This document shows positions 1 through 64,000 of a stretch of DNA of 64,000 nt, one piece after another; positions within the stretch are counted from its first letter, which is position 1, and every line of letters begins with the position of its first letter. The notes below the pieces were generated by a model, which worked only from the letters and a program-made list of their open reading frames with translations, was not told where the DNA came from and made no database searches. The position numbers and the translations under genes were made by a program. Source of the DNA: Cenococcum geophilum 1.58 (Eukaryota > Ascomycota > Dothideomycetes > Gloniales > Gloniaceae); the NCBI GenBank assembly GCA_001692895.1, contig KV748240.1, positions 875,239-939,238 on the forward strand. Direction: 5' to 3'.

Positions 1-1480
1 AAAAACGTATATATTAGACATATAGCGTTCTTCATCTGATAATGTTTAATATAAAATAATGCTTTAGAGTTATAAATAGGAAAGTTAGTTATATAGTGTC
101 TTAAAGTATATAATATAGTATGCTAGTTACTAAACCTAGAGGATCCGTGTAAACGTTAAGCGTGCACATCTACCTCCGTACCTACCTTTTCAAGTACGTT
201 AAGATAAGCTGAGACTCTCGTTATAAACTTACCAACCCGTATACAGCTTAGCGCGACTCCCTCTACTATACTCGTCGCCTCGAATTGACAAACTAACAGT
301 TACACACCTACTGCAATATTAACGGCGAAAAAAGAAGTGCGCTAGCACTCACGCCAACAAATTTATACAGTCCTCATATGGAGCTTATATACTAGCTATA
401 AATCATAATTAGCCTTAGATAGGCTGTAAGCTATACAATTAACTCACCATATATAATAGCAAAGCTACATAGGCACAACCCTTAAACAAACAAACAACAA
501 TATTCTATAGTATACCCCCTGAAAAACAAATCAACTTTACTACAATAATAAAGTCTATCTGCATATATAGATCATAATATGCCTTATAGTCACACTTGAC
601 ACACATAGGTATTAGGTCCCATTCTGAAAAATATCCTATTTATAAGTCGACGCAGTATACTAATAAAGAGCGTATCGGACAGTAGTTACGATAAGCAGAC
701 TAATAAGGAACTATTATTACGGACGAATTGGGACCGTTTTAAGGCCCTATAAAAGAAACTGCTAAGGTAAGGGTAGAGCTAAGAGCGTAGGACTAAACTC
801 TACTAGAGCTATTAGCTATAAAGTAATGTTTAGATAAATCAAGGCCTTTCTGCTACTACCTACCTTAAAGGTAGCATATAGTACACCTATTTTTAAACCT
901 AGATCTAAAGTTATTTATCCCTTATACTAGATAGAGTAATATCGCACTTCTAGCGGTTGCAGAACTATAAGTTACCTACATGGCTATATTAAGCGGCGAC
1001 GTTAACATCTAATATACCTTATTTATTAAATACAAATAGTAAGCGTCTCGCTATATTATACGCTAGCTAATTGAAAAATTAGTATAAGATTGTAAGGTAA
1101 TTAAATCTAGACAGGACTTACTAAATTTAAGTATTACTATTCTTTAATATAAGTAGATTTATAAAGGCTTAATAATTAATATAACCATATATGAACCTCT
1201 TAAAATACTAGCAGATAATTACAATTAGAATAAATAATATAGGAGTAAAATATAAACAAATAAGAAAAAGAGAACCTCTACTAGTAAATTAATAATTTAA
1301 GTAAGCTTATATTATATAAAGTAGTGCTTAAGGGACACTTCCACTTTATCAGGCGCTCTGCAATTAAGCCTATACTTTAGGGCTACTACGTTTCTAGATT
1401 GATGTAACGAAGTAACACCATCGCCTACTAATTAGTGCCTACTGAATTCTACGAACTACCTAACGCATAGCCGTGGCCGC
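1..1480. repeat. RIP-degraded AT-rich repeat sequence, no gene
   Basis: AT-rich, dense in TA dinucleotides and stops in all frames, with no open frame worth calling. The composition matches the RIP-mutated retroelements further right, so this is most likely old transposon sequence, but I could not assign it to a family by eye. Confidence 0.5.
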
Positions 1481-3190
1481 ATCAAGCCAGAAGCCACTTA
1501 AGTTTGTCGTACCCTCCTTTTGCGGGTTAGGTGTTGTACGTAGGGCTCTGCGGCAGCTTATCACCATCACATAGGACTGTGGCTGACTTAACCACGGGCC
1601 TTGTCGTCGAACCTTCGTATACGAGACTAACTAGGCGACCTGGTGGACAGCCCTTTGCCGGTCGAGATAACCCTGAAGAGCAGGCCCGGTTACGTTCCTT
1701 TATTATCAACTGAGACTCTAGCCAGTTGGCGGGTACCGTAACCGAAGACCCGGATTGGCCTTGCGATCGAAGCGCGAGCCGCCTCTTTAGGCGCGCGACG
1801 TACGCAGGCTGGGTCCAATAAAGGCGCGACCACGCACCTCCGGCCGAACGGCGCCCTAATATGGGTTAAGGATCTTATGTGCGCCCTGTGGACGCCAAGT
1901 CGCCATTGGGAGGGATGCCATTGAAAAAAGCGTGACGGAAGAATCACCTCGCCTATACATATTCAGTATACCGAACATAGGCCGATGCGTCTGGCCTATA
2001 ACATCCAGTGCGAGCGAAGAATTGCAGTACCTTTGTGCGGGCGTTAGTGTGCGGACTGGTGCGGAGCTACCACCCTCAAATGAGGTCCAAATAATAGATA
2101 CTTATACTATTATTAAGTTCTTTTAAGGAAAAATAGAAATAGTACATTAAAGACGCTATTTTGACTATACACACACCTTCTACTAAAAGCGTTAAATAGA
2201 TAGGTCTTAAAAAAATAAGTTATTAATAACTTTTTTAGGCCGAGGCGTATTAGAAATGTATATTATACCCTAGATCTATAGTTAGCCTTTAATAAGATAA
2301 TAGGTAAAGGTACTAGATAATCCTATAGCTAATAATTAAATTGCCTATAACAGATTAAGGAGCTCTAGCTATAAGTGGATAACTAGTTACTATAAACGTT
2401 TTATTTATTATAATCCGCGATACCTGTTTATTAAACTACTTTTCTTAATATCAAATTAGTAGCATTGAAAGGCCGTTATCTATCTTCTCAGAATAATATC
2501 ATCTAAGTAGGCGAGTCAGAGGAATAGAGCATTCAATCTACCCATTATCTTATACTTATACCATCCTGACCCTGTTAAAGAGGCCTCCTAGACCCCGACT
2601 CATATTTATTAGAACCATACATAACATGTACAAATAATCATTAGGACTGTCTATAACGTAATATTCTCTATCTACTGAGAATTTTAACTATATCGGTACA
2701 AGGCTACTTATAAATGTTTCAAAGGTGAACAATTGGGGTATACTAGGAAAAGCGCGCTAATAAAAGGAAGAAATGCTAACGTACTAGAAGCATTGGGGCC
2801 ACCTGCCAAGTCATATAAGGACCAAACCCGCCTACAAAAGATATGTATATATGACTTTAGATTATTATATGATCGTGCTCACAACGAACGCTCATAGTAA
2901 ATAGTTAACGCAGCCTAATACAAGTTCTAGTTTAACAAGGCTACCGTGTCGTCGAGGCTAAGGCACCTTATACCGACCGAGGCGTGAGATGATCATCCAA
3001 GAGAACCATGCATAGATCTGCACGTATATGCGTAGAGCACGTCTGCTGGCGTCAATACGCTTCAGCTACATCGCGTGCTCAAACTCAGGGGTGTTGGGTC
3101 AAAACCCTATAACTTCACCGTTATTGTAAGATTAAAGTAATAAGGGCCGGTATTATCAGTGTAATGCCTTGAGTATGTCCGGTAATGCCT
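1481..3190. other. Unassigned block of mixed composition, no supported gene
   Basis: About 1490-2090 has more balanced base composition than its surroundings and contains short overlapping open frames on both strands (60-85 codons). None has a recognisable domain or splice structure. The rest to 3190 is AT-rich and stop-rich. It may be an insertion less affected by RIP. Confidence 0.35.
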
Positions 3191-3311
3191 ACTAGGAAAA
3201 ATATGGAGGTACCGCTATTTCAATAGCCGCAATGGGGTGGATTGACCGAATTGCGCGCAGTTAAGGTCTTGGAGCAACAACTCGAACGACTGCCTAAGGT
3301 TCTGTTTTTTT

Positions 3312-3336
3312 NNNNNNNNNNNNNNNNNNNNNNNNN
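3312..3336. other. Assembly gap (25 N)
   Basis: A run of 25 undetermined bases directly at the start of a minisatellite array. The array is probably longer in the genome than shown. Confidence 0.95.
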
Positions 3337-3660
3337 GCTGCCACAGCAGACCAAGACCATTGCCAGCAGACCGAGACCATTGCCAGCAGATCAAGACCGC
3401 TGCCAGCAGACCAAGATCGCTGCCAGTAGACCAAGACCGCTGCCAGCAGACCGAGATCGCTGCCAGCAGACCAAAACCGCTGTCAGCAGATTGAGACCTC
3501 TGCCAGCAGACCAAGATCCTTGCCACAGACCGAGATCGCTGTCAGCAGACCGAGATCGCTGCCCACAGACCAGAGATCCATTGCCATGCAGACCAAGACC
3601 GCTGCCCAGCAGACACTAAGATCGCTGTCTTTAGATCTGAGACCGGCTCTCGGCAGATCT
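3337..3660 (+). repeat. Minisatellite, unit about 18-20 bp (GCTGCCAGCAGACCAAGACC)
   Basis: Around 16 degenerate units of the form GCTGCCAGCAGACCAAGACC, with C/T and A/G variants. Isolated decayed units reappear at 3838-3890 and 4080-4180. Because units are near multiples of three the array stays open in several frames, but these frames are not genes. Confidence 0.8.
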
Positions 3661-5224
3661 AGATTGGCTGCCAGTTGATCGCAAAGACCGTCTCGGCACG
3701 TATAATATCATTTCGATTATAGATCGTTAGATGTAGCATTTAGGAATCGTATGCACATATATATATTTTTATAACAGTTAATATCTTAATCCTGTCCCAA
3801 TATAAAATTAATAATATTCTTAATGTTGATTTTAGGAGCGCCGCAGACACAAGACCGCTTGCCAAGCTAGACCAAGACCGCTGCCAGCGACCAAGATCAC
3901 CATTGTCATTCAATTCCGATTGCCATACAACGGAATCCAAACATCGACAGGATTATTCTAATCTCTTGTCAGAATAGAAGAGCGCATTGCCAGTTATATA
4001 TATAAAAATATATATGGTTTCAGCGATTCAAGACTCGAGAGCGCGTGAGGATCTCAGGACATTGGACACCGATAGAATCGCGTCCAGTAGACCAAGACCG
4101 CTGCAGCAGACGCGAGATCGACTGCCCGCAGACCAAAAACCCTGTCAGCCAGATTGAAGACCTCTCGCAGCAGACGCACAGGTACAATACACGTTTTCAT
4201 TTTGGAATTGCATGCGGCACGCGAGCAACCGCCAGATCGAGTGCATGAGTACAGCAGTACCGAATCAGCAGGGACACAGGCGCAATACCACAAAAGATCC
4301 GATAGACCAGCTATGACGCGAGAGACGACGCGGTGCCAGCAGACGTACTCAGCGCGTCAAAAATACATATGACCTGCAAAATACGACAAACAGGCATACT
4401 CGAGAGTATTGTCTGAGAATCGCCCAGCCTAAACTAGACGCCCAGATACCGCGCAGGCAGTATCGAGACGTCCTAGCCGGAGCATGATTTATCGATCAAG
4501 AACTGCGATTACTGGTCTCCGCACTTCATTAGCAGAGCATTGCCACTCACAGTACTACGCAAATTGCCCCATGCATGGCAACAAAGTATTCGCAGCGGCA
4601 ATATTTAGCTGAGAGGAATACAGTATCGGGGATAATCTATAAGATATGCGCGTTGTGATAAGACTCTAGGAGAGACAGACCGAGCAAGGCGAGCGCAGAA
4701 TAGAATTAGCGCAGCCGATCGGAGAGCACCACACACTCTCACTCTCGCAATCATACATTTGGCCATATCAACGACTGCACATGAATGCTGAAATTCTTCG
4801 ACAGACATCACTAAATACATAAATCTGCCTGTGGGGATTTCACAGATCCTATTGATAATCGAAATCAATATACGCAGCCTCAAATTGAGTAAAAATCTGA
4901 GAAAATATTGCAGGTACATTGAAGCGCCATAATTCGATCAATATGAATATAAAATCGGGCGATTGATCAAGATCATCGTGAAAGACATTAGATAAATTAA
5001 ATTGACAAATTATTAGCGCCGTAGGAAATAATTCTGCCCGGATTGTAAATGTATATGAACCCGCAGGGCTAATTAATTATACTATCTATATAAATCGGAA
5101 GAATCGAAAAATTTTGCAAGCCAGAACCAGACGACCGTCGCCAGAACTAGACGACTGTCGCCAGAGCCAGACGACAACGACTAGCCAGCGAACACTATAA
5201 ATGATTCGATCGATTGATCGAATT

Positions 5225-5560
5225 AAGGTAGCACAGACAGGTAGGCATAAACAGGTAAATACTAACGGGTAGGTAGATATAGATAGGTAGGCAGATGTAA
5301 ACAGATAAGTAGATATAGATAGGCAGGTAGATGCAGATAGGTAAGTAAATATAGATAGGCAAGCAGATACATATAGGTAGGTAGATATAGATAGGTAGGT
5401 AGATGCTAATAGGTAGGTAGATATAGACAGGTAGGTAGATATAAATAGGTAGGCGATATAGATAGGTAGGCAATGCAGATAGGTAGGCAATGTAAATAAA
5501 TAGGCGATGTAGGCAGGTAGGTAGATAGGTAGGTAGGTAAGTTAATAGGTAGATAGGTAG
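5225..5560 (+). repeat. Minisatellite built on GATAGGTAGGTAGATATA
   Basis: Imperfect tandem copies of a GATAGGTAGGTAGAT-type motif. The - strand reads as a low-complexity Tyr/Leu/Ile/Ser-rich frame that should not be annotated. The same array and flanks recur at 8600-9005. Confidence 0.8.
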
Positions 5561-5890
5561 AAGAGAACTATCGCTATATTATATTAAATTATCTAAAATA
5601 ATAATATTTATTTTGCTAGCCTTATAAATAGCTTTAAAATAGCTTTTATTTATTTAAAATATGCTATTAGTATAAAAGAGGTAAATATAATTATAGTTAC
5701 TAAATGCGCAGATTGCTAGTAGGTTGCGCGTAGGTTGCGTATAGGTTACGCGCAGGCTACGCACAGGCTACGTGTTAAAAAAATACAATATAGGCTAGTC
5801 AGTCGAGTTGCTAAATGACCTTAACTGCGCGCTAATTGCGTTAACCACCAGCCATTAAGGCCATTAAAAGGGTACCATATTTTGCCAATA

Positions 5891-6620
5891 TATAGATTTA
5901 GGCGCTACTATAACTAGAGTACCTTAACCCCTAAATACGGGTAGAACTAAATATAGACTCTTTAGATACTAAAATATACCCTATTAACTCTATAGAACTA
6001 AACCTTATTAATAAACTACTATAGGTAAACTATATAGCCCCTTCTTTACAGGAGTACTGTAAAAAGGTAAAGAACGTTTCTAGCCTATAGTCCCTTAAAA
6101 GTAAACTACTTAAGTACCGCGAACGGCTAGTAGTAGTAGAAGAATAGAACTTATAGACTTAGTTTATTACTAAAGTATATACCTAGGTCTCTACGGCTTA
6201 CCTTAAAAAAAACCCCCCTATAGGATTATTAGCGACCGCTACTACTAGCCCGGAATAATTATAAATATTAACCACTATATACGGAACTATAATAACTGCT
6301 ATAGGTTTATAATTCTATAAGATAAGACCCTAGAACTATTAAAACCCCTTCTAATACCTAACCGCCCCTAGTAATATATCTCTATAGACTTTTATAAGCT
6401 ACCTCTAAACCGTAACAAATATAATATAGTTATAATCCTAGTTAACCGCTTTAGCAAGCGCCCGTTTTTAATTCCCTATTATAAAAATATTAATACTAAA
6501 GAGGCGGCCTAACTATATATTTACTACGTCTACTAAATTTATAGACTACTAGATACTATTATATCTAATTATAGGCCGCAGTTTATATTAGCCTTTTAGA
6601 ATAAATTTACCTAGATCCTA
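5891..6620 (+). mobile_element. Ty3/gypsy element A, left part (integrase core), RIP-degraded
   Basis: Read on the + strand with the RIP stops, 6320-6615 matches a chromovirus integrase core: residues resembling RPW, DFYKLPP and the SDRGPQF block around the second catalytic Asp. The sequence stops at TCCTA (6616-6620) and continues at 15554, where TCCTA is repeated. Element A is therefore interrupted by element B. Not functional. Confidence 0.7.
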
Positions 6621-6771
6621 TATTACGGCTTATATAAATACCTCTAAACCAAAGCTTATAGAATACTATATTACGAAGATACTAAGCTAAAGAGAAGGAA
6701 AAGGGGTCGCTAGGACCGATATAAATAAATATATAAGGTGAGCTGCTAAGGCGCTAGCTTTAGGCGGGCTA
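6621..6771 (-). repeat. Left (3') LTR of gypsy B, first segment
   Basis: Homologous to the first 151 bases of the right LTR (15344 onward), beginning TATTACGG, probably TGTTACGG before RIP. The LTR resumes at 9340-9398 after the nested TIR element. Segment lengths 151 + 59 equal the 210 bp of the intact LTR. Confidence 0.8.
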
Positions 6772-6834
6772 TATCGGGAAAATATTCGCAGGATAAGATT
6801 TAAGTAGACTTTAGTTTTCGCGTTTCGCGTAATT

Positions 6835-7235
6835 GACATACAATTTAACCAACTCGACACGCAATTAACTAACTTAACACGCAGTTAACCTACTTAATAT
6901 GCAATTTAACTAACTTAACACGCAGTTAACCTACTTAATATACAATTTAACTAACTTAACACGCAGTTAACCTACTAATATATAAATTTAACTAACTTAA
7001 CACGCAGTTAACCTACTTAATATGTAATTTAATTAACTTACACGCAGTTAACCTACTTAACATGCAATTTAACCAACTTAATACGTAGTTGACCTACTTA
7101 ATATATAATTAACTAACTCAACACGCAGTTAACCTACTTAACATGCAATTTAACTAACCTTAACATGTAGTTGACCTACTTAATATATAATTTAACTAAC
7201 TTAATATGCAGTTAACCTACTTAACAACTTTAAAA
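6835..7235 (+). repeat. Tandem array, unit about 40 bp
   Basis: About ten copies of a unit combining ACTTAACACGCAGTTAACCT with ACTTAATATGCAATTTAACTA-like halves. Differences between units are mostly C/T and G/A, as expected from RIP. Confidence 0.8.
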
Positions 7236-7344
7236 GCTAACTGTATATTTCTTAACGTGCGATTAAGGTAAAGTTATATACTAATATATTAACTATTTAT
7301 ATATAATCTTATATAATCTTATACAATCTCATATAATCTTATAG

Positions 7345-7715
7345 TCTTATTACTTAGAGGCTCTGCATAAGGCTCTACACGAGCTCTACACGAAGCTCTG
7401 CGTACAGAGGCTCTGCACGAAGCTCTGCGTATAGAGGCTCTGCACAAAGCTCTGCACGAAGCTTCGCATAAGGCTCTACATGAGGCTCTACACGAAGCTC
7501 TGCGTACAGAGGCTCTGCACGAAGCTCTGCACGAAGCTCTGCACGAGGGTCTGCGCGAGGGTCTGCGCGAGGGTCTGCGCGAGGGTCTGCGCGAAGCTCT
7601 GCGTACAGAGGCTCCTGCCACGAGGCTCTGCGAGAAGCTCTGCGTACAGAGGGCTCTGCACGAGGCTCTGCGCGAAGCTCTGCGTATAGAGGCTCTACAC
7701 GAAGCTCTGCATCGG
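7345..7715 (+). repeat. Tandem array of GCTCTGCACGAA / GCTCTGCGTACAGAG units
   Basis: Repeats of 12-30 bp, GC-richer than the surroundings. The Arg/Ser/Cys/Ala-rich frames across it on both strands come from repeat periodicity, not coding. Confidence 0.8.
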
Positions 7716-7854
7716 GTCCCCCGCTATATTCCCGATAGCCTCTACACGTGCCTCTACCCTATGTAGCCACCTTATTTTTACCCTTCCTTCCCTTCTTTAT
7801 ATCCTCCTACCTAGGGAGGCACCAGAACGGCAGCCAGCAGAGGACCGTTGCCTA

Positions 7855-8560
7855 GAAACTAGACGACCGTCGCCAGAACCAGATGACCGTTACCAGAACC
7901 AGACGACCATCGCCAGCCAGACGACCGTCGCTAGAACCAGACGACCGTTGCCAGAGCCAGACGATCGTCGCCAGAACCAGACGACCGTCGCCAGCCTAGA
8001 CGACCGTTACCAGAACCAGACGACCGTCGCCAGCTAGACGACCGTTACCAGAACCAGACGACTGTCGCAGAACCAGACGACCGTCGCCAGCTAGACGAAC
8101 CGTTACTAAGAACCAGACGACCGTTGCCAGAGCCAGACGACCGTCGCTAGAACCAGACGACTGTCACCAGAACCAGACGACCGTCGCCAGAACCAGACGG
8201 ACGTCGCCAGCCAGACGACCGTTACCAGAACCAGACGACCGTTGCCAGAGCCAGACGATCGTCGCCAGAACCAGACGGACCCGTCGCCAGCCAGACGACC
8301 GTTACCAGAACCAGACGACTGTCGCCAGAACCAGACGACCGTCGCCAGCCAGACGACCGTTACCAGAACCAGACGACCGTCGCCAGAACCAGACGACCGT
8401 CGCCCCAGACGACCGTTACCAGAACCAGACGACCGTCGCCAGAACCAGACGACCGTTACCAGAACTAGACGACCGTTGCCAGAGCCAGACGACCGTCGCC
8501 AGAACTAGACGACCGTCGCCAGAACCAGACAACCGTCGCCAGAGCCAGACGACAACGACT
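7855..8560 (+). repeat. Minisatellite, unit about 20 bp (GACGACCGTCGCCAGAACCA)
   Basis: About 34 units with small indels and point differences, GC-rich within an AT-rich region. A few units of the same motif flank the homologous junction at 5115-5180 in the first copy of the element. Confidence 0.85.
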
Positions 8561-8599
8561 AGCCAGCCAACACTATAAACGATTCGATCGATCGATCGA

Positions 8600-9005
8600 A
8601 TTAAGGTAGTATAGATAGGTAGGCATAAACAGGTAGATGCTGACGGGTAGGTAGATATAAATAGGTAGGTAGATGCAGACAGGTAAGCAGATATAGATAG
8701 GCAGGCAGATGTAGATAGGTAAGTAGATATAGATAGGTAAGCAGATGTAGATAGGTAGGTAGATACTAACGGGTAGGTAGATATAGATAGGTAGGCAGAT
8801 ATAGATAAGTAGATATAAATAGGTAGGTAGATGCAGACAGGTAAGCAAATATAAATAGGTAAATAGATGCTAACGGGTAGGTAAATATAGATAGGTAGGT
8901 AGATGTAGATAGGTAGGCAAATGTAAATAGGTAGATGTAGATAGGTAGGCGATGCAAATAGGTAGGTAATGTAGGCAGGTAGGTAAGTCAATAGGTAGAT
9001 AGGTA
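8600..9005 (+). repeat. Minisatellite built on GATAGGTAGGTAGATATA (second copy)
   Basis: Same array and same flanks as 5225-5560. The flanking right-end sequence (9006-9336) matches 5560-5890 closely, so the two regions are copies of one element's right end. Confidence 0.8.
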
Positions 9006-9339
9006 GAAGAGAACCATCGCTGTATTATATTAAATTATTTAAAATAATAATATTTATTTTACTAGCCTTATAAATAGCTTTAAAATAGCTTTTATTTATT
9101 TAAAATATATTATTAGTATAAAAGAGGTAAATATAATTATGGTTGCTAAATGCGTAGATTACTGGTAGGTTGCGTGTAGGTTACGCGTAGGTTGCGCGCA
9201 GGCTACGCGCAGGCTGCGCGTTAAAAAAACACGATATAGGCTAGTCGGTCGAGTTGCCAAATGCCCTTAACTGCGCGCCAATTGCGTCAACCACCAACTA
9301 TTAAGGCCATTGAAAGGGTACTATATTTTGCCGATACTA

Positions 9340-9398
9340 ATTATAGGTTAATAGAATATAGCAGAATTTGGCAGGTAACGTATAATAGCGCCGTTACA
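9340..9398 (-). repeat. Left (3') LTR of gypsy B, second segment
   Basis: Continues the LTR after the nested TIR element and ends in GTTACA at 9393-9398. On the - strand this is the LTR start TGTAAC, immediately preceded by the polypurine tract GGGGGGTAA. Confidence 0.8.
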
Positions 9399-12300
9399 TT
9401 ACCCCCCTCTTTAAAAGAAAGCCTGCTTTTAGGCTTAGTTAGAAATAAAATAGCACTAGGCTTATAAACGTAGGATTATAAAATATAAGATAAGGAGATA
9501 AATGGGATATAAGTATATCCAGACTAAGTATAAAGGGCGATTATAGGCTAAGTAGAAGCACTAGGCTAGAAAGAGTAGCCGCTAAAAGTCTTAGCACAGA
9601 TCTAACTAATTAGATAACTTTAACTAGTGGTTAAAGTTCCTAGATATCTGAAATTTTATAGTACTAGTAGAAAATTTGTAGAATATGGCAGAATTTGGCA
9701 GATAGCTATATTAGGGCTTTAGGGCGTTTTTGTCCCTATGTTCTTCCGGTAACCTATTGTCTTTATTATACTAGTATTCTATCTATTTATTTAGGTACTT
9801 TAGGGGTCTAGGCGTATTAGGGTATTAGTTATAGAATTCTTTAAGCTTTTAGGGGTAGCCTATAAAGTTCTACGTAAGGTACTAGGTTGGGTTAGGATTG
9901 TAGCCCTTCTATTAGATATAGTATTTTAGCGTTTCCTATACTATCTTATAGGCTAGTATTTTATTAACCTCTTATTTATTATTACCATTTACTTAAACTA
10001 GTAGAGGAGGCTTATTCTTTTATCTAGGTAATAGGTCGTTTATAGCTTTCCGTAACTTATTTAGTAAGAAAATAGGGTAAACCCTAATTAAATTTAGGAG
10101 CTTTATCTTATATAAGTTGCCTATCTTCTTAAGAACCTTATACGGTCCTACTATCTAGTAGTCTAGCTTATAGCTAGGTTATTTGGTTTTCTAATTCCTT
10201 ATTATAACCTAGACTATATTACTAGGGGCAAAATTAGGCTCTTAACGGTGTTTGTTTGCCTGCTATTTTATTAACCTTTAAGCTTTTTCTAAGTTCTTAT
10301 GGGCTACCGTCTAGGCTTCCTCTAATTATTTAGCGTACTATTAGGCCTTAGTATAGGATAGATTTTTTTTATATAGTTTAGGGTTTTTTTAGCCTTTTCT
10401 AGTTAAAGCTTATACGGGGTAAGTATCCTATTTTTAGCTAAATTAGGGCAAACCCTATAAAGTTATAGGGTAGGGTTGCTTGCGCGTAATCTATTAAGGG
10501 TAGTAGTTTAGACTAGTTATCCTAGAAATAGTTAATAAAGGGCCTAAGCCTTTAGTTTAGGTACTAATTTATAATCTCTATCTAAGTGTCTATCTGGGGG
10601 TAATAAGCTATAGAAAGCTTTAGCTTAATGCCTAGGATCTAGGTAAACTTATTCTAAAAGGCTGATATAAACTATGGCCTATAATTAGATATAATAGTAT
10701 CTAGTAGTCTATAGATTTAGTAGACGTAATAGATATATAGCCGGGCTGCCTCTTTAGCATTAATATTTTTATAACAGGAAATTAAGAACGGGCGTTTACT
10801 AAAGCGGTTAACTATAACTATAACTATATTATATCCGTTATGGTCCCTAAGTAGTTTATAAAAGTCTATAAAGATATACTGCTAAAGGCGCTTTAGTATT
10901 AGGAGTGGCTTAAGTAGTCCTAGGGTCTTATCCTATAGGATTATAGCTCTCTAGTAGTCTTTACAGTTCTATATATATTAATTAATATCCACAACTATTC
11001 TTGGCTAGTAATAGCGGTAGTTAATAATTTTACGGGTCTTATTCTTACTAGGGTATACTATAAAGACTTAGTAATAAGCTTCGCGGATTAGTTTAGTCTA
11101 TAGATTATTAATATTAGGGATTATAAGCCGCTCCTGGTATAGAAGCAATCCTTCCTCTATTTTAAAATTGGGGTCTTTTTTTACGGCTTATTTATAAAGG
11201 GCTCTTAAGGCATTAACCGTGCGGTTTATAGTTAGAAGGTGGTTAATTAGCCCTATTAGCTTATCTAAGGACTCCTCTATTAGTGCTAGCTTGTTTTACT
11301 AAGAGTCTAGCTCCTTAAGGATCTGTAGGTTAAGCTGTTTTAGATAGAGGAGGGCGCGCGTCTAATATTGGGTCTTTAGCTTATCCTAGGGTCCTATATC
11401 TTATTCTCTTTAGGTTAAAGTATTAGCCTTAGAGTTTTACTTGCTAAAATAATATATAATTATAAAGAAGAATTAGGAGAGTATTTTAGCCTATTAAGTT
11501 TATTATTTAGTAAGCTGCTTTATAGTTATAAAGTACTCTAGGGCTTTATAATCTATATATATCTTAATCTAGAAGTTTATACCTTTAAGCTCTATACGCT
11601 ATTAGAAGAGTAATTAAATAATAGCTAGTATTTCTTTATTATATACTTTATAGTTATACTTAGCTAGGTCTATTATTTTTAAGAAGAAAGCTATAGGGTA
11701 CTATTTATTGTCTAGATGTAACTATAATAGGATTCCCGCTATAACCCTATTAGAAGCGTCCGTTTTTAGCATTAATTTAAGGTCTAGGTTATAGTAATAA
11801 AGGATTAGGGAAGAGATAAGCCGATCTTTTATCTCTTTAAAGGCTTCTATATAGCTATTATTAAAGATAAAAAGCGTGTCCTTCCTAGTTAGTCGTATAA
11901 GAGGTTTTACTATAATTCTATAGTTATAGATAAATTAGTAGTAAAAGTTATAAAAGCTAAGGAAGGATTAGATTTCTTTTACTATATAAGGGGGCTTTTA
12001 GTTACGGATTGCCTTTACCTTCTTAGGGTTAACCTTAATTCCTTCTATAGTTATAATAAACCTAAGGTATTTTATACGTTTTACCCTAAACTTATATTTC
12101 TTAATATTAACTTATAAGCCCGCGTTCCGTAGTTTTTTTAGAACCTTTTTAATATAAATTTAATACTTAAGTTCGTTATCTAAGTATATGAGAATGTTAT
12201 CTAGGTATGCCGTGTAGAATTTATTAAGGTAATTAAAAAGAACGTTATTTATATACCTTTAGTACGTAGCTAGTCCGTTTATTAGTCTAAAAGGAAGAAC

Positions 12301-13873
12301 TTTATATTTATAGGAACTATAATAAGTACGGAACGTTATTAAATCTTTAGATATAGGGTTTATCCTAATTTAGTAAAAAGCTTAGCGGATATTAAGTTTG
12401 GTAAAGATCTTTACCTAGCTTAGATATATAAGGGTCTTATTAATTAAAGGAATAGGATACCAGTTCTTTTAAGTAATAGCGTTTAGCTTTTAATAGTTAA
12501 TATAAAAACAAAGGCCTTTATTAGGCTTTTTTATAAATAGAATAGGGGAAGTAAAAGGGGCTTAACTTGGCTTAATAAACCCTTTATCTAGGTTATTAAT
12601 TAAGTATTACTTTATTACTTTTAGCTTATCTATTAATTAATAGTAGAGGGGGTTATAGCCTAGCGAGTTATTGGCTTCTAATTAAATCTTATAATTGTAT
12701 ATCTGGTAGGGGGGTAACTTATTTAAGGCCGCCTTTAAGAATACATCCTTATAGTCTATATAAATGGTAAAAAGAAGGCGTTTAACTAGTTCCTTATTGG
12801 TTTCCTTAGCTAGCCTTTCCTCTCTATTATTAATAATTCGGTTAATCTTATATAGGCTTATTATAAAGACCTTATTATTCTTCTAGTATATATTAAAGTG
12901 GAACGCTATAGCGCTAATTACGGTAATGTTTATAGTAGGGGGGTTGCTTAATAATAGGGGTATATATAACTTTAGGGACTTCTAGGGTACTAGCGTTATT
13001 ATTACTCCTTTTAGCTCCTATTATATCTTTTAAAGGTTATCACTTATATCCTATTAATACGTTCTTTTCTATATTAGTTAAATCTGTATAATTTAGATAT
13101 TATTTATATTACTATCTATCCCGCTTTTATATATAGAGTCCTCTTTAAACGTAGCGCTTTAGGAGAGTATCTTTATTAGTATAGAGTTCTTTCTAGCTTT
13201 ATAGCGGGCGCCTTCTTAAGTAAAGGCTAGGTTATGGGCCCGGATATCCTACTAGTAGGTAGGGTTAGCCCTTATAGCTAGTATCTTACGGTTAGTTTAG
13301 ATCTCCCTAATAAAAGAGGGCGACCTTAGTTTATCCTCTAGCTAAATAAACCGTCTTTATTATACGTTTAACTAAATATTAAAATAGGATATCTATTTTT
13401 GTCTAAGGATTATATTATAGAACCCTAGGTCTAGGATATAAAAGGGGATACTATATTAGTGTCGTCCGTTAAGAGCGATATATAACTTTAAGACGTGGGT
13501 AACGGGTTAACTGGCTTAGCTATTATAGCCTTTTACCTAAATAGGCTTCTCTAGTTAGATGGCTTCTGTATTTAAAAACTTAGCAACATTATTTATATAG
13601 GCAGTATTTATAAAGGTAAAGCTATTTGCTCTAGTGTTAATAAGGGCGGTTATATTAACTTTATATCTATTTTAAGATACTATATATAGAACTGTAAAAT
13701 GCTTTCTACCTATTAACTAACTAAGATTAATCTCTTTAAGATTAATAGGGTACCCTAGGGGGGAGTCTTTCCCTAGGGTTCTTTTTTTCCCAACTTATTA
13801 GACGTTTCTCCTTCCTCTATCTCCTTAATATTGCCTATATCCTTTAGCTCTAGGCAGAATGAGGTAAAGTAAC

Positions 13874-14056
13874 TGTAAGCTTTACAGTGTGTGGGAATTG
13901 AACGAGCAACTTTTTTGTAAATCTATGGAAATCAAGTGATATAAATACATGAAAGTAGACCGAGTCGGTGAGCGAGTCAAGGGCTAGGCAACTGAAACAA
14001 GGTGGTACGCTAGTGAGACAAATGACGTTTTGACATGGTACCGGTAGTCGGTTACA
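13874..14056. mobile_element. Solo LTR, 183 bp, with 5-bp target duplication
   Basis: Starts TGTAAGC and ends GGTTACA (TG..CA termini), flanked by GTAAC at 13869-13873 and 14057-14061. Composition is balanced and lacks RIP decay, unlike the gypsy it sits in, so it inserted after RIP of the host element. A TATA-like TATAAATA lies near 13940. It is what remains after LTR-LTR recombination of a small-LTR element. Confidence 0.75.
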
Positions 14057-15343
14057 GTAACCCTACTTATTGCAGTTGTAGTACGTAGCTAAGGCAGGGT
14101 TAATTAGAGTATTGTGGCGAATATTAGTTAGTGGCGTAGTACGTAACTAATTAGGTAAGGCTCGCTAGTGCGTAGTTATAACCGCCTTTAGTATAAGAGT
14201 AGTTATAACTTATCTTTTTGCTCTAGCTCCTATAGATATAGCTAGCGAGTTTTAATTATTATGGAGTTGCTTCTACTAATTAGGGCGGGCGTTAATCTGC
14301 TTTAGTTCTAAGTCTAATAATAGGCAATAAGCTATAAGTCTTTTATAGGTTAGTAGGTTATTTAAGGTTATAGCGATCTTTTTTTATAGCTAGATTATTA
14401 GCTTATTGTATAGGTCTAATTGGTAGTTCTTAAGAGGAACCTAGCCTTCTCCTATAAGGTGTAGAAATTAAGTCTAAAATTTAATAAAGGGTTAGTTTAG
14501 TTTTATTATTAGGCAATTATAGTTATAATAGGCATCCCGTACTTTATTTGGGTTAATATAAATAGCCGCTAGGTGCTATATTATCTTGTTAATAAATATA
14601 AATTAGATAGGGGAGTCGTCCTTAAACTTGGCTTAAAGGTGCTATTAGGCGTCCCTAGTGGTTTAACTAAAGAGGTAGAGTATTTTAGCTTCTTTAGAAA
14701 AGAAATAGTTATAGTTAATACGGAGCTTTCCTTATACTTAAATCCTCTAATTTTTAAAGGTAGGGTCTATCCTATTAGATAGTGGTAGGAGGTTAAAGAG
14801 CTTAACGGACTTTAATTACTTTATTATTATATCTATACTCCCTAGTATATCGCATTTAGTAGAGTAAATAGGTCGGCTAGGGCTTTTAAAAAGGGAAAGC
14901 TAGGCTATTTCGTAGGGCCGTAAGGCTTTTTAGGATCTCTTATAAAGTCTCTTATATATTTCTTACTTTAAGACAATCGGCTTTCTGGCTAGCTGCGAGG
15001 GCGTAAATCTACTCGCGTACGTCTACGACGTTATTATTATCTTCAATTTTTAATCCTAATTAGATCTTAGGTTCCTCTTAGGTAGAAATAGCTCTCTTAG
15101 ATAAGCTTGCTTTAGGTGCTATTATTAGCTTCCTAAGGTTTATTAGTATTATATGCTTTAGTTTTAATTCTGGGGGTATAGGTCTAGTCCTATCTAGCTT
15201 ATAAGGTAGGATATTATCTAGGCCTTCCTAGGTAATATAAAGTTGTTTTAGTGTCTAAGTATAGCGTATTAATGCGTTGTTATAGACGAAGTTTCTTTAG
15301 GGTAGGATATTATTAAGGCCTTCCTAGGGTGAGCTTAGTATAA

Positions 15344-15553
15344 TATTACGGCTTATATAAATGCCTCTAAACCAAAGCTTGTAGAATACTATATTATAAA
15401 GATACTAAGCTAAAAAGAAGGAAAAGGGGCTACTAAGACTGATGTAAACAAATATATAGAGTAAGCCGCTAAGGCGCTAGCTTTGGGCGGGCTAATTATA
15501 GGTCGGCAGAATATGGTAGAATTTGGCAGGTAACGTGCGATAGCGCCGTTACA
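15344..15553 (-). repeat. Right (5') LTR of gypsy B, intact 210 bp
   Basis: Begins TATTACGG and ends GTTACA. It matches 6621-6771 plus 9340-9398 and is followed by the TCCTA target duplication. Confidence 0.8.
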
Positions 15554-16804
15554 TCCTAGGTATTAAGCTAAAGCTTTTTATAGCATATTACCCTTAGATA
15601 GTTAGTTAAACGGAGATTATAAATTAATACTTAAACCAAAAACTTTAGCCTTTTATTAACTACTTCTAGGATAACTAGGCTAAACTATTACCCTTAATAA
15701 ACTACGCCCAAGCAACCCTACCCCACAACTCTACCGGATTTGCCCCTATTTAACTAGAAATAGGTTACCTACCCTATATAAACTTTAACTAGGAAAGACT
15801 AAAAGGGCCCCAGACTATACGCAAAAAACTATCTTATAAGGAAGCCTAGCAGTACGCTAAGCGCTTAGAAGAAGCCTAAAAAGTAGCTTATATAAACCTA
15901 GAAAAGGCCTAAAAATTAATAGAATAGTAGGTAAACAAGTATAGGCGTAAGCCTAACTTTACAGTAGGTAATATAGTTTAGGTTATAATAAAGAACTAAA
16001 AGATAAAACAGCCTAGCTATAAGCTAGACTATAAGATAGTAGGACTATATAAGATTCTTAATAAAGTAGGTAATTTGTATAAGGTTAAGCTTCTAAACTT
16101 AATTAAAGTTCACCCTATCTTCTTACTGGATAAGCTATAAAAAGCTATAAATAACCTACTACCTAGATAAAAGAATAAACCTCCCCTACTAATTTAAGTT
16201 AATAGCGATAATAAATAGGAAATTAAAGAAATACTAGTCTATAAACTTATAAAGAAAACGTTAAAGTATCGTATTAGTTGGAAAGGATATAACTTAGACC
16301 CTACTTAGTACCCTATATAGAACTTTATAGGTAATCCCTATAAGCTTTAGGAGTTCTATAGCCGTTACCCTAATAAACCCGGACCGCTAAAGTACCTAGA
16401 CAAGTAGATAGAATGCTAGTATAACGAAGACGATAAGCTACCAAAAGAATATAAGGATAAAAACACCCTAGAAATTTCTTAGTTATATAAGGTCTTAAGA
16501 TATCTAGGAACTTTAACTGGCGGTTAAAGTTGTCTAATTAGTCAGATTCTCTTACTAAGACTTTTAGCAACAAAGCCTAAGGGCAGGCTTTTTTAAAGGG
16601 GGGGGTAATATTATGGCACTGCCAGAACTTGGCAGAACTTTGCGGTCACGTAACTAGAGGACTGCATAAAAGAACCCTTCTTTAACTGGCGCTGCTCTCC
16701 TTCTCCTTTCCTTTCTCTAGCTTTAGATTCTCGTTTATAGACAATCTAATTATATAGGCTTGCGCGTCCCTTTTGCCGTGCCTATACCTCGATTGACTAA
16801 GTCA
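15554..16804 (+). mobile_element. Ty3/gypsy element A, right part: integrase C-terminus, chromodomain, polypurine tract, 3' LTR
   Basis: Continues element A from 6620. A chromodomain is legible at about 16195-16385 despite stops: VYKLIKK, LKYRISWKGY, DPT, then YPI and YPNKPGP, which match the conserved chromovirus pattern. A polypurine tract (AAAGGGGGGGG, 16595-16605) precedes an LTR starting about 16609 and ending about 16804 in AAGTCA, with a CATAAAAG promoter-like motif. Several stops come from C-to-T changes. Dead. Confidence 0.75.
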
Positions 16805-16807
16805 CTA

Positions 16808-17590
16808 ATAACTTTCTCTTCTCTTATAGGAGGTAGGTAACGTGGGTGACAGGGTTTTGACGGTGTGATGGGTTTTGACGGTTTTGAACATCAAAACTTT
16901 AAGCGAGAGGACACAGACAAAGTTTGTATGGGAAACCTTAAAACCGTCAAAACTCATCACACCGTCAAAACCCTGTCACCCACGTTATAGTAAAGGATTA
17001 AGCTAAAAGAGTAGTATAAAGATTAATTTAGGGATCTATTATATATACTAGGAGGCTACTTATATAGATAAGAAAAAGGCAGAAATATTAACAGCCCAAT
17101 TAAGCGCTAGAAGCCAGATATTAGCGTAGTTAAAACTATAATTAAATTTATAAAAGAGACCGGATGTTTATACTTAAATATAAAAAATATAAAAAGTATA
17201 AAAGCCGACATTAATAAGTAAAGACTCTTATAAATTCCTTCTCTAATTATCTAACTAAATATATTACGAGCCTCCTCTATATATACCTTTACTAGTATGT
17301 TACTAATTAAAAAGCATATAATGCTAGAATGGCCCTATAGATATAAGGCGTTAATAACTACTTACTTAAGCTCGCCTCTAAACTCTAACTTTCTTCTAAT
17401 AGTAATATATTACTTTCCTTTATTTCCTTAGTTAAGTATAGTATTAAGTAATAGATATATAGTTCTTATAGTTGGCTTCTAAACTAGAGCATGCATGTTA
17501 ATGGCAGGAAGTATTTAGTTAGCGCTCTGTAACGGCCCATACCCTAGATGGTGCATGGCCATAATAGAATATACATATATACATACATAC
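16808..17590 (+). mobile_element. 5'-truncated LINE, 3' end fragment (+ strand)
   Basis: Matches, on the opposite strand, the 3' ends of the LINE copies at 53245 and 55662, ending in the same TATACATACA-type simple tail at 17570-17590. It carries the MITE at 16840-16985. RIP-type differences are frequent. Confidence 0.75.
16840..16985. mobile_element. Tc1/mariner-type MITE (146 bp) with about 46-bp TIRs and TA duplication
   Basis: Nearly palindromic: ACGTGGGTGACAGGG at the left is matched by CCCTGTCACCCACGT at the right, continuing for about 46 bases with one mismatch. TA flanks both sides (16838-16839, 16986-16987). Homologous LINE copies show the uninterrupted site GGAGGTGGGTGTAGCAGAGG, confirming a TA duplication. 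The MITE shows no RIP decay. Confidence 0.85.
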
Positions 17591-18107
17591 GTGGCATCGC
17601 GGGGCGTCGTCAATAGACGGGCACCGTTCGTCTGCGCAATGCACGTGGACTGCGTAACCCACTGTTCTCTTACACACCTCTATTGTGCGCAATATGGCAA
17701 CTACATCGCTGGTGCGGCAATCCGGTGCCCAAAATCCAACACAACACTCAAATATCAATTTTCGGCATCTAGGCTACTAAGACGGATATAACTAACTCCT
17801 CATATTTCAGCACTAGACGGCGGCATCCAAGGGCGTGGCCCGTGCGGCTCGGCCGCCCTCCCTGCTAGCTCCCGCGAGCTCTCAAGTGCCGTCTTGCCGT
17901 ATGCTGGCATGCTGAGTTTGCCGCAGGCTTCTTAAATGCCGTACATTTGTTATCCCCTTACTTGCCTTTGGCTATCCGCCACACGTTACAGCCTTACTAC
18001 AATACTACCCGGGTATCAACCCCACACGTGGAGGGAGACAGCTTAGTGATGAGAATGAACCTGTCACTTGTTAACTAGCATTTACGTTTTTAAATAGTAC
18101 GAAATGG
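17591..18107. other. Gene-free spacer
   Basis: Mixed composition, less AT-biased than the LINE to its left. Short overlapping open frames on both strands (about 17519-17791) have no recognisable product. No RNA gene was seen. Confidence 0.4.
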
Positions 18108-19209
18108 TTATCTCATGAATCAGACCCCCGGGGAGAAATTGCGCCACGACGTAGCTAAGGGCTAGCGCTACGCTTGTGGACCTTACCCTAGTACTGTGGA
18201 CTCCTGGACCAATTAGATCACACCGAGAGGAATTTCTCCCCGAGGGTCTGAGAGCTTATGGGCGCCCTTTGTATAAGAACTCAATGTTTCTTGTTAGGCG
18301 ATAACTCTTCTACCACAACGCGTATCTTAACCCTTTTATAACGTCTAGTTATTATAAAAATACTATAAGGTAGGAGCTCTTTAATTTCTCTATCTATTGC
18401 ATTAAATAGCAACGTTATAGCTAGTTGGTTATATTTTCGTTAGTCGTATTTTTATCAGTCGCATTTTTATCGGTCGCATTTTATCCAAAACTTATCGGTC
18501 GCGATCTTACCCTATTACCATACCTTACATACTTCTCTAGGTCCAATTATCTCTAAAATACTACGAGCTAAAAGCTCTTTTTCTTCTCTATCGCCTCTAT
18601 ATTATAGCAATATCGTAGCTCTATTCTACGAGAAGTTAGATATAGGTAGTCGGTCGTTTTAGTCTATTTTATCGCAATCTTACCTCACTGCTAAAACTTA
18701 CATACTTCTCTACGTCTAATTATTTCTAAAATAGTACGAGCTAAAAGCCCTTTGTCTTCTCTATCGCCTCTACGTTACGGCAATATTATAGCTCTATTTT
18801 ATGAGAAGTTAGATATAGGTCGTCGGTTGGTTTTAGTTAAAATCTATAAACATTCAAATTCAAAATTAACTTCCGTTCTACGACGATGTATCTCGCCCCC
18901 TAGTATTCTTAGCAGGGAGTTATAATTTATAAATATATAGATATGATTACCTAAAGAATCTATTGCATCAATAAAATATATAATAACTCTCGTGGTTAGG
19001 ACGTCGCTCGTAGAAATATACAAAATTTGATTTTCAAAACATTCATTTCTCACCAAAGCGACGCCCATAAGCTCTCAGACGCTCCGCAGAAGATTTTGCT
19101 GGTGGCAGGGGGGTGCGCAGGGGGGTAAAATTAGTGCGCTATTCTAATTGGTTTAGGAGTTAGTGTCGCCGGAATAAATCTTTTGCGGAGCGTCTGATTC
19201 ATGAGATAA
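18108..19209. mobile_element. Non-autonomous hAT-like element, 18-bp perfect TIR, 8-bp target duplication
   Basis: TTATCTCATGAATCAGAC at 18108-18125 is exactly inverted at 19192-19209, and CGAAATGG is duplicated outside at 18100-18107 and 19210-19217. An 8-bp duplication is typical of hAT elements. Each end also folds on itself: 18112-18262 and 19064-19205 are separate hairpins with different stems, and their inner borders are inverted copies (GTCTGAGAGCTTATGGGCG at 18246-18264, its complement at 19062-19080). No transposase frame was found. The interior 18875-19015 is homologous, inverted, to 52830-52955. Confidence 0.85.
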
Positions 19210-19253
19210 CGAAATGGTCGTAAGAGCGTCTATTATGTAGTAAACAGTGTAGT

Positions 19254-22200
19254 CACCCTCGATCACCGTGTAAAACTGCCAGTGCTGTAATGATATCCTG
19301 GCACCGCTTTCTCGGACGTCCTAAAACCGCTTCGAGACCATACAGAGCGCGCGAATACAGATCTTCCGCTTCATTCGCCCTTCCCATCTGCTTGTACAGT
19401 ATAGCAAGTTTTTAAGTCGTGTTTAGGGCGGGAATATAGGCATTCACTTGTTCGCAACCGAGTACCTTCTCATATCCTTGCAGTACGCGCTGGTACATCA
19501 TCTCGGCCTCGTCTAGCCGTCCCTGGTCCACATAGAGATTGCCCAAGCTATTGACCGTGTCGATGGTTGATATATGCTCTGGTCTAGTCCTTCTCACGTC
19601 CTTGTAGTACGCGCTGGTACATCCTCTTGGCCTCGTCTAGCCGTCCCTAGTCTACATAGAGATTGCCTAAGTTATTGACCGTGTCGAGGGTTGATGTATG
19701 CTCTGATCCAAGTTCCTTCTCGTATCCTTGCAGTGCGCGCTGGTACGCCTTCCCAGCCTCGTCTAGCATTTCCTGGTCCGCGTAGAGAAGTTTGTTTCCT
19801 AGGCTGTTCAGCCTCCCTGCGAGATCTGGATGGTCTTCAGGCGTGACGTCGACCGCCTGCCGCGCCACTTGAATGGACTCTTTAGGGTCTTCTATCTTTC
19901 CTGTGCGTTTATATCGGCTTTCAAGCTTATTTCCTAGGTTATTTAGCCGGGCTGCGAGATCTGGATGGTCTTTAGGCGTAATGTCGACCGCCTGCTACGC
20001 CATTCGTATGGCCTCTTCGAGGTCGTCCATCTTTCTTGTACATTTATATCGGCGACCGAGTTTAATTCCCAGGTTATTTAGTATCTTTGCGAGATTTGGA
20101 TGGTATTGTGAGTGTGATATGTGAGCGGATGGTCCAGGAAATTCATCGGGTGAATGGATGAAAGAGGCTATTCACGGTTAGAATAAGAGCGAAGCTTCGC
20201 GACGTATTTTTGCTGGCAATAAGTAGCCATGGTCTAGGTGTGTCGTAACGTATGTTAGGTCTTAGCACGCTTTATGCGAGTTTTAGTGTTAATTAAAATA
20301 TCCCCCATAAGCGCCATTCTCATAACTCTCTAATTCGGTAGCATCCCTTCCAGGGGGGCAATAGACCCTTACGACCATTCCACGTCCATTTTGCCCTTCG
20401 TAAAGCATCGCGTAAGCAAATTATAAGACATTAGACGTGGAATACTCACGAACGTGATTGAAGTCATGAGTCCTCCAACTCTGATCTTGGAAGCAGGTTT
20501 GAAGGGCCCATTGAACATAGTTTGCGTCGACGGAGAATGCAATAAGGGCTAGGAAGAGAGGCAGTTCACCGGTCAACCCGCCATACTGATGATGTTCGGT
20601 ACGATGTGATTCCGGGGCATGATAGTGCTCAGGGAGGAGCATCTTAGGCCAGGTTTGATCGGGCCTTTGAGTTCTTAGTTGGCTGTGCTCTCCAGCATTT
20701 GTTACGTAGGAAGAATAAGTTTGCTGTCCATTATCCCAGTCCTCATAGTCAAACGATAGAAGATGCCAACCTTCGTCTCCGCCTTCCGGAGCATCTTCTA
20801 AATTTTGATCTGCTGTATCATCATCCCCATCCCCAACTTGTACCGTGGTGACATCACATTTAGACGCCCAGAAAATGCCATTATAATAATACACGGAAAA
20901 TGTCTTAAAGTGCGAACAGCTACCGGGTAAATAGGCCACCTGAGAGATGGACTGTCCATCGCAATACCAGTACAGGCCGGAAACACCGCCTCCAATCATT
21001 TGGTTCGTGCCTAGGGATTTTGGTGGATACCATGTCCCCACAGTATCCACAAAGGACATGTGGTTCGGGTGTTCTCGCATATAATCAATGCGGAAATAGT
21101 ACGGAGGCTGGTGTAGTGGCACTGATTAGAATCCCACTTCAAACCATTCAATGGCATACTAACCGACATGGCAAAGGAAGATTTCTGGCCACTTTTGGTG
21201 GCGTAGTCTTTAGGCGTGATATTGATCGCCTGCCGTGCTACTTGAATGGACTCTTCAGGGTCTTCTATCTTTCCTGTGCGTTCATATCGGCTTTCAAGTT
21301 TATTTCCTAGGTTATTTAGCCGGGCTGCGGGATCTGGATGATCTTCGGGTGTAATGTCGACCGCCTGCCGCACCACTCGAGTGGCCTCTTCGGGGTCTTC
21401 TATACTCCCTTTGCGTTTATATCGCCTTTGAAGATTACCTCCCAAGTTATTAAACTTCCCTGCGAAATCTGAATGGCCTTTAAGCGTGAGGTCCGGTCTG
21501 GAGCCTACACTGTGAGGTGACGCTTCTTGTTCCGGCCTTGTTTCTTCTTTGGGATCTTTGTTCGCTGATAAAGACGTTGACGCTGGAAGGCTTTGGAAGC
21601 TGAGGCTAATAGATTTTGTCGAAATATCAGATCTGAGGCCTTGTGCATTCTCGGAATTGCCGTCTACTCCAGATTCTGACTCTTCTCCTGAAAAAATACT
21701 TCTAGGAACAGAAAAGGTCGCAAATGTTTCCAAATGAAAGGACAGATGGTTGTCTAGTCCTTTTTTGAACGGACCTTCTATTAGGCAAATCGGGCATTTT
21801 GTACGTGTGTCCACAACACTTGACTCGCAAATATCTAGCAGGTTTTGAATTTGGGCCTCAGTGACGCCTTCACTGTGCTGTGACCGCAGATGACCTCGCA
21901 GCTCTGATGATGAAGCGAATACAGCATTGGCATGGCCAAAGCATTGCCAGGTCCTGCGGTGGACCAACCGTTCATGCTCTAGCCAACGATGTCTGCTGCT
22001 ATACATCTGAAACGCGTCAGAGCAGTCAGGATAGGTGCAGATATACGGTTGGAGATCTTGAAGCACATGGGTTCTGCCTCAGTCAGTTTCTATCATCCGT
22101 TAAGACTATGTAAAAAAAACGAGACCCACCTCCAAGTGCGGTTCTTCCCATGTCGAGAAGGACAAATTATCCCGCAATAGGGGCAGGGGAATTCAGCTCC

Positions 22201-23422
22201 GCCCAAAGCTGCAACCGGTGCGGGCGGTAAACAAATACTGTTACCATGAAGACCAAACGCTGTAGAGGCATATGAAATCACAGATTGCGTGTCGGAGGAA
22301 TCGTCAAGCTTGCGATCATATGTTGTAGCTTCAGTACCAGATAGAATCGATTTCCCCATAAGACTTAGTGCGGCAATATGTCCGGCTGGTTGAAGTCGTT
22401 GAGGTAACTGGCCGGCGTTCGGATCAGCCACGACGTTCGTCGATACAGAATAGCTTTGTGGCAAAGCATGGGCACCCGCGAGCTTCTTCGCGTGCCTTTG
22501 CCAGTACCGAAGTGCTCGTCGACGCTTTGTGATAGTAATGGCCAGGCGCTCGGCCAAGTACATCTCTTCTTGTTCATCTTCGGAAGTTCTAGGAAAAATA
22601 CTGGACATCTGCTGCGCAGCATCCTTCCGCAGTTGCTTGAACGATTCGAGAACATGGCTATGGTCGTAGTTGGCGTATTCTGCAAACTTGTCAATATTAG
22701 TTTCTTCGTCAATCTCTTTGTAGAGTGCCGGTTTCAAAGACTTTGTTTTGGTTGCAACGTTTCGAATCCTGAAAGACAGCTTGCACAGGTCTGCCAGAAT
22801 ATCCATAATGGTGAGCATATGCTGGCTAAGCTCAGTAGCAATAAGTTCATCCTTATTTCCTGTTTCAGATTCATCTTCCGAGGATTCTTCGCTTAGGTAC
22901 TCAGGTTTTGGCAGTTTCTCAAGGGGCAACCTTGTTCCATTGGCGACTTGAATACCTAGAATGAGGGTCAAATCATACTCTAAGCCCAAGAAAGAGAATC
23001 AGCGAAGCGACAGGGAGGCTTCCTCGCGAAACTCCTCCGAATTTCTCTTACAGGTGTGTAATCTAGAACAATGATAGTTGACGAGCGTACTCCTTGGTTA
23101 TTGCCTTCAACAAGGGTTTATAATGGAGACTCCTGAGATCTGATATCCACTTACTCTTCTGAAGAGTCAGATCTAACTTCGTCAAAAGCTTCATCACGTT
23201 CGTCTGCATCACAGTCGACTCGCGCAACCGGAAATCTAACGAGCTTCGACCGCTCTGCAAAGCTCCGAGATTTCCAGACCAAATTTTGAAGCGCCCAAGT
23301 TCTCCTTCAATCTTCCCCGGCGGCATCGACTCGCGATGGTCCTGTTCTCCGGTCGCCAGGACTGCCGTCAGCCGGGAGAAACTCCGCATGCATAATGAAG
23401 TCGAGTTGGCAATTGTAGTCAT
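19254..23422 (-). pseudogene. C2H2 zinc-finger / TPR protein gene, disrupted
   Basis: Three 5' exons are clean: 23422-23155, 22955-22130 and 22073 onward. They give an N-terminal helical domain (motif GRFKIWSGNLG..SGRSSLDFRLR), an acidic linker, a region ending in LAERLAI..RRR..YWQRH, then C2H2-like fingers (CPYCGIICPS, CTYPDC, HLRSQH, CPIC..HLSFHLE). NLGN-type TPR units begin about 21480 but break at about 21195, where roughly 1.1 kb of unrelated sequence is inserted. TPR homology resumes at 20107 and runs to 19254 with a CAG-to-TAG-like stop and frame changes. The N-terminal domain and fingers resemble the intact gene at 30540-34302. The 5' part could still make a truncated protein. This family's role is not established. 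Confidence 0.75.
20421..21122 (-). CDS. Unrecognised 233-codon open frame inside the insertion in the TPR pseudogene
   Basis: The open frame lies within about 20108-21195, which separates two homologous TPR stretches. It begins with a GTG-type codon after a CTAATCAG sequence that could be a splice acceptor. An in-frame ATG lies 14 codons further in. The translation is acidic in the middle (QVGDGDDDTADQ), rich in Tyr/Trp/His, and has one hydrophobic segment (LPLFLALIAFSV) near the C-terminus. I recognise no domain. It could be an exon of another gene carried in by the insertion, or a chance open frame. Low confidence as a gene. Confidence 0.3.
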   Translation of the reverse strand: MPLHQPPYYFRIDYMREHPNHMSFVDTVGTWYPPKSLGTNQMIGGGVSGLYWYCDGQSISQVAYLPGSCSHFKTFSVYYYNGIFWASKCDVTTVQVGDGDDDTADQNLEDAPEGGDEGWHLLSFDYEDWDNGQQTYSSYVTNAGEHSQLRTQRPDQTWPKMLLPEHYHAPESHRTEHHQYGGLTGELPLFLALIAFSVDANYVQWALQTCFQDQSWRTHDFNHVREYSTSNVL

Positions 23423-23771
23423 GATGGTTTAACATATGTCCTCGGGTAGGATTCAGGGTAAGCAGAGCCCGTAAATCGACATGATGTGTACATTTTCACC
23501 TTTCGTGAAGTGGGTTAACCCATGCGATTTGCTTTTTCATCCTAGCGCCGCCCAAAAAATGTGGGGATTGGGCTTCCCCGCACGGTTTCTGCCACCAGGA
23601 CGTAACATGAAACCTTAAACTTTACCATGCGAGCCTTCCTCTAGCCAAGGTGCGGTTCCCCTGTCATGGCATCTCTGAACAAGAGATGAAAGCGTTAACA
23701 ACAACAACGAGGAGGGTAACGCATTCGCCCTTCACTGCGGTTCCTCTGCATTTTGAAATCGCCGTCGAACA
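23423..23771. promoter_or_regulatory. Divergent promoter region between the C2H2-TPR pseudogene and the DUF7580 gene
   Basis: 349 bp separate the two divergent start codons, with no open frame of note. No specific transcription-factor site could be assigned. Confidence 0.35.
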
Positions 23772-25640
23772 ATGTCTGGGATTGAGATTGCAGGACTCAT
23801 GTTGGGAGCGATTCCGCTCGTCATTTCTGCACTAGAACATTATGAGAATGCTCTAGACTCGACAATTGCTTTCATAAAATGGAACCGGGAACTGTCCACG
23901 GCCATACAGAAGCTTTGGTACTACTACCGGATCACCGAACATCTCTACACTTGTGACACTAACTTTAGATGGCTCATGGCAGGTTCCAGCACACATCATA
24001 TGTGCAATCAATCCAACTTCTTCTCATTCCTATTACAACAGACGAAGAACTTCATGATATGATGGACGATACCGACAACGCTTTGTGGACGAGCGACGAC
24101 ATGGCGGATGCTTTGCGGAAAAGGCTAGGCGGCGCCTACCAGGCGTATATGCGGACCATATGGCAAATGGAAGGAATAACAAAATCCTTGGCTGAGAAAT
24201 TGGATATCGAAGGTGCAGACAAGGTATGTGGTTCTGTTTAACGTAGCATGTGTAAATGGCGATCTAATTCTCGATAGGTTAGTCAGCATGGCCTCGAAGC
24301 GATCGTCCTTGCCAATCCACCCTCAAAGAAACATGGCATACTAGAATTTCAGTTCAGTAAACGTGTGAAATTCACAATGAAAAGGCAAAGAGTAAGGAAG
24401 CTGCTCGAGGAACTCGAAATTTGCAATAGACGGTTGGATACATACGCCAACAAGGCAGAGAAACTGGAAGAGCCGTATAAGGCTGAGAAAAAGCCAAAAT
24501 TTGCCCTTCCTCTCCGGTCGATCGAGGAGAATGCGGCCAGATTGTACGACGTTTTATCTCGGACATGGTGCTCGGCTCACTCTTCTCATCATGCTGGCTT
24601 ACTACTTGAACAACGTCTGGTCAGGAAGCGAAAGCGAATGGCCAGCCAGCAAGGGGGGCGTGCGGAAGAATGCGATGTCAACTGCTTTGGGATCTCATTA
24701 CTCCAGAGTCCGTCCACGAGGAAGTGGCTCGAGGTGGAATTCAGGTTGGCAGAAGCAGCAAGTAATAGTCAACAAGTCAGGTTCGTACACCGGACCGTCG
24801 AGACCGGAAGGTGATACTTAACTGCTGCACAGTTCGGCTGTACAATTAGTGGTCTCAGCGCCGCCTCCTACGCCAGGCTCCCAGGCTCCATATCTAGACC
24901 CCTCTCGGCTTCAGGTAGTGACGAATCTGTGTTCTGTCCTCCAACAACCAAGCCATCCTTGGATAGGCTTCTGTTTGGATAGCGAAGGTCACTTAAGAGG
25001 TGCATACCCTGCTCAACCGCGGGCTCTTGCTTATGTCGAAAATGCGGTTAGTCTTGGAGATATGCTTGTTAAACGACAGGGATCACTTAGCAAAGAGGAG
25101 GCCTATTCCCTTTCTATTACACTAAGTTCTTCTCTTCTCCAGCTTAGCCACACGCCCTGGCTGGGCCAGTCCTGGGATAAAGCTGACATCATCTTCCTCC
25201 GAGCAAAGGACGGATCGGGATTGTTTGTGGACATGAAACACCCATATCTCACTCGAGAACATACATCCAACAACACAGGAGTCATACGGCACAACGCTTA
25301 TCCTGGAAATGACTGCTCAAAGCTTCTCTCGCTTGGCGTACTGCTCATGGAAATTGACTCCGGTCAGCCCATTGAGAACTTACGACTTCCAGAAGATCTT
25401 GGTCCTAATAATGAACCAAATGAACTGTCCAACCTGCAAGCCGCCCGAAGATAGATTCTGGAACAAAAGAACAAAGGCGATTTGACCTTTGCATTCTACT
25501 CGGCAATCTCGCACTGTCTGAAGTGCTTCGTGGATCCTACTGCAAGTCTCCAAAATACAGATTTCCGGAGAACCGTTGAGGAACAGGTTCTTGCTCCCTT
25601 GGAAGAGGAAATGAACTTTCTGTTAGGTACAACTGCACAT
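23772..25640 (+). pseudogene. DUF7580-type protein gene with an in-frame stop
   Basis: Exons by phase and signals: 23772-23917, 23983-24223, 24278-24780, 24833-25640. The protein starts MSGIEIAGLMLGAIPLVISA, a start typical of fungal DUF7580 proteins, then carries the PITTDEELHDMM region (about residues 60-75), a coiled-coil stretch with LLEELE, and a degenerate kinase-like C-terminal half (LGFCLD-type, SLLQL..PWL, LLSLGVLLMEI). At 25452-25454 a TAG follows AARR where this family usually has Trp. The frame stays open afterwards for 62 codons (through HCLKCFVDP and APLEEEM) to a natural TGA at 25640. TGG to TAG equals a C-to-T change in a CpA on the other strand, the RIP preference. The truncated product would lack only the last about 60 residues. 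The function of this family is unproven, though it is common at fungal incompatibility-type loci. Confidence 0.75.
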
Positions 25641-26208
25641 TGACACCCACTAAAAAGCCCTGTCTGGAATTCCGAATGGCAACGGAGCAGCCGAAGTTTG
25701 GTGCCTCAGCCGCCGACGAACTGCAGCGCAATGATATGGTTAGTCGGAAGGACTGGCAGCAGTATTGAAAAAAATTTGTTGGTAGGCGGGCGGTCTCTTG
25801 AGCTCGGCGGCGTGCACGTGATAATGCACAGACCACATTGTAGATATCGAGCTCCATAGATTCTTCCTCATAGAGCCTCTCATATTTATTCCACGCCACG
25901 CCTATTCAGTGATCGGATAGAACCTTATACCTTGCCCAAGGGTGTTTGTCTAATTGCGTTCATGGAATGCCACCGTGAGAGTGCAGACCACCTCCTACGT
26001 GAAATGACTTCCGCTAGCGGCATGTCATTCTCCCTCAGGAACGGGGTCAACGCCGACAACACTCAAAATAGCCTAGCTTAACAGCCTTACACAGGTAATA
26101 AAGCGACAGGGGCGCTTAGCGGGGTTTTTCTCACCAATTCTGCTCCATCCAGCCTTGTCTGACGCTGGGCGACTTGCTCACGGTCGAAACTAGAGTTGTG
26201 TATCTGTG
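25641..26208. other. Intergenic spacer
   Basis: 568 bp without a supported gene. Open frames on the - strand (25537-25899, 26087-26275) look like antisense or chance. It presumably contains the protease promoter. Confidence 0.4.
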
Positions 26209-29168
26209 ATGGTGTCGGAGGACCCGCTGGACCTCGCGCAGTCCGCCATCGTGCGGGTTGCGGACATTGCCTCACTACTGGGCGTGCAGTGCAAGTGGCC
26301 GATATGCGGTCGCCTGGGCGCGGAGCTGCTGCTAGTCGCGGACTACCTCAACACCGCCGGCCTCGACCAGGAGGAGCAGCTGCGGTTGCGCATCTCGAAG
26401 TTGTTGAGGGATATTGAAATGATCTGTAGCGTAAGTACCCAGGACCTATTCCTAACCGTCCCCAGGTGAGTCTTTTGCCGTGCGTGGAAGCTAAATCGTT
26501 CTACATCACTACCTGGAAACCGGATTGTAAACCTGGTCCCATTATTAACTAGTTTAGTGCTAATTAAGGTGTTAGTGGCCTCACCAAGCATCAGGAAAGA
26601 GCTATCCGCTCCTTGAGGCCATAGCACAAACGCAGCCAGGCTCACCACGGTATAGCAGGGCCCAGGCAGAAATCCAGCAGGGGCTCGTCAATATCACCTC
26701 GAAGAATGGCGTCGCGGCCGAGGAGGCCATTCTCCACATCCAGAGATTCACGAAGCGCGGCCACACAAGGCGACGTGAAGCCGACAAGGATACGCCCACG
26801 AAGAGGAACACGCCGGCTGAGTATCCAAGCGGCATCAACGTACTGGTCCACAATGTCTTGCGAGAACACATGCACGAACAGGAACACGCCGGCTGAGTAT
26901 CCAAGCGGCATCAACGTACTGGTCCACAATGTCTTGCGAGAACACATGTGTTGCGCCTGCAACAATGGAACCGTGCAGAAAACACGCGGCGGACACTTAG
27001 CCCGGCTTCTGCTACGGCCGTCGCCGCAAAACAGCACCGACCATGGCCAAGTACAATTTGACATGCTGTTCTCCTCCGCGCCATCCTGGAACGGATCTCG
27101 ATTCGGCCGCTGGCAAGACGTACAATTACTCGTGCCGCGGTAAGTATCTTCAAAATTCATGATAGCATTTTCTAGAGCTGACAGACGTTCAGGGTTCAGA
27201 AGAAGTCAAAGAAGCGCGCCAGATTCTCCAATAACAACAGTGGCACCCCGCCGCCTCTATCCTCAAAGCAACTGATGCAAGTCGATCGGGGCCAATTCTG
27301 CAACCTCATCAGTTTGGAAGCCAACTCGCGCATCTGCCTCACAATTCAAGACGGGAGGCTTCAGAAGTCTGGCTTCGAACCCCTCAAGCAAATAGTCGAG
27401 CACGTCCCTGGCATTTCGCTCGCCAATATCCTAGAGCTCTACCACCTCACGGCCAAGATGAAACTCGCACTAGCCTACATTCTTGCACAGTCCGTCTGGC
27501 AGTACTACGACTCGGGGTGGATGAAGACGAGATGGACGAGCGAGACGATACAGTTCCTAAAAGAGTGCGGGAGCATTAGCACCGGCAAACAGAGCAAACA
27601 GTTTGCTTGGAAGCCTTACCTCTCCGTTCGCTTCGGCGACGAGGACCCCGAATCAGGTGAGTTTAGTGACGTTGATGGCGAGATACACCGCTACCCAAGG
27701 ATTCGAGCGCTCGGGATCATGCTGGTCGAAATCGGGATTGGATTGCCGCTTCATAGGAGCGACGAGGAGCGTCCGGCGCAGTCGCTGACGGCAAAGATCA
27801 ACGACGACTTGCTACTAGCCATACAGTACTCAAAGAACGAGAAGCTTTGGAGAGACTGTGATTACCCTAATTTCTTAGGCGCGGTTAACCATTGTTTGGA
27901 CCCCGGAACCTTCGCCTTGGCGCCCTGTATTCGAGGAGTGGGCGACAAAGAGGAGGCAGAGGGTCTGAAGCGGCGGAGGAATATCTTGTACGAAAAGGTT
28001 GTCTTTCCGTTAGAGGAGCTGCTGCACGGGACTAGGTGGATGGAACAGCTGACTGCAATTGGTCCTCTGGAAACCCCTGCCAAAAGTTCCGCCGTACAGC
28101 CTGTTGCCGAGCAATCCTCTGCCGATGACGCCGCTATTGGGCCGCCGCCAACCCGGAAAGCCGCCAAGAAAACCATCACTAAGAGTGAGAAGGAAGCCAA
28201 ACGATGGCTCTCACGTATGCAGTGGCTAAACAGCGAGCTAGCCAAGACATCCCAGCGAATGGTACCGGGCAGTTCTTCCGCACGCGTTCGGATTGCTGTG
28301 TTAGATACTGGTTGCGACAACAATGCCCCATTTTTCCTCCACCCGGACAACGGGCCTCGTCTCAAAGAATGGAAGGACTGGGTCGATGGGTCTGACCAGT
28401 GGCAAGATTGTCACGGGCATGGCACTCACTTGGTATCTCTGGTTATGAAGACCGCGCCAGAAGCACATATATGTGTAGCTCGTATTGCTAAAAGCCCTGA
28501 CACACTCTTGAAGGCGGGCGAGAATGTCGCAAAAGTATCGCATTTCACCTGCCGGGCTATTAAATCGAGACTTGGCTGGCACGCTGACTAGATTTCAGGC
28601 GATCTCCTGGGCGAGCAAAGAGTGGAAAGCCGACATAATTTCAATGTCATTCGGATACGCGGAGGAGCAGCAGTGTATCAGCAGAGCCATCCGCGGTACT
28701 TTGTATGAGCGCGATGACTCTATCCTCTTTTTTGCGGCGGCCTCAAACTATGGAGCGAACGACATGGAGATGTTCCCCGCCAGACACGACTCCGTCATCT
28801 CTATACGCGGCACCAATTCAAATGGCGACTTTGAAGACTTCAATCCTCCACGAAACCAGAATGAAGAGACGGCGTTCGGCACTCTGGGCTTAGATGTCCC
28901 CTCTGCATGGCTGAGCGATCACGACGACGAAGTATACATGTCTGGCACCTCGATCGCAACGGCAGTCGCGGCGGGTATAGCAGGCGCTCTGTTAGGATAT
29001 GTAAATGGCAAATCGAAAGAAAGCGCATTCCAAGATGTAAACAAGAAACTGCGGACGCGTCGGGGAATGCAGGCAATATTCCGGGCTCTTGCCTCCCCGA
29101 CGTTGAAGGAGCGCTACTTGTATTTGGCGCCGTGGAAGCTCATGGGTAAGTCTGACGAAGTACGATGA
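26209..29168 (+). CDS. DUF7580-subtilisin (S8) protease, HET-Q2-like, frame broken by a 76-bp duplication
   Basis: Exons: 26209-26430, 26576-27139, 27193-28534, 28599-29168. The N-terminal part (DLAQSAIVRVADIASLL..CKWPIC) and the middle (QFDMLFSS, LAYILAQSVWQYYDSGW, LGIMLVEIGIGLPL, LEELLHG) form a DUF7580-like region. The C-terminal third is a subtilase with the full triad: Asp in AVLDTGCD (codon 28304), His in HGHGTH (28418), Asn in AASNYGAN, and Ser in SGTSIATA (28950). There is no signal peptide, so it is probably cytosolic. Exon 2 contains a 76-bp tandem duplication. Without it exon phases agree, giving about 873 aa. With it the frame ends at a TGA just inside the second copy. It lies tail-to-tail, 79 bp from the gasdermin-like gene, which suggests that protein is its substrate. 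As assembled this allele is probably null unless splicing bypasses the duplication. Confidence 0.8.
26797..26948 (+). repeat. 76-bp tandem duplication in protease exon 2
   Basis: 26797-26872 and 26873-26948 are identical except for one base (CACGAAGA versus CACGAACA at the start). 76 is not a multiple of three. The upstream frame (VAAEEAILHIQRF) runs through copy 1 and stops just inside copy 2, while the downstream frame (CCACNNGTVQK) is in phase with copy 2. Removing one copy restores phase with both neighbouring exons. Confidence 0.9.
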
Positions 29169-29247
29169 GCAATTTTTGTAGCGGCGCTGTCTGATATCTC
29201 TTGATACATGGAGACAGGTTGAGGCTGATAAATTAATCCTCACTATG

Positions 29248-30132
29248 CTACATATCGACTGCTGAAATACATGTAATCTTGCTCTCGCCCTCCCCCAATT
29301 TCACTATCGTAATTTCGCCTGTGCTGCGGCAAACGGGTAAATTATCCTCGCTAGCTACACTTGCTGCCACCTGTCCCGTGATCTCGTCTTCATCATCTTC
29401 CTCGTCATCCTCCTCGTCTTTGCTGAGATACGCTGCCTTGTGCCTAAGCTCATCGTACTCAATCTTTGTCCCCTTCCAGCCTTTAACCTCGATCTTGAGC
29501 AGCTGGTAGGCGAACACAATGTCCTCGCCTGCCTTCCACGTGTCACTCTCCTCCGTGCTGGCGGACTTGGCAAGATTGGCCCCAAGCCCTACGTTGACAG
29601 CGGGCGGGGGAACATTGCCGCTGACCTCCACCTCGCCAGCCCTGTGCTTCCCCCTGCGCTGCATGGCCGCGAAGCCCTTTGCGATCATCAGACCAGTGAC
29701 CATATACACCGGCTGCCGCAAGCCGGGCATGCTGCCAGCCTTGACGACGGTCTGGACACGCGGGACCTTGAGGCGGGCCTCGATCTCCTCGAGGGGTGGG
29801 TCGGTGACAAAGTACGCGGTCTCGAGGGCGTCCATGGTATAGTTCGTGTGCACGTTGCCGTGCTCGCCAGAGACTTTTGCGGAGACGGTCTGCACGAACT
29901 TCGCCCACACGGCCATCGACAGGTCGCTGCTAGTCTTACGCGTCATGCTACGGTCGTAGTCGGTCATCGTTTCAATGGACGGATAAACCGCCTTCAGGGT
30001 GCTCACATTGACAGTCGTCAGCGCCCGGTGCGGTCGTAGCGGGTCTGCGATAATGTTGCCTAGCGCAATTGGGCCTGTGCCCGGCTTGAAATGGAAGTTG
30101 GGCGCAAGCAGGTACGTTGGTTGTAGTGCCAT
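29248..30132 (-). CDS. Gasdermin-like pore-forming protein (RCD-1/HET-Q1 family)
   Basis: Single exon, 294 aa. The N-terminal pattern LAPNFHFKPG..IALGNIIADP..PHRAL and the central motifs ALETAYFVTDP, PRVQTVVKAG and PVYMVTGLMIAKGFAA match what I recall of fungal gasdermins (Neurospora RCD-1, Podospora HET-Q1). It has no signal peptide. A hypervariable acidic stretch (about residues 238-250, DEEDDEEDDEDE) separates the core from a last 44 residues of about 5 kDa. In HET-Q1, a subtilisin-like protease (HET-Q2) removes a C-terminal piece of about 5 kDa to release membrane-permeabilising activity. The frame is intact with no RIP-type damage. It is convergent with the S8 protease and divergent from the C2H2-TPR gene. 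The family call is from memory, without an alignment. Confidence 0.75.
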   Translation of the reverse strand: MALQPTYLLAPNFHFKPGTGPIALGNIIADPLRPHRALTTVNVSTLKAVYPSIETMTDYDRSMTRKTSSDLSMAVWAKFVQTVSAKVSGEHGNVHTNYTMDALETAYFVTDPPLEEIEARLKVPRVQTVVKAGSMPGLRQPVYMVTGLMIAKGFAAMQRRGKHRAGEVEVSGNVPPPAVNVGLGANLAKSASTEESDTWKAGEDIVFAYQLLKIEVKGWKGTKIEYDELRHKAAYLSKDEEDDEEDDEDEITGQVAASVASEDNLPVCRSTGEITIVKLGEGESKITCISAVDM

Positions 30133-30539
30133 GGCGAGACTGCCGTCTCTTCGGTGGTGGTAGCGGGTAGATGCTTGCGAGCTGGCATTTAATTAACTTA
30201 TGCAGTTGCCAGGCATCAACGTTAAGCAGTGACGCCGCTATGCCAGTTTTTGCCTTGGAGGCGCTCCCTCACCGTGTACGTCTCGACGTACAAAGCCGTG
30301 GAGAGATGAGCAGCTGCGGAGGGTGTGGTCAGCGAACTGCTAGAGATTCCCTTTTGCCATTCATAAAGTCCTGAATTTTTGGCATAGAATGCTAAACATC
30401 CGAGATGCCTTGATAGCACATGATAACACGTGAGCCAGCATCTGCTTATCTCATCCTTCCGCTTACCGACGAGGCCGAGCAATAATGGCCTATTCCTTCT
30501 TCGTTCAACCATTTTTCCTGTTTAGGCTCTGCGACATTT
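30133..30539. promoter_or_regulatory. Divergent promoter between the gasdermin-like gene and the C2H2-TPR gene
   Basis: 407 bp between two divergent starts. Shared regulation is possible. No specific site was recognised. Confidence 0.4.
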
Positions 30540-33500
30540 ATGGAGGTCAGTAGGGTCATCTTCGAGGCCACTGCCGTGTGCCTCCAGAGCTTCACAGACT
30601 GCCTGGCGGTCGAGGCGCTAATGACGGATGAGTGGGCTGAGAACCGCCTGGCCGACTTCAACCTCTGGGTCTCTGGCATCGGTGCTTCAGCGCGCGGCCG
30701 AGCATCTCTCGACTCGAGAATGGCCCTCAAACCCGAAGCCCGCGAGGTAATAGCCAACCTCCTGCGTCTACTTGCTGGAGTTGTCGACGAGTGCAAAAAG
30801 CTAGGTCAGGCCGAGGCCCCGTTTCCGTCAAGACAGCTGTTGATTGATGCTGGGATCTTGCAGCACTCTCCGAGACTACCAACCTCCTTTCAGAATCTAG
30901 CCATGATGGAGAACTCCGCGGGCGTCTCGCCACTCTGTCGCCGGAGGAGCCTCCGGCGCGGTCATTTTCTCCTTGGTCAGATGACTCTGCCTCCGATACC
31001 CAGTCGGAGACAGAGTTTAAACCGCTCTCTTCAGGTAACCCGTTGCGCGAAAACATGCAAAACATAGAGATGATGCTTGACCAGCTTTCCCGGATCGCCG
31101 TTGCGGTTCGACGGTCAGGCAGGCGTTCACGGCTGCAGAAGGCGGATCAGCGGTTCAAGTCAGAGGAACATGAGGACTTGCAGAAGCATCTAATCACCAT
31201 TTTGCTTGCACGTCCCGAATTTTCGAAAGAGCAAATTGAACCGTCTAAGCTGAGTAAAGTGCAGCAACGTTTAATCTATTGCAATCTGAAGCGTCGTAAC
31301 CGCTTCCTATATGCGCAGCAGCATTCGAAATGGCTGGATCCGGACACTGCGGGACGCCCCATCGAAACAATTGGAACACGTCCGCCAACCGATGGAGAAG
31401 CGGCCAAGGAAAAACAGAAGAAGCCCTCGAGCGAAGCAACAGACGCCCGGATAAATCCCACAATAAGAACAGGAACTAGCGCGTCCGCGGTCAGCGACTC
31501 CCTTGCTTTACCGCAGGCCCTAATACCAGCACCAGCCGCGTCGACTGTCATGTCGTCGACTGTGATCGACATCAAATACCCTAGCCCTCCAAAAATAAAA
31601 GAAGGGGCACGTGTTTTTGCGTGTCCTTGTTGCTGCCAAACGCTTCCCGTGAATTTATCAGAGGAGAACAGGTGGAAGTAAGTAATCCAGTTTGAATGGG
31701 GTCACGAATGATACTAGAGTAGGACAGAAAACACGTCGCGGATGACCTCAGTCCGTACACCTGCATACTGCCAGAGTGTGTTAAGCCCGAGGTTCTCTTC
31801 GTCACAAAGGAAATTTGGCGACAACACCTTCTCAAGGAGCACCGCAGCTTTGAGTATTGGGTTTGCTTTGCCTGCGGAGACGGCACACAGCTTCATAGCG
31901 AAGATGCCTTTACCATACATACAAGGACAAAACATGCAGCGTCCGTACCGCCTGACCAAATTTCACTCCTGACAAATATTTGCAGACGCACGGCTCCTAT
32001 AGAAATCAGATCCTGTCCGTTGTGCAACTGGCCGGAAGGCGAAGAAGGTGAGGTAGATAAAGACGTGCTTCTCGACCACATTGCCAAAGACATCCACTCT
32101 TTCTCGCTCCGGGCATTACCGTGGGCGGACGATAACGGACAAGAGACCGACGAGCGCATAAACCACAGCGCCGACAAGGTTTATGACTGGCTCATAAAAA
32201 ACAATCTGTCGGAGAATCCTGACAAAGAAAGGCCTTCTCGCGAGAAGAAAGTCTATACCTCTGAGTACTTTCAACGCAATGCATATTTTGCAAGCAGTTC
32301 GGTAGCTTCGAGCTCTAGCGAACTTGAATCAGTTGCTTCGTGGGAGGAGGAGCTCAAAAAATGGAAGCAGAAGGAAAGCTCGGTTGCTTTTGGAAGCAGA
32401 GGGAGCGACGTGCTGTCTAGGGAGGAAGCTGATAACGAAAACGTATCATATTTGCAGGTTAAACCTTATGGAGCTATAGAAAATAACGAGCTCTCTGCAA
32501 ATGAAGCCAGGATGCCATACGTGGGTCAGGGCAAGCTCGGCGAGGACGAGGCAATATACCGGCAAGTGCTAGAAGGAAGAGAGAAGGAGCTGGGACGAGA
32601 GCACCAAGACACACTTACTAGCGTTAGCCAGCTTGGCTTGATGTTGTTTAGGCAGGGAGAGTATGAAGAGGCAGAATCCATGCATCGGCGGGCAGTGGAA
32701 GGAAGGGAGAAAGCGCTTGGGCTAGAGCACCCAGACACGCTGACCAGCATCGGCAACCTTGGGTTCGTGTTGCTAAGCCAGGGCAAGTACAAAGAAGCCG
32801 AAGCGATGTACCGGCGGGAGCTGGAAGGGTGTGAGAAGGTGCTTGGGCCAGAGCATATAGACACGCTCACCAGCGTCAGCAAACTTGGCTTGATGTTGGC
32901 TCACCAGGACAAGTATAAAGAGGCGGAATCCATGCATCGGCGGGCATTGGAAGGGAGGGAGAAAGTGCTTGGGCCGGAGCATCCAGACACACTCACCAGC
33001 GTCAGCAACCTTGGGTTAGCGTTGGAGAGCCAGGGCAAGTACGAAGCCGCCGAAGCAATGCACCGGCGGGCGCTAGAAATAAGAGAGAAGGTGCTTAGGC
33101 CAGAGCATCTAGACACACTCACCAACGTCAACAACCTTGGGTTGGTGTTAGAGAGCCAGGGTAAGTACGAAGAGGCTAAAGCAATGTACCGGCGGGCGCT
33201 AGAAATAAGAGAGAAGGTGCTTGGGCCAGAGCATCCAGACACACTCACCAGCGTCAGCAACCTTGGGTCGGTGTTATCGAGCCAGGGCAAGTACGAAGAG
33301 GCCGAACCAATGCACCGGCGAGATCTAGAAATATCTGAGAAGGTGCTTGGGCTAGAGCATCCACATACGCTTACCAGTGTCAGCAACCTTGGATCGGTGT
33401 TATCGAGCCAGGGCAAGTACGAAGAGGCTGAACCAATGCACCGGCGGGCGCTGGAAACAAGAGAGAAGGTGCTTGGGCCAGAGCATCCAAACACGCTCAC

Positions 33501-34302
33501 CAGCGTCAGCAACCTTGGGTTGGTGTTGGAGAGCCAGGGCAAGTACGAAGAGGCCGAAGCGATGCACCAGCGAGATCTAGAAGGATCTGAGAAGGTGCTT
33601 GGGCCAGAGCATCCAGACACGCTCACCAGCGTCAGCAACCTTGGGTCGGTGTTAAAGAGGCAGGGCAAGTACGAGGCGGCCGAAGCGATGCACCGGCGGG
33701 CGCTAAAAGGATATAAGAAGGTGCTTGGGGCGGAGCATCCTTCCACGCTGACCAGCATGGCCAACCTGGCGTCGACGTACAGGGGTCAAGGGCGGTGGAA
33801 GGAGGCCGAAGATCTGGAGGTGCAAGTAATAGAGATGGGAAAGAGGGTGCTTGGGGAGGAGCATCCTTCCATGCTAACCAGCATGGCCAACCTGGCGTCG
33901 ACATACAGGGGTCAAGGGCGGTGGAAGGAGGCCGAAGAACTGGAGGTGCAAGTAATAGAGACGGGAAATAGGGTGCTTGGGGAGGAGCATCCTTCCACGC
34001 TGACCAGCATGGCCAATCTGGCGTTGACGTACAGGGGTCAAGGGCGGTGGAAGGAGGCCGAAGAGCTGGGGGTGCAAGTGATAGAGATGGAAAAGAGGGT
34101 GCTTGGGGAGGAGCATCCAGACACGCTAACTAGCATGAATAATCTCGCACTTACGTTCAAGGCCCAAGGCCATAGTAACGAGGCTACCTCACTAATGGAA
34201 AAATGCTTCCAGTTGCGGAAACAAGTCCTTGGCCCTCAGCATCCATATACAACATCATCGCTTAAAGCTTTAAATAAGTGGCAGTTAGAGGTCGAACTTT
34301 AA
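30540..34302 (+). CDS. C2H2 zinc-finger protein with a long TPR array
   Basis: Exons 30540-30804, 30864-31677 and 31728-34302 give about 1217 aa, in phase throughout. The N-terminal domain (LADFNLWVSGIGASARGRASLDSR) is shared with the pseudogene at 23422. Next come NMQNIEMMLDQLSRIAVAVR, a basic region with LSKVQQRLIYCNLKRR, then several C2H2/C2HC-like fingers (CPCC, CILPEC, CFACGDG..HTRTKH, CPLCNW..HIAKDIHSF). From about residue 670 there are 14 kinesin-light-chain-like TPR units of 42 aa (EKVLGPEHPDTLTSVSNLG). The finger-plus-TPR layout suggests a receptor or scaffold, as in NLR-like allorecognition proteins, but there is no NTPase and the function is unknown. Confidence 0.8.
32550..34290 (+). 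repeat. 14-unit, 126-bp-period TPR-coding repeat array
   Basis: Units of 42 codons. Units 4-9 differ at only a few positions, and units 10-13 form a second near-identical subgroup (STLTSMANLASTYRGQGRWKEA). Within-gene identity far above TPR background implies recent unit turnover by unequal exchange or conversion. Confidence 0.85.
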
Positions 34303-34365
34303 AGCGACTTTATTTTGTAGGTTATACACTTATAAGTGTCCTAGGCGTAGCCTAAAAGAGATTAT

Positions 34366-35710
34366 TTAAAGTCGCGCTTTATCCTCATCATCCATCTCAA
34401 GAATAACTTTTATCACCAAATTACCATCATCATCCTTGGTCTTCGCAGCCATTCCAAACGCTTTATCAACATCTTCTAGTCCCCTGTATCTGTGCGTAAC
34501 TAGCTTGGAGAAGTCTGGATAATCAGGGCCCTTTTTCGATACAACTTCAACGCCTGTTGGGTATGTATTTGCGTATCGAAACACTCCGACGAGATCAACT
34601 TCTCGGAGAGCTGCAGCGGATATAGGAAGGGTTTGTACCGGTGTTCCCATGCCGATGAGCATTATTTTGCCGCCTGGTCTTGTAGCCTTCGAAAGTTCAG
34701 TCCGAGTCCGCAGAGATAGCAATTTGAAAAACTTACATAGATCGCGGCCTGCAGACATGACGGAACTCCTGTGCACTCAAACACGGCATCCACCTCACCA
34801 ACAGGCTTCCCGCTTACCCTTTGGGCTTTCCCTACCTCCACCGCAGTCTCTTTAGCTATATTAAGACTCTCCTCCACTGTACCTCCCCTCTTCATTGGTA
34901 CAGTGTAACCCCTGTGAGCAAAGCCATTCTTGACGGCGAAATCTACTCGACCTCCATCAATGTCTACTATTACCACAGTGCCAGCACCTGATATTTTTGC
35001 TATTGCAGCTACTAGTAGACCGACGGCACCTGCACCAAAGACTAGCACGGTACTGCCCGTCGGAAGCTGCGCTCTTCTCGAAGCGTGAATAGCTACACCC
35101 AATGGCTCGAGTAGTGCTCCCAAATCCAAAGATAGGCCTTCTGGTAATCTGGCATAGCTTTTAGCTCTCTAAATCTCTTCGAATAAGCCTAGAATAAGGC
35201 CTACTTGTGACACCAAGCAGCAGGGTGATTGATACGGTCCTGAAGCGTGCCCTGTGCATGCGGAAATGCTTTTGCCGAACTCCTGAAATTCATCCCTTTG
35301 CAGATGTTATACCGCCCTTCCGCACACCTCTCACATTCCCCACAGGGCAAGCCCACCTCAAGAGCTACCTTGTCCCCAATTTGAAGGTTGGTCACTGCGG
35401 AGCCCACTCCGACAACCACGCCTGCGGATTCATGGCCCAGAGACATCGGTTCTCGTACAATGATGTCGCCATTGCGGTAATGCCGGTAGTAGTGGAGGTC
35501 GGAACCGCAGAGGCCTGTTGCGCGGACTGAAACTTGGACTTCATTCGGTCCTGGAGATGGGAGACTCCGGTTTTCCTGGCTCAAGATTAGAATGGAGGTA
35601 GAAAATCAAATTAAACGCACAATCCTCAGGTCTTTTGCTCCGTGCAAAACCGATGCTCTAATCCGACGAGGGTTTGAGGAAGAACTAGAGACACTTGCTG
35701 ACGAAGCCAT
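34366..35710 (-). CDS. Zinc-dependent polyol/L-idonate-type dehydrogenase (sorbitol/xylitol dehydrogenase family)
   Basis: Exons 35710-35621, 35575-35205, 35148-34737 and 34686-34366 encode 397 aa, the usual length for this medium-chain family. Catalytic zinc ligands are visible (Cys53 in GLCGSD, His78-Glu79 in GHES), as are the structural-zinc cysteines 108, 111, 114 and 122 (PCGECERC..IC). Also seen are HPAAWCH, LLEPLGVAIHA and a GAGAVG NAD-binding motif. It oxidises a secondary hydroxyl of a polyol or aldonate with NAD. The sequence does not decide between xylitol, sorbitol, L-arabinitol and L-idonate. Its neighbours (SDR, AKR, myo-inositol oxygenase) favour the L-idonate to 5-keto-D-gluconate step. 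It is divergent from the SDR gene, sharing about 480 bp of promoter. Confidence 0.85.
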
Positions 35711-36189
35711 GTCACAATTGATCTTTGGGATATGCGGTTCCTGCGGTTTGCTAGAAATGGTATTGTTGGTCTAAGGCAAAACTATTGGATTACAGAGAAG
35801 AGAAGCAACAGCAGGGTTGAGGGATTAATTCTTTGAAATATGACTTCACAGCAGAACGCTCTTCAGACAAAGCCGCTATCACCAAAACCGGCCTTTCTTG
35901 CCTCCAAGCGGCCGGCGCTGAAGAAAGATCGGCGAATGAAGCTGGCGGGCGATCAGACGCCGAGGGAGGGGTCCCTCCGCAACCACTCAGCTGGCAGCAG
36001 CAAAACCCTACGGGCCGAACGCTAGGCATTGAACCGCCCTGCTGCTCCGTTCTGCGGAGGAGCTCTACCAGGTATCACGGCTCTGATGGCTCCCTTGACT
36101 GCGATTAAAAGTTCTTTGTGCTTATGGCTTCTGCGCGTCTCTCCTAGGTCCAGGACTAGCTCCATCAACACGCTTCTGCAAAGTCAGCC
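35711..36189. promoter_or_regulatory. Shared divergent promoter of the dehydrogenase and SDR genes
   Basis: 479 bp between the two divergent start codons. Short overlapping open frames here lack coding character. No operator could be assigned. Confidence 0.45.
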
Positions 36190-37097
36190 ATGAATTCGAT
36201 ACAGCAATTGTTCTCGCTGGAGGGCCAAACGGCCCTTGTGACGGGAGGCACAAGGGGAATCGGGCAGGCCATGGCTTTGGCGCTGGCTGAAGCCGGAGCA
36301 GATATTTTACTTGTCCAGGTATCCAATTCCCTCATACAGCTCTTCCTGGTCCCACTCTCTATCATAAAGCTTTCCCCTACACAACTCCCCTCTACCCACT
36401 ATCCCTCAGCACACACTCACTAACCCCCCCCTCTCAGCGCGACGCCTCGAACCAAACCACCAAAACCGCCATCGAGTCCCTCGGCCGCAAAGCCACCATC
36501 TACACCGCAGACCTCTCCTCCCCCCCCTCCCTCAGCACCCTCGTCCCCACCATCCTCGCAGACGGCCACCGCATCAGCATCCTGCTCAACTGCGGCGGGA
36601 TCCAGCGACGGCACCCAGCGCACGAATTCCCGTCCGCGGACTGGGACGCGGTGCTGCAAGTGAACCTCAGCGCGGTCTTCACGCTGTGCCGCGACGTCGG
36701 GGCGCACATGCTAGCGCAGCCGGCGCGGCTGCCCGGCGCGCGCCGCGGCGCCGTCGTCAACGTCGCCAGCCTGCTGTCGTTCCAGGGCGGCATCACGGTG
36801 CCGGCGTACGCGGCATCCAAGGGCGGCGTCGCGCAGCTGACCAAGGCGCTGAGCAACGAGTGGGCTGGGAAGGGCATCAGCGTCAATGCCATCGCGCCGG
36901 GCTATGTTGCGACGGAGATGAATGCTGCGTTGATGGAGGATCCGGAGCGGGCGGCGGGTATTTTGGCGAGGATCCCCGCGGGGAGGTGGGGCGCGCCGGA
37001 GGATTTCAAGGGCGCGGTGGTGTATTTGGCTAGTCAGGCCAGTGCGTATGTTAGCGGGGAGGTGTTGACGGTGGATGGGGGGTGGATGGGGAGGTGA
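36190..37097 (+). CDS. Short-chain dehydrogenase, gluconate 5- / 2-deoxygluconate 3-dehydrogenase type
   Basis: Exons 36190-36318 and 36438-37097 (119-bp intron ending CTCAG) encode 262 aa. Classical SDR features: the TGGTRGIG cofactor loop (residues 18-25), LLNCGGI in place of NNAG, the catalytic Ser region [15 protein letters not shown] with Tyr and Lys, and the terminal [11 protein letters not shown]. The closest family by motif is KduD/gluconate 5-dehydrogenase, which interconverts keto-gluconates and gluconates. In this cluster it suits reduction of 5-keto-D-gluconate to D-gluconate (inference). Exon 2 is much more GC-rich than exon 1. The frame is intact. Confidence 0.85.
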
Positions 37098-37495
37098 AAA
37101 GGTGGAGAGGTGAGGAGAGCTGGGGAGGTGGGTTAATCAGAGGTAAAATGGGGAGATGGAGTTTGATGGGTAGACGTTCCGGGCGCGTTTCGTGGGTTGA
37201 GAAGTGATTTGGTCCAATTCAAATCTGCAAAGTCGGTACTTCCATCTTTCGTGCTTCCAAACTTCCAAGCCTCCGTTTTCATAGCGTGATTGGATTGCGG
37301 TCTTCAACTTGATTTATGACGGAGGCGCATCTGTGGCAACACCATGACCGATTCAAGCACGGAATTGCACTTCTTAGACTTTCCCTTGCGCAAACAGTCT
37401 ATTTTCTAACTTAAATACTCGGGTATTCTACCAACTCCGCCCGCTCCGTGTTTCTACATATGCTCATTCATCGCTTTTATACACTCACTTTACAG
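37098..37495. other. Convergent 3' spacer
   Basis: 398 bp between the convergent SDR and AKR genes. No gene was seen; it must contain both terminators. Confidence 0.5.
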
Positions 37496-38618
37496 CTATT
37501 GTTTATCTGGGAACCCCAGATTGACACCAAACGCAGGATACACAAAGCGCGTGAAACCCTTCGTCTTCGATATGCTCTCCAGCTTCTCCATATCGGACTC
37601 ATCGAGGTTGATCAGCTTACGGTTCGCGTCGATGCGCGCGGGTGTTACGGATTTCGCCAGGACAGAGGAGCCACGGGCGACTGTCCCAAGAAATTAGCCC
37701 GATCCAAAAAAACCTTGGAAGGGAGTGGAAGCGGAAGATGAAGGGGATTTGGGGAAACTCACTGTGATAGCTCAGCAGCACCGTCCCCGGTTCGACGCCA
37801 TGTTTCTGTGCAACCTCTAGCACGCCCTCCTCCTTCATCATCGGGCTCCCCGCGCTGCCAAATGGGCTGTAGGCCGTGACGTGGATGCCCTTGGCGCGAC
37901 AATAGTCGACGATCTCCTGCTGGGGCAGGTAGGGGTGGTTCTCGATCTGGTTGACGGCGGGAGTGACGGTGGCGTGTGGGAGTAGGTCGTCGAGGTATTT
38001 AACCGAGTAGTTGGCGACGCCTATCGCCTTGACTTTGCCCGTGTTGAGGAGCTTTTCCATGGATTTCCATGTGTCGATGTGCGTGGTGCTGTGGTCGAGG
38101 TCGCGGGAGCCGTCGGGGAGTTTTGGGAAGAGGGGGTGGTTTCCTGGCAGGGAGGAGGTTAGGTCGGTGATGTGAGTTTTTATTGAACCCGGTAAAGAGC
38201 AGGTAGATGTGGAATATTGTCACAATACGAAGAAGTAAGGTTTTATATAAAAGAGGTTGGTGGGCCTACCTTTCGGATTCATGGGAATGGGCCAGTGCAC
38301 CAGATACAAGTCCACATAATCCAGTCCCAATGCCTTCAGACTCAGCTCCAGTCCCTCCTCGACCCTTGTGTGGAAAGTACACCATAATTTTGTTGTAATG
38401 AACAAGTCTTCCCGCTTCACACCGGATTTAAATGCTTCAGCAAGTCCTTCACCCACTTCCTCCTCATTCTGATAGCAAAAAGCGCAATCAATATGCTTGT
38501 AACCGGCAGAAATAGCATGTGCAACAGCGCTCTTAGCTTCGCCAGGCGCAGACTGCCATGTCCCGAGTCCTAGAGCTGGAATCTCAGTGCCGGTGTTGAG
38601 AGAAAGTCCGGTGTTCAT
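37496..38618 (-). CDS. Aldo-keto reductase (NADPH aldehyde/uronate reductase type)
   Basis: Exons 38618-38270, 38143-37763 and 37680-37496 encode 304 aa, normal for the family. The AKR tetrad is visible: Asp44 and Tyr49 ([11 protein letters not shown]), Lys77 (ITTKLW) and His108 (LVHWPIP). [18 protein letters not shown] and the AKSVTP cofactor-phosphate loop are also present. The start is [10 protein letters not shown], since an upstream in-frame ATG adds a non-homologous extension. Fungal relatives reduce glyceraldehyde, D-xylose, D-galacturonate or D-glucuronate. Next to myo-inositol oxygenase, reduction of D-glucuronate to L-gulonate is the likely role (inference). It is divergent from the oxygenase across a 1.2-kb spacer. 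Confidence 0.85.
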
Positions 38619-39847
38619 TTTAGGAGTGGGATGGATGATAGAGGAGGGGGTGTGAGCAAGAATGAATTTCCCTAGGCCCGGATTCATCCGGAGGGCGGAA
38701 AGGACAGGATCCCTTCGTATAATGCTGCAGAGGGAAAATTAATTGATTCGAATTGTTTAGCATCTTTCCCTCCGCCCTCCGGGTAAATGCGCACCGTCAT
38801 CGACCCCACGATCGGCGGCCTCACGTTCATTTCTGCCGAGAGATGCCCCGCCAGGCCGCCGCAGCATGGAGAATTGTTGTTGCGATGCCAGCTGGAAAGC
38901 TTTTACTAATTCCTTCTCCTGCCCTTCTCTTACATGTTAGGTTGCCATGAAAGATCTTTATTGTGAAGCTCTAGAAAGAGAAGCAATTCCGAGAGTGAAT
39001 TTCCTAAAGAGGGGCTGCACGAGAAAGTTGGCTAGGAACAGCTGCCATTGTCCAAATGACACTTTACCCGGCGGCCTTGCCCTGGCACGGCAAGCCACAA
39101 AAGATCAGCGTGCCCTCAACGGCCGACCCCACGCTTAACTAGCGGATTTCCCATAGCCGTAACTCGCGGCGAAGTTTAACGATTCCAGCGGCGACCCAGA
39201 GCTACAGCGGCAATTGGCAAAAGGGTCTTCGGGAATCACCCTGGTCAAGCGGGTAATGGAACTAAGGCGGGCGATGAACTACGGCGATGTTGCGGGGAAC
39301 AACTAGGTTATTCAGGCCCCAAAGTGCAGACACCCAACCGTTCCACAGCCCTTGGACACCTTCCCACGCCCTGACGCAAACACTTCACGATATTTCCTCT
39401 TTCAGCGCCACATTTGGCCTTCCTTCCCCACCAAATCGTATCTCGTCCCACAATGTGCTTCTAGAGCCGATTGCTAGCCGATGCTAGCCCCGCTGAACCG
39501 GCCTGATTATTACCGCATTCTTTTGTAACATATGGGCCTGGAGCTTAACCACTTGCTTTGCTTACGGTAGGCAGGCAGACTTTCCAGCCCAAGCGTAACG
39601 ATGGATGTGTTTTCGCTACATCGGCGTCTGACTGAACCCTGTTTTCCTACATTCTGAGTGACATGGGGGGGTCGTTTTTGGCAAGTCAAGTACGGACGAG
39701 GCCGATGGATTGAAATATCATCACTTCGCTGTTTTGTCGAGCTTCATCAATCGTACTCACCTCTCCTTCAATTTCTCAAAATTCAGTCTTAGACTTTCTG
39801 TGATACTCATACCTTAAACCTAAAAAATCTTCCCTTAATTTGTCAAT
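38619..39847. promoter_or_regulatory. 1.2-kb divergent intergenic region between AKR and myo-inositol oxygenase
   Basis: No supported gene; short open frames lack similarity or splice structure. Its size leaves room for regulation of both divergent genes. No factor-binding motif could be assigned. Confidence 0.4.
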
Positions 39848-40893
39848 ATGGCACCCGCACCTCTCATCGAGCATCCCAACATCAATGAAAACTTTAACGA
39901 CTACCGTGACGGCCTCACTCTCGAGGCTCTGTCGGACAGCATTGACAAGGTCAATGTCCTCAAAGCCGCCCTGAAAGTCAAGAATGGCACTGCCACTCAA
40001 GAAGAAAAGGATATCTATGAAGCCTCCCAATTCGATGTCGACAAAGACAAGTCCCAATTCCGGCAATACGAAGAAGCTTGTGACCGGGTTAAGAGCTTCT
40101 ACCACGAGCAGCACGAGAAGCAGACAGTCGCCTACAATCTCAAAGCCCGGAACGACTTCATGGCCAAGACACGCGCCGAGATGACCATCTGGGAAGCCAT
40201 AGAGAAGCTGAACACGCTGATCGACGAGTCAGACCCGGACACTTCGCTCTCGCAAATCGAGCACCTGCTACAATCCGCCGAAGCGATCCGGCGCGACGGC
40301 AAGCCGCGGTGGATGCAGCTGACAGGGCTGATCCACGATCTAGGCAAGCTGCTGTTCTTCTTCGACGCGCAGGGCCAGTGGGACGTCGTCGGCGACACCT
40401 TCCCCATCGGCTGTGCCTTCGACCGTCGCATCATCTACCCGGACACCTTCAAGGGCAACCCTGACTACGGCCACGACATCTACGGCACCGAGTATGGCAT
40501 CTACACCCCCGGTTGTGGACTGGACAATGTCATGCTGAGCTGGGGCCACGATGAGTATCTGTACCATATTGCGAAGGAGCAGAGCACGCTTCCTGATGAG
40601 GCGCTCGCTATGATCCGATACCATAGCTTCTACCCCTGGCACAAGGAGAACGCCTACCAGTGGATGATGAATGAGAAAGACAAGCGGATGTTGGAGGCCG
40701 TGAGGGCGTTCAACCCATATGACCTGTACAGCAAGAGCGATGATATCCCTAAGGTTGAGGACCTAAAGGTATGATTCACCTAAACTCGAACCCCCTTTCC
40801 AGACCACGGCACTTCACTAACACTACCGCACAGGACTACTATATGGAGCTAATTGAGGAGTTCTGGGGCAAGCACAAGAAAGTCCGATGGTGA
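39848..40893 (+). CDS. Inositol oxygenase (myo-inositol to D-glucuronate)
   Basis: Exons 39848-40768 and 40834-40893 give 326 aa, the usual fungal length. This di-iron oxygenase converts myo-inositol and O2 to D-glucuronate in the cytosol. Metal-ligand landmarks are present: His139 in SQIEHLLQSAEAIR, the HD pair 163-164 in LTGLIHDLGK, MLSWGHDEYLY, RYHSFYPWH, and an Asp in FNPYDLYSKS. The C-terminus ..YMELIEEFWG..VRW is encoded by the second exon and is conserved in the family. The protein is intact. It is the diagnostic member of the sugar-acid cluster. Confidence 0.95.
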
Positions 40894-41028
40894 GCGGTTG
40901 CGGTATACAATTAAATAGCTACGATTTCGTTTTGGGTTCGGGGTTTTTTGGTCTTGGTTGGTTATGATATAAAAGACGGGTTACAGATCTCACCGCTATA
41001 ATCACTCTGGAATGAGAAATACGGCGGT

Positions 41029-41990
41029 TTAGAGACTTCCCATATTGTTCTTGAATTCTATGATTACTCCAGAATAATTCATTCCCAGTGGAGCACGCAA
41101 CTCCATCCAACAGGTTCGATAGAGTGTGACAGGTCCCTTCCAAACCATACCATTTCCACCTACTTTCAACAACTCCTCATCATCCCGCTTCCCATCCGTC
41201 AATTCAATTCTACTCACACAAGTCACCCTCATCTCCCCGCACTCCCTCCAGCTTCTTCGGAACCCTTCGACCTGCTCTCTCGGCCCACCCTTCTGCACGT
41301 CACCCGAAACAGCCCGCTCGAGACGCCCATCTGAAGCGAGGATTGCCTTCTTTAGAAGACGAGACAGTGATGCAGCCAACCTAACGGATCCCGACACGGG
41401 ATAGCCTTCTCCGGGGGCAGGACCTTCTTCGGCGAAAACCCCACCCACGGCGGTCCCTCCTGCAGCTTCTTCCGCTTCTCCTGTTCTCGCTTTTTCCTCC
41501 GCCCACCTTCCTCTCCGCCGCATTCCTCTCCGCCGCATTCCTCTCCTTCTCCCCTCCTTCTCCCGGCACCCTCTCTCCCTCCCTCATACAACCGCCCCTC
41601 TCCGCGCCAACTGCTCCACCCCATCCGCAAATAAATGCACGGTGCCAAACACACGGCCCTCGGCGCCCGCACCCATCCCCACTCCTGGCGCTCCCATGCC
41701 TGCAACCACGCCCCGTCTGCTAGCACTGTGAGCTGCGGCAGGCAGGTAATCCACAGCGCATTAGCCGGGCCGTGCCAGTCCTTGATGACTACGCAGCGCG
41801 TCGGCGTGGGTGGAGTTGGGGTCGGAGGGTGAGTTGTTGTTGTTGTGGCGGTGGCGCTGCTAGGGTCCCAGGGGTGACTTACTCTAGAGATTTGAGCGGA
41901 CTGGTGCTGCTCTGAGCTGGGGTGGATGGGATGGAAGCTTGTAGGTTTGATGGCTGGACTGATAGGTGTTTGGCGGATTTGTGGATGCGG
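41029..41990 (-). CDS. Uncertain gene, unrecognised product
   Basis: Coding-like sequence sits in two frames: about 41790-41390 (DWHGPANALWITCLPQLTVL and ..RAPRAVCLAP..) and 41440-41029 (RRSWRECGEMRVTCVSRIEL, GNGMVWKGPVTLYRTC). A GTAAGT donor at 41882-41877 follows a Ser/Pro-rich N-terminal stretch, so an upstream exon near 41990-41883 is plausible. A Lys/Arg/Glu/Gly-rich segment lies between. I could not find one intron that joins the two frames without a stop. It is either mis-modelled here or frameshifted. Tail-to-tail with inositol oxygenase. Function unknown. Confidence 0.35.
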
Positions 41991-42014
41991 CGTAGTAGCG
42001 GGAGATATTGTGAG

Positions 42015-42528
42015 GTAGGTTTGCTACTCTTGGTGTGTGATATGTGATGTTTGAAAGCAGTGAATTAACTTAGGAAATTACGCAGGAAAGGACTTGAGTC
42101 CCGAAGCAATTCATGTTTACTGGCTGATGCGTATTGAGATATTTGAGAGTATTCTGGAACTTCAGATCCCCAACTAGCACATTCATAATTGCCGCTGTAG
42201 GAGATTCTAACAGCGTCTAGGAGTAGCACTCTTTTAGGGGGAGGCTGTTTATGATATTGAAAGTCGGATGAAATATGTTTACTTTATCATGTCTCATAAA
42301 CTGGCGCAGGACACATAATAAGACCGGGAAATAAGGTGCATGATACAGGAGAGTTTTCAAAAGGGGGACCTCTTCAATGCTGCGTATGAAATAGCCGGAT
42401 GTCCTCCAAGAGACTGATCCAGTAGAATTCGATTCCGCTAAGGCGGTGAGAGAAATGCGCCAAGCCAAGATATTCTGCCGGCTTTCATCTGAGGAACCGC
42501 ATACCAATCTTCACAAATACATCACGCC
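42015..42528. other. Intergenic spacer
   Basis: AT-moderate sequence. A - strand open frame (42217-42507) has no domain and is probably chance. It contains the promoter of the next gene. Confidence 0.4.
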
Positions 42529-43034
42529 ATGTTTTCGACATTAATACGGCGGAGCGCCGAGGCTCCAAAGCCACTTTTCGACTTCGACGCAAATCCATAC
42601 AAAGCCAAGCGTGTATGGCCTCCAGACTTCTCGAAACTCTCGCCGAAACACCAATTCAGACTCGAACGACGGTACAAAAGACGGGCGAAGTTAAAATGGG
42701 CAAGACCAAGGTGGACTAAAGGGGTTAAATTGGCACAGTGGGGGTCGGGGATATGTATATCTGGTTCTGGACCAGGCTTTCTGGAAATGGTGGCTTACAA
42801 TGGATACAGTTGTATTAACATACGGAGTCTTATTCATGGACTGGGGAAGGGAGGATACACCTTTCCGAGGGGTGAGTTTGAAATATTTCAAGTATGTGGA
42901 ATTAAAAAGCTAACCTCTTGAAGATCCGCGATTGGTACAAGGGCATTGCAGATTCTATTTGGACGCATAGCCAGCACTTTGAGAGACCTGAACCGGCGAG
43001 ACACCCGAACCTAAGACATCCTCCGAATCAATAA
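42529..43034 (+). CDS. Small basic, probably mitochondrial membrane protein
   Basis: Exons 42529-42754, 42810-42871 and 42924-43034 give 132 aa. Reading through without splicing adds a false C-terminus. Splicing restores a short membrane-like segment (GIFVLTYGVLFMDWG) followed by a tail (IRDWYKGIADSIW). The N-terminus MFSTLIRRSAEAPKP suits a mitochondrial presequence. The middle is strongly basic (FRLERRYKRRAKLKWARP). The pattern KRVWPPDFSKLSPKHQFRLE looks conserved among filamentous fungi, but I know of no function. Confidence 0.65.
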
Positions 43035-44525
43035 CCCTCGATGATACCCAATCTCAACTCGTATAATGTGCCTTGGAGTATAGATGGGGAGGGCGAGGCC
43101 TAAGTTATATGCCACATTAATTAATGGTCTTGCATCACTCAGGAGCTCAATGTATGGCATGGTGTGCGTCAATGTACAACAAGAATTTAAGATCTCTAAA
43201 AACTCAGAATGAATCCCTCATTACGTATAATTCCGGACCGTCCTCGATATGATGGTTGTGTAGCGTGGTTTGACTCAATTGCTTACGCTGCCGGCAAGTT
43301 TGAACGCAGTACAAGGTAGGATGATTTAGATTGGTCATGCCAACTGATGATGCAGGTATATTGTATTGCATGCATTACGAGGTAACGATTTCTAGCTTTT
43401 AAGTTGTCAGAAGGTGCATATCTTGCTCTGTTCATTTTAGTCCACAGATCAAGAGATAAGGCGGAGCCATTGTGAATTGAGGTAACCCCTTTTGTACTTT
43501 TCATTTGTCTGTAGCTTGGGGGCTTGTGTCCGCCTGGCAATTGATTATGTTTTACTTTTTTTACGGAGAGAACCTATTTCCTAACCTTTTTGGGCAGTTT
43601 CTGCTTATCTCAACCTTATGAGGAATAGTGTATCAACTTACTCCCGAAATTTTAATCAGTGCTTAGCTATACCCAATGCTACTCCTTATATAAGAAATTC
43701 TTAGCTACCTTATCCTCGCAAGTCCTATCCAGAGGTTAACGTACACCCATCTAGCGTAACGAAAAGCTCTAAGGCCATCTGTATCTTTTGCTTTTCGTTC
43801 GGATGGCCGCTCCAAGCTAGACTTGGATATCTTGCAGGAAGGTGTGAGTTCTCGTTCTATCCTCCTACATTTCGTATTTACCAAGTTGGTTCTAGCTATT
43901 GTCAGCCGAAGCTTTCCTCACTGCGGATTTTATGGCTTCTCCTTTCCCTTTGTGATTGTGCTAACGACGGGGGCTTAAATACTACTTTAGAAAGTGTCAC
44001 CTCTTAAAGCATATGTGTGGAAGGAATGAACTGGATCGCAAAATGAAAATATGCAGAGCCTATGTTTAACACTCAACTATGATTTTGCTGCAGTGTATTC
44101 ATGCGTAATGTTCTTCCAATCTGACTATTGAATGAATCTACATGTGGCTCCGTATCGAGTTAGTACTCTCTAGTATTCCCTTCACCGCCTGCGAGTGAAG
44201 ATTAATTCTGCCAAACGTTAGCGGCATATGCCAGAGCGCGATTTAGGGTTTGCGCATGGAAAACTTTCCAGCTTTCTGCACCAAGCTTAAAAGCCCGGGT
44301 TCCTCTCAATTACCATGCATAAAAGCGATCGGCTTCTCTCCAGGTCATACCATTTCAACAAATTAAGTTGAGCGTGAAAAACGAAAATCCATTAACCCCA
44401 ACCTTAACCTCAACCACCCCTTCAATAGCATCAATAAACCCTCTACTTCATCTCCAGGCACACGTTTGCACACTCCATACTACCCATTACACCCAAACCA
44501 CGCAATCTCCCCGCGACCAGCCGCA
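43035..44525. other. 1.5-kb gene-free spacer
   Basis: AT-moderate, with no open frame having coding character, no obvious repeat and no RNA gene that I recognise. The last few hundred bases are pyrimidine-rich and likely promoter and 5' UTR of the PGA2 gene. Confidence 0.4.
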
Positions 44526-44996
44526 ATGGCTCAGCCAGCACCTCCCAACGCCTCGCAAACCGCCTCCCCCGACCTCACAACTCTCCTCAGCACCTGGGCC
44601 GGAAACTTCCAACGCAACACCAGCTCCGCGTTCGCAGAGCTGCGCCTAAAAGACTACATCCGGCTCGTCGTGATCATTGGGGGCTACTGCCTGCTGCGGC
44701 CCTGGCTCATGAAGCTGGGCGCAAAGATGCAAACGAAATCACACGAGGCCGATTCCGCGGACACGGAGCTGATGAACCCGAACGAGCTGAGAGGGAAGGT
44801 GGAGATTCCGGGGGTGGATGAAGATAGTGATGAGGAGGAAGAGGGAGAGGGGACGGCGGGGAATTGGGGCAGGAATGCGAGGGTGAGGCAGCGCAAGTTT
44901 ATTAGGGAGGCGTTGGAGAGGGAGGAGCAGAGGTTGAGGGATGAGGCGGAGGCGGAGAGCGATAAGGAGATTGAAGAGTTTTTGATTAAGGAATAG
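44526..44996 (+). CDS. PGA2-type protein trafficking factor
   Basis: Single exon, 156 aa. A short N-terminal region is followed by LRLKDYIRLVVIIGGYCLLR, one membrane segment (about residues 43-62), then an acidic stretch (DEDSDEEEEGEG) and a charged coiled-coil tail (REALEREEQRLRDEAEAESDKEI). This matches the PGA2/DUF1531 family, ER/nuclear-envelope membrane proteins affecting processing of Gas1 and alkaline phosphatase in yeast. The ATG at 44526 was chosen over an upstream in-frame ATG at 44466, which only adds a non-conserved stretch. Confidence 0.75.
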   Translation: MAQPAPPNASQTASPDLTTLLSTWAGNFQRNTSSAFAELRLKDYIRLVVIIGGYCLLRPWLMKLGAKMQTKSHEADSADTELMNPNELRGKVEIPGVDEDSDEEEEGEGTAGNWGRNARVRQRKFIREALEREEQRLRDEAEAESDKEIEEFLIKE

Positions 44997-45687
44997 GGAT
45001 AAGAGGTATGAGGTCTAGAGGTGGTAGGCGTTTAGGGTATTATTTGCCCTTGGTACTGATATTTCAGGAGCTGGAACTATAGATGTAATTGTATAGAGAT
45101 TGGATGGGTTCAATGTGGAAGGGGTTTATTCACTATTCCCCTGGGAACGGCTATGTGAATAGCACTAGCATTTATCTGAGTTGTAAGTGGGAATGCAGTC
45201 TGCTATTTCGCATTCTGACTTGAGTAAACAGCATTTTCATAATAAAACCTTTAGTGATCTTGCCTGGCAAATATTTTCTGTATGTGCTGTTGGGCTTGCA
45301 GAGCATTCCAAAGGTATTTAGCTTTCGAGGAATGCAACAACCACAGCCTCACCACTGCACTCGCCACCAATGTTCCCACAGAATACTCTGTCATTGATAC
45401 CTCTAAACACTGTATTTTCCTATCAGCGGAACCTCCCCTTTATCTCTCAAGTTTAGAATCCGTTTCTTAAAAAGTTTAAAGCTTACTAACAAGAATCAAC
45501 CATGTACCATCGCAATATATTTCATCATACGATTGATACCTACCACAAACAAATCGGCATGCAGCCACATACCAGGAATTAAGACGCGTACACAACGTTG
45601 ATATGATTGCTCAACTCCTTGCTTGGTATAAGAGTTCATTACAGGGCGGCTTGGCCGCAGCTCTAGACAGACCTAAAATCAGTCATC
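44997..45687. other. Intergenic spacer
   Basis: 691 bp without a supported gene. It contains the PGA2 3' end and the promoter of the secreted LPMO. A 62-codon open frame at 45282 has no recognisable features. Confidence 0.45.
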
Positions 45688-47553
45688 ATGGCTTCCAACA
45701 CGTCTCTAAAACGCTTGTATACAAAATGTACTGTTTTATTGTACCTTCCTGTTGCGCTCTGTCATATGCAAATGAACAATCCTTTTCCTTTACGCAGTCC
45801 ATTAGATCCTCAGACTCCGGAGAACTTCAAGGACTACAACATGGTTGCGCCTCTGAATCCCAGCGGAAGCGACTTCTCCTGCAAAGGCTACCAGTACAAC
45901 ACACCGTTGAGGTCAACAGCAGCCTATACCGCCGGAGAAACGTACAATATGTCGGTTGTTGGAGGAGCTACGCACGAAGGGGGTTCCTGTCAACTCTCCT
46001 TGTCCTATGACAACGGTTCGACGTTCAAGGTCATCAAATCTATGATCGGCGGATGTCCTCTTACTCTATCGTACAACTTCACCATCCCGGCCGAGGCTCC
46101 CAGCGGTCAGGCCTTGTTTGCGTGGACATGGTTTAACCACGAAGGCAATCGCGAGATGTACATGAATTGTGCTGTTGTCAACATCCTCAGCAGCACTAAC
46201 TATCTAGGCAAGAGAGCATCAATGGAAGCACTAGCTTCCCTTCCAGATTTATGGGTTGCTAATCTTGCCGGTATCAACTCCTGCAAGACCATCGAGGGAA
46301 CAGATCCCGTCTTCCCAGATCCCGGAACTGATGTTGTTTATGGCAACGGCATGAGCAGTGCGGATACTGCTTCCACTGCCATTGGGCAGTGTAATGGTAG
46401 GTCCATAGCTGGGGGTAACAGTTCGTCCATGTATGCTGCACCTTCATCACCTGCTGCCGGGATGGGCTACACAACTCCTACACCATACGCGGCCGCTCCA
46501 ACAAGTTCAGTGGAGACGGATATGAATATGGACATGAGCTACGATCCACATTCGCCAGATTATTACTATCCCGCCACTGCGACGGCCACTCCCACAGGAG
46601 ACTGGGGTCCATCAGTGGATGCGAACGGTGGTGATAGACCAGGACAAAATCCTAGCCAAGGTCAATGGGAAGACCCCGCGGCAGGCCCAAGTGATGGGCC
46701 AGGACAACTCAGCGAAGTGGCAGCTTTCCGCATCTGGAGCCCGACATCGACTTGCATCCAACCCCCAGACGTCACGGTTACAGTAACTCCTTCAGGCTGG
46801 CCAACTCAGCCATCGGGCTGCTGGGGCAATATGCATAGTTGCGGTGACTGCTGGTGGCCAAGCTCCTGCATAACCATCAACTACTGTTCCACTACGTGTG
46901 GGATTCAGTCATCAACGCTTCATACCGCAACCCAAGAGCCTACAATCACGCTTACGGCCATCCACACTATAAGCAAATACTCCAGCACAGGATCCCCAAC
47001 CCTTCCTCCGCCCCTACCGCCGCCGCACCCATCTTGCACTAACAATCCACCCCCTTACGCCACCGGTGACCCCTCAGCCTACCTCCCCTGCGCCCCCGGC
47101 ACATTCCTCTGCACATCCTCTTCCAACTTCTTAACCTGCACCCAAACCAACACAGGCTGGACCTACGGCACCTCACGCGCCGTCGCCAGCGGGATGATGT
47201 GCCTGCCCTTCCTCTCTCCCAGCACATCCCCGCACAAAGCGCGGGGCGCCGCCGCCGCTCCAAGTCCGCAAGGCTTCCCAATGGGCCCCGGACCCGTCCT
47301 GCCTAACGGTCCGATCCCAGGCTGGCCGCAGGGCCCGAATTGGGGGTCGGAAACCTGTCCGCTTGTGCCATCCGGGTTCTATCGCAATGACCGGTACGTG
47401 AGGGCGAGGCCGCAGGGCAGCTGCTCGCCGGATGGGAGCGTCGTGTGCAATGGGCCGAGTGACTTTAGCATTTGTGATCAGGGAGGCTGGATTGATATGG
47501 GAGGGGTGGCGGCTGGGACGCAGTGCGTGAATGGGAAGATTGTGCCGGTTTGA
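45688..47553 (+). CDS. Secreted AA11-type lytic polysaccharide monooxygenase with C-terminal Cys-rich modules
   Basis: Single exon, 621 aa. A signal peptide ([10 protein letters not shown]) ends so that the mature protein begins with His26. Together with His96 ([10 protein letters not shown]) this forms the copper histidine brace. AA11-like landmarks follow: [30 protein letters not shown] (about residues 60-165). A long Ser/Thr/Pro/Gly linker follows, then Cys-rich segments ([19 protein letters not shown] and [20 protein letters not shown]), resembling the chitin-binding-like X278 module often attached to AA11. The probable role is oxidative cleavage of chitin or the fungal wall, extracellularly. 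The enzyme-family call is firm; substrate is inferred. Confidence 0.8.
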
Positions 47554-47885
47554 GGAGAGTGGGGAGGAGGGGTGTGATAGGTTTGCCGTTCGAGATCTGC
47601 ATTGTGTTTGTTGGATTTCGTTATCTTTGCATTAGGGACAGAATGGTATTTTATCGTTTTTTTTGGTTTAAGTGGTAATTCCTATCTCGCGTCGTTAGTC
47701 TAGGTTTCAAGGCAAAATTGTAGGAGGTAGAAATTTTCAAAAGTTAGCAAATAGCCTCAGGAGCATGAAGCTACGCTAAATTCTATTAAATTCATGATCT
47801 ATTTCGTAATCGGCCGCTGACCATCTTAAAGACCATCTTTCCAACGCGAGTTTCATATAAAAATGCAATTTCCCAGGAATCCGTC
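47554..47885. other. Convergent 3' spacer
   Basis: 332 bp between the LPMO stop and the Dicer stop (convergent genes). No gene was seen. Confidence 0.5.
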
Positions 47886-50800
47886 TCACTCGGTATCAAT
47901 TTTCCAGTTCTCTTCGTCAGTTTTCTGCCTCTTGAGTCCTCTCTCCACCTCGGCCTCTCCTACCTCTACTTCAACGCCATCGAACGCTTCAGCGTCATCG
48001 AACGCTTCAAGCCGCACGCCTCCCTCTCCCTCCAAAATTCCCACAGCCCTCCACGCCGCCTCCGTCTCAGCATTCACCCTCCCCCTCCCCTCAGCCACAC
48101 CCCCAATCTCCTTCTTGCCCATCTTTACCTGACACTTATAACGGCCATCTTCCACCTTTCCTATAGGCACATACTCGACCTTATCACTGACAGCCAGATG
48201 TCCCAGTCGCTCTTTAGGATGCAGACAATCAACATTATCCCTAAGCACCCGCTCCAAAGAATCCAAGATCCCGAGCTTCCTGATAAAGCGCTCGCATGCT
48301 GAGATGTCACCACGGCTATCGACGTACACGGCGCCAATGACGCTCTCGACGATATCAGAGAAGAACTTTTCCGCGTCAGTGCGCGCGAACAGGTGCCACG
48401 GGTACTTCTGGCCGTGCTGCAACTCGTGCAGAATTTCGTCTCGAGACGCCTTATGCCGTCCCACGGCAGCTTGCTGCAGGCCGAAGATGCTCTGGGAAGA
48501 GTAGCGGAGGAATTGCCAGAGAGCTTTGGCGACGGGCGCTGGTTTTGGAGCCGGCTGGCCGGTGACTGGGTTGATGGTTATACTGAATTGTTCTTCGAGC
48601 ACGGTGGCCTCGAAGGCGAGGAAGGCTAGGAAAGATGCGTTGACCATGGCGGTCCGGATTGAGTGCATTTTTTGGTGCGAGAGCTCGGGCGTGTGGGTAT
48701 AGAGGCGATTCACAACTATATAATCGAGAATAGCGTCGCCAAGGAATTCTAAACGTTGGTACGAAGAGGTTGCGGTTTCTGCAGGGCCAACGTAGGATGC
48801 ATGGGTCAGAGCTTCAAGGAGAAGGCATTTCTTTGTGAACTTGTAGTCAATAAGATTTTCGACGGCCAAAAGATGGGTTGGAGAAGGGTGGGATGGAACA
48901 GCGTCGAACAGGAGCGTCCGACATTCGGCAGGCTCAATCCAAGGTTCGGTGGGAAGAAGCGTTTGGATGCATGTAATAGCCTTCGATAGTCCACCCTCGA
49001 TGTAGCAAGCGCCAATTAGCGATTCTACAACATCAGCGAGCAGCTTCGTGGAGCGTAGGGGCTTCTCCTTTTCTTGATCCTCACTCGAAAGAATGTCCTG
49101 AGAATATCGTGGACGCCATTTCGCTCCAGTGAATGCCTTCGTGGTAATGAACTTGTCAAGTCCTGTAGCCAGAGTAGCTTTAGCCAGGAAGCCATTTGAA
49201 TTTGTGCGCCCCTTCGCGGCGGTGAGGTAACTCTCAGGCCAATTCGGATGTGCTGCCGTGAGCGAGAGTGAAGTTAAAACTTTTAGAATACAATCGCCGA
49301 GGAACTCCATTCTTTGGTAGTTACAGCTTTCATTTGTTGATGATGCAGTCGTAGCTGTGACCAGGAGATTTAGACTTGAGAGAGGGAGAGAGACTGGTGC
49401 CAAAATTGTAGTCCGCAGAGTTTCTGCAATCAGAAAGATCTCGTAACGATGTAAGATAGATGGAATGAAGAGAGCAAAGATAGCAAAGGAAGCAGGAAGC
49501 AGACTAATAGAGCAATCTCTAGCATCTATGCTCTGAACTGCAGTATATGCCTCGTTTACCTGGGCCCCTCGGTCAGGGATGCGATGCAAAAAATCTCTTC
49601 GTTTGGGAAATTTTAAGACCTCAACTTGAGGGCCTTCCTCCAGGTTTAAACTTTTAACGGTTGATTCACTCTCGGGGAGCCTAATATTTTTAAAGATGAA
49701 AGCGCCCGCTTTTCCTGTTTCATGAACAATCCCGAAGTCGTCCGGTTGAGATAAATTAGCATTGGATAGGTCCAGGATGGGCCGAGAGCCTTCGGTAGAG
49801 TAATGCCAATGAAGGATTTGCTCAAAAGTCCAAGGTTCTAGTGGCCCACCAGGAACAAAGAGTGAAATAAAGTCATATCTTTCTTCTGTCATACGGCTTC
49901 CATAAACCGAGCAGAGAAGCTTTCGAGTGATAGCTTGCATAGTTTGTATTTCTTCAGCTTCATATGTCTTATCATCAAGCGGCCATGCAGTGACTACATA
50001 TTTCTTTGTCTCATTCCAATGAAGGACCACAGGAGGTATGTAAGGCATTGGAACAGGCATTAGCATGACTATCTTCAAAGGCTTCTCCTCGGGCGACACG
50101 AGACTGAGAAGCACTCTGTGATAGGTGCTAGGAGATGAGAGCTGCTGTCCTGCGACACCAATCCAGGGGTCTAGCCTTGGTGCTGTTAGAATGAGCGAAG
50201 GGCGGTCGTCGGATACATTGAATTCCGGCTTTTCGTCTTGCTGGTCAAGTAGAGGCAGTAGATTATCATTGATTAAGCCAGCAGCATGCAGAGCCTTATA
50301 GGCTTGAAACGCAGCGTCTCTCTTAGCGTTACGTTCTGTTCGCCAGTATCTTGAACTCTTAGCTGTCCTGACGGTAGTATCTACGGATACGGGAAGGGTA
50401 ACGGTAGCCGTTATCATGTCATCGGTGTCTTGATCAAAAGAGAATTGTGGCCTCATGTCAATATACGAACTTGACTGTAGAAGTGCGCAGAAATGGTGGA
50501 GGTGCTGCGAGGCATTGTCGAGTGTTAAAAGGGCACTAAAGGTTCAAAGTTAGTGTGAATGATCTCAATAATGGTGTGTACTGGTATCTATGGAACAGTC
50601 CCAAAGCGCGAAGTCGCATCATCTAAAAGGAGGGAGTTGTAGTTCTAAGCAGTCCGGGACCATTCAATGGACCCCGAGATAGTTCTGATTAGGCAAAAAA
50701 CAGTAATCTCTGAGTAGGCAATTGGACTAATCAAAACGTACCCCGTTGATTCAATACGAAATAGTAGATCTTCATTCTCCTCGGCTAATTCTCTTTCTTC

Positions 50801-52648
50801 TGCGGATTTGATCTCGCGCAGGTCATTTAGATACGCCTCTTTCATTTCTTCTTCAAGATCATGCCATCTATCTGGAGAAGCTAAAGCTGAACCACAGTCG
50901 GGTACAAGGATAATGTACTTTGACTCTTCCTTCCTGGCTCGGCCGCGGCGCTGAATGAAGGACTTGAGGTTCTTCGGTGGTTCAAAACAAATGACAATGT
51001 GACAACTAGATACATCAATACCCTCCTCGAGTACGCTTGTCGCTATTATGAGGTTCTTTTTCCCTTGACGAAAATCATCTAGGGTTTGTTGCTGATTCCG
51101 AGGCTCTGCGAGATCAGCTATATTTCCTTTGCGTTTTGAGGATGTAGAGGTGCCGACAAAAGTGCCGACATTGAAGAGCGGTTGTGTCCTGGGGTGTATA
51201 GCAAGCAATTGGGCGAGCGCAGCCACGGCCGCTCTTTGCTCTACGAAAATGAGACCCGTAAAACCCGGGCAAGATTGTGTAATCAAGGCATCAATCAAGC
51301 TTTGTAACTTTGGAGATATATGTTCCGTTAGTAACGGTAGAGGGGTGGCCGCGTCGTCTAACAGAACGTTCTGTAGAATTTCCTGAAGATACTTCTTCTC
51401 CGCGCCAACCCATTGATTAAACTGCTGGCCGGACTGCTGTAGCATAGTAGTGTATTTCATGATGCATTGTCGGAGATACCAATCCGCAGCGAAAGCGCCG
51501 AGCTCATTGTGTATGTCTTTTGTTCTGGTAATAAGAACTTTCAGCTGCTTTCGACAGTACGTATCTTGGTCTACAAGAACTTTGTGTAATCTCCTGGGCG
51601 CGTGTGTATCACCACTCTTGACGCTCTCAATTAAACCTGTCACATAAGGGTCTTGCATGATATCAAGCTTTGAGTGAATTTTTTCAAGAGAGCTCAGCAA
51701 AGGCGGAGATCTCAACACACCAACCTGGGTTGATAGATATATGACCTTGGTGAGCTCGGGTCTGTGGACAAAGCGTATTAACTCAGAGCGGTGGATCTTG
51801 GGTGTCTTAGTAATAGCGTTTAGATTTTGTTCGATGGTTCTGCAAAGGCTTAGAATATTACTCATCAACCGTGAGGTGAACATACTGAAGACCTCCTGCC
51901 TTAGCATTGATGACGGGGCTAGCGCTGAGCCCTAAAATCCTAGGTATAGAGTTTGTCTGACTAGTCAGAGCTAAAGGCATGTAGAATCGCTTCATGATTT
52001 GGTTTGCTGGATGTTTCAACGTGCAATGGTGGGCTATCAGGAATTAGCATATGCTCTGAAAGTAAACGCTGCGCTGTTGAAATATACCTTCATCGAATAT
52101 CATTAGTGCCAATTGCGTAATTTGGACAAAGCCGTGAGAAAGAGCGTCAAGCAGCACCGCGTGTGTAGACACAACGACTCGAATATTTTTGAGCACAGCG
52201 TCCCAGATAACTTGATCTGTCCAACGGTCAACGTCGTCGTCTCCACTGAGGAATCGGACTCCAAATGCAGGTAAATGCGTGCGAAAGACGTGATATTGTT
52301 GGTGGCATAAAGTGACGGTGGGGGCGAGAAACCAAACAAGCTGAGTGAGTAGTATCAGAAATCAGGCTGACCGGAGGACATGATATTTCTTACTTTATCA
52401 GGATTACAATTTTCTAGTTCTGCAGCTGTTCGGGCAAGAGCTCTAGAAAGAAAATTAGACCAAAAATTTAGGTCAAGTGTGTATACTTACATGTGCGTCT
52501 TTCCACTTCCTGTGTCCATTGCAACAATGATATTTTCACTTAGACTCTCTTCCACCATCTCAGCTTGATATGACCGCAGGCGAAATGGTTCCTCGGGAGC
52601 TCCTGTATTAACGGTGCTTTCATTAGTGGCATTCTGAAGAGTCTCCAT
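47886..52648 (-). CDS. dcl2: Dicer-like protein 2
   Basis: Exons 52648-52491, 52442-52394, 52340-52088, 52033-51886, 51839-50742 and 50535-47886 give 1451 aa with consistent phase. Order: DExD/H helicase with DTGSGKT (residues 45-51) and FDEAHH (about 151-156), LGLSASPV, helicase C domain ([19 protein letters not shown]), Dicer dimerisation domain ([16 protein letters not shown]), then RNase IIIa ([12 protein letters not shown], about 975; [13 protein letters not shown]) and RNase IIIb ([12 protein letters not shown], about 1155; [11 protein letters not shown]). Acidic catalytic residues look intact. It cuts double-stranded RNA into small RNAs for quelling and antiviral defence. Fungal Dicers often lack a clear PAZ, and none is obvious here. 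The gene lies next to RIP-mutated repeats but shows no decay. Confidence 0.93.
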
Positions 52649-52703
52649 GCTGAATTGGCTGAATGAGAAACCTGGATGACATTGTCGGGATCAATTGTAC
52701 GGA

Positions 52704-52985
52704 TTATCTCATAAATCAGACCCTCCGTAGTAGAATTTGGTTACGGGGCAGGGAAAGCACGTGCATTTGGCTCCCTATCACCCTCAAATTCTCCCTCGAA
52801 TTTTGACCTCTTTTACGAGCCGCGTCCCAACCACGAGGGTTATTATATATTTTATTAATACATTAGATTCGTTAGGTAATTATTATACCCCCACAAATAT
52901 ATACTATAACCCTGTATCTAGAATAATAAGGGGCGAGATATATCGTTATAGAACGTAAGAAATCGGGACGAAAGTGATAGGATTG
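52704..52985. mobile_element. Fragment of the hAT-like element family
   Basis: Starts TTATCTCATAAATCAGAC (52704-52721), one base different from the 18-bp TIR at 18108. 52830-52955 is homologous, in the opposite orientation, to 18875-19015. The right terminus was not found, so this copy is truncated or interrupted near the MITE and LINE that follow. Confidence 0.65.
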
Positions 52986-52987
52986 AT

Positions 52988-53119
52988 GTACCCTTAACCC
53001 GTCGGCGTGCGTCCAACGTTATCGATAAGGATCTAGCCAATAAGAAGCTCCTGTTCAACCTGATTCTTACGCGTTCCTGTCCGTGCGGCCTTGGCGTTGG
53101 ACGCAGACGGGTCAAGGGA
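52988..53119. repeat. Short palindromic MITE-like element
   Basis: Imperfect inverted repeat: CCCTTAACCCGTC..GTGCGTCCAACG at 52991-53017 against its complement at about 53094-53118, with a 3-4 base gap in one arm. Not AT-rich. No clear target duplication. Confidence 0.5.
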
Positions 53120-53244
53120 TAATTGAGTAGGCTTAAATCTTACTTCCTCCGCCAAGCAGGGCATAAACGCAGCGGTGCTTAACCGCCACAACACCAAGCC
53201 CAAGAAAGTTGCTAGTTCCTTCATTCTGAGAAAGTAGCGCCTCA

Positions 53245-55661
53245 AAAACGTATGTATATATGTATGTATATTCTATTATGGCCATACACCATCTAGGGTA
53301 TAGGCCGTTATAAAGCGCTAACTAAATACTTCCTGCCATTAACATGCTTGCTCTAGTTTAGAAGCTAACTATAAGAACTATATATCTATTACCTAACATT
53401 ATACTTAACTAAGGAAAAAATAAAGGAAAGTAATATATTACTATTAAAGAAAGTTAAAGTTTAGAGGTGAGCCTAAGTAAGTAGTTTTTAATGCCTTATA
53501 TCCGTAAGGCTATTCTAGCGTTGTACGCTTCTTAATTGGCGACGTACCAGTAGAGGTATGTATAGAGGAGGCTCGCGGTATATTCGGTTAGATAATTAGA
53601 AGAGGAATTCTTAAGAGTCTTCGCTTATTAATGTTGGCTTTTATACTCTCTATATCTTATACGCTTAGGTATAAACGTCCGGTCTCCTTTATAAATTTAA
53701 TTATAGCTTTAACTACGCTAATATCTGGCTTCCAGCGCTTAATTAGGCCGTTAATATTCCTGCCTCCTTTTTATTTGTGTAAGTAGCCTCCTAATATATA
53801 TAATAGATCCCTAAATCAATCTCTATATTACTCTCTTAGTTTAATCCTCTGCTACACCCACCTCCTATAAGAGAAGAGGAAGTGCTGTATTAACTCTATA
53901 AGCCCGCAGTCGCATAACGCCGTCTCTAATGTATTAATTTTATAGAGATATTCCTTTAAAAATAACTTACCGGTCTATAGCTACGCAAAAATAGCAGCTT
54001 CTAAGCTAATTAGCTACTAGTATAATTCTACAGCCTTTCTAAGGTGGAGTATTACGTTAATCTTTCTTATAAACTTGCCTATATTAGATCTTCCTAATAA
54101 AAGCGGTCCTGTTATTATTTTAGCTCTTTTTAACGCTTACGTTATAAAGTACCATAAAAGGCCGTCTTTTTATAGTAGCTCCTCGCTCTCTAGTCTTATT
54201 GCTACTTTAGTAAGCTTATTGACCTTCTTATTTCCTATAAATCCTAAGTGGCCTAAAATCTAGTATAGCGTAATATTATTTAGCCAAAGCTTTTTTAAAA
54301 TCTCTGTAACTATTTCCTAGCAGGCTTTAGCCCTCCAGCTCTATACTAATAGCAACGCTAATTACAAGTTAGAGAATATTCTTATACTAGATGCAGGTAT
54401 TAAAAAACCTACTTAGTTAACAGCCGTGCACGTAGGGTCCCACGGCTAGTTGGCTGCTTCGCTAATTACTAGAAGCTCTATAAGGTAAGCGTCGGCCTAA
54501 TTAGAGCTTACTACCGTTTTCGAAAGCGTTGCTTTAGATGGCGTAGTATACACACTAACTCCTGCCCTATTATTACGCACCGATGCATTAACGTATATGT
54601 TAACATATTACCACATTAGGCTTAGCCACCCACGGCGGGCATGTATATAGTTTGACCTCCAGCACCTCATTTACCTAGACATCCTTATATATCTCTGCTG
54701 TCCTTTAAAGCGGCGATTAGTGCCGTCTATAAAGCCTCTGTCTTTGAATTATCTAATAAGGATATAATTTGCCTAGTTTATAGATTAATACCTAGAACGC
54801 GATAGCCTAGTTACGCAGCCTTTGCTTAAGAGGGAGTAAGCCGGCTTCTACTTCTGCTATTAGTAGGGCGACAAAGCGGAACCCCCTAATAATAGCTTAT
54901 GCCGTAATCCTCTACGCCTACTAAAGGAGCTATATTAACTCTTATATCGCAAGCAGGTACTATATTAGTAACGCGTAGTCTACTATTAGTAGGACTAAGC
55001 TCTTAGCTAGCTGCTTAACGCTCTTAGACTATAGTCCCTTTAATCTACACAACGCTAGCGCCACCTTAGTAGCTTTGCCTGCCTTATCCGCTAGGTATAC
55101 CTTAAACCGTAGCTCCTTATTAAGGATTACCCTAAGGATTTTAACTTCCTAAGTTAGGGGGATCCCTTTTCCTTTAAATTAGAGCGGTGTGGTAGTATCC
55201 CTACCTACTTTTTTATATCTAGTAAGGTAGATAAATAACGTTTTTTTCGCTTTAAATTGGGCTCTACTAGTCCTTTCCTATTTCTTAAGCATCGGTATAA
55301 TCTCGCCCTAGATAATCTGCGTGTTTTCCTCCGCTATAGGGCCTATAACCTATACCGAGTAGTTGTTAACAAAGGCCATAGAGCTGCTATTTTTAGGTGC
55401 GCTTTATATAAGATCCGCGTTAAAGAATAGAAAGAGTATTAGGGCTAGTGCTAATCCCTACGGGAGACCCGCCTACGGGAGCGCTTGTACCTCTAATGTG
55501 TATCCATTAACTAGGATATAGGCTTAACGGTTTGTATAAAAGTCCTATACTTATTATATAATCGTCTAAGGTATTTAACGCTGCCGTAATCTCCTAATTT
55601 CCGGCTCTATGGCCATATTATTATACGCACCCTTAATATTAAATAATACTAGAGATAGCTG
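53245..55661 (-). mobile_element. 5'-truncated LINE copy (about 2.4 kb of 3' end)
   Basis: Read on the - strand, it covers the same sequence as 55680-58125 of the neighbouring longer copy and ends in the same TATACATAC-type tail at 53245-53275. RIP-type stops are throughout, so there is no functional frame. Confidence 0.8.
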
Positions 55662-58600
55662 CCTTAAAAACGTATGTATGTATATATATATATTCTATTA
55701 TAGCCATGCACTATTTAGGGTATAGGCCGTTACAGAGCACTAACTAAATACTTCCTACTATTAACATGCTTACTCTAGTTTAGAAGCCAACTATAAGAAC
55801 TATATATCTATTACCTAACGCCGTACTTAACTAAGGAAATAAAGAAAAGTAATATGTTACTATTTAGAAGAAAGATGGAGTTTAGAGGTAAGTCTAAGTA
55901 GTTTTTAATACCTCATATCCGCAGGGCTATTTTAGCGTCGTGCGCTTCTTAATTGGCGATATACTAATAAAGGCACGTATAGAGGAGGCTCGCGGTATAT
56001 TTAGTTAGATAATTAGGGGAGGAATTCTTAAGAGTCTTTACTTATTAACGTTGGCTTCTATACTCTCTATATCTTATACACTAAGGTATAAACATCCAGT
56101 CTCCTTTGTAAATTTAATTATAGCTTTAACTACGCTAATATCTAGCTTTTAGCGCTTAATTGGGCCGTTAATATTCCTGCCTCCTTCTTATCTGGGTAAG
56201 TAGCCTCCTAATATATATAATAGGTCCCTAAATCAATCTCTATACTACTCTCTTAGTTTAATCCTCTACTATACCCACCTCCTATAAGAGAAGAGAAAGT
56301 GCTATATTAATTCTATAAGCCCATAGTCGCATAACGCCGTCTTTAATGCATTAATTTTATGGAGATATTCCTTTAGAAATGTCTTGCCGGTCTATAGCTG
56401 TATAAGGATGGCCGCTTTAAAGCTAATTAGCTGCTAGTATAATCCTACAGCCTTTCTAAGGTGGAGTGTTATGTTAATCTTCCTTATAAACTTGCCTATA
56501 TTAGATCTTCCCGCTAAAAGCGGTTTTATTATTATCTTAGCTCTTTTTAAAGCTTACGTTATAAGGTACTATAGGAGGCCGTCTCTCTACGGTGGCTCCT
56601 CGCTTTCTAGTCTTATCGCTGCTTTAGTAAGCTTATCGGCCTTCTTATTTCCTATAAACCCTAAGTGGCCTAAAATCCAGTATAGCGTAATATTGCTTAG
56701 CCAAAGCTTCTTTAAGATCTCTACGACTATTTCCTAGTAGGCTTTAGCCCTCTAGCTTTATACTAATAGCAACGCTAATTATAAGTTAGAGAATATTCTT
56801 ATACTAGAGGCAGGTATTAGATAACCTACTTAGTTAATAGCCGTATACATAGGGTCCTACGGTTAGTTAGCTACCTCGCTAATTGCTAGAAGCTCTATAA
56901 GGTGGGCGTTGGCCTAATTAGAGCTCGCTACCATTTTTAAAAGCGTTGCTTTAGATGGCGTAGTATATACGCCAACTTCTACCCTACTATTGCGAACTAA
57001 TGCATTAACGTATATATTAACCTGCCCTAGCTTATAGTCTTTAATAATAGCTTAAGCATATTCTTCGTCCTTGTATATTACTACATTAGGCTTAGCCACC
57101 TATAGCGGGCATGTATACGGTTTAACCTCTAGTACCCTATTTACCTAGATATCCTTATATATCTCTGCTATCCTCTAAAGTAGCAATCGGTGCTATTTAT
57201 ATAGCCTCTATCTTCAAATCATCTAATAAGGATATAATTTGCCTAGTTTATGGATTAATACCTAGAACGCGATGGCCTAGTTATATAGCCTTTACTTAAG
57301 AGGGAGCAAGCTAGCTTCTACCTTTACTATTAGCAGAGTAACGGTGCGGAACCCCCTAATAATAGCTTATACCATAATCCTCTGCGCCTACTAAAGGAGC
57401 TATATTAACTTTTATATCGTAAGCGGGTACCATATCAGCGACATATAGTCCGCTACTAGTAGGACCGAGTTCTTAGCTAGCTGCTTAACGCTCTTAGGCT
57501 ACAGTCCCTTTAGTCTACGCAACGCTAGCGCTACCTTAATAGCTTTGCCTGCCTTATTTACTAGGTGTGCCTTAAACCACAGCTCCTTATTAAAGATCAC
57601 CCTAAGGATTTTAATATCCTGTATTGGGGGGATTCCTTTTCCTTTAAATTGGAGCAGCGTGGTAGCATTCCTACCCGCTTCTTTATATCTAGTAAGGTGG
57701 ATAAATAATATTTTCTTTGCTTTAAATTAAGCTCTACTAGTCCTCTCCTATTTCTTAAGCATCGGTATAATCTCGCCCTAGATAATCTACATGTTTTCCT
57801 CCGCCGTAGGGCCTATAACCTATACCGAGTAGTTGTTAATAAAGGCTATAGAGCTGCCATTTCTGGGTGCGTTTTGTATAAGATCCGCGTTAAAGAATAG
57901 AAAGAGTATTAGAGCTAGTGCTAATCCCTGCGGAAGATCTACCTATAGGAGCGCCTGTACCTTTAATATATATCCGTTAACTAGGATATAGGCTTAATAG
58001 TTTATATAAAAGTCCTATACCTATTATATAATTGTCTAAGGTATCTAATGCTGCTATAATTTCCTAATTTCCAGCTTTATAGCCACATTGTTATACGTAC
58101 CCTTAATATTAAATAATACTAGGGATAGCGTCTTCTTTTCTCTCTATGCTTTGAATACGTCCTCGCAGAGATATAATAGCGCGTATGTTGTTGACCTTTG
58201 CTTCCTAGCTCTAAAGTATATCTTAGGTAGTAGGCTATGTTCTTCTACTAGGTATACTATCCTCTCCGCCACTAGCGATTTAAGTACTTTTCCTAGCGTT
58301 AGGAGGAGGGAGATCGGCCTATAGTTATTTGCTACTATATAGTCCCCCCACTTCGGCTTCTACAGCAGCATAATCTTTACTACCTTTTATTCCTATAGTA
58401 CCTTTCCTATCTTAAGAGATTTAGTAAAGAGAGTGGTAATCTTACCACTTAGTACGGGCTATAGCTCTCGCCATATCTTAGCTAGTAGGCCGTTTCTTTT
58501 AGGAGCCTTATCTAGGCTAGCCCTAAATATAGCTGCTTTAACCTTATATTTGGCGATAGGCTTTTACGGTAATTAGTTATAGCTAGCTATAGTATCCTTT

Positions 58601-61300
58601 TTTTGTTCGCACGGCGGCAGAACTAGAAAGAATGCCTAGAGTAGTTCTCTTATAATATTATGGTTCTCCATAATAACCTCTCCCTATCCTCCAGCCTTTT
58701 TAATCGGCGGTATTCTAGCGAATGTAGATATAGCCTACGGATCGAGGTATTTCGACGCTTTCTATATATTATTACTATTACCAAGGAATTTGTTCTAATG
58801 GAGCTTCCTATATTACTAAATAGTCCTATAGAAGAGCTTCTTTACTCTTGCTGTAATATCGCGTAGCTCTAAGTCGTCCCTTTCTTACCTTTATATCGCA
58901 CTATTTCTATTCCTCTAGTATATATATAACTTCCTTAGCGTTATAAGGTCTTTGTTCCACCATCTTTTTATATACGGTAATAACTTAGCCTACTAGCAGT
59001 GTACTTTAAGGGCTTTATTAACCTACCTATTAAGGCAGTTAACTATTTCGTCTATATCTTCTATAGGGAATTTTATCTCTTTCTATCGCTCTACGTCTTT
59101 TTAAATCTTATTCTAGTTCGTATTCTTAATAAGTAGCCTCTCCTAGCTCTCCTATATATCTATATTAACCTAGAAGCTAGTATAAATGGCTCTATAGTCT
59201 AACCCGTACTTATACTCCCAGGTAGCGTACTTTGCTAGTTTACTTACTAGGCCCGGGGTTGTAAGTATAAGGTTAATTATTAATGTTTGCCCCGCGTCGC
59301 TCTTAAATATAGATACTCCTATTAGAAGTAGGCTCTAGAGTAACTAGTCCGCTATAAAGTTAATAATTAGCGCGCTTTCTTCCTACGTTAATATAGTACT
59401 AATGTAACTTCCTCCCTATAGCGGATTATGCCGATTAAAGTCGCCTATAATTACCACCTCGGTATATAGGTCGCGTAATAGTTTACCCTAAATTAGACTA
59501 TTAATTATCTCCAGCCTACTAAAGAGCTCCTCTAGGTTCTCTTCCTTAGTTCTCCTTAAATATCTATCTGGGATATATACCGACATAATTATAAGTCTTC
59601 TTTAGCTAACGTGCGCCACTACTATTGTAATATCTGCTAAATCTACCTATAGCTATATAGCTGCCAGCTCTCTAAATGCCTAAATATATAACCTAACTAG
59701 GGGATACCGTTGCTGCCTACCTATTGGGACAAACCTTATCTACTAGGGGTTTAAGCCAGCTAGCACTACTTCCCCATCTAAGAGAAAGCAGTAAGGCTTT
59801 TAGCCTAGAATAAAGTGGAAGTCCGCTAGCGCTTCGTTATTGTATAGCGCATACTGCGCTTTCCTATACTTCTTTATATTCGCCTAGAGGATCCAGAGTT
59901 CTCTATTTATAGCGCTGTTATGTAAGAATCCTGTCTATCTCTTTCTTGTATACTAGGCATTTACAGTATAAGGCTTAGTAAGAACCCTAGCAGTTCACGT
60001 AGTGTAGATTCACTGTCTTATACCAGAGATAGCCTTCCCGCCTATATATTTTGCACGTATTAGGTCGCGTGTAGTCTCTAGCCCTATATCCAAACCTTTT
60101 ATATTTATAGCATACTATAGGGGTATGTTGCTCCTTAAATAGTGATATAATAACCGCGCCTCCCCTAAATAATATGTTGTCTGACGTAAGCAGCTTCTCT
60201 ATATCCTCCTTTATTACTACTTTAATAATTACCAATATGTGCTAGCCGCGTGGCCTTAGTTATCCTAGCCATCTTATTATATATACCTCTACACTATTCT
60301 CTACCCTAAAGCGCTCTATAGCTGACTTACTTACTTTTCCGCTATTAATATTTATCGCTAAAGGTACTTTAACCCAGTCCGCCTTAACCGTATACTACTT
60401 AGGTCCAATAAGCCTCGCCCTAGGGATATATGGTTTGAGCTATTAAGCAGTTATCTACCTAAACGCAGCTTCTTTGTCTTTTTCCACTAAGAATCTAATA
60501 ATGCTTACGCTATTACTTATTCGCTATACGCGGAAGTCCTTAAGTATAGCTCCTATAAGCCCCTTAACATCCTTTATACCTTATACAATAATTTACTTTA
60601 CTACTTTAGTAATAGCTACCCTCTTTATTACCTCTAAACCCGCTTAACTAATATCTATTACTAGCTGCTAATTAGGTTCCTTAGGGTTCCTAGCGCTTAT
60701 CGTTTATAGTAAGGTTATCTCTAACCCTACCGTGCCTCTACTGGCCGCTATTAATGCCTATAATTATGTTAAAGCTAAGGGAGTATTTAGTTGCGCTCGC
60801 AAGGACCGGATAGCCTTTTAGAGTTTAGCGTTTTGCTTTTTAAGGCTTTGCTATTCCGATTTAATGTCTATAAGGTTATTTCTAATGCTCTTAATAATGC
60901 TATTCTGGTTTATAATAATATTACTCTGCTATACTATAGTTTCTTTAAGGCTTTCGATAAGTTAATAAAATTCATTATAGTTAATACCTCCTCCTTTATA
61001 TTCGGGTAAGGTAGAGACTCTTACTATAGGGAATAGAGGTAGTATATGCTGTGTAGCTTATAGTCCGGTTTATGGTGCGGTTGCCTGCTGTTTAAACTAT
61101 ACTAATATTTGGGCTCGTGTCCTTAGCGACTGCTAGGCCTCTTGCACCTTCGCGCTCGGTTTCTTTATACGTTTTGGTGGAGCTACTGGCGGGTCCAGAG
61201 GTGGTGTTGCTGATACGCGTTTAGGGGTTAAAGCAGCCATTGGGGCTCCGGGGCTTCGTTCGGTGGGCCGCAGGGGCCGCCTTACAGCGGGAACTAGCTA
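55662..61300 (-). mobile_element. Near full-length Tad-like LINE (non-LTR retrotransposon), RIP-degraded
   Basis: On the - strand, ORF1 begins near 61239 (MAALTPKRVSATPPLDPPV) and carries a CCHC zinc-knuckle stretch at about 60130-59990 (CYKYKRFGYRARDYT..CKIYRREGYLW). Endonuclease-, reverse-transcriptase- and RNase H-length sequence follows to the 3' tail at about 55662-55690. ORF2 is too decayed to read motif by motif, so the domain assignment there is by position and by the Tad-like layout. Its length of about 5.6 kb is close to a complete element. Two tail-to-head copies lie next to each other, with the shorter one at 53245-55661. Confidence 0.7.
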
Positions 61301-61768
61301 AACGAAAGACCAGGATTCGATTAAAAGAATGTCCGAGATGAATATCCTCCTCTTTCAAAAGTTTTTCGTGTTCTGCCTCAAAAACAAGGGTGTGGCCTGA
61401 GCGGGTTGGCGCCCCTCCCTGCTAGCGCCGGCAAGATCCTAGGATGGAATTCCCGTTATCGCGCAACAGGCAGCAGCGCGCAAGTTGCTAGACGATCATT
61501 GACAAGATATCGGGCTCCCGCTGACCTTTATTATGACCACAACGAGAACCACAACAGATTTGTCCTTTGATGAATTTCGCCCGCACGTTTTAGTGTATGT
61601 AACTGTCTCCTTGTGAGTTTTGTCGACACAGTCAAAGCGCGCAAGCTTATCATGTGAGGGGCGGAGGGGTTCCCCAGCGTCGCCACTCAAAGCTGCTTTT
61701 CCGCACTAGAAACATAACGACACATCTGTCAGATTTCACATACCACAAATGACGTTGGGGTCTTGATA
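61301..61768. promoter_or_regulatory. Promoter region of the NLR gene
   Basis: 468 bp between the 5' end of the LINE and the NLR start. Balanced composition, no open frame with coding character. The LINE end lies within 0.5 kb of the start codon. Confidence 0.4.
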
Positions 61769-64000
61769 ATGTCTCGCCTTATCAAGCTTTTGTCGAAAAA
61801 GAAGATTAGCAGCGGATCGAAGCCGGAGCTGAGTGACGGCCCAGAAGCTCAGGCTGAGCGGCTCGGCCTCTTTCTCCTGAAAGATAATACAGCTGCAATA
61901 AATAATATAGAGTAGGTTCCTATTAAATAATATTTACCGGCGAGCTGTGCCCTCGTATAGTTTGCGGACTAGAGAACGTACGCCTAACTATGCCGCAGTA
62001 TCGTAGCGGTCCATGGCCTAGGGGGACACTACCTTGACACTTGGACCGGAGACAACAAGAACCTTTGGCTTCGCGATTCAGTGCCTTCGAAACTCAATGA
62101 TTCTGGACTGAACAGTCGGGTCTTCTCCTATGGCTACGACTCGAGCACTGCGTTCAGCAAGGCCGTCACCGATATCACCGACGAGGCAGCAATGCTTCTT
62201 GACCGAATCAAAGGAGAGCGTAAATCGCAATTAGAGCGTCACAGACCGATTATCCTTATCGCCCACAGCCTAGGCGGTATTCTGGTGAAGAAGGTGTGTG
62301 TCTAATCTATTAGCCTCTAGACGCTACATCTATTCTGTCTCACAGTCCCTCTACGTCCGTTAATTCACCCACTATTGAGTAATTCATGTTCACCCAAAAC
62401 GGCATCCCAAGCAAACTTGCAGGACTGTTAGCTGTTAACTTATCTAATCGGAATATTAGGCCATGATTATTGCACACGAACGATCCAGCGAATATGGAGA
62501 ATTACTTGGCAGCATCAAGGCTGCGATGTTTCTTGGAACACCGCACCGTGGTTCCGACGCTGCGTATTGGGCTACTTATGCAGCAAATGTCCTGAAGGTC
62601 CTCCAATTAGGGCGCGGGACCAACGCTTCATTTGTCTCCGCACTACAGAGAAACTCACCAGAGTTCGCAAATATATCGCAGCAATGGATCGAGCGTGCAG
62701 CTCCACTCAAGATCCGGACCTTCTATGAGACTGAACGGTTGCTTGGTGAGCTTGTATGTCTCACGACCCCATTATCTTGGGTCCTTCATAGCATGCGAAG
62801 TCGCTTTTACTATTTAAGGATTAAGCGGAACACGATGCTGACCTCACATGGCAGATTGTAGATAAAGACTCCGCAAGACTGGGGATTGTGAACGAGATCG
62901 CCATCGGTGTCGCTGGCGCAAACCATAGAAGTATCTGCAAATTCAGCGATTTCAATAGCCAGAAGTACAAAATCGTCTGGAATGCCACCGAAGAGCTCGC
63001 GCAGTACGCCCTAAGACCGTCGAGCACCTGTGAGTAGTTTCAATCCACTGCCTCAGACGCGTTCAGCGTTTCTTTGTATAGCATAGTGCCCCGCTTCTCG
63101 CTAGAAATAGTATCAGCTTAGCTGGGGTGCCACGCTAGTTAGGAAATTAAAATCTCACAAGAGATCAACCAGACTTCTGTTGTGTTGCTTTATAGCTGAC
63201 TTGCCATGCGTGACGTAGCTACAACTGGCGATTATGACAGTCAATGCTTGTCTGCCTGGCGTCTGACCGATCCACGGGAAGACAAGGACAGAATCTTGAC
63301 CAGCAAGAACCCCTTACTTGAAGGTTCGTGTATATGGATCCTCAACGATCGAGCCTTCACGGAGTGGTGGAACAATGATAAGTGCAGTATTCTATGGATA
63401 CACGGCGACCCAGGCAAGGGCAAGACGATGATGATGATGGCTCTTATCGACGAGATACAGCAACGACTGTACTTAAAACCTAGCTCGGGCGTACTGTCGT
63501 ACTTCTTCTGCCAAAATACGATTCAGGAACTAAATAACGCCGCTTCAATCATCCGAGGTCTCACCTACCTTTTAGCCAAACAAAACCCGGCGTTAACCCG
63601 TTATCTACGAAAGAGATATAACGAAACCGACAGCCGCCCGTTCGAGGGGTTAAATGCACTCCACGGCCTTTGGACAATGCTTTTAGAGATATTGCACGAT
63701 CCAAGTCTTCCGAGAGTCTACTTGTTGGTTGATGCACTTGACGAGTGCGATTCCCAGTCACTTGAGATCTTTCTAACAAAACTCAGCCAATCCAGGTTGC
63801 CAAATAAAGTCAAGTGGGTGGTAACTAGCCGGAATGAGACAAAAATCATTGAATATCTCTATCGCAGCCACCTTAGCCATGACACGAGCCTAGAGTTAAA
63901 CTCATCGCATGTCTCAGAAGCAGTCAAATCTTTCATTAATTTCAAGGTTCACGAACTAGCGGTTCGAAAGACGTATAACAGTGAGCTCCAGATATCCGTT
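61769..64000 (+). CDS. NLR-like protein: alpha/beta-hydrolase (SesB-type) plus NACHT NTPase, 3' end outside the window
   Basis: Exons 61769-61911, 61999-62293, 62460-62753, 62855-63029 and 63219 onward are in phase to the window end (563 codons so far). A short basic N-terminus leads into a lipase-like alpha/beta hydrolase: VAVHGLGGHYLDTW, nucleophile Ser in AHSLGGILVKK, FLGTPHRGSD (about residues 50-230). A linker with VDKDSARLG follows, then a NACHT domain: P-loop GDPGKGKT (63404-63427), CQNT.., Walker B LLVDALDEC (63725 onward), and VVTSRNE. The C-terminal sensor (ankyrin, WD40 or TPR in relatives) is beyond 64000. Such proteins act as intracellular receptors in fungal heterokaryon incompatibility and defence. 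No stop, frameshift or RIP damage is seen. Confidence 0.88.

Follow-up and report, generated by a model that had tools for sequence, protein, structure and literature searches.

Within the window, by which we mean the whole 64,000-nucleotide stretch of Cenococcum geophilum 1.58 analysed here (contig KV748240.1, positions 875,239 to 939,238), a gene for a gasdermin-like protein and a gene for a subtilisin-like protease lie tail-to-tail. The question raised by this locus is whether the two form a cell-death module in which the protease activates the gasdermin, and whether such a module could still operate in the sequenced strain. A first-pass annotation of the DNA had proposed an executioner/activator pair of the het-Q1/het-Q2 type. 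The primary paper on the fungal two-gene clusters called fGSDM/Q2L is reportedly that of Clave et al. 2022. In the available portion of PMC10197012, about 1900 fungal gasdermins are catalogued, of which about 80% are clustered with protease genes and about 63% with S8 proteases. The fGSDM/Q2L clusters are described, in the sections drawn on from PMC10197012, PMC12881547 and PMC10989679, as a gasdermin gene located less than 10 kb from an S8 gene that encodes a multidomain protease. The answer favoured here, with good though not full confidence, is that the locus is an fGSDM/Q2L death cluster with an intact executioner and an interrupted activator. Its features are as follows, with the basis of the assignment given in brackets.

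26209..29168, + strand: DUF7580-subtilase (Q2L-type protease) gene with an interrupted frame, four-exon model (exon boundaries placed by means of homologues and GT-AG sites)
26209..26430, + strand: protease exon 1, encoding the N-terminal region and followed by a GTAAGT donor (from alignments with P0124-P0130 and the splice site seen in the sequence)
26576..27139, + strand: protease exon 2, covering the helical region and the beginning of DUF7580 and containing the duplication (homologue alignments)
26797..26948, + strand: tandem duplication of a 76-bp unit, the two copies differing at one base, unit length not divisible by three (Tandem Repeats Finder and copy comparison)
26894..26896, + strand: first in-frame stop TGA after the shift caused by the duplication (tblastn and frame reading)
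27193..28534, + strand: protease exon 3, remaining DUF7580 kinase-like domain (predicted), linker, and start of the S8 domain, including the catalytic Asp and His
28599..29168, + strand: protease exon 4, S8 domain, including the oxyanion Asn and the catalytic Ser
29166..29168, + strand: late stop TGA, about 10 codons short of where the homologues end (tblastn and alignment)
29248..30132, - strand: fungal gasdermin (fGSDM) of the RCD-1/HET-Q1 family, 294 aa, intact (ORF and sequence similarity)

The gasdermin gene

The minus-strand gene is an uninterrupted ORF that runs from ATG to stop, and the first-pass description of its product as an intact, RCD-1/HET-Q1-like protein is upheld. The 294-aa protein exhibits sequence homology with the gasdermin pore-forming domain, and its best solved relative is RCD-1, matched in a profile search with an E-value of 2.9e-8. 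The comparison with RCD-1 structures that had been suggested as a check also agrees, as RCD-1 ranks first in both Foldseek and VIA; because the AlphaFold model has a pLDDT of just 46, the fold match amounts to a weak model plus sequence similarity. A Pfam scan of the protein identified DUF4298 alone, under its cut-off. Judged from its sequence and the model, the gene product is a member of the fungal gasdermins.

The protein is composed of a conserved core (residues ~1-236), an acidic hinge (~237-252) and a variable C-terminal tail of about 42 aa, and the C-terminal extension beyond the conserved core is short, at approximately 58 residues. An acidic 16-residue stretch with at least nine Asp/Glu residues is present in 41 of the 46 gasdermin sequences measured (46 of 50 taken in).

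The protease gene and its DUF7580 region

The protease gene begins with ATG 26209 on the plus strand, and its stop (29168) is separated from the stop of the gasdermin gene (29248) by 79 bp. Pfam identified DUF7580 (E 4e-20) and Peptidase_S8, the latter in two pieces, one at E 1.5e-4, which falls just under the curated cut-off, and one at E 5.4e-13. The S8 catalytic motifs are present in exons 3 and 4, and both exons lack an internal stop, the late TGA aside. From the subtilisin pattern and these motifs, we take the subtilisin residues to be Asp at 28304-28306, His at 28418-28420, Asn at 28746-28748 and Ser at 28950-28952.

A search for protease homologues, in which scoring was confined to the 7997 candidates with the most shared words, returned 234 at E<=1e-10. 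Among the 120 listed, precomputed Pfam annotation places DUF7580 together with S8 in 83, DUF7580 alone in 36 and S8 alone in one. Many of those with a single domain are short. The four-exon model is based on an alignment of 41 chosen relatives, every one with both domains, which are 813-958 aa in length and mostly 840-900 aa. Other Pfam families in the protease set occur in one to three of 51 proteins each, at E-values of 0.02 or above, and a PDB sequence search with P0124 gave subtilases alone among the best 60 of 94 rows.

The DUF7580 region is predicted to adopt a kinase-like fold that lacks the HRD and DFG motifs. Foldseek provided modest E-values, the best being 5.1e-4, and four matches at or below 0.001, with TM-scores that are low partly because the DUF7580 model holds other regions too. 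The HRD motif is found in two and the DFG motif in one of the 51 protease proteins, and all three occurrences lie outside the stretches taken, at the level of sequence, as the catalytic loop and the DFG strand. The region is probably of the pseudokinase type, and the sensing half of the protease that had been seen in DUF7580 can plausibly be specified as kinase-like. By architecture, the protease relatives resemble the MLKL type, with helices followed by a predicted kinase-like domain that lacks HRD/DFG where these motifs would be expected, but their effector end is a protease rather than a membrane-disrupting bundle. No paper naming DUF7580 was found in the literature library searched; "other predicted kinase-like domains" fused to gasdermin-linked proteases are already mentioned, without detail, in the available part of the 2025 review PMC12881547.

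Conservation of the pairing

The pairing of protease and gasdermin is conserved across species. The co-occurrence of the two genes in relatives had been suggested as a further check, and it is borne out by both the homologues and the genome of the strain itself. With equal longest-contig size as a stand-in for a shared contig, and one (longest) contig compared per cluster, at least 35 of the 120 listed gasdermin homologues have a longest contig exactly as long as that of a listed protease homologue. The other 85 have no shared contig with the listed proteases, which does not imply an unpaired state, and 90 of the 120 are on contigs of at least 5 kb. In five named genomes, the gasdermin and the protease carry consecutive locus tags (TARUN_8912/8913, PHISCL_03793/03794, FGG08_005307/005308, Q9160_006646/006647 and ACHAQJ_010698/010699).

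The genome that contains the window (177 Mb, 162 contigs) encodes seven gasdermin loci, an identical set being returned by two different queries. An S8 gene is located within 5 kb at six of the seven, tail-to-tail at four and head-to-head at two, against 0.006 such loci expected under uniform placement of the 16 S8 loci. No gasdermin neighbour was detected at 10 of these 16 S8 loci.

Relation to known gasdermin systems

The locus shares with het-Q1/het-Q2 of Podospora anserina a gasdermin with a short C-terminal tail and an S8 serine protease partner. The Podospora genes are idiomorphs, that is, alternative genes at one locus (PMC12881547, in part), whereas the window genes are side by side in one assembly. 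HET-Q2 is a 388-aa S8 protease (PMC10989679, in part) and not a DUF7580 protease like the aligned relatives of 813-958 aa. A literal equivalence to het-Q1/het-Q2 is therefore not supported, and since the two genes are neighbours in one genome, the locus is compared instead with the fGSDM/Q2L clusters.

Like these clusters, the locus has gasdermin and S8 genes less than 10 kb apart, a multidomain protease and cross-species pairing. It differs from them in that the protease frame is interrupted and in that the accessory region is the predicted kinase-like DUF7580, not WD40, ANK or TPR repeats. As read from its sequence, the locus is a member of the fGSDM/Q2L clusters by descent and position, with an apparently broken activator.

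The RCD-1-1/RCD-1-2 proteins of Neurospora crassa (8jyz, 8jyy) share the gasdermin core and provide the best sequence and fold match. They are shorter proteins of 244-257 aa that are activated by the pairing of two allelic variants and not by cleavage (PMC12881547, in the part available), whereas the acidic hinge and tail of the window protein are longer.

Interruption of the protease frame

The two copies of the duplication occupy 26797-26872 and 26873-26948, and because 76 is not a multiple of three, the reading frame is shifted within exon 2. In the original frame, TGA 26894-26896 would limit the predicted product to approximately 180 aa, with neither the kinase-like nor the protease domain. 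The window was compared by tblastn with six protease homologues, namely P0124, which is a naturally intact orthologue from Aspergillus wentii, P0125, P0126, P0127, P0129 and P0130. P0127 and P0130 exhibit a clean frame split, with frame 2 running to 26872 and frame 3 taking over at 26880 in P0127 and at 26862 in P0130; frame 2 resumes past the next intron, matching the exon phases. P0124, P0125, P0126 and P0129 each give a single long frame-2 alignment spanning the duplication; in the printed alignments of P0124 and P0126, the match worsens, with stops directly past the first copy.

A protein search with the open stretch before the stop returned four exon-2 relatives, 60-81% identical, and at the protein level all four contain a single copy and a frame that is open to the end of the exon. 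One of them has a contig size (9094) identical to that of the listed exon-3 homologue P0142, and the contig size of another (12001) matches the listed protease piece P0160 and the listed gasdermin P0104. Past the late TGA, the same frame matches relatives for approximately 10 residues, and all 41 aligned homologues run at least six residues beyond it.

An intact reading frame for the protease is thus absent from this assembly, owing to the duplication and the two in-frame stops. Of the DUF7580-subtilase with a complete catalytic triad that had been annotated 79 bp from the gasdermin, the spacing, strand, domains and motifs are retained and the intact protein is not. As exons 3 and 4 show no other break and still hold the catalytic motifs, the damage appears to be recent. 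No second, unduplicated copy of the protease was found in the assembly by DNA search. Either lesion, the duplication or the late stop, may reflect an assembly or base error, the evidence being one assembly. The sequenced strain probably encodes an intact gasdermin executioner beside a broken protease activator.

Proposed mechanism and alternatives

The proposed model takes homology, pairing, domain architecture and both lesions in the assembly from the sequence, and the kinase-like fold from prediction. The gasdermin would be made in an inactive form, with the short C-terminal tail restraining the pore-forming domain. Where relatives keep an intact partner, the helical and kinase-like DUF7580 region would keep the subtilase off until a trigger is sensed; the released subtilase would then cleave the gasdermin within or close to its acidic hinge (~237-252), and the freed gasdermin domain would form membrane pores and cause cell death. 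The cut is placed near the hinge by homology with HET-Q1, which loses approximately 5 kDa and is likely cut at F238 with removal of 40 residues, according to the available portions of PMC12881547 and PMC10989679. Tail inhibition, sensing, cleavage and pore formation are steps that we infer, as is the loss of function. The activator gene of the sequenced strain carries the duplication and also ends early, which would leave the gasdermin without its cognate activator. A full-length activator is probably not produced, and as an executioner the gasdermin is then likely orphaned or idle, unless it behaves as RCD-1 does or is cut by another S8 protease of the genome. The executioner/activator pair proposed at the outset stands by homology, through the identity of the gasdermin and its conserved pairing with a subtilase; with the frame interrupted, a complete working pair at this locus does not.

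There is a modest chance that a functional protease is still produced, with the duplication spliced out or an assembly error and the late stop trimming a dispensable tail, so that the pair works as first proposed. Inside exon 2, 23 GT-AG pairs of 40-200 bases restore an open frame on paper, and the open exons 3 and 4 retain their catalytic motifs. However, none of the 23 pairs contains a CTRAY branch motif or a GTAAGT donor, unlike the three modelled introns, in which, by eye, CTRAY is present in all three and GTAAGT in two. The absence of CTRAY does not exclude splicing, and these pairs could still be used. A functional protease is also at odds with the four exon-2 relatives, each of which is one protein piece through the site without the duplication at the protein level, and it requires the late stop to be a second, independent error.

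It is improbable that the gasdermin acts without the neighbouring protease, through divergent alleles after cell fusion as in RCD-1, while an unneeded protease decays. This would fit a closest solved relative that is not controlled by cleavage (PMC12881547, in the part available) and a gasdermin that is intact while its activator is interrupted, but at least 35 of the 120 listed homologues are themselves paired with a DUF7580 protease, and the protein has an acidic hinge and a tail, as a cleaved form would. A shortened protease from a downstream start (e.g. ATG 27275 or later) would constitute an unregulated HET-Q2-like enzyme, with the locus becoming an incompatibility determinant. Exons 3 and 4 are still open, HET-Q2 is also short (PMC10989679, in part) and pseudogenization is a published origin model for het-Q1/het-Q2 (PMC10197012, in part); yet a transcript start at this position or later is hypothetical, part of the kinase-like domain would remain attached, and an unregulated enzyme beside its intact target should kill its own strain, making this shortened form very improbable. 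Adjacency of the two genes by chance has a negligible probability: nothing was found in its favour, and it is contradicted by the pairings in at least 35 of 120 homologues and at six of seven loci.

Under the favoured reading of an intact executioner with an interrupted activator, the cluster type is already known, and the one unusual feature is the interruption. Through this locus, the proteases paired with fungal gasdermins gain a conserved DUF7580-subtilase subclass, and DUF7580 itself can be read in concrete structural terms, as a predicted kinase-like domain in which the usual catalytic motifs are missing. The pseudogenization model includes, in the available text of PMC10197012, a related step that yields a constitutively active sensor. 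It is a tentative and rather unlikely suggestion that this locus has been caught at such a step, with the helical/pseudokinase/subtilase sensor broken in one haplotype and the executioner kept; strains that have a working protease may then coexist with strains that lack one, and fusion between the two could become an allorecognition trigger. If confirmed, an interrupted activator beside an intact executioner would be a natural test of sensor loss turning gasdermin loci into incompatibility genes.

Partners at the other gasdermin loci

At the seventh gasdermin locus (C24:1664583), tblastn with three proteases (E<=1e-4) showed no S8 gene in 20 kb, and no Pfam protease was identified in the 10 ORFs scanned of the 16 that are at least 160 aa. 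CHAT was rejected as a partner, as none of the at least 17 CHAT matches genome-wide adjoins a gasdermin locus. The S8 domain is preceded by no recognised family at C102, and it is accompanied by TPR at C1 and by ankyrin repeats at C5; the domain fusions at these three loci are putative because they were read ORF by ORF, from adjacent ORFs on one strand. A partner with DUF7580 and S8 is present at the window locus (C65), at C92 and at C24b, where the DUF7580 match contains two stops that represent introns or lesions.

Genes around the gasdermin locus

The gasdermin gene and the DUF7580-subtilase that faces it tail-to-tail are accompanied by the following genes:

23772-25640, + strand: second DUF7580-matching gene
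31723-34302, + strand: large TPR gene with TPR_10 and TPR_12 matches
21014-22998, - strand: further gene region whose TPR_10 match falls short of the family cut-off

The second DUF7580 gene lies just upstream of the DUF7580-subtilase in the same orientation. No S8 (subtilase) domain was seen in it, and an in-frame TAG is located at 25452-25454 inside its DUF7580 match. The large TPR gene contains repeat units of 126/252 bp that are 76-91% alike. Homogenised repeat arrays are a feature of fungal NLR and het genes, and the array in this gene is of a like kind. The further gene region is located beyond the DUF7580 pair, on its far side. Because its reading resembles, in a comparison by eye, the stretch that precedes the TPR repeats (30848-32500), the gasdermin locus may be flanked on either side by similar genes.

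Gasdermin and S8 loci elsewhere in the genome

The closest gasdermin paralogue within the same assembly (G000) is 35% identical and is found at G000:C24:1664583-1665449 (L002, L008, L009). No S8 or CHAT partner was detected near this paralogue, which may use another activator. Two S8 matches that are kin of the DUF7580-subtilase (G000:C40:439582-440439 and G000:C13:1475693-1476610) have no detected gasdermin neighbour. At both loci the longer Pfam match includes stops and the shorter match includes 0; the stops may represent introns or remnants of broken pairs.

Other features

The window also contains:

47889-50543, - strand: Dicer-like gene with RNase III, Dicer dimerisation and dsRNA-binding domains
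3344-9221, toward the left end: tandem repeat block, dense, with many short arrays (units of 4-163 bp)
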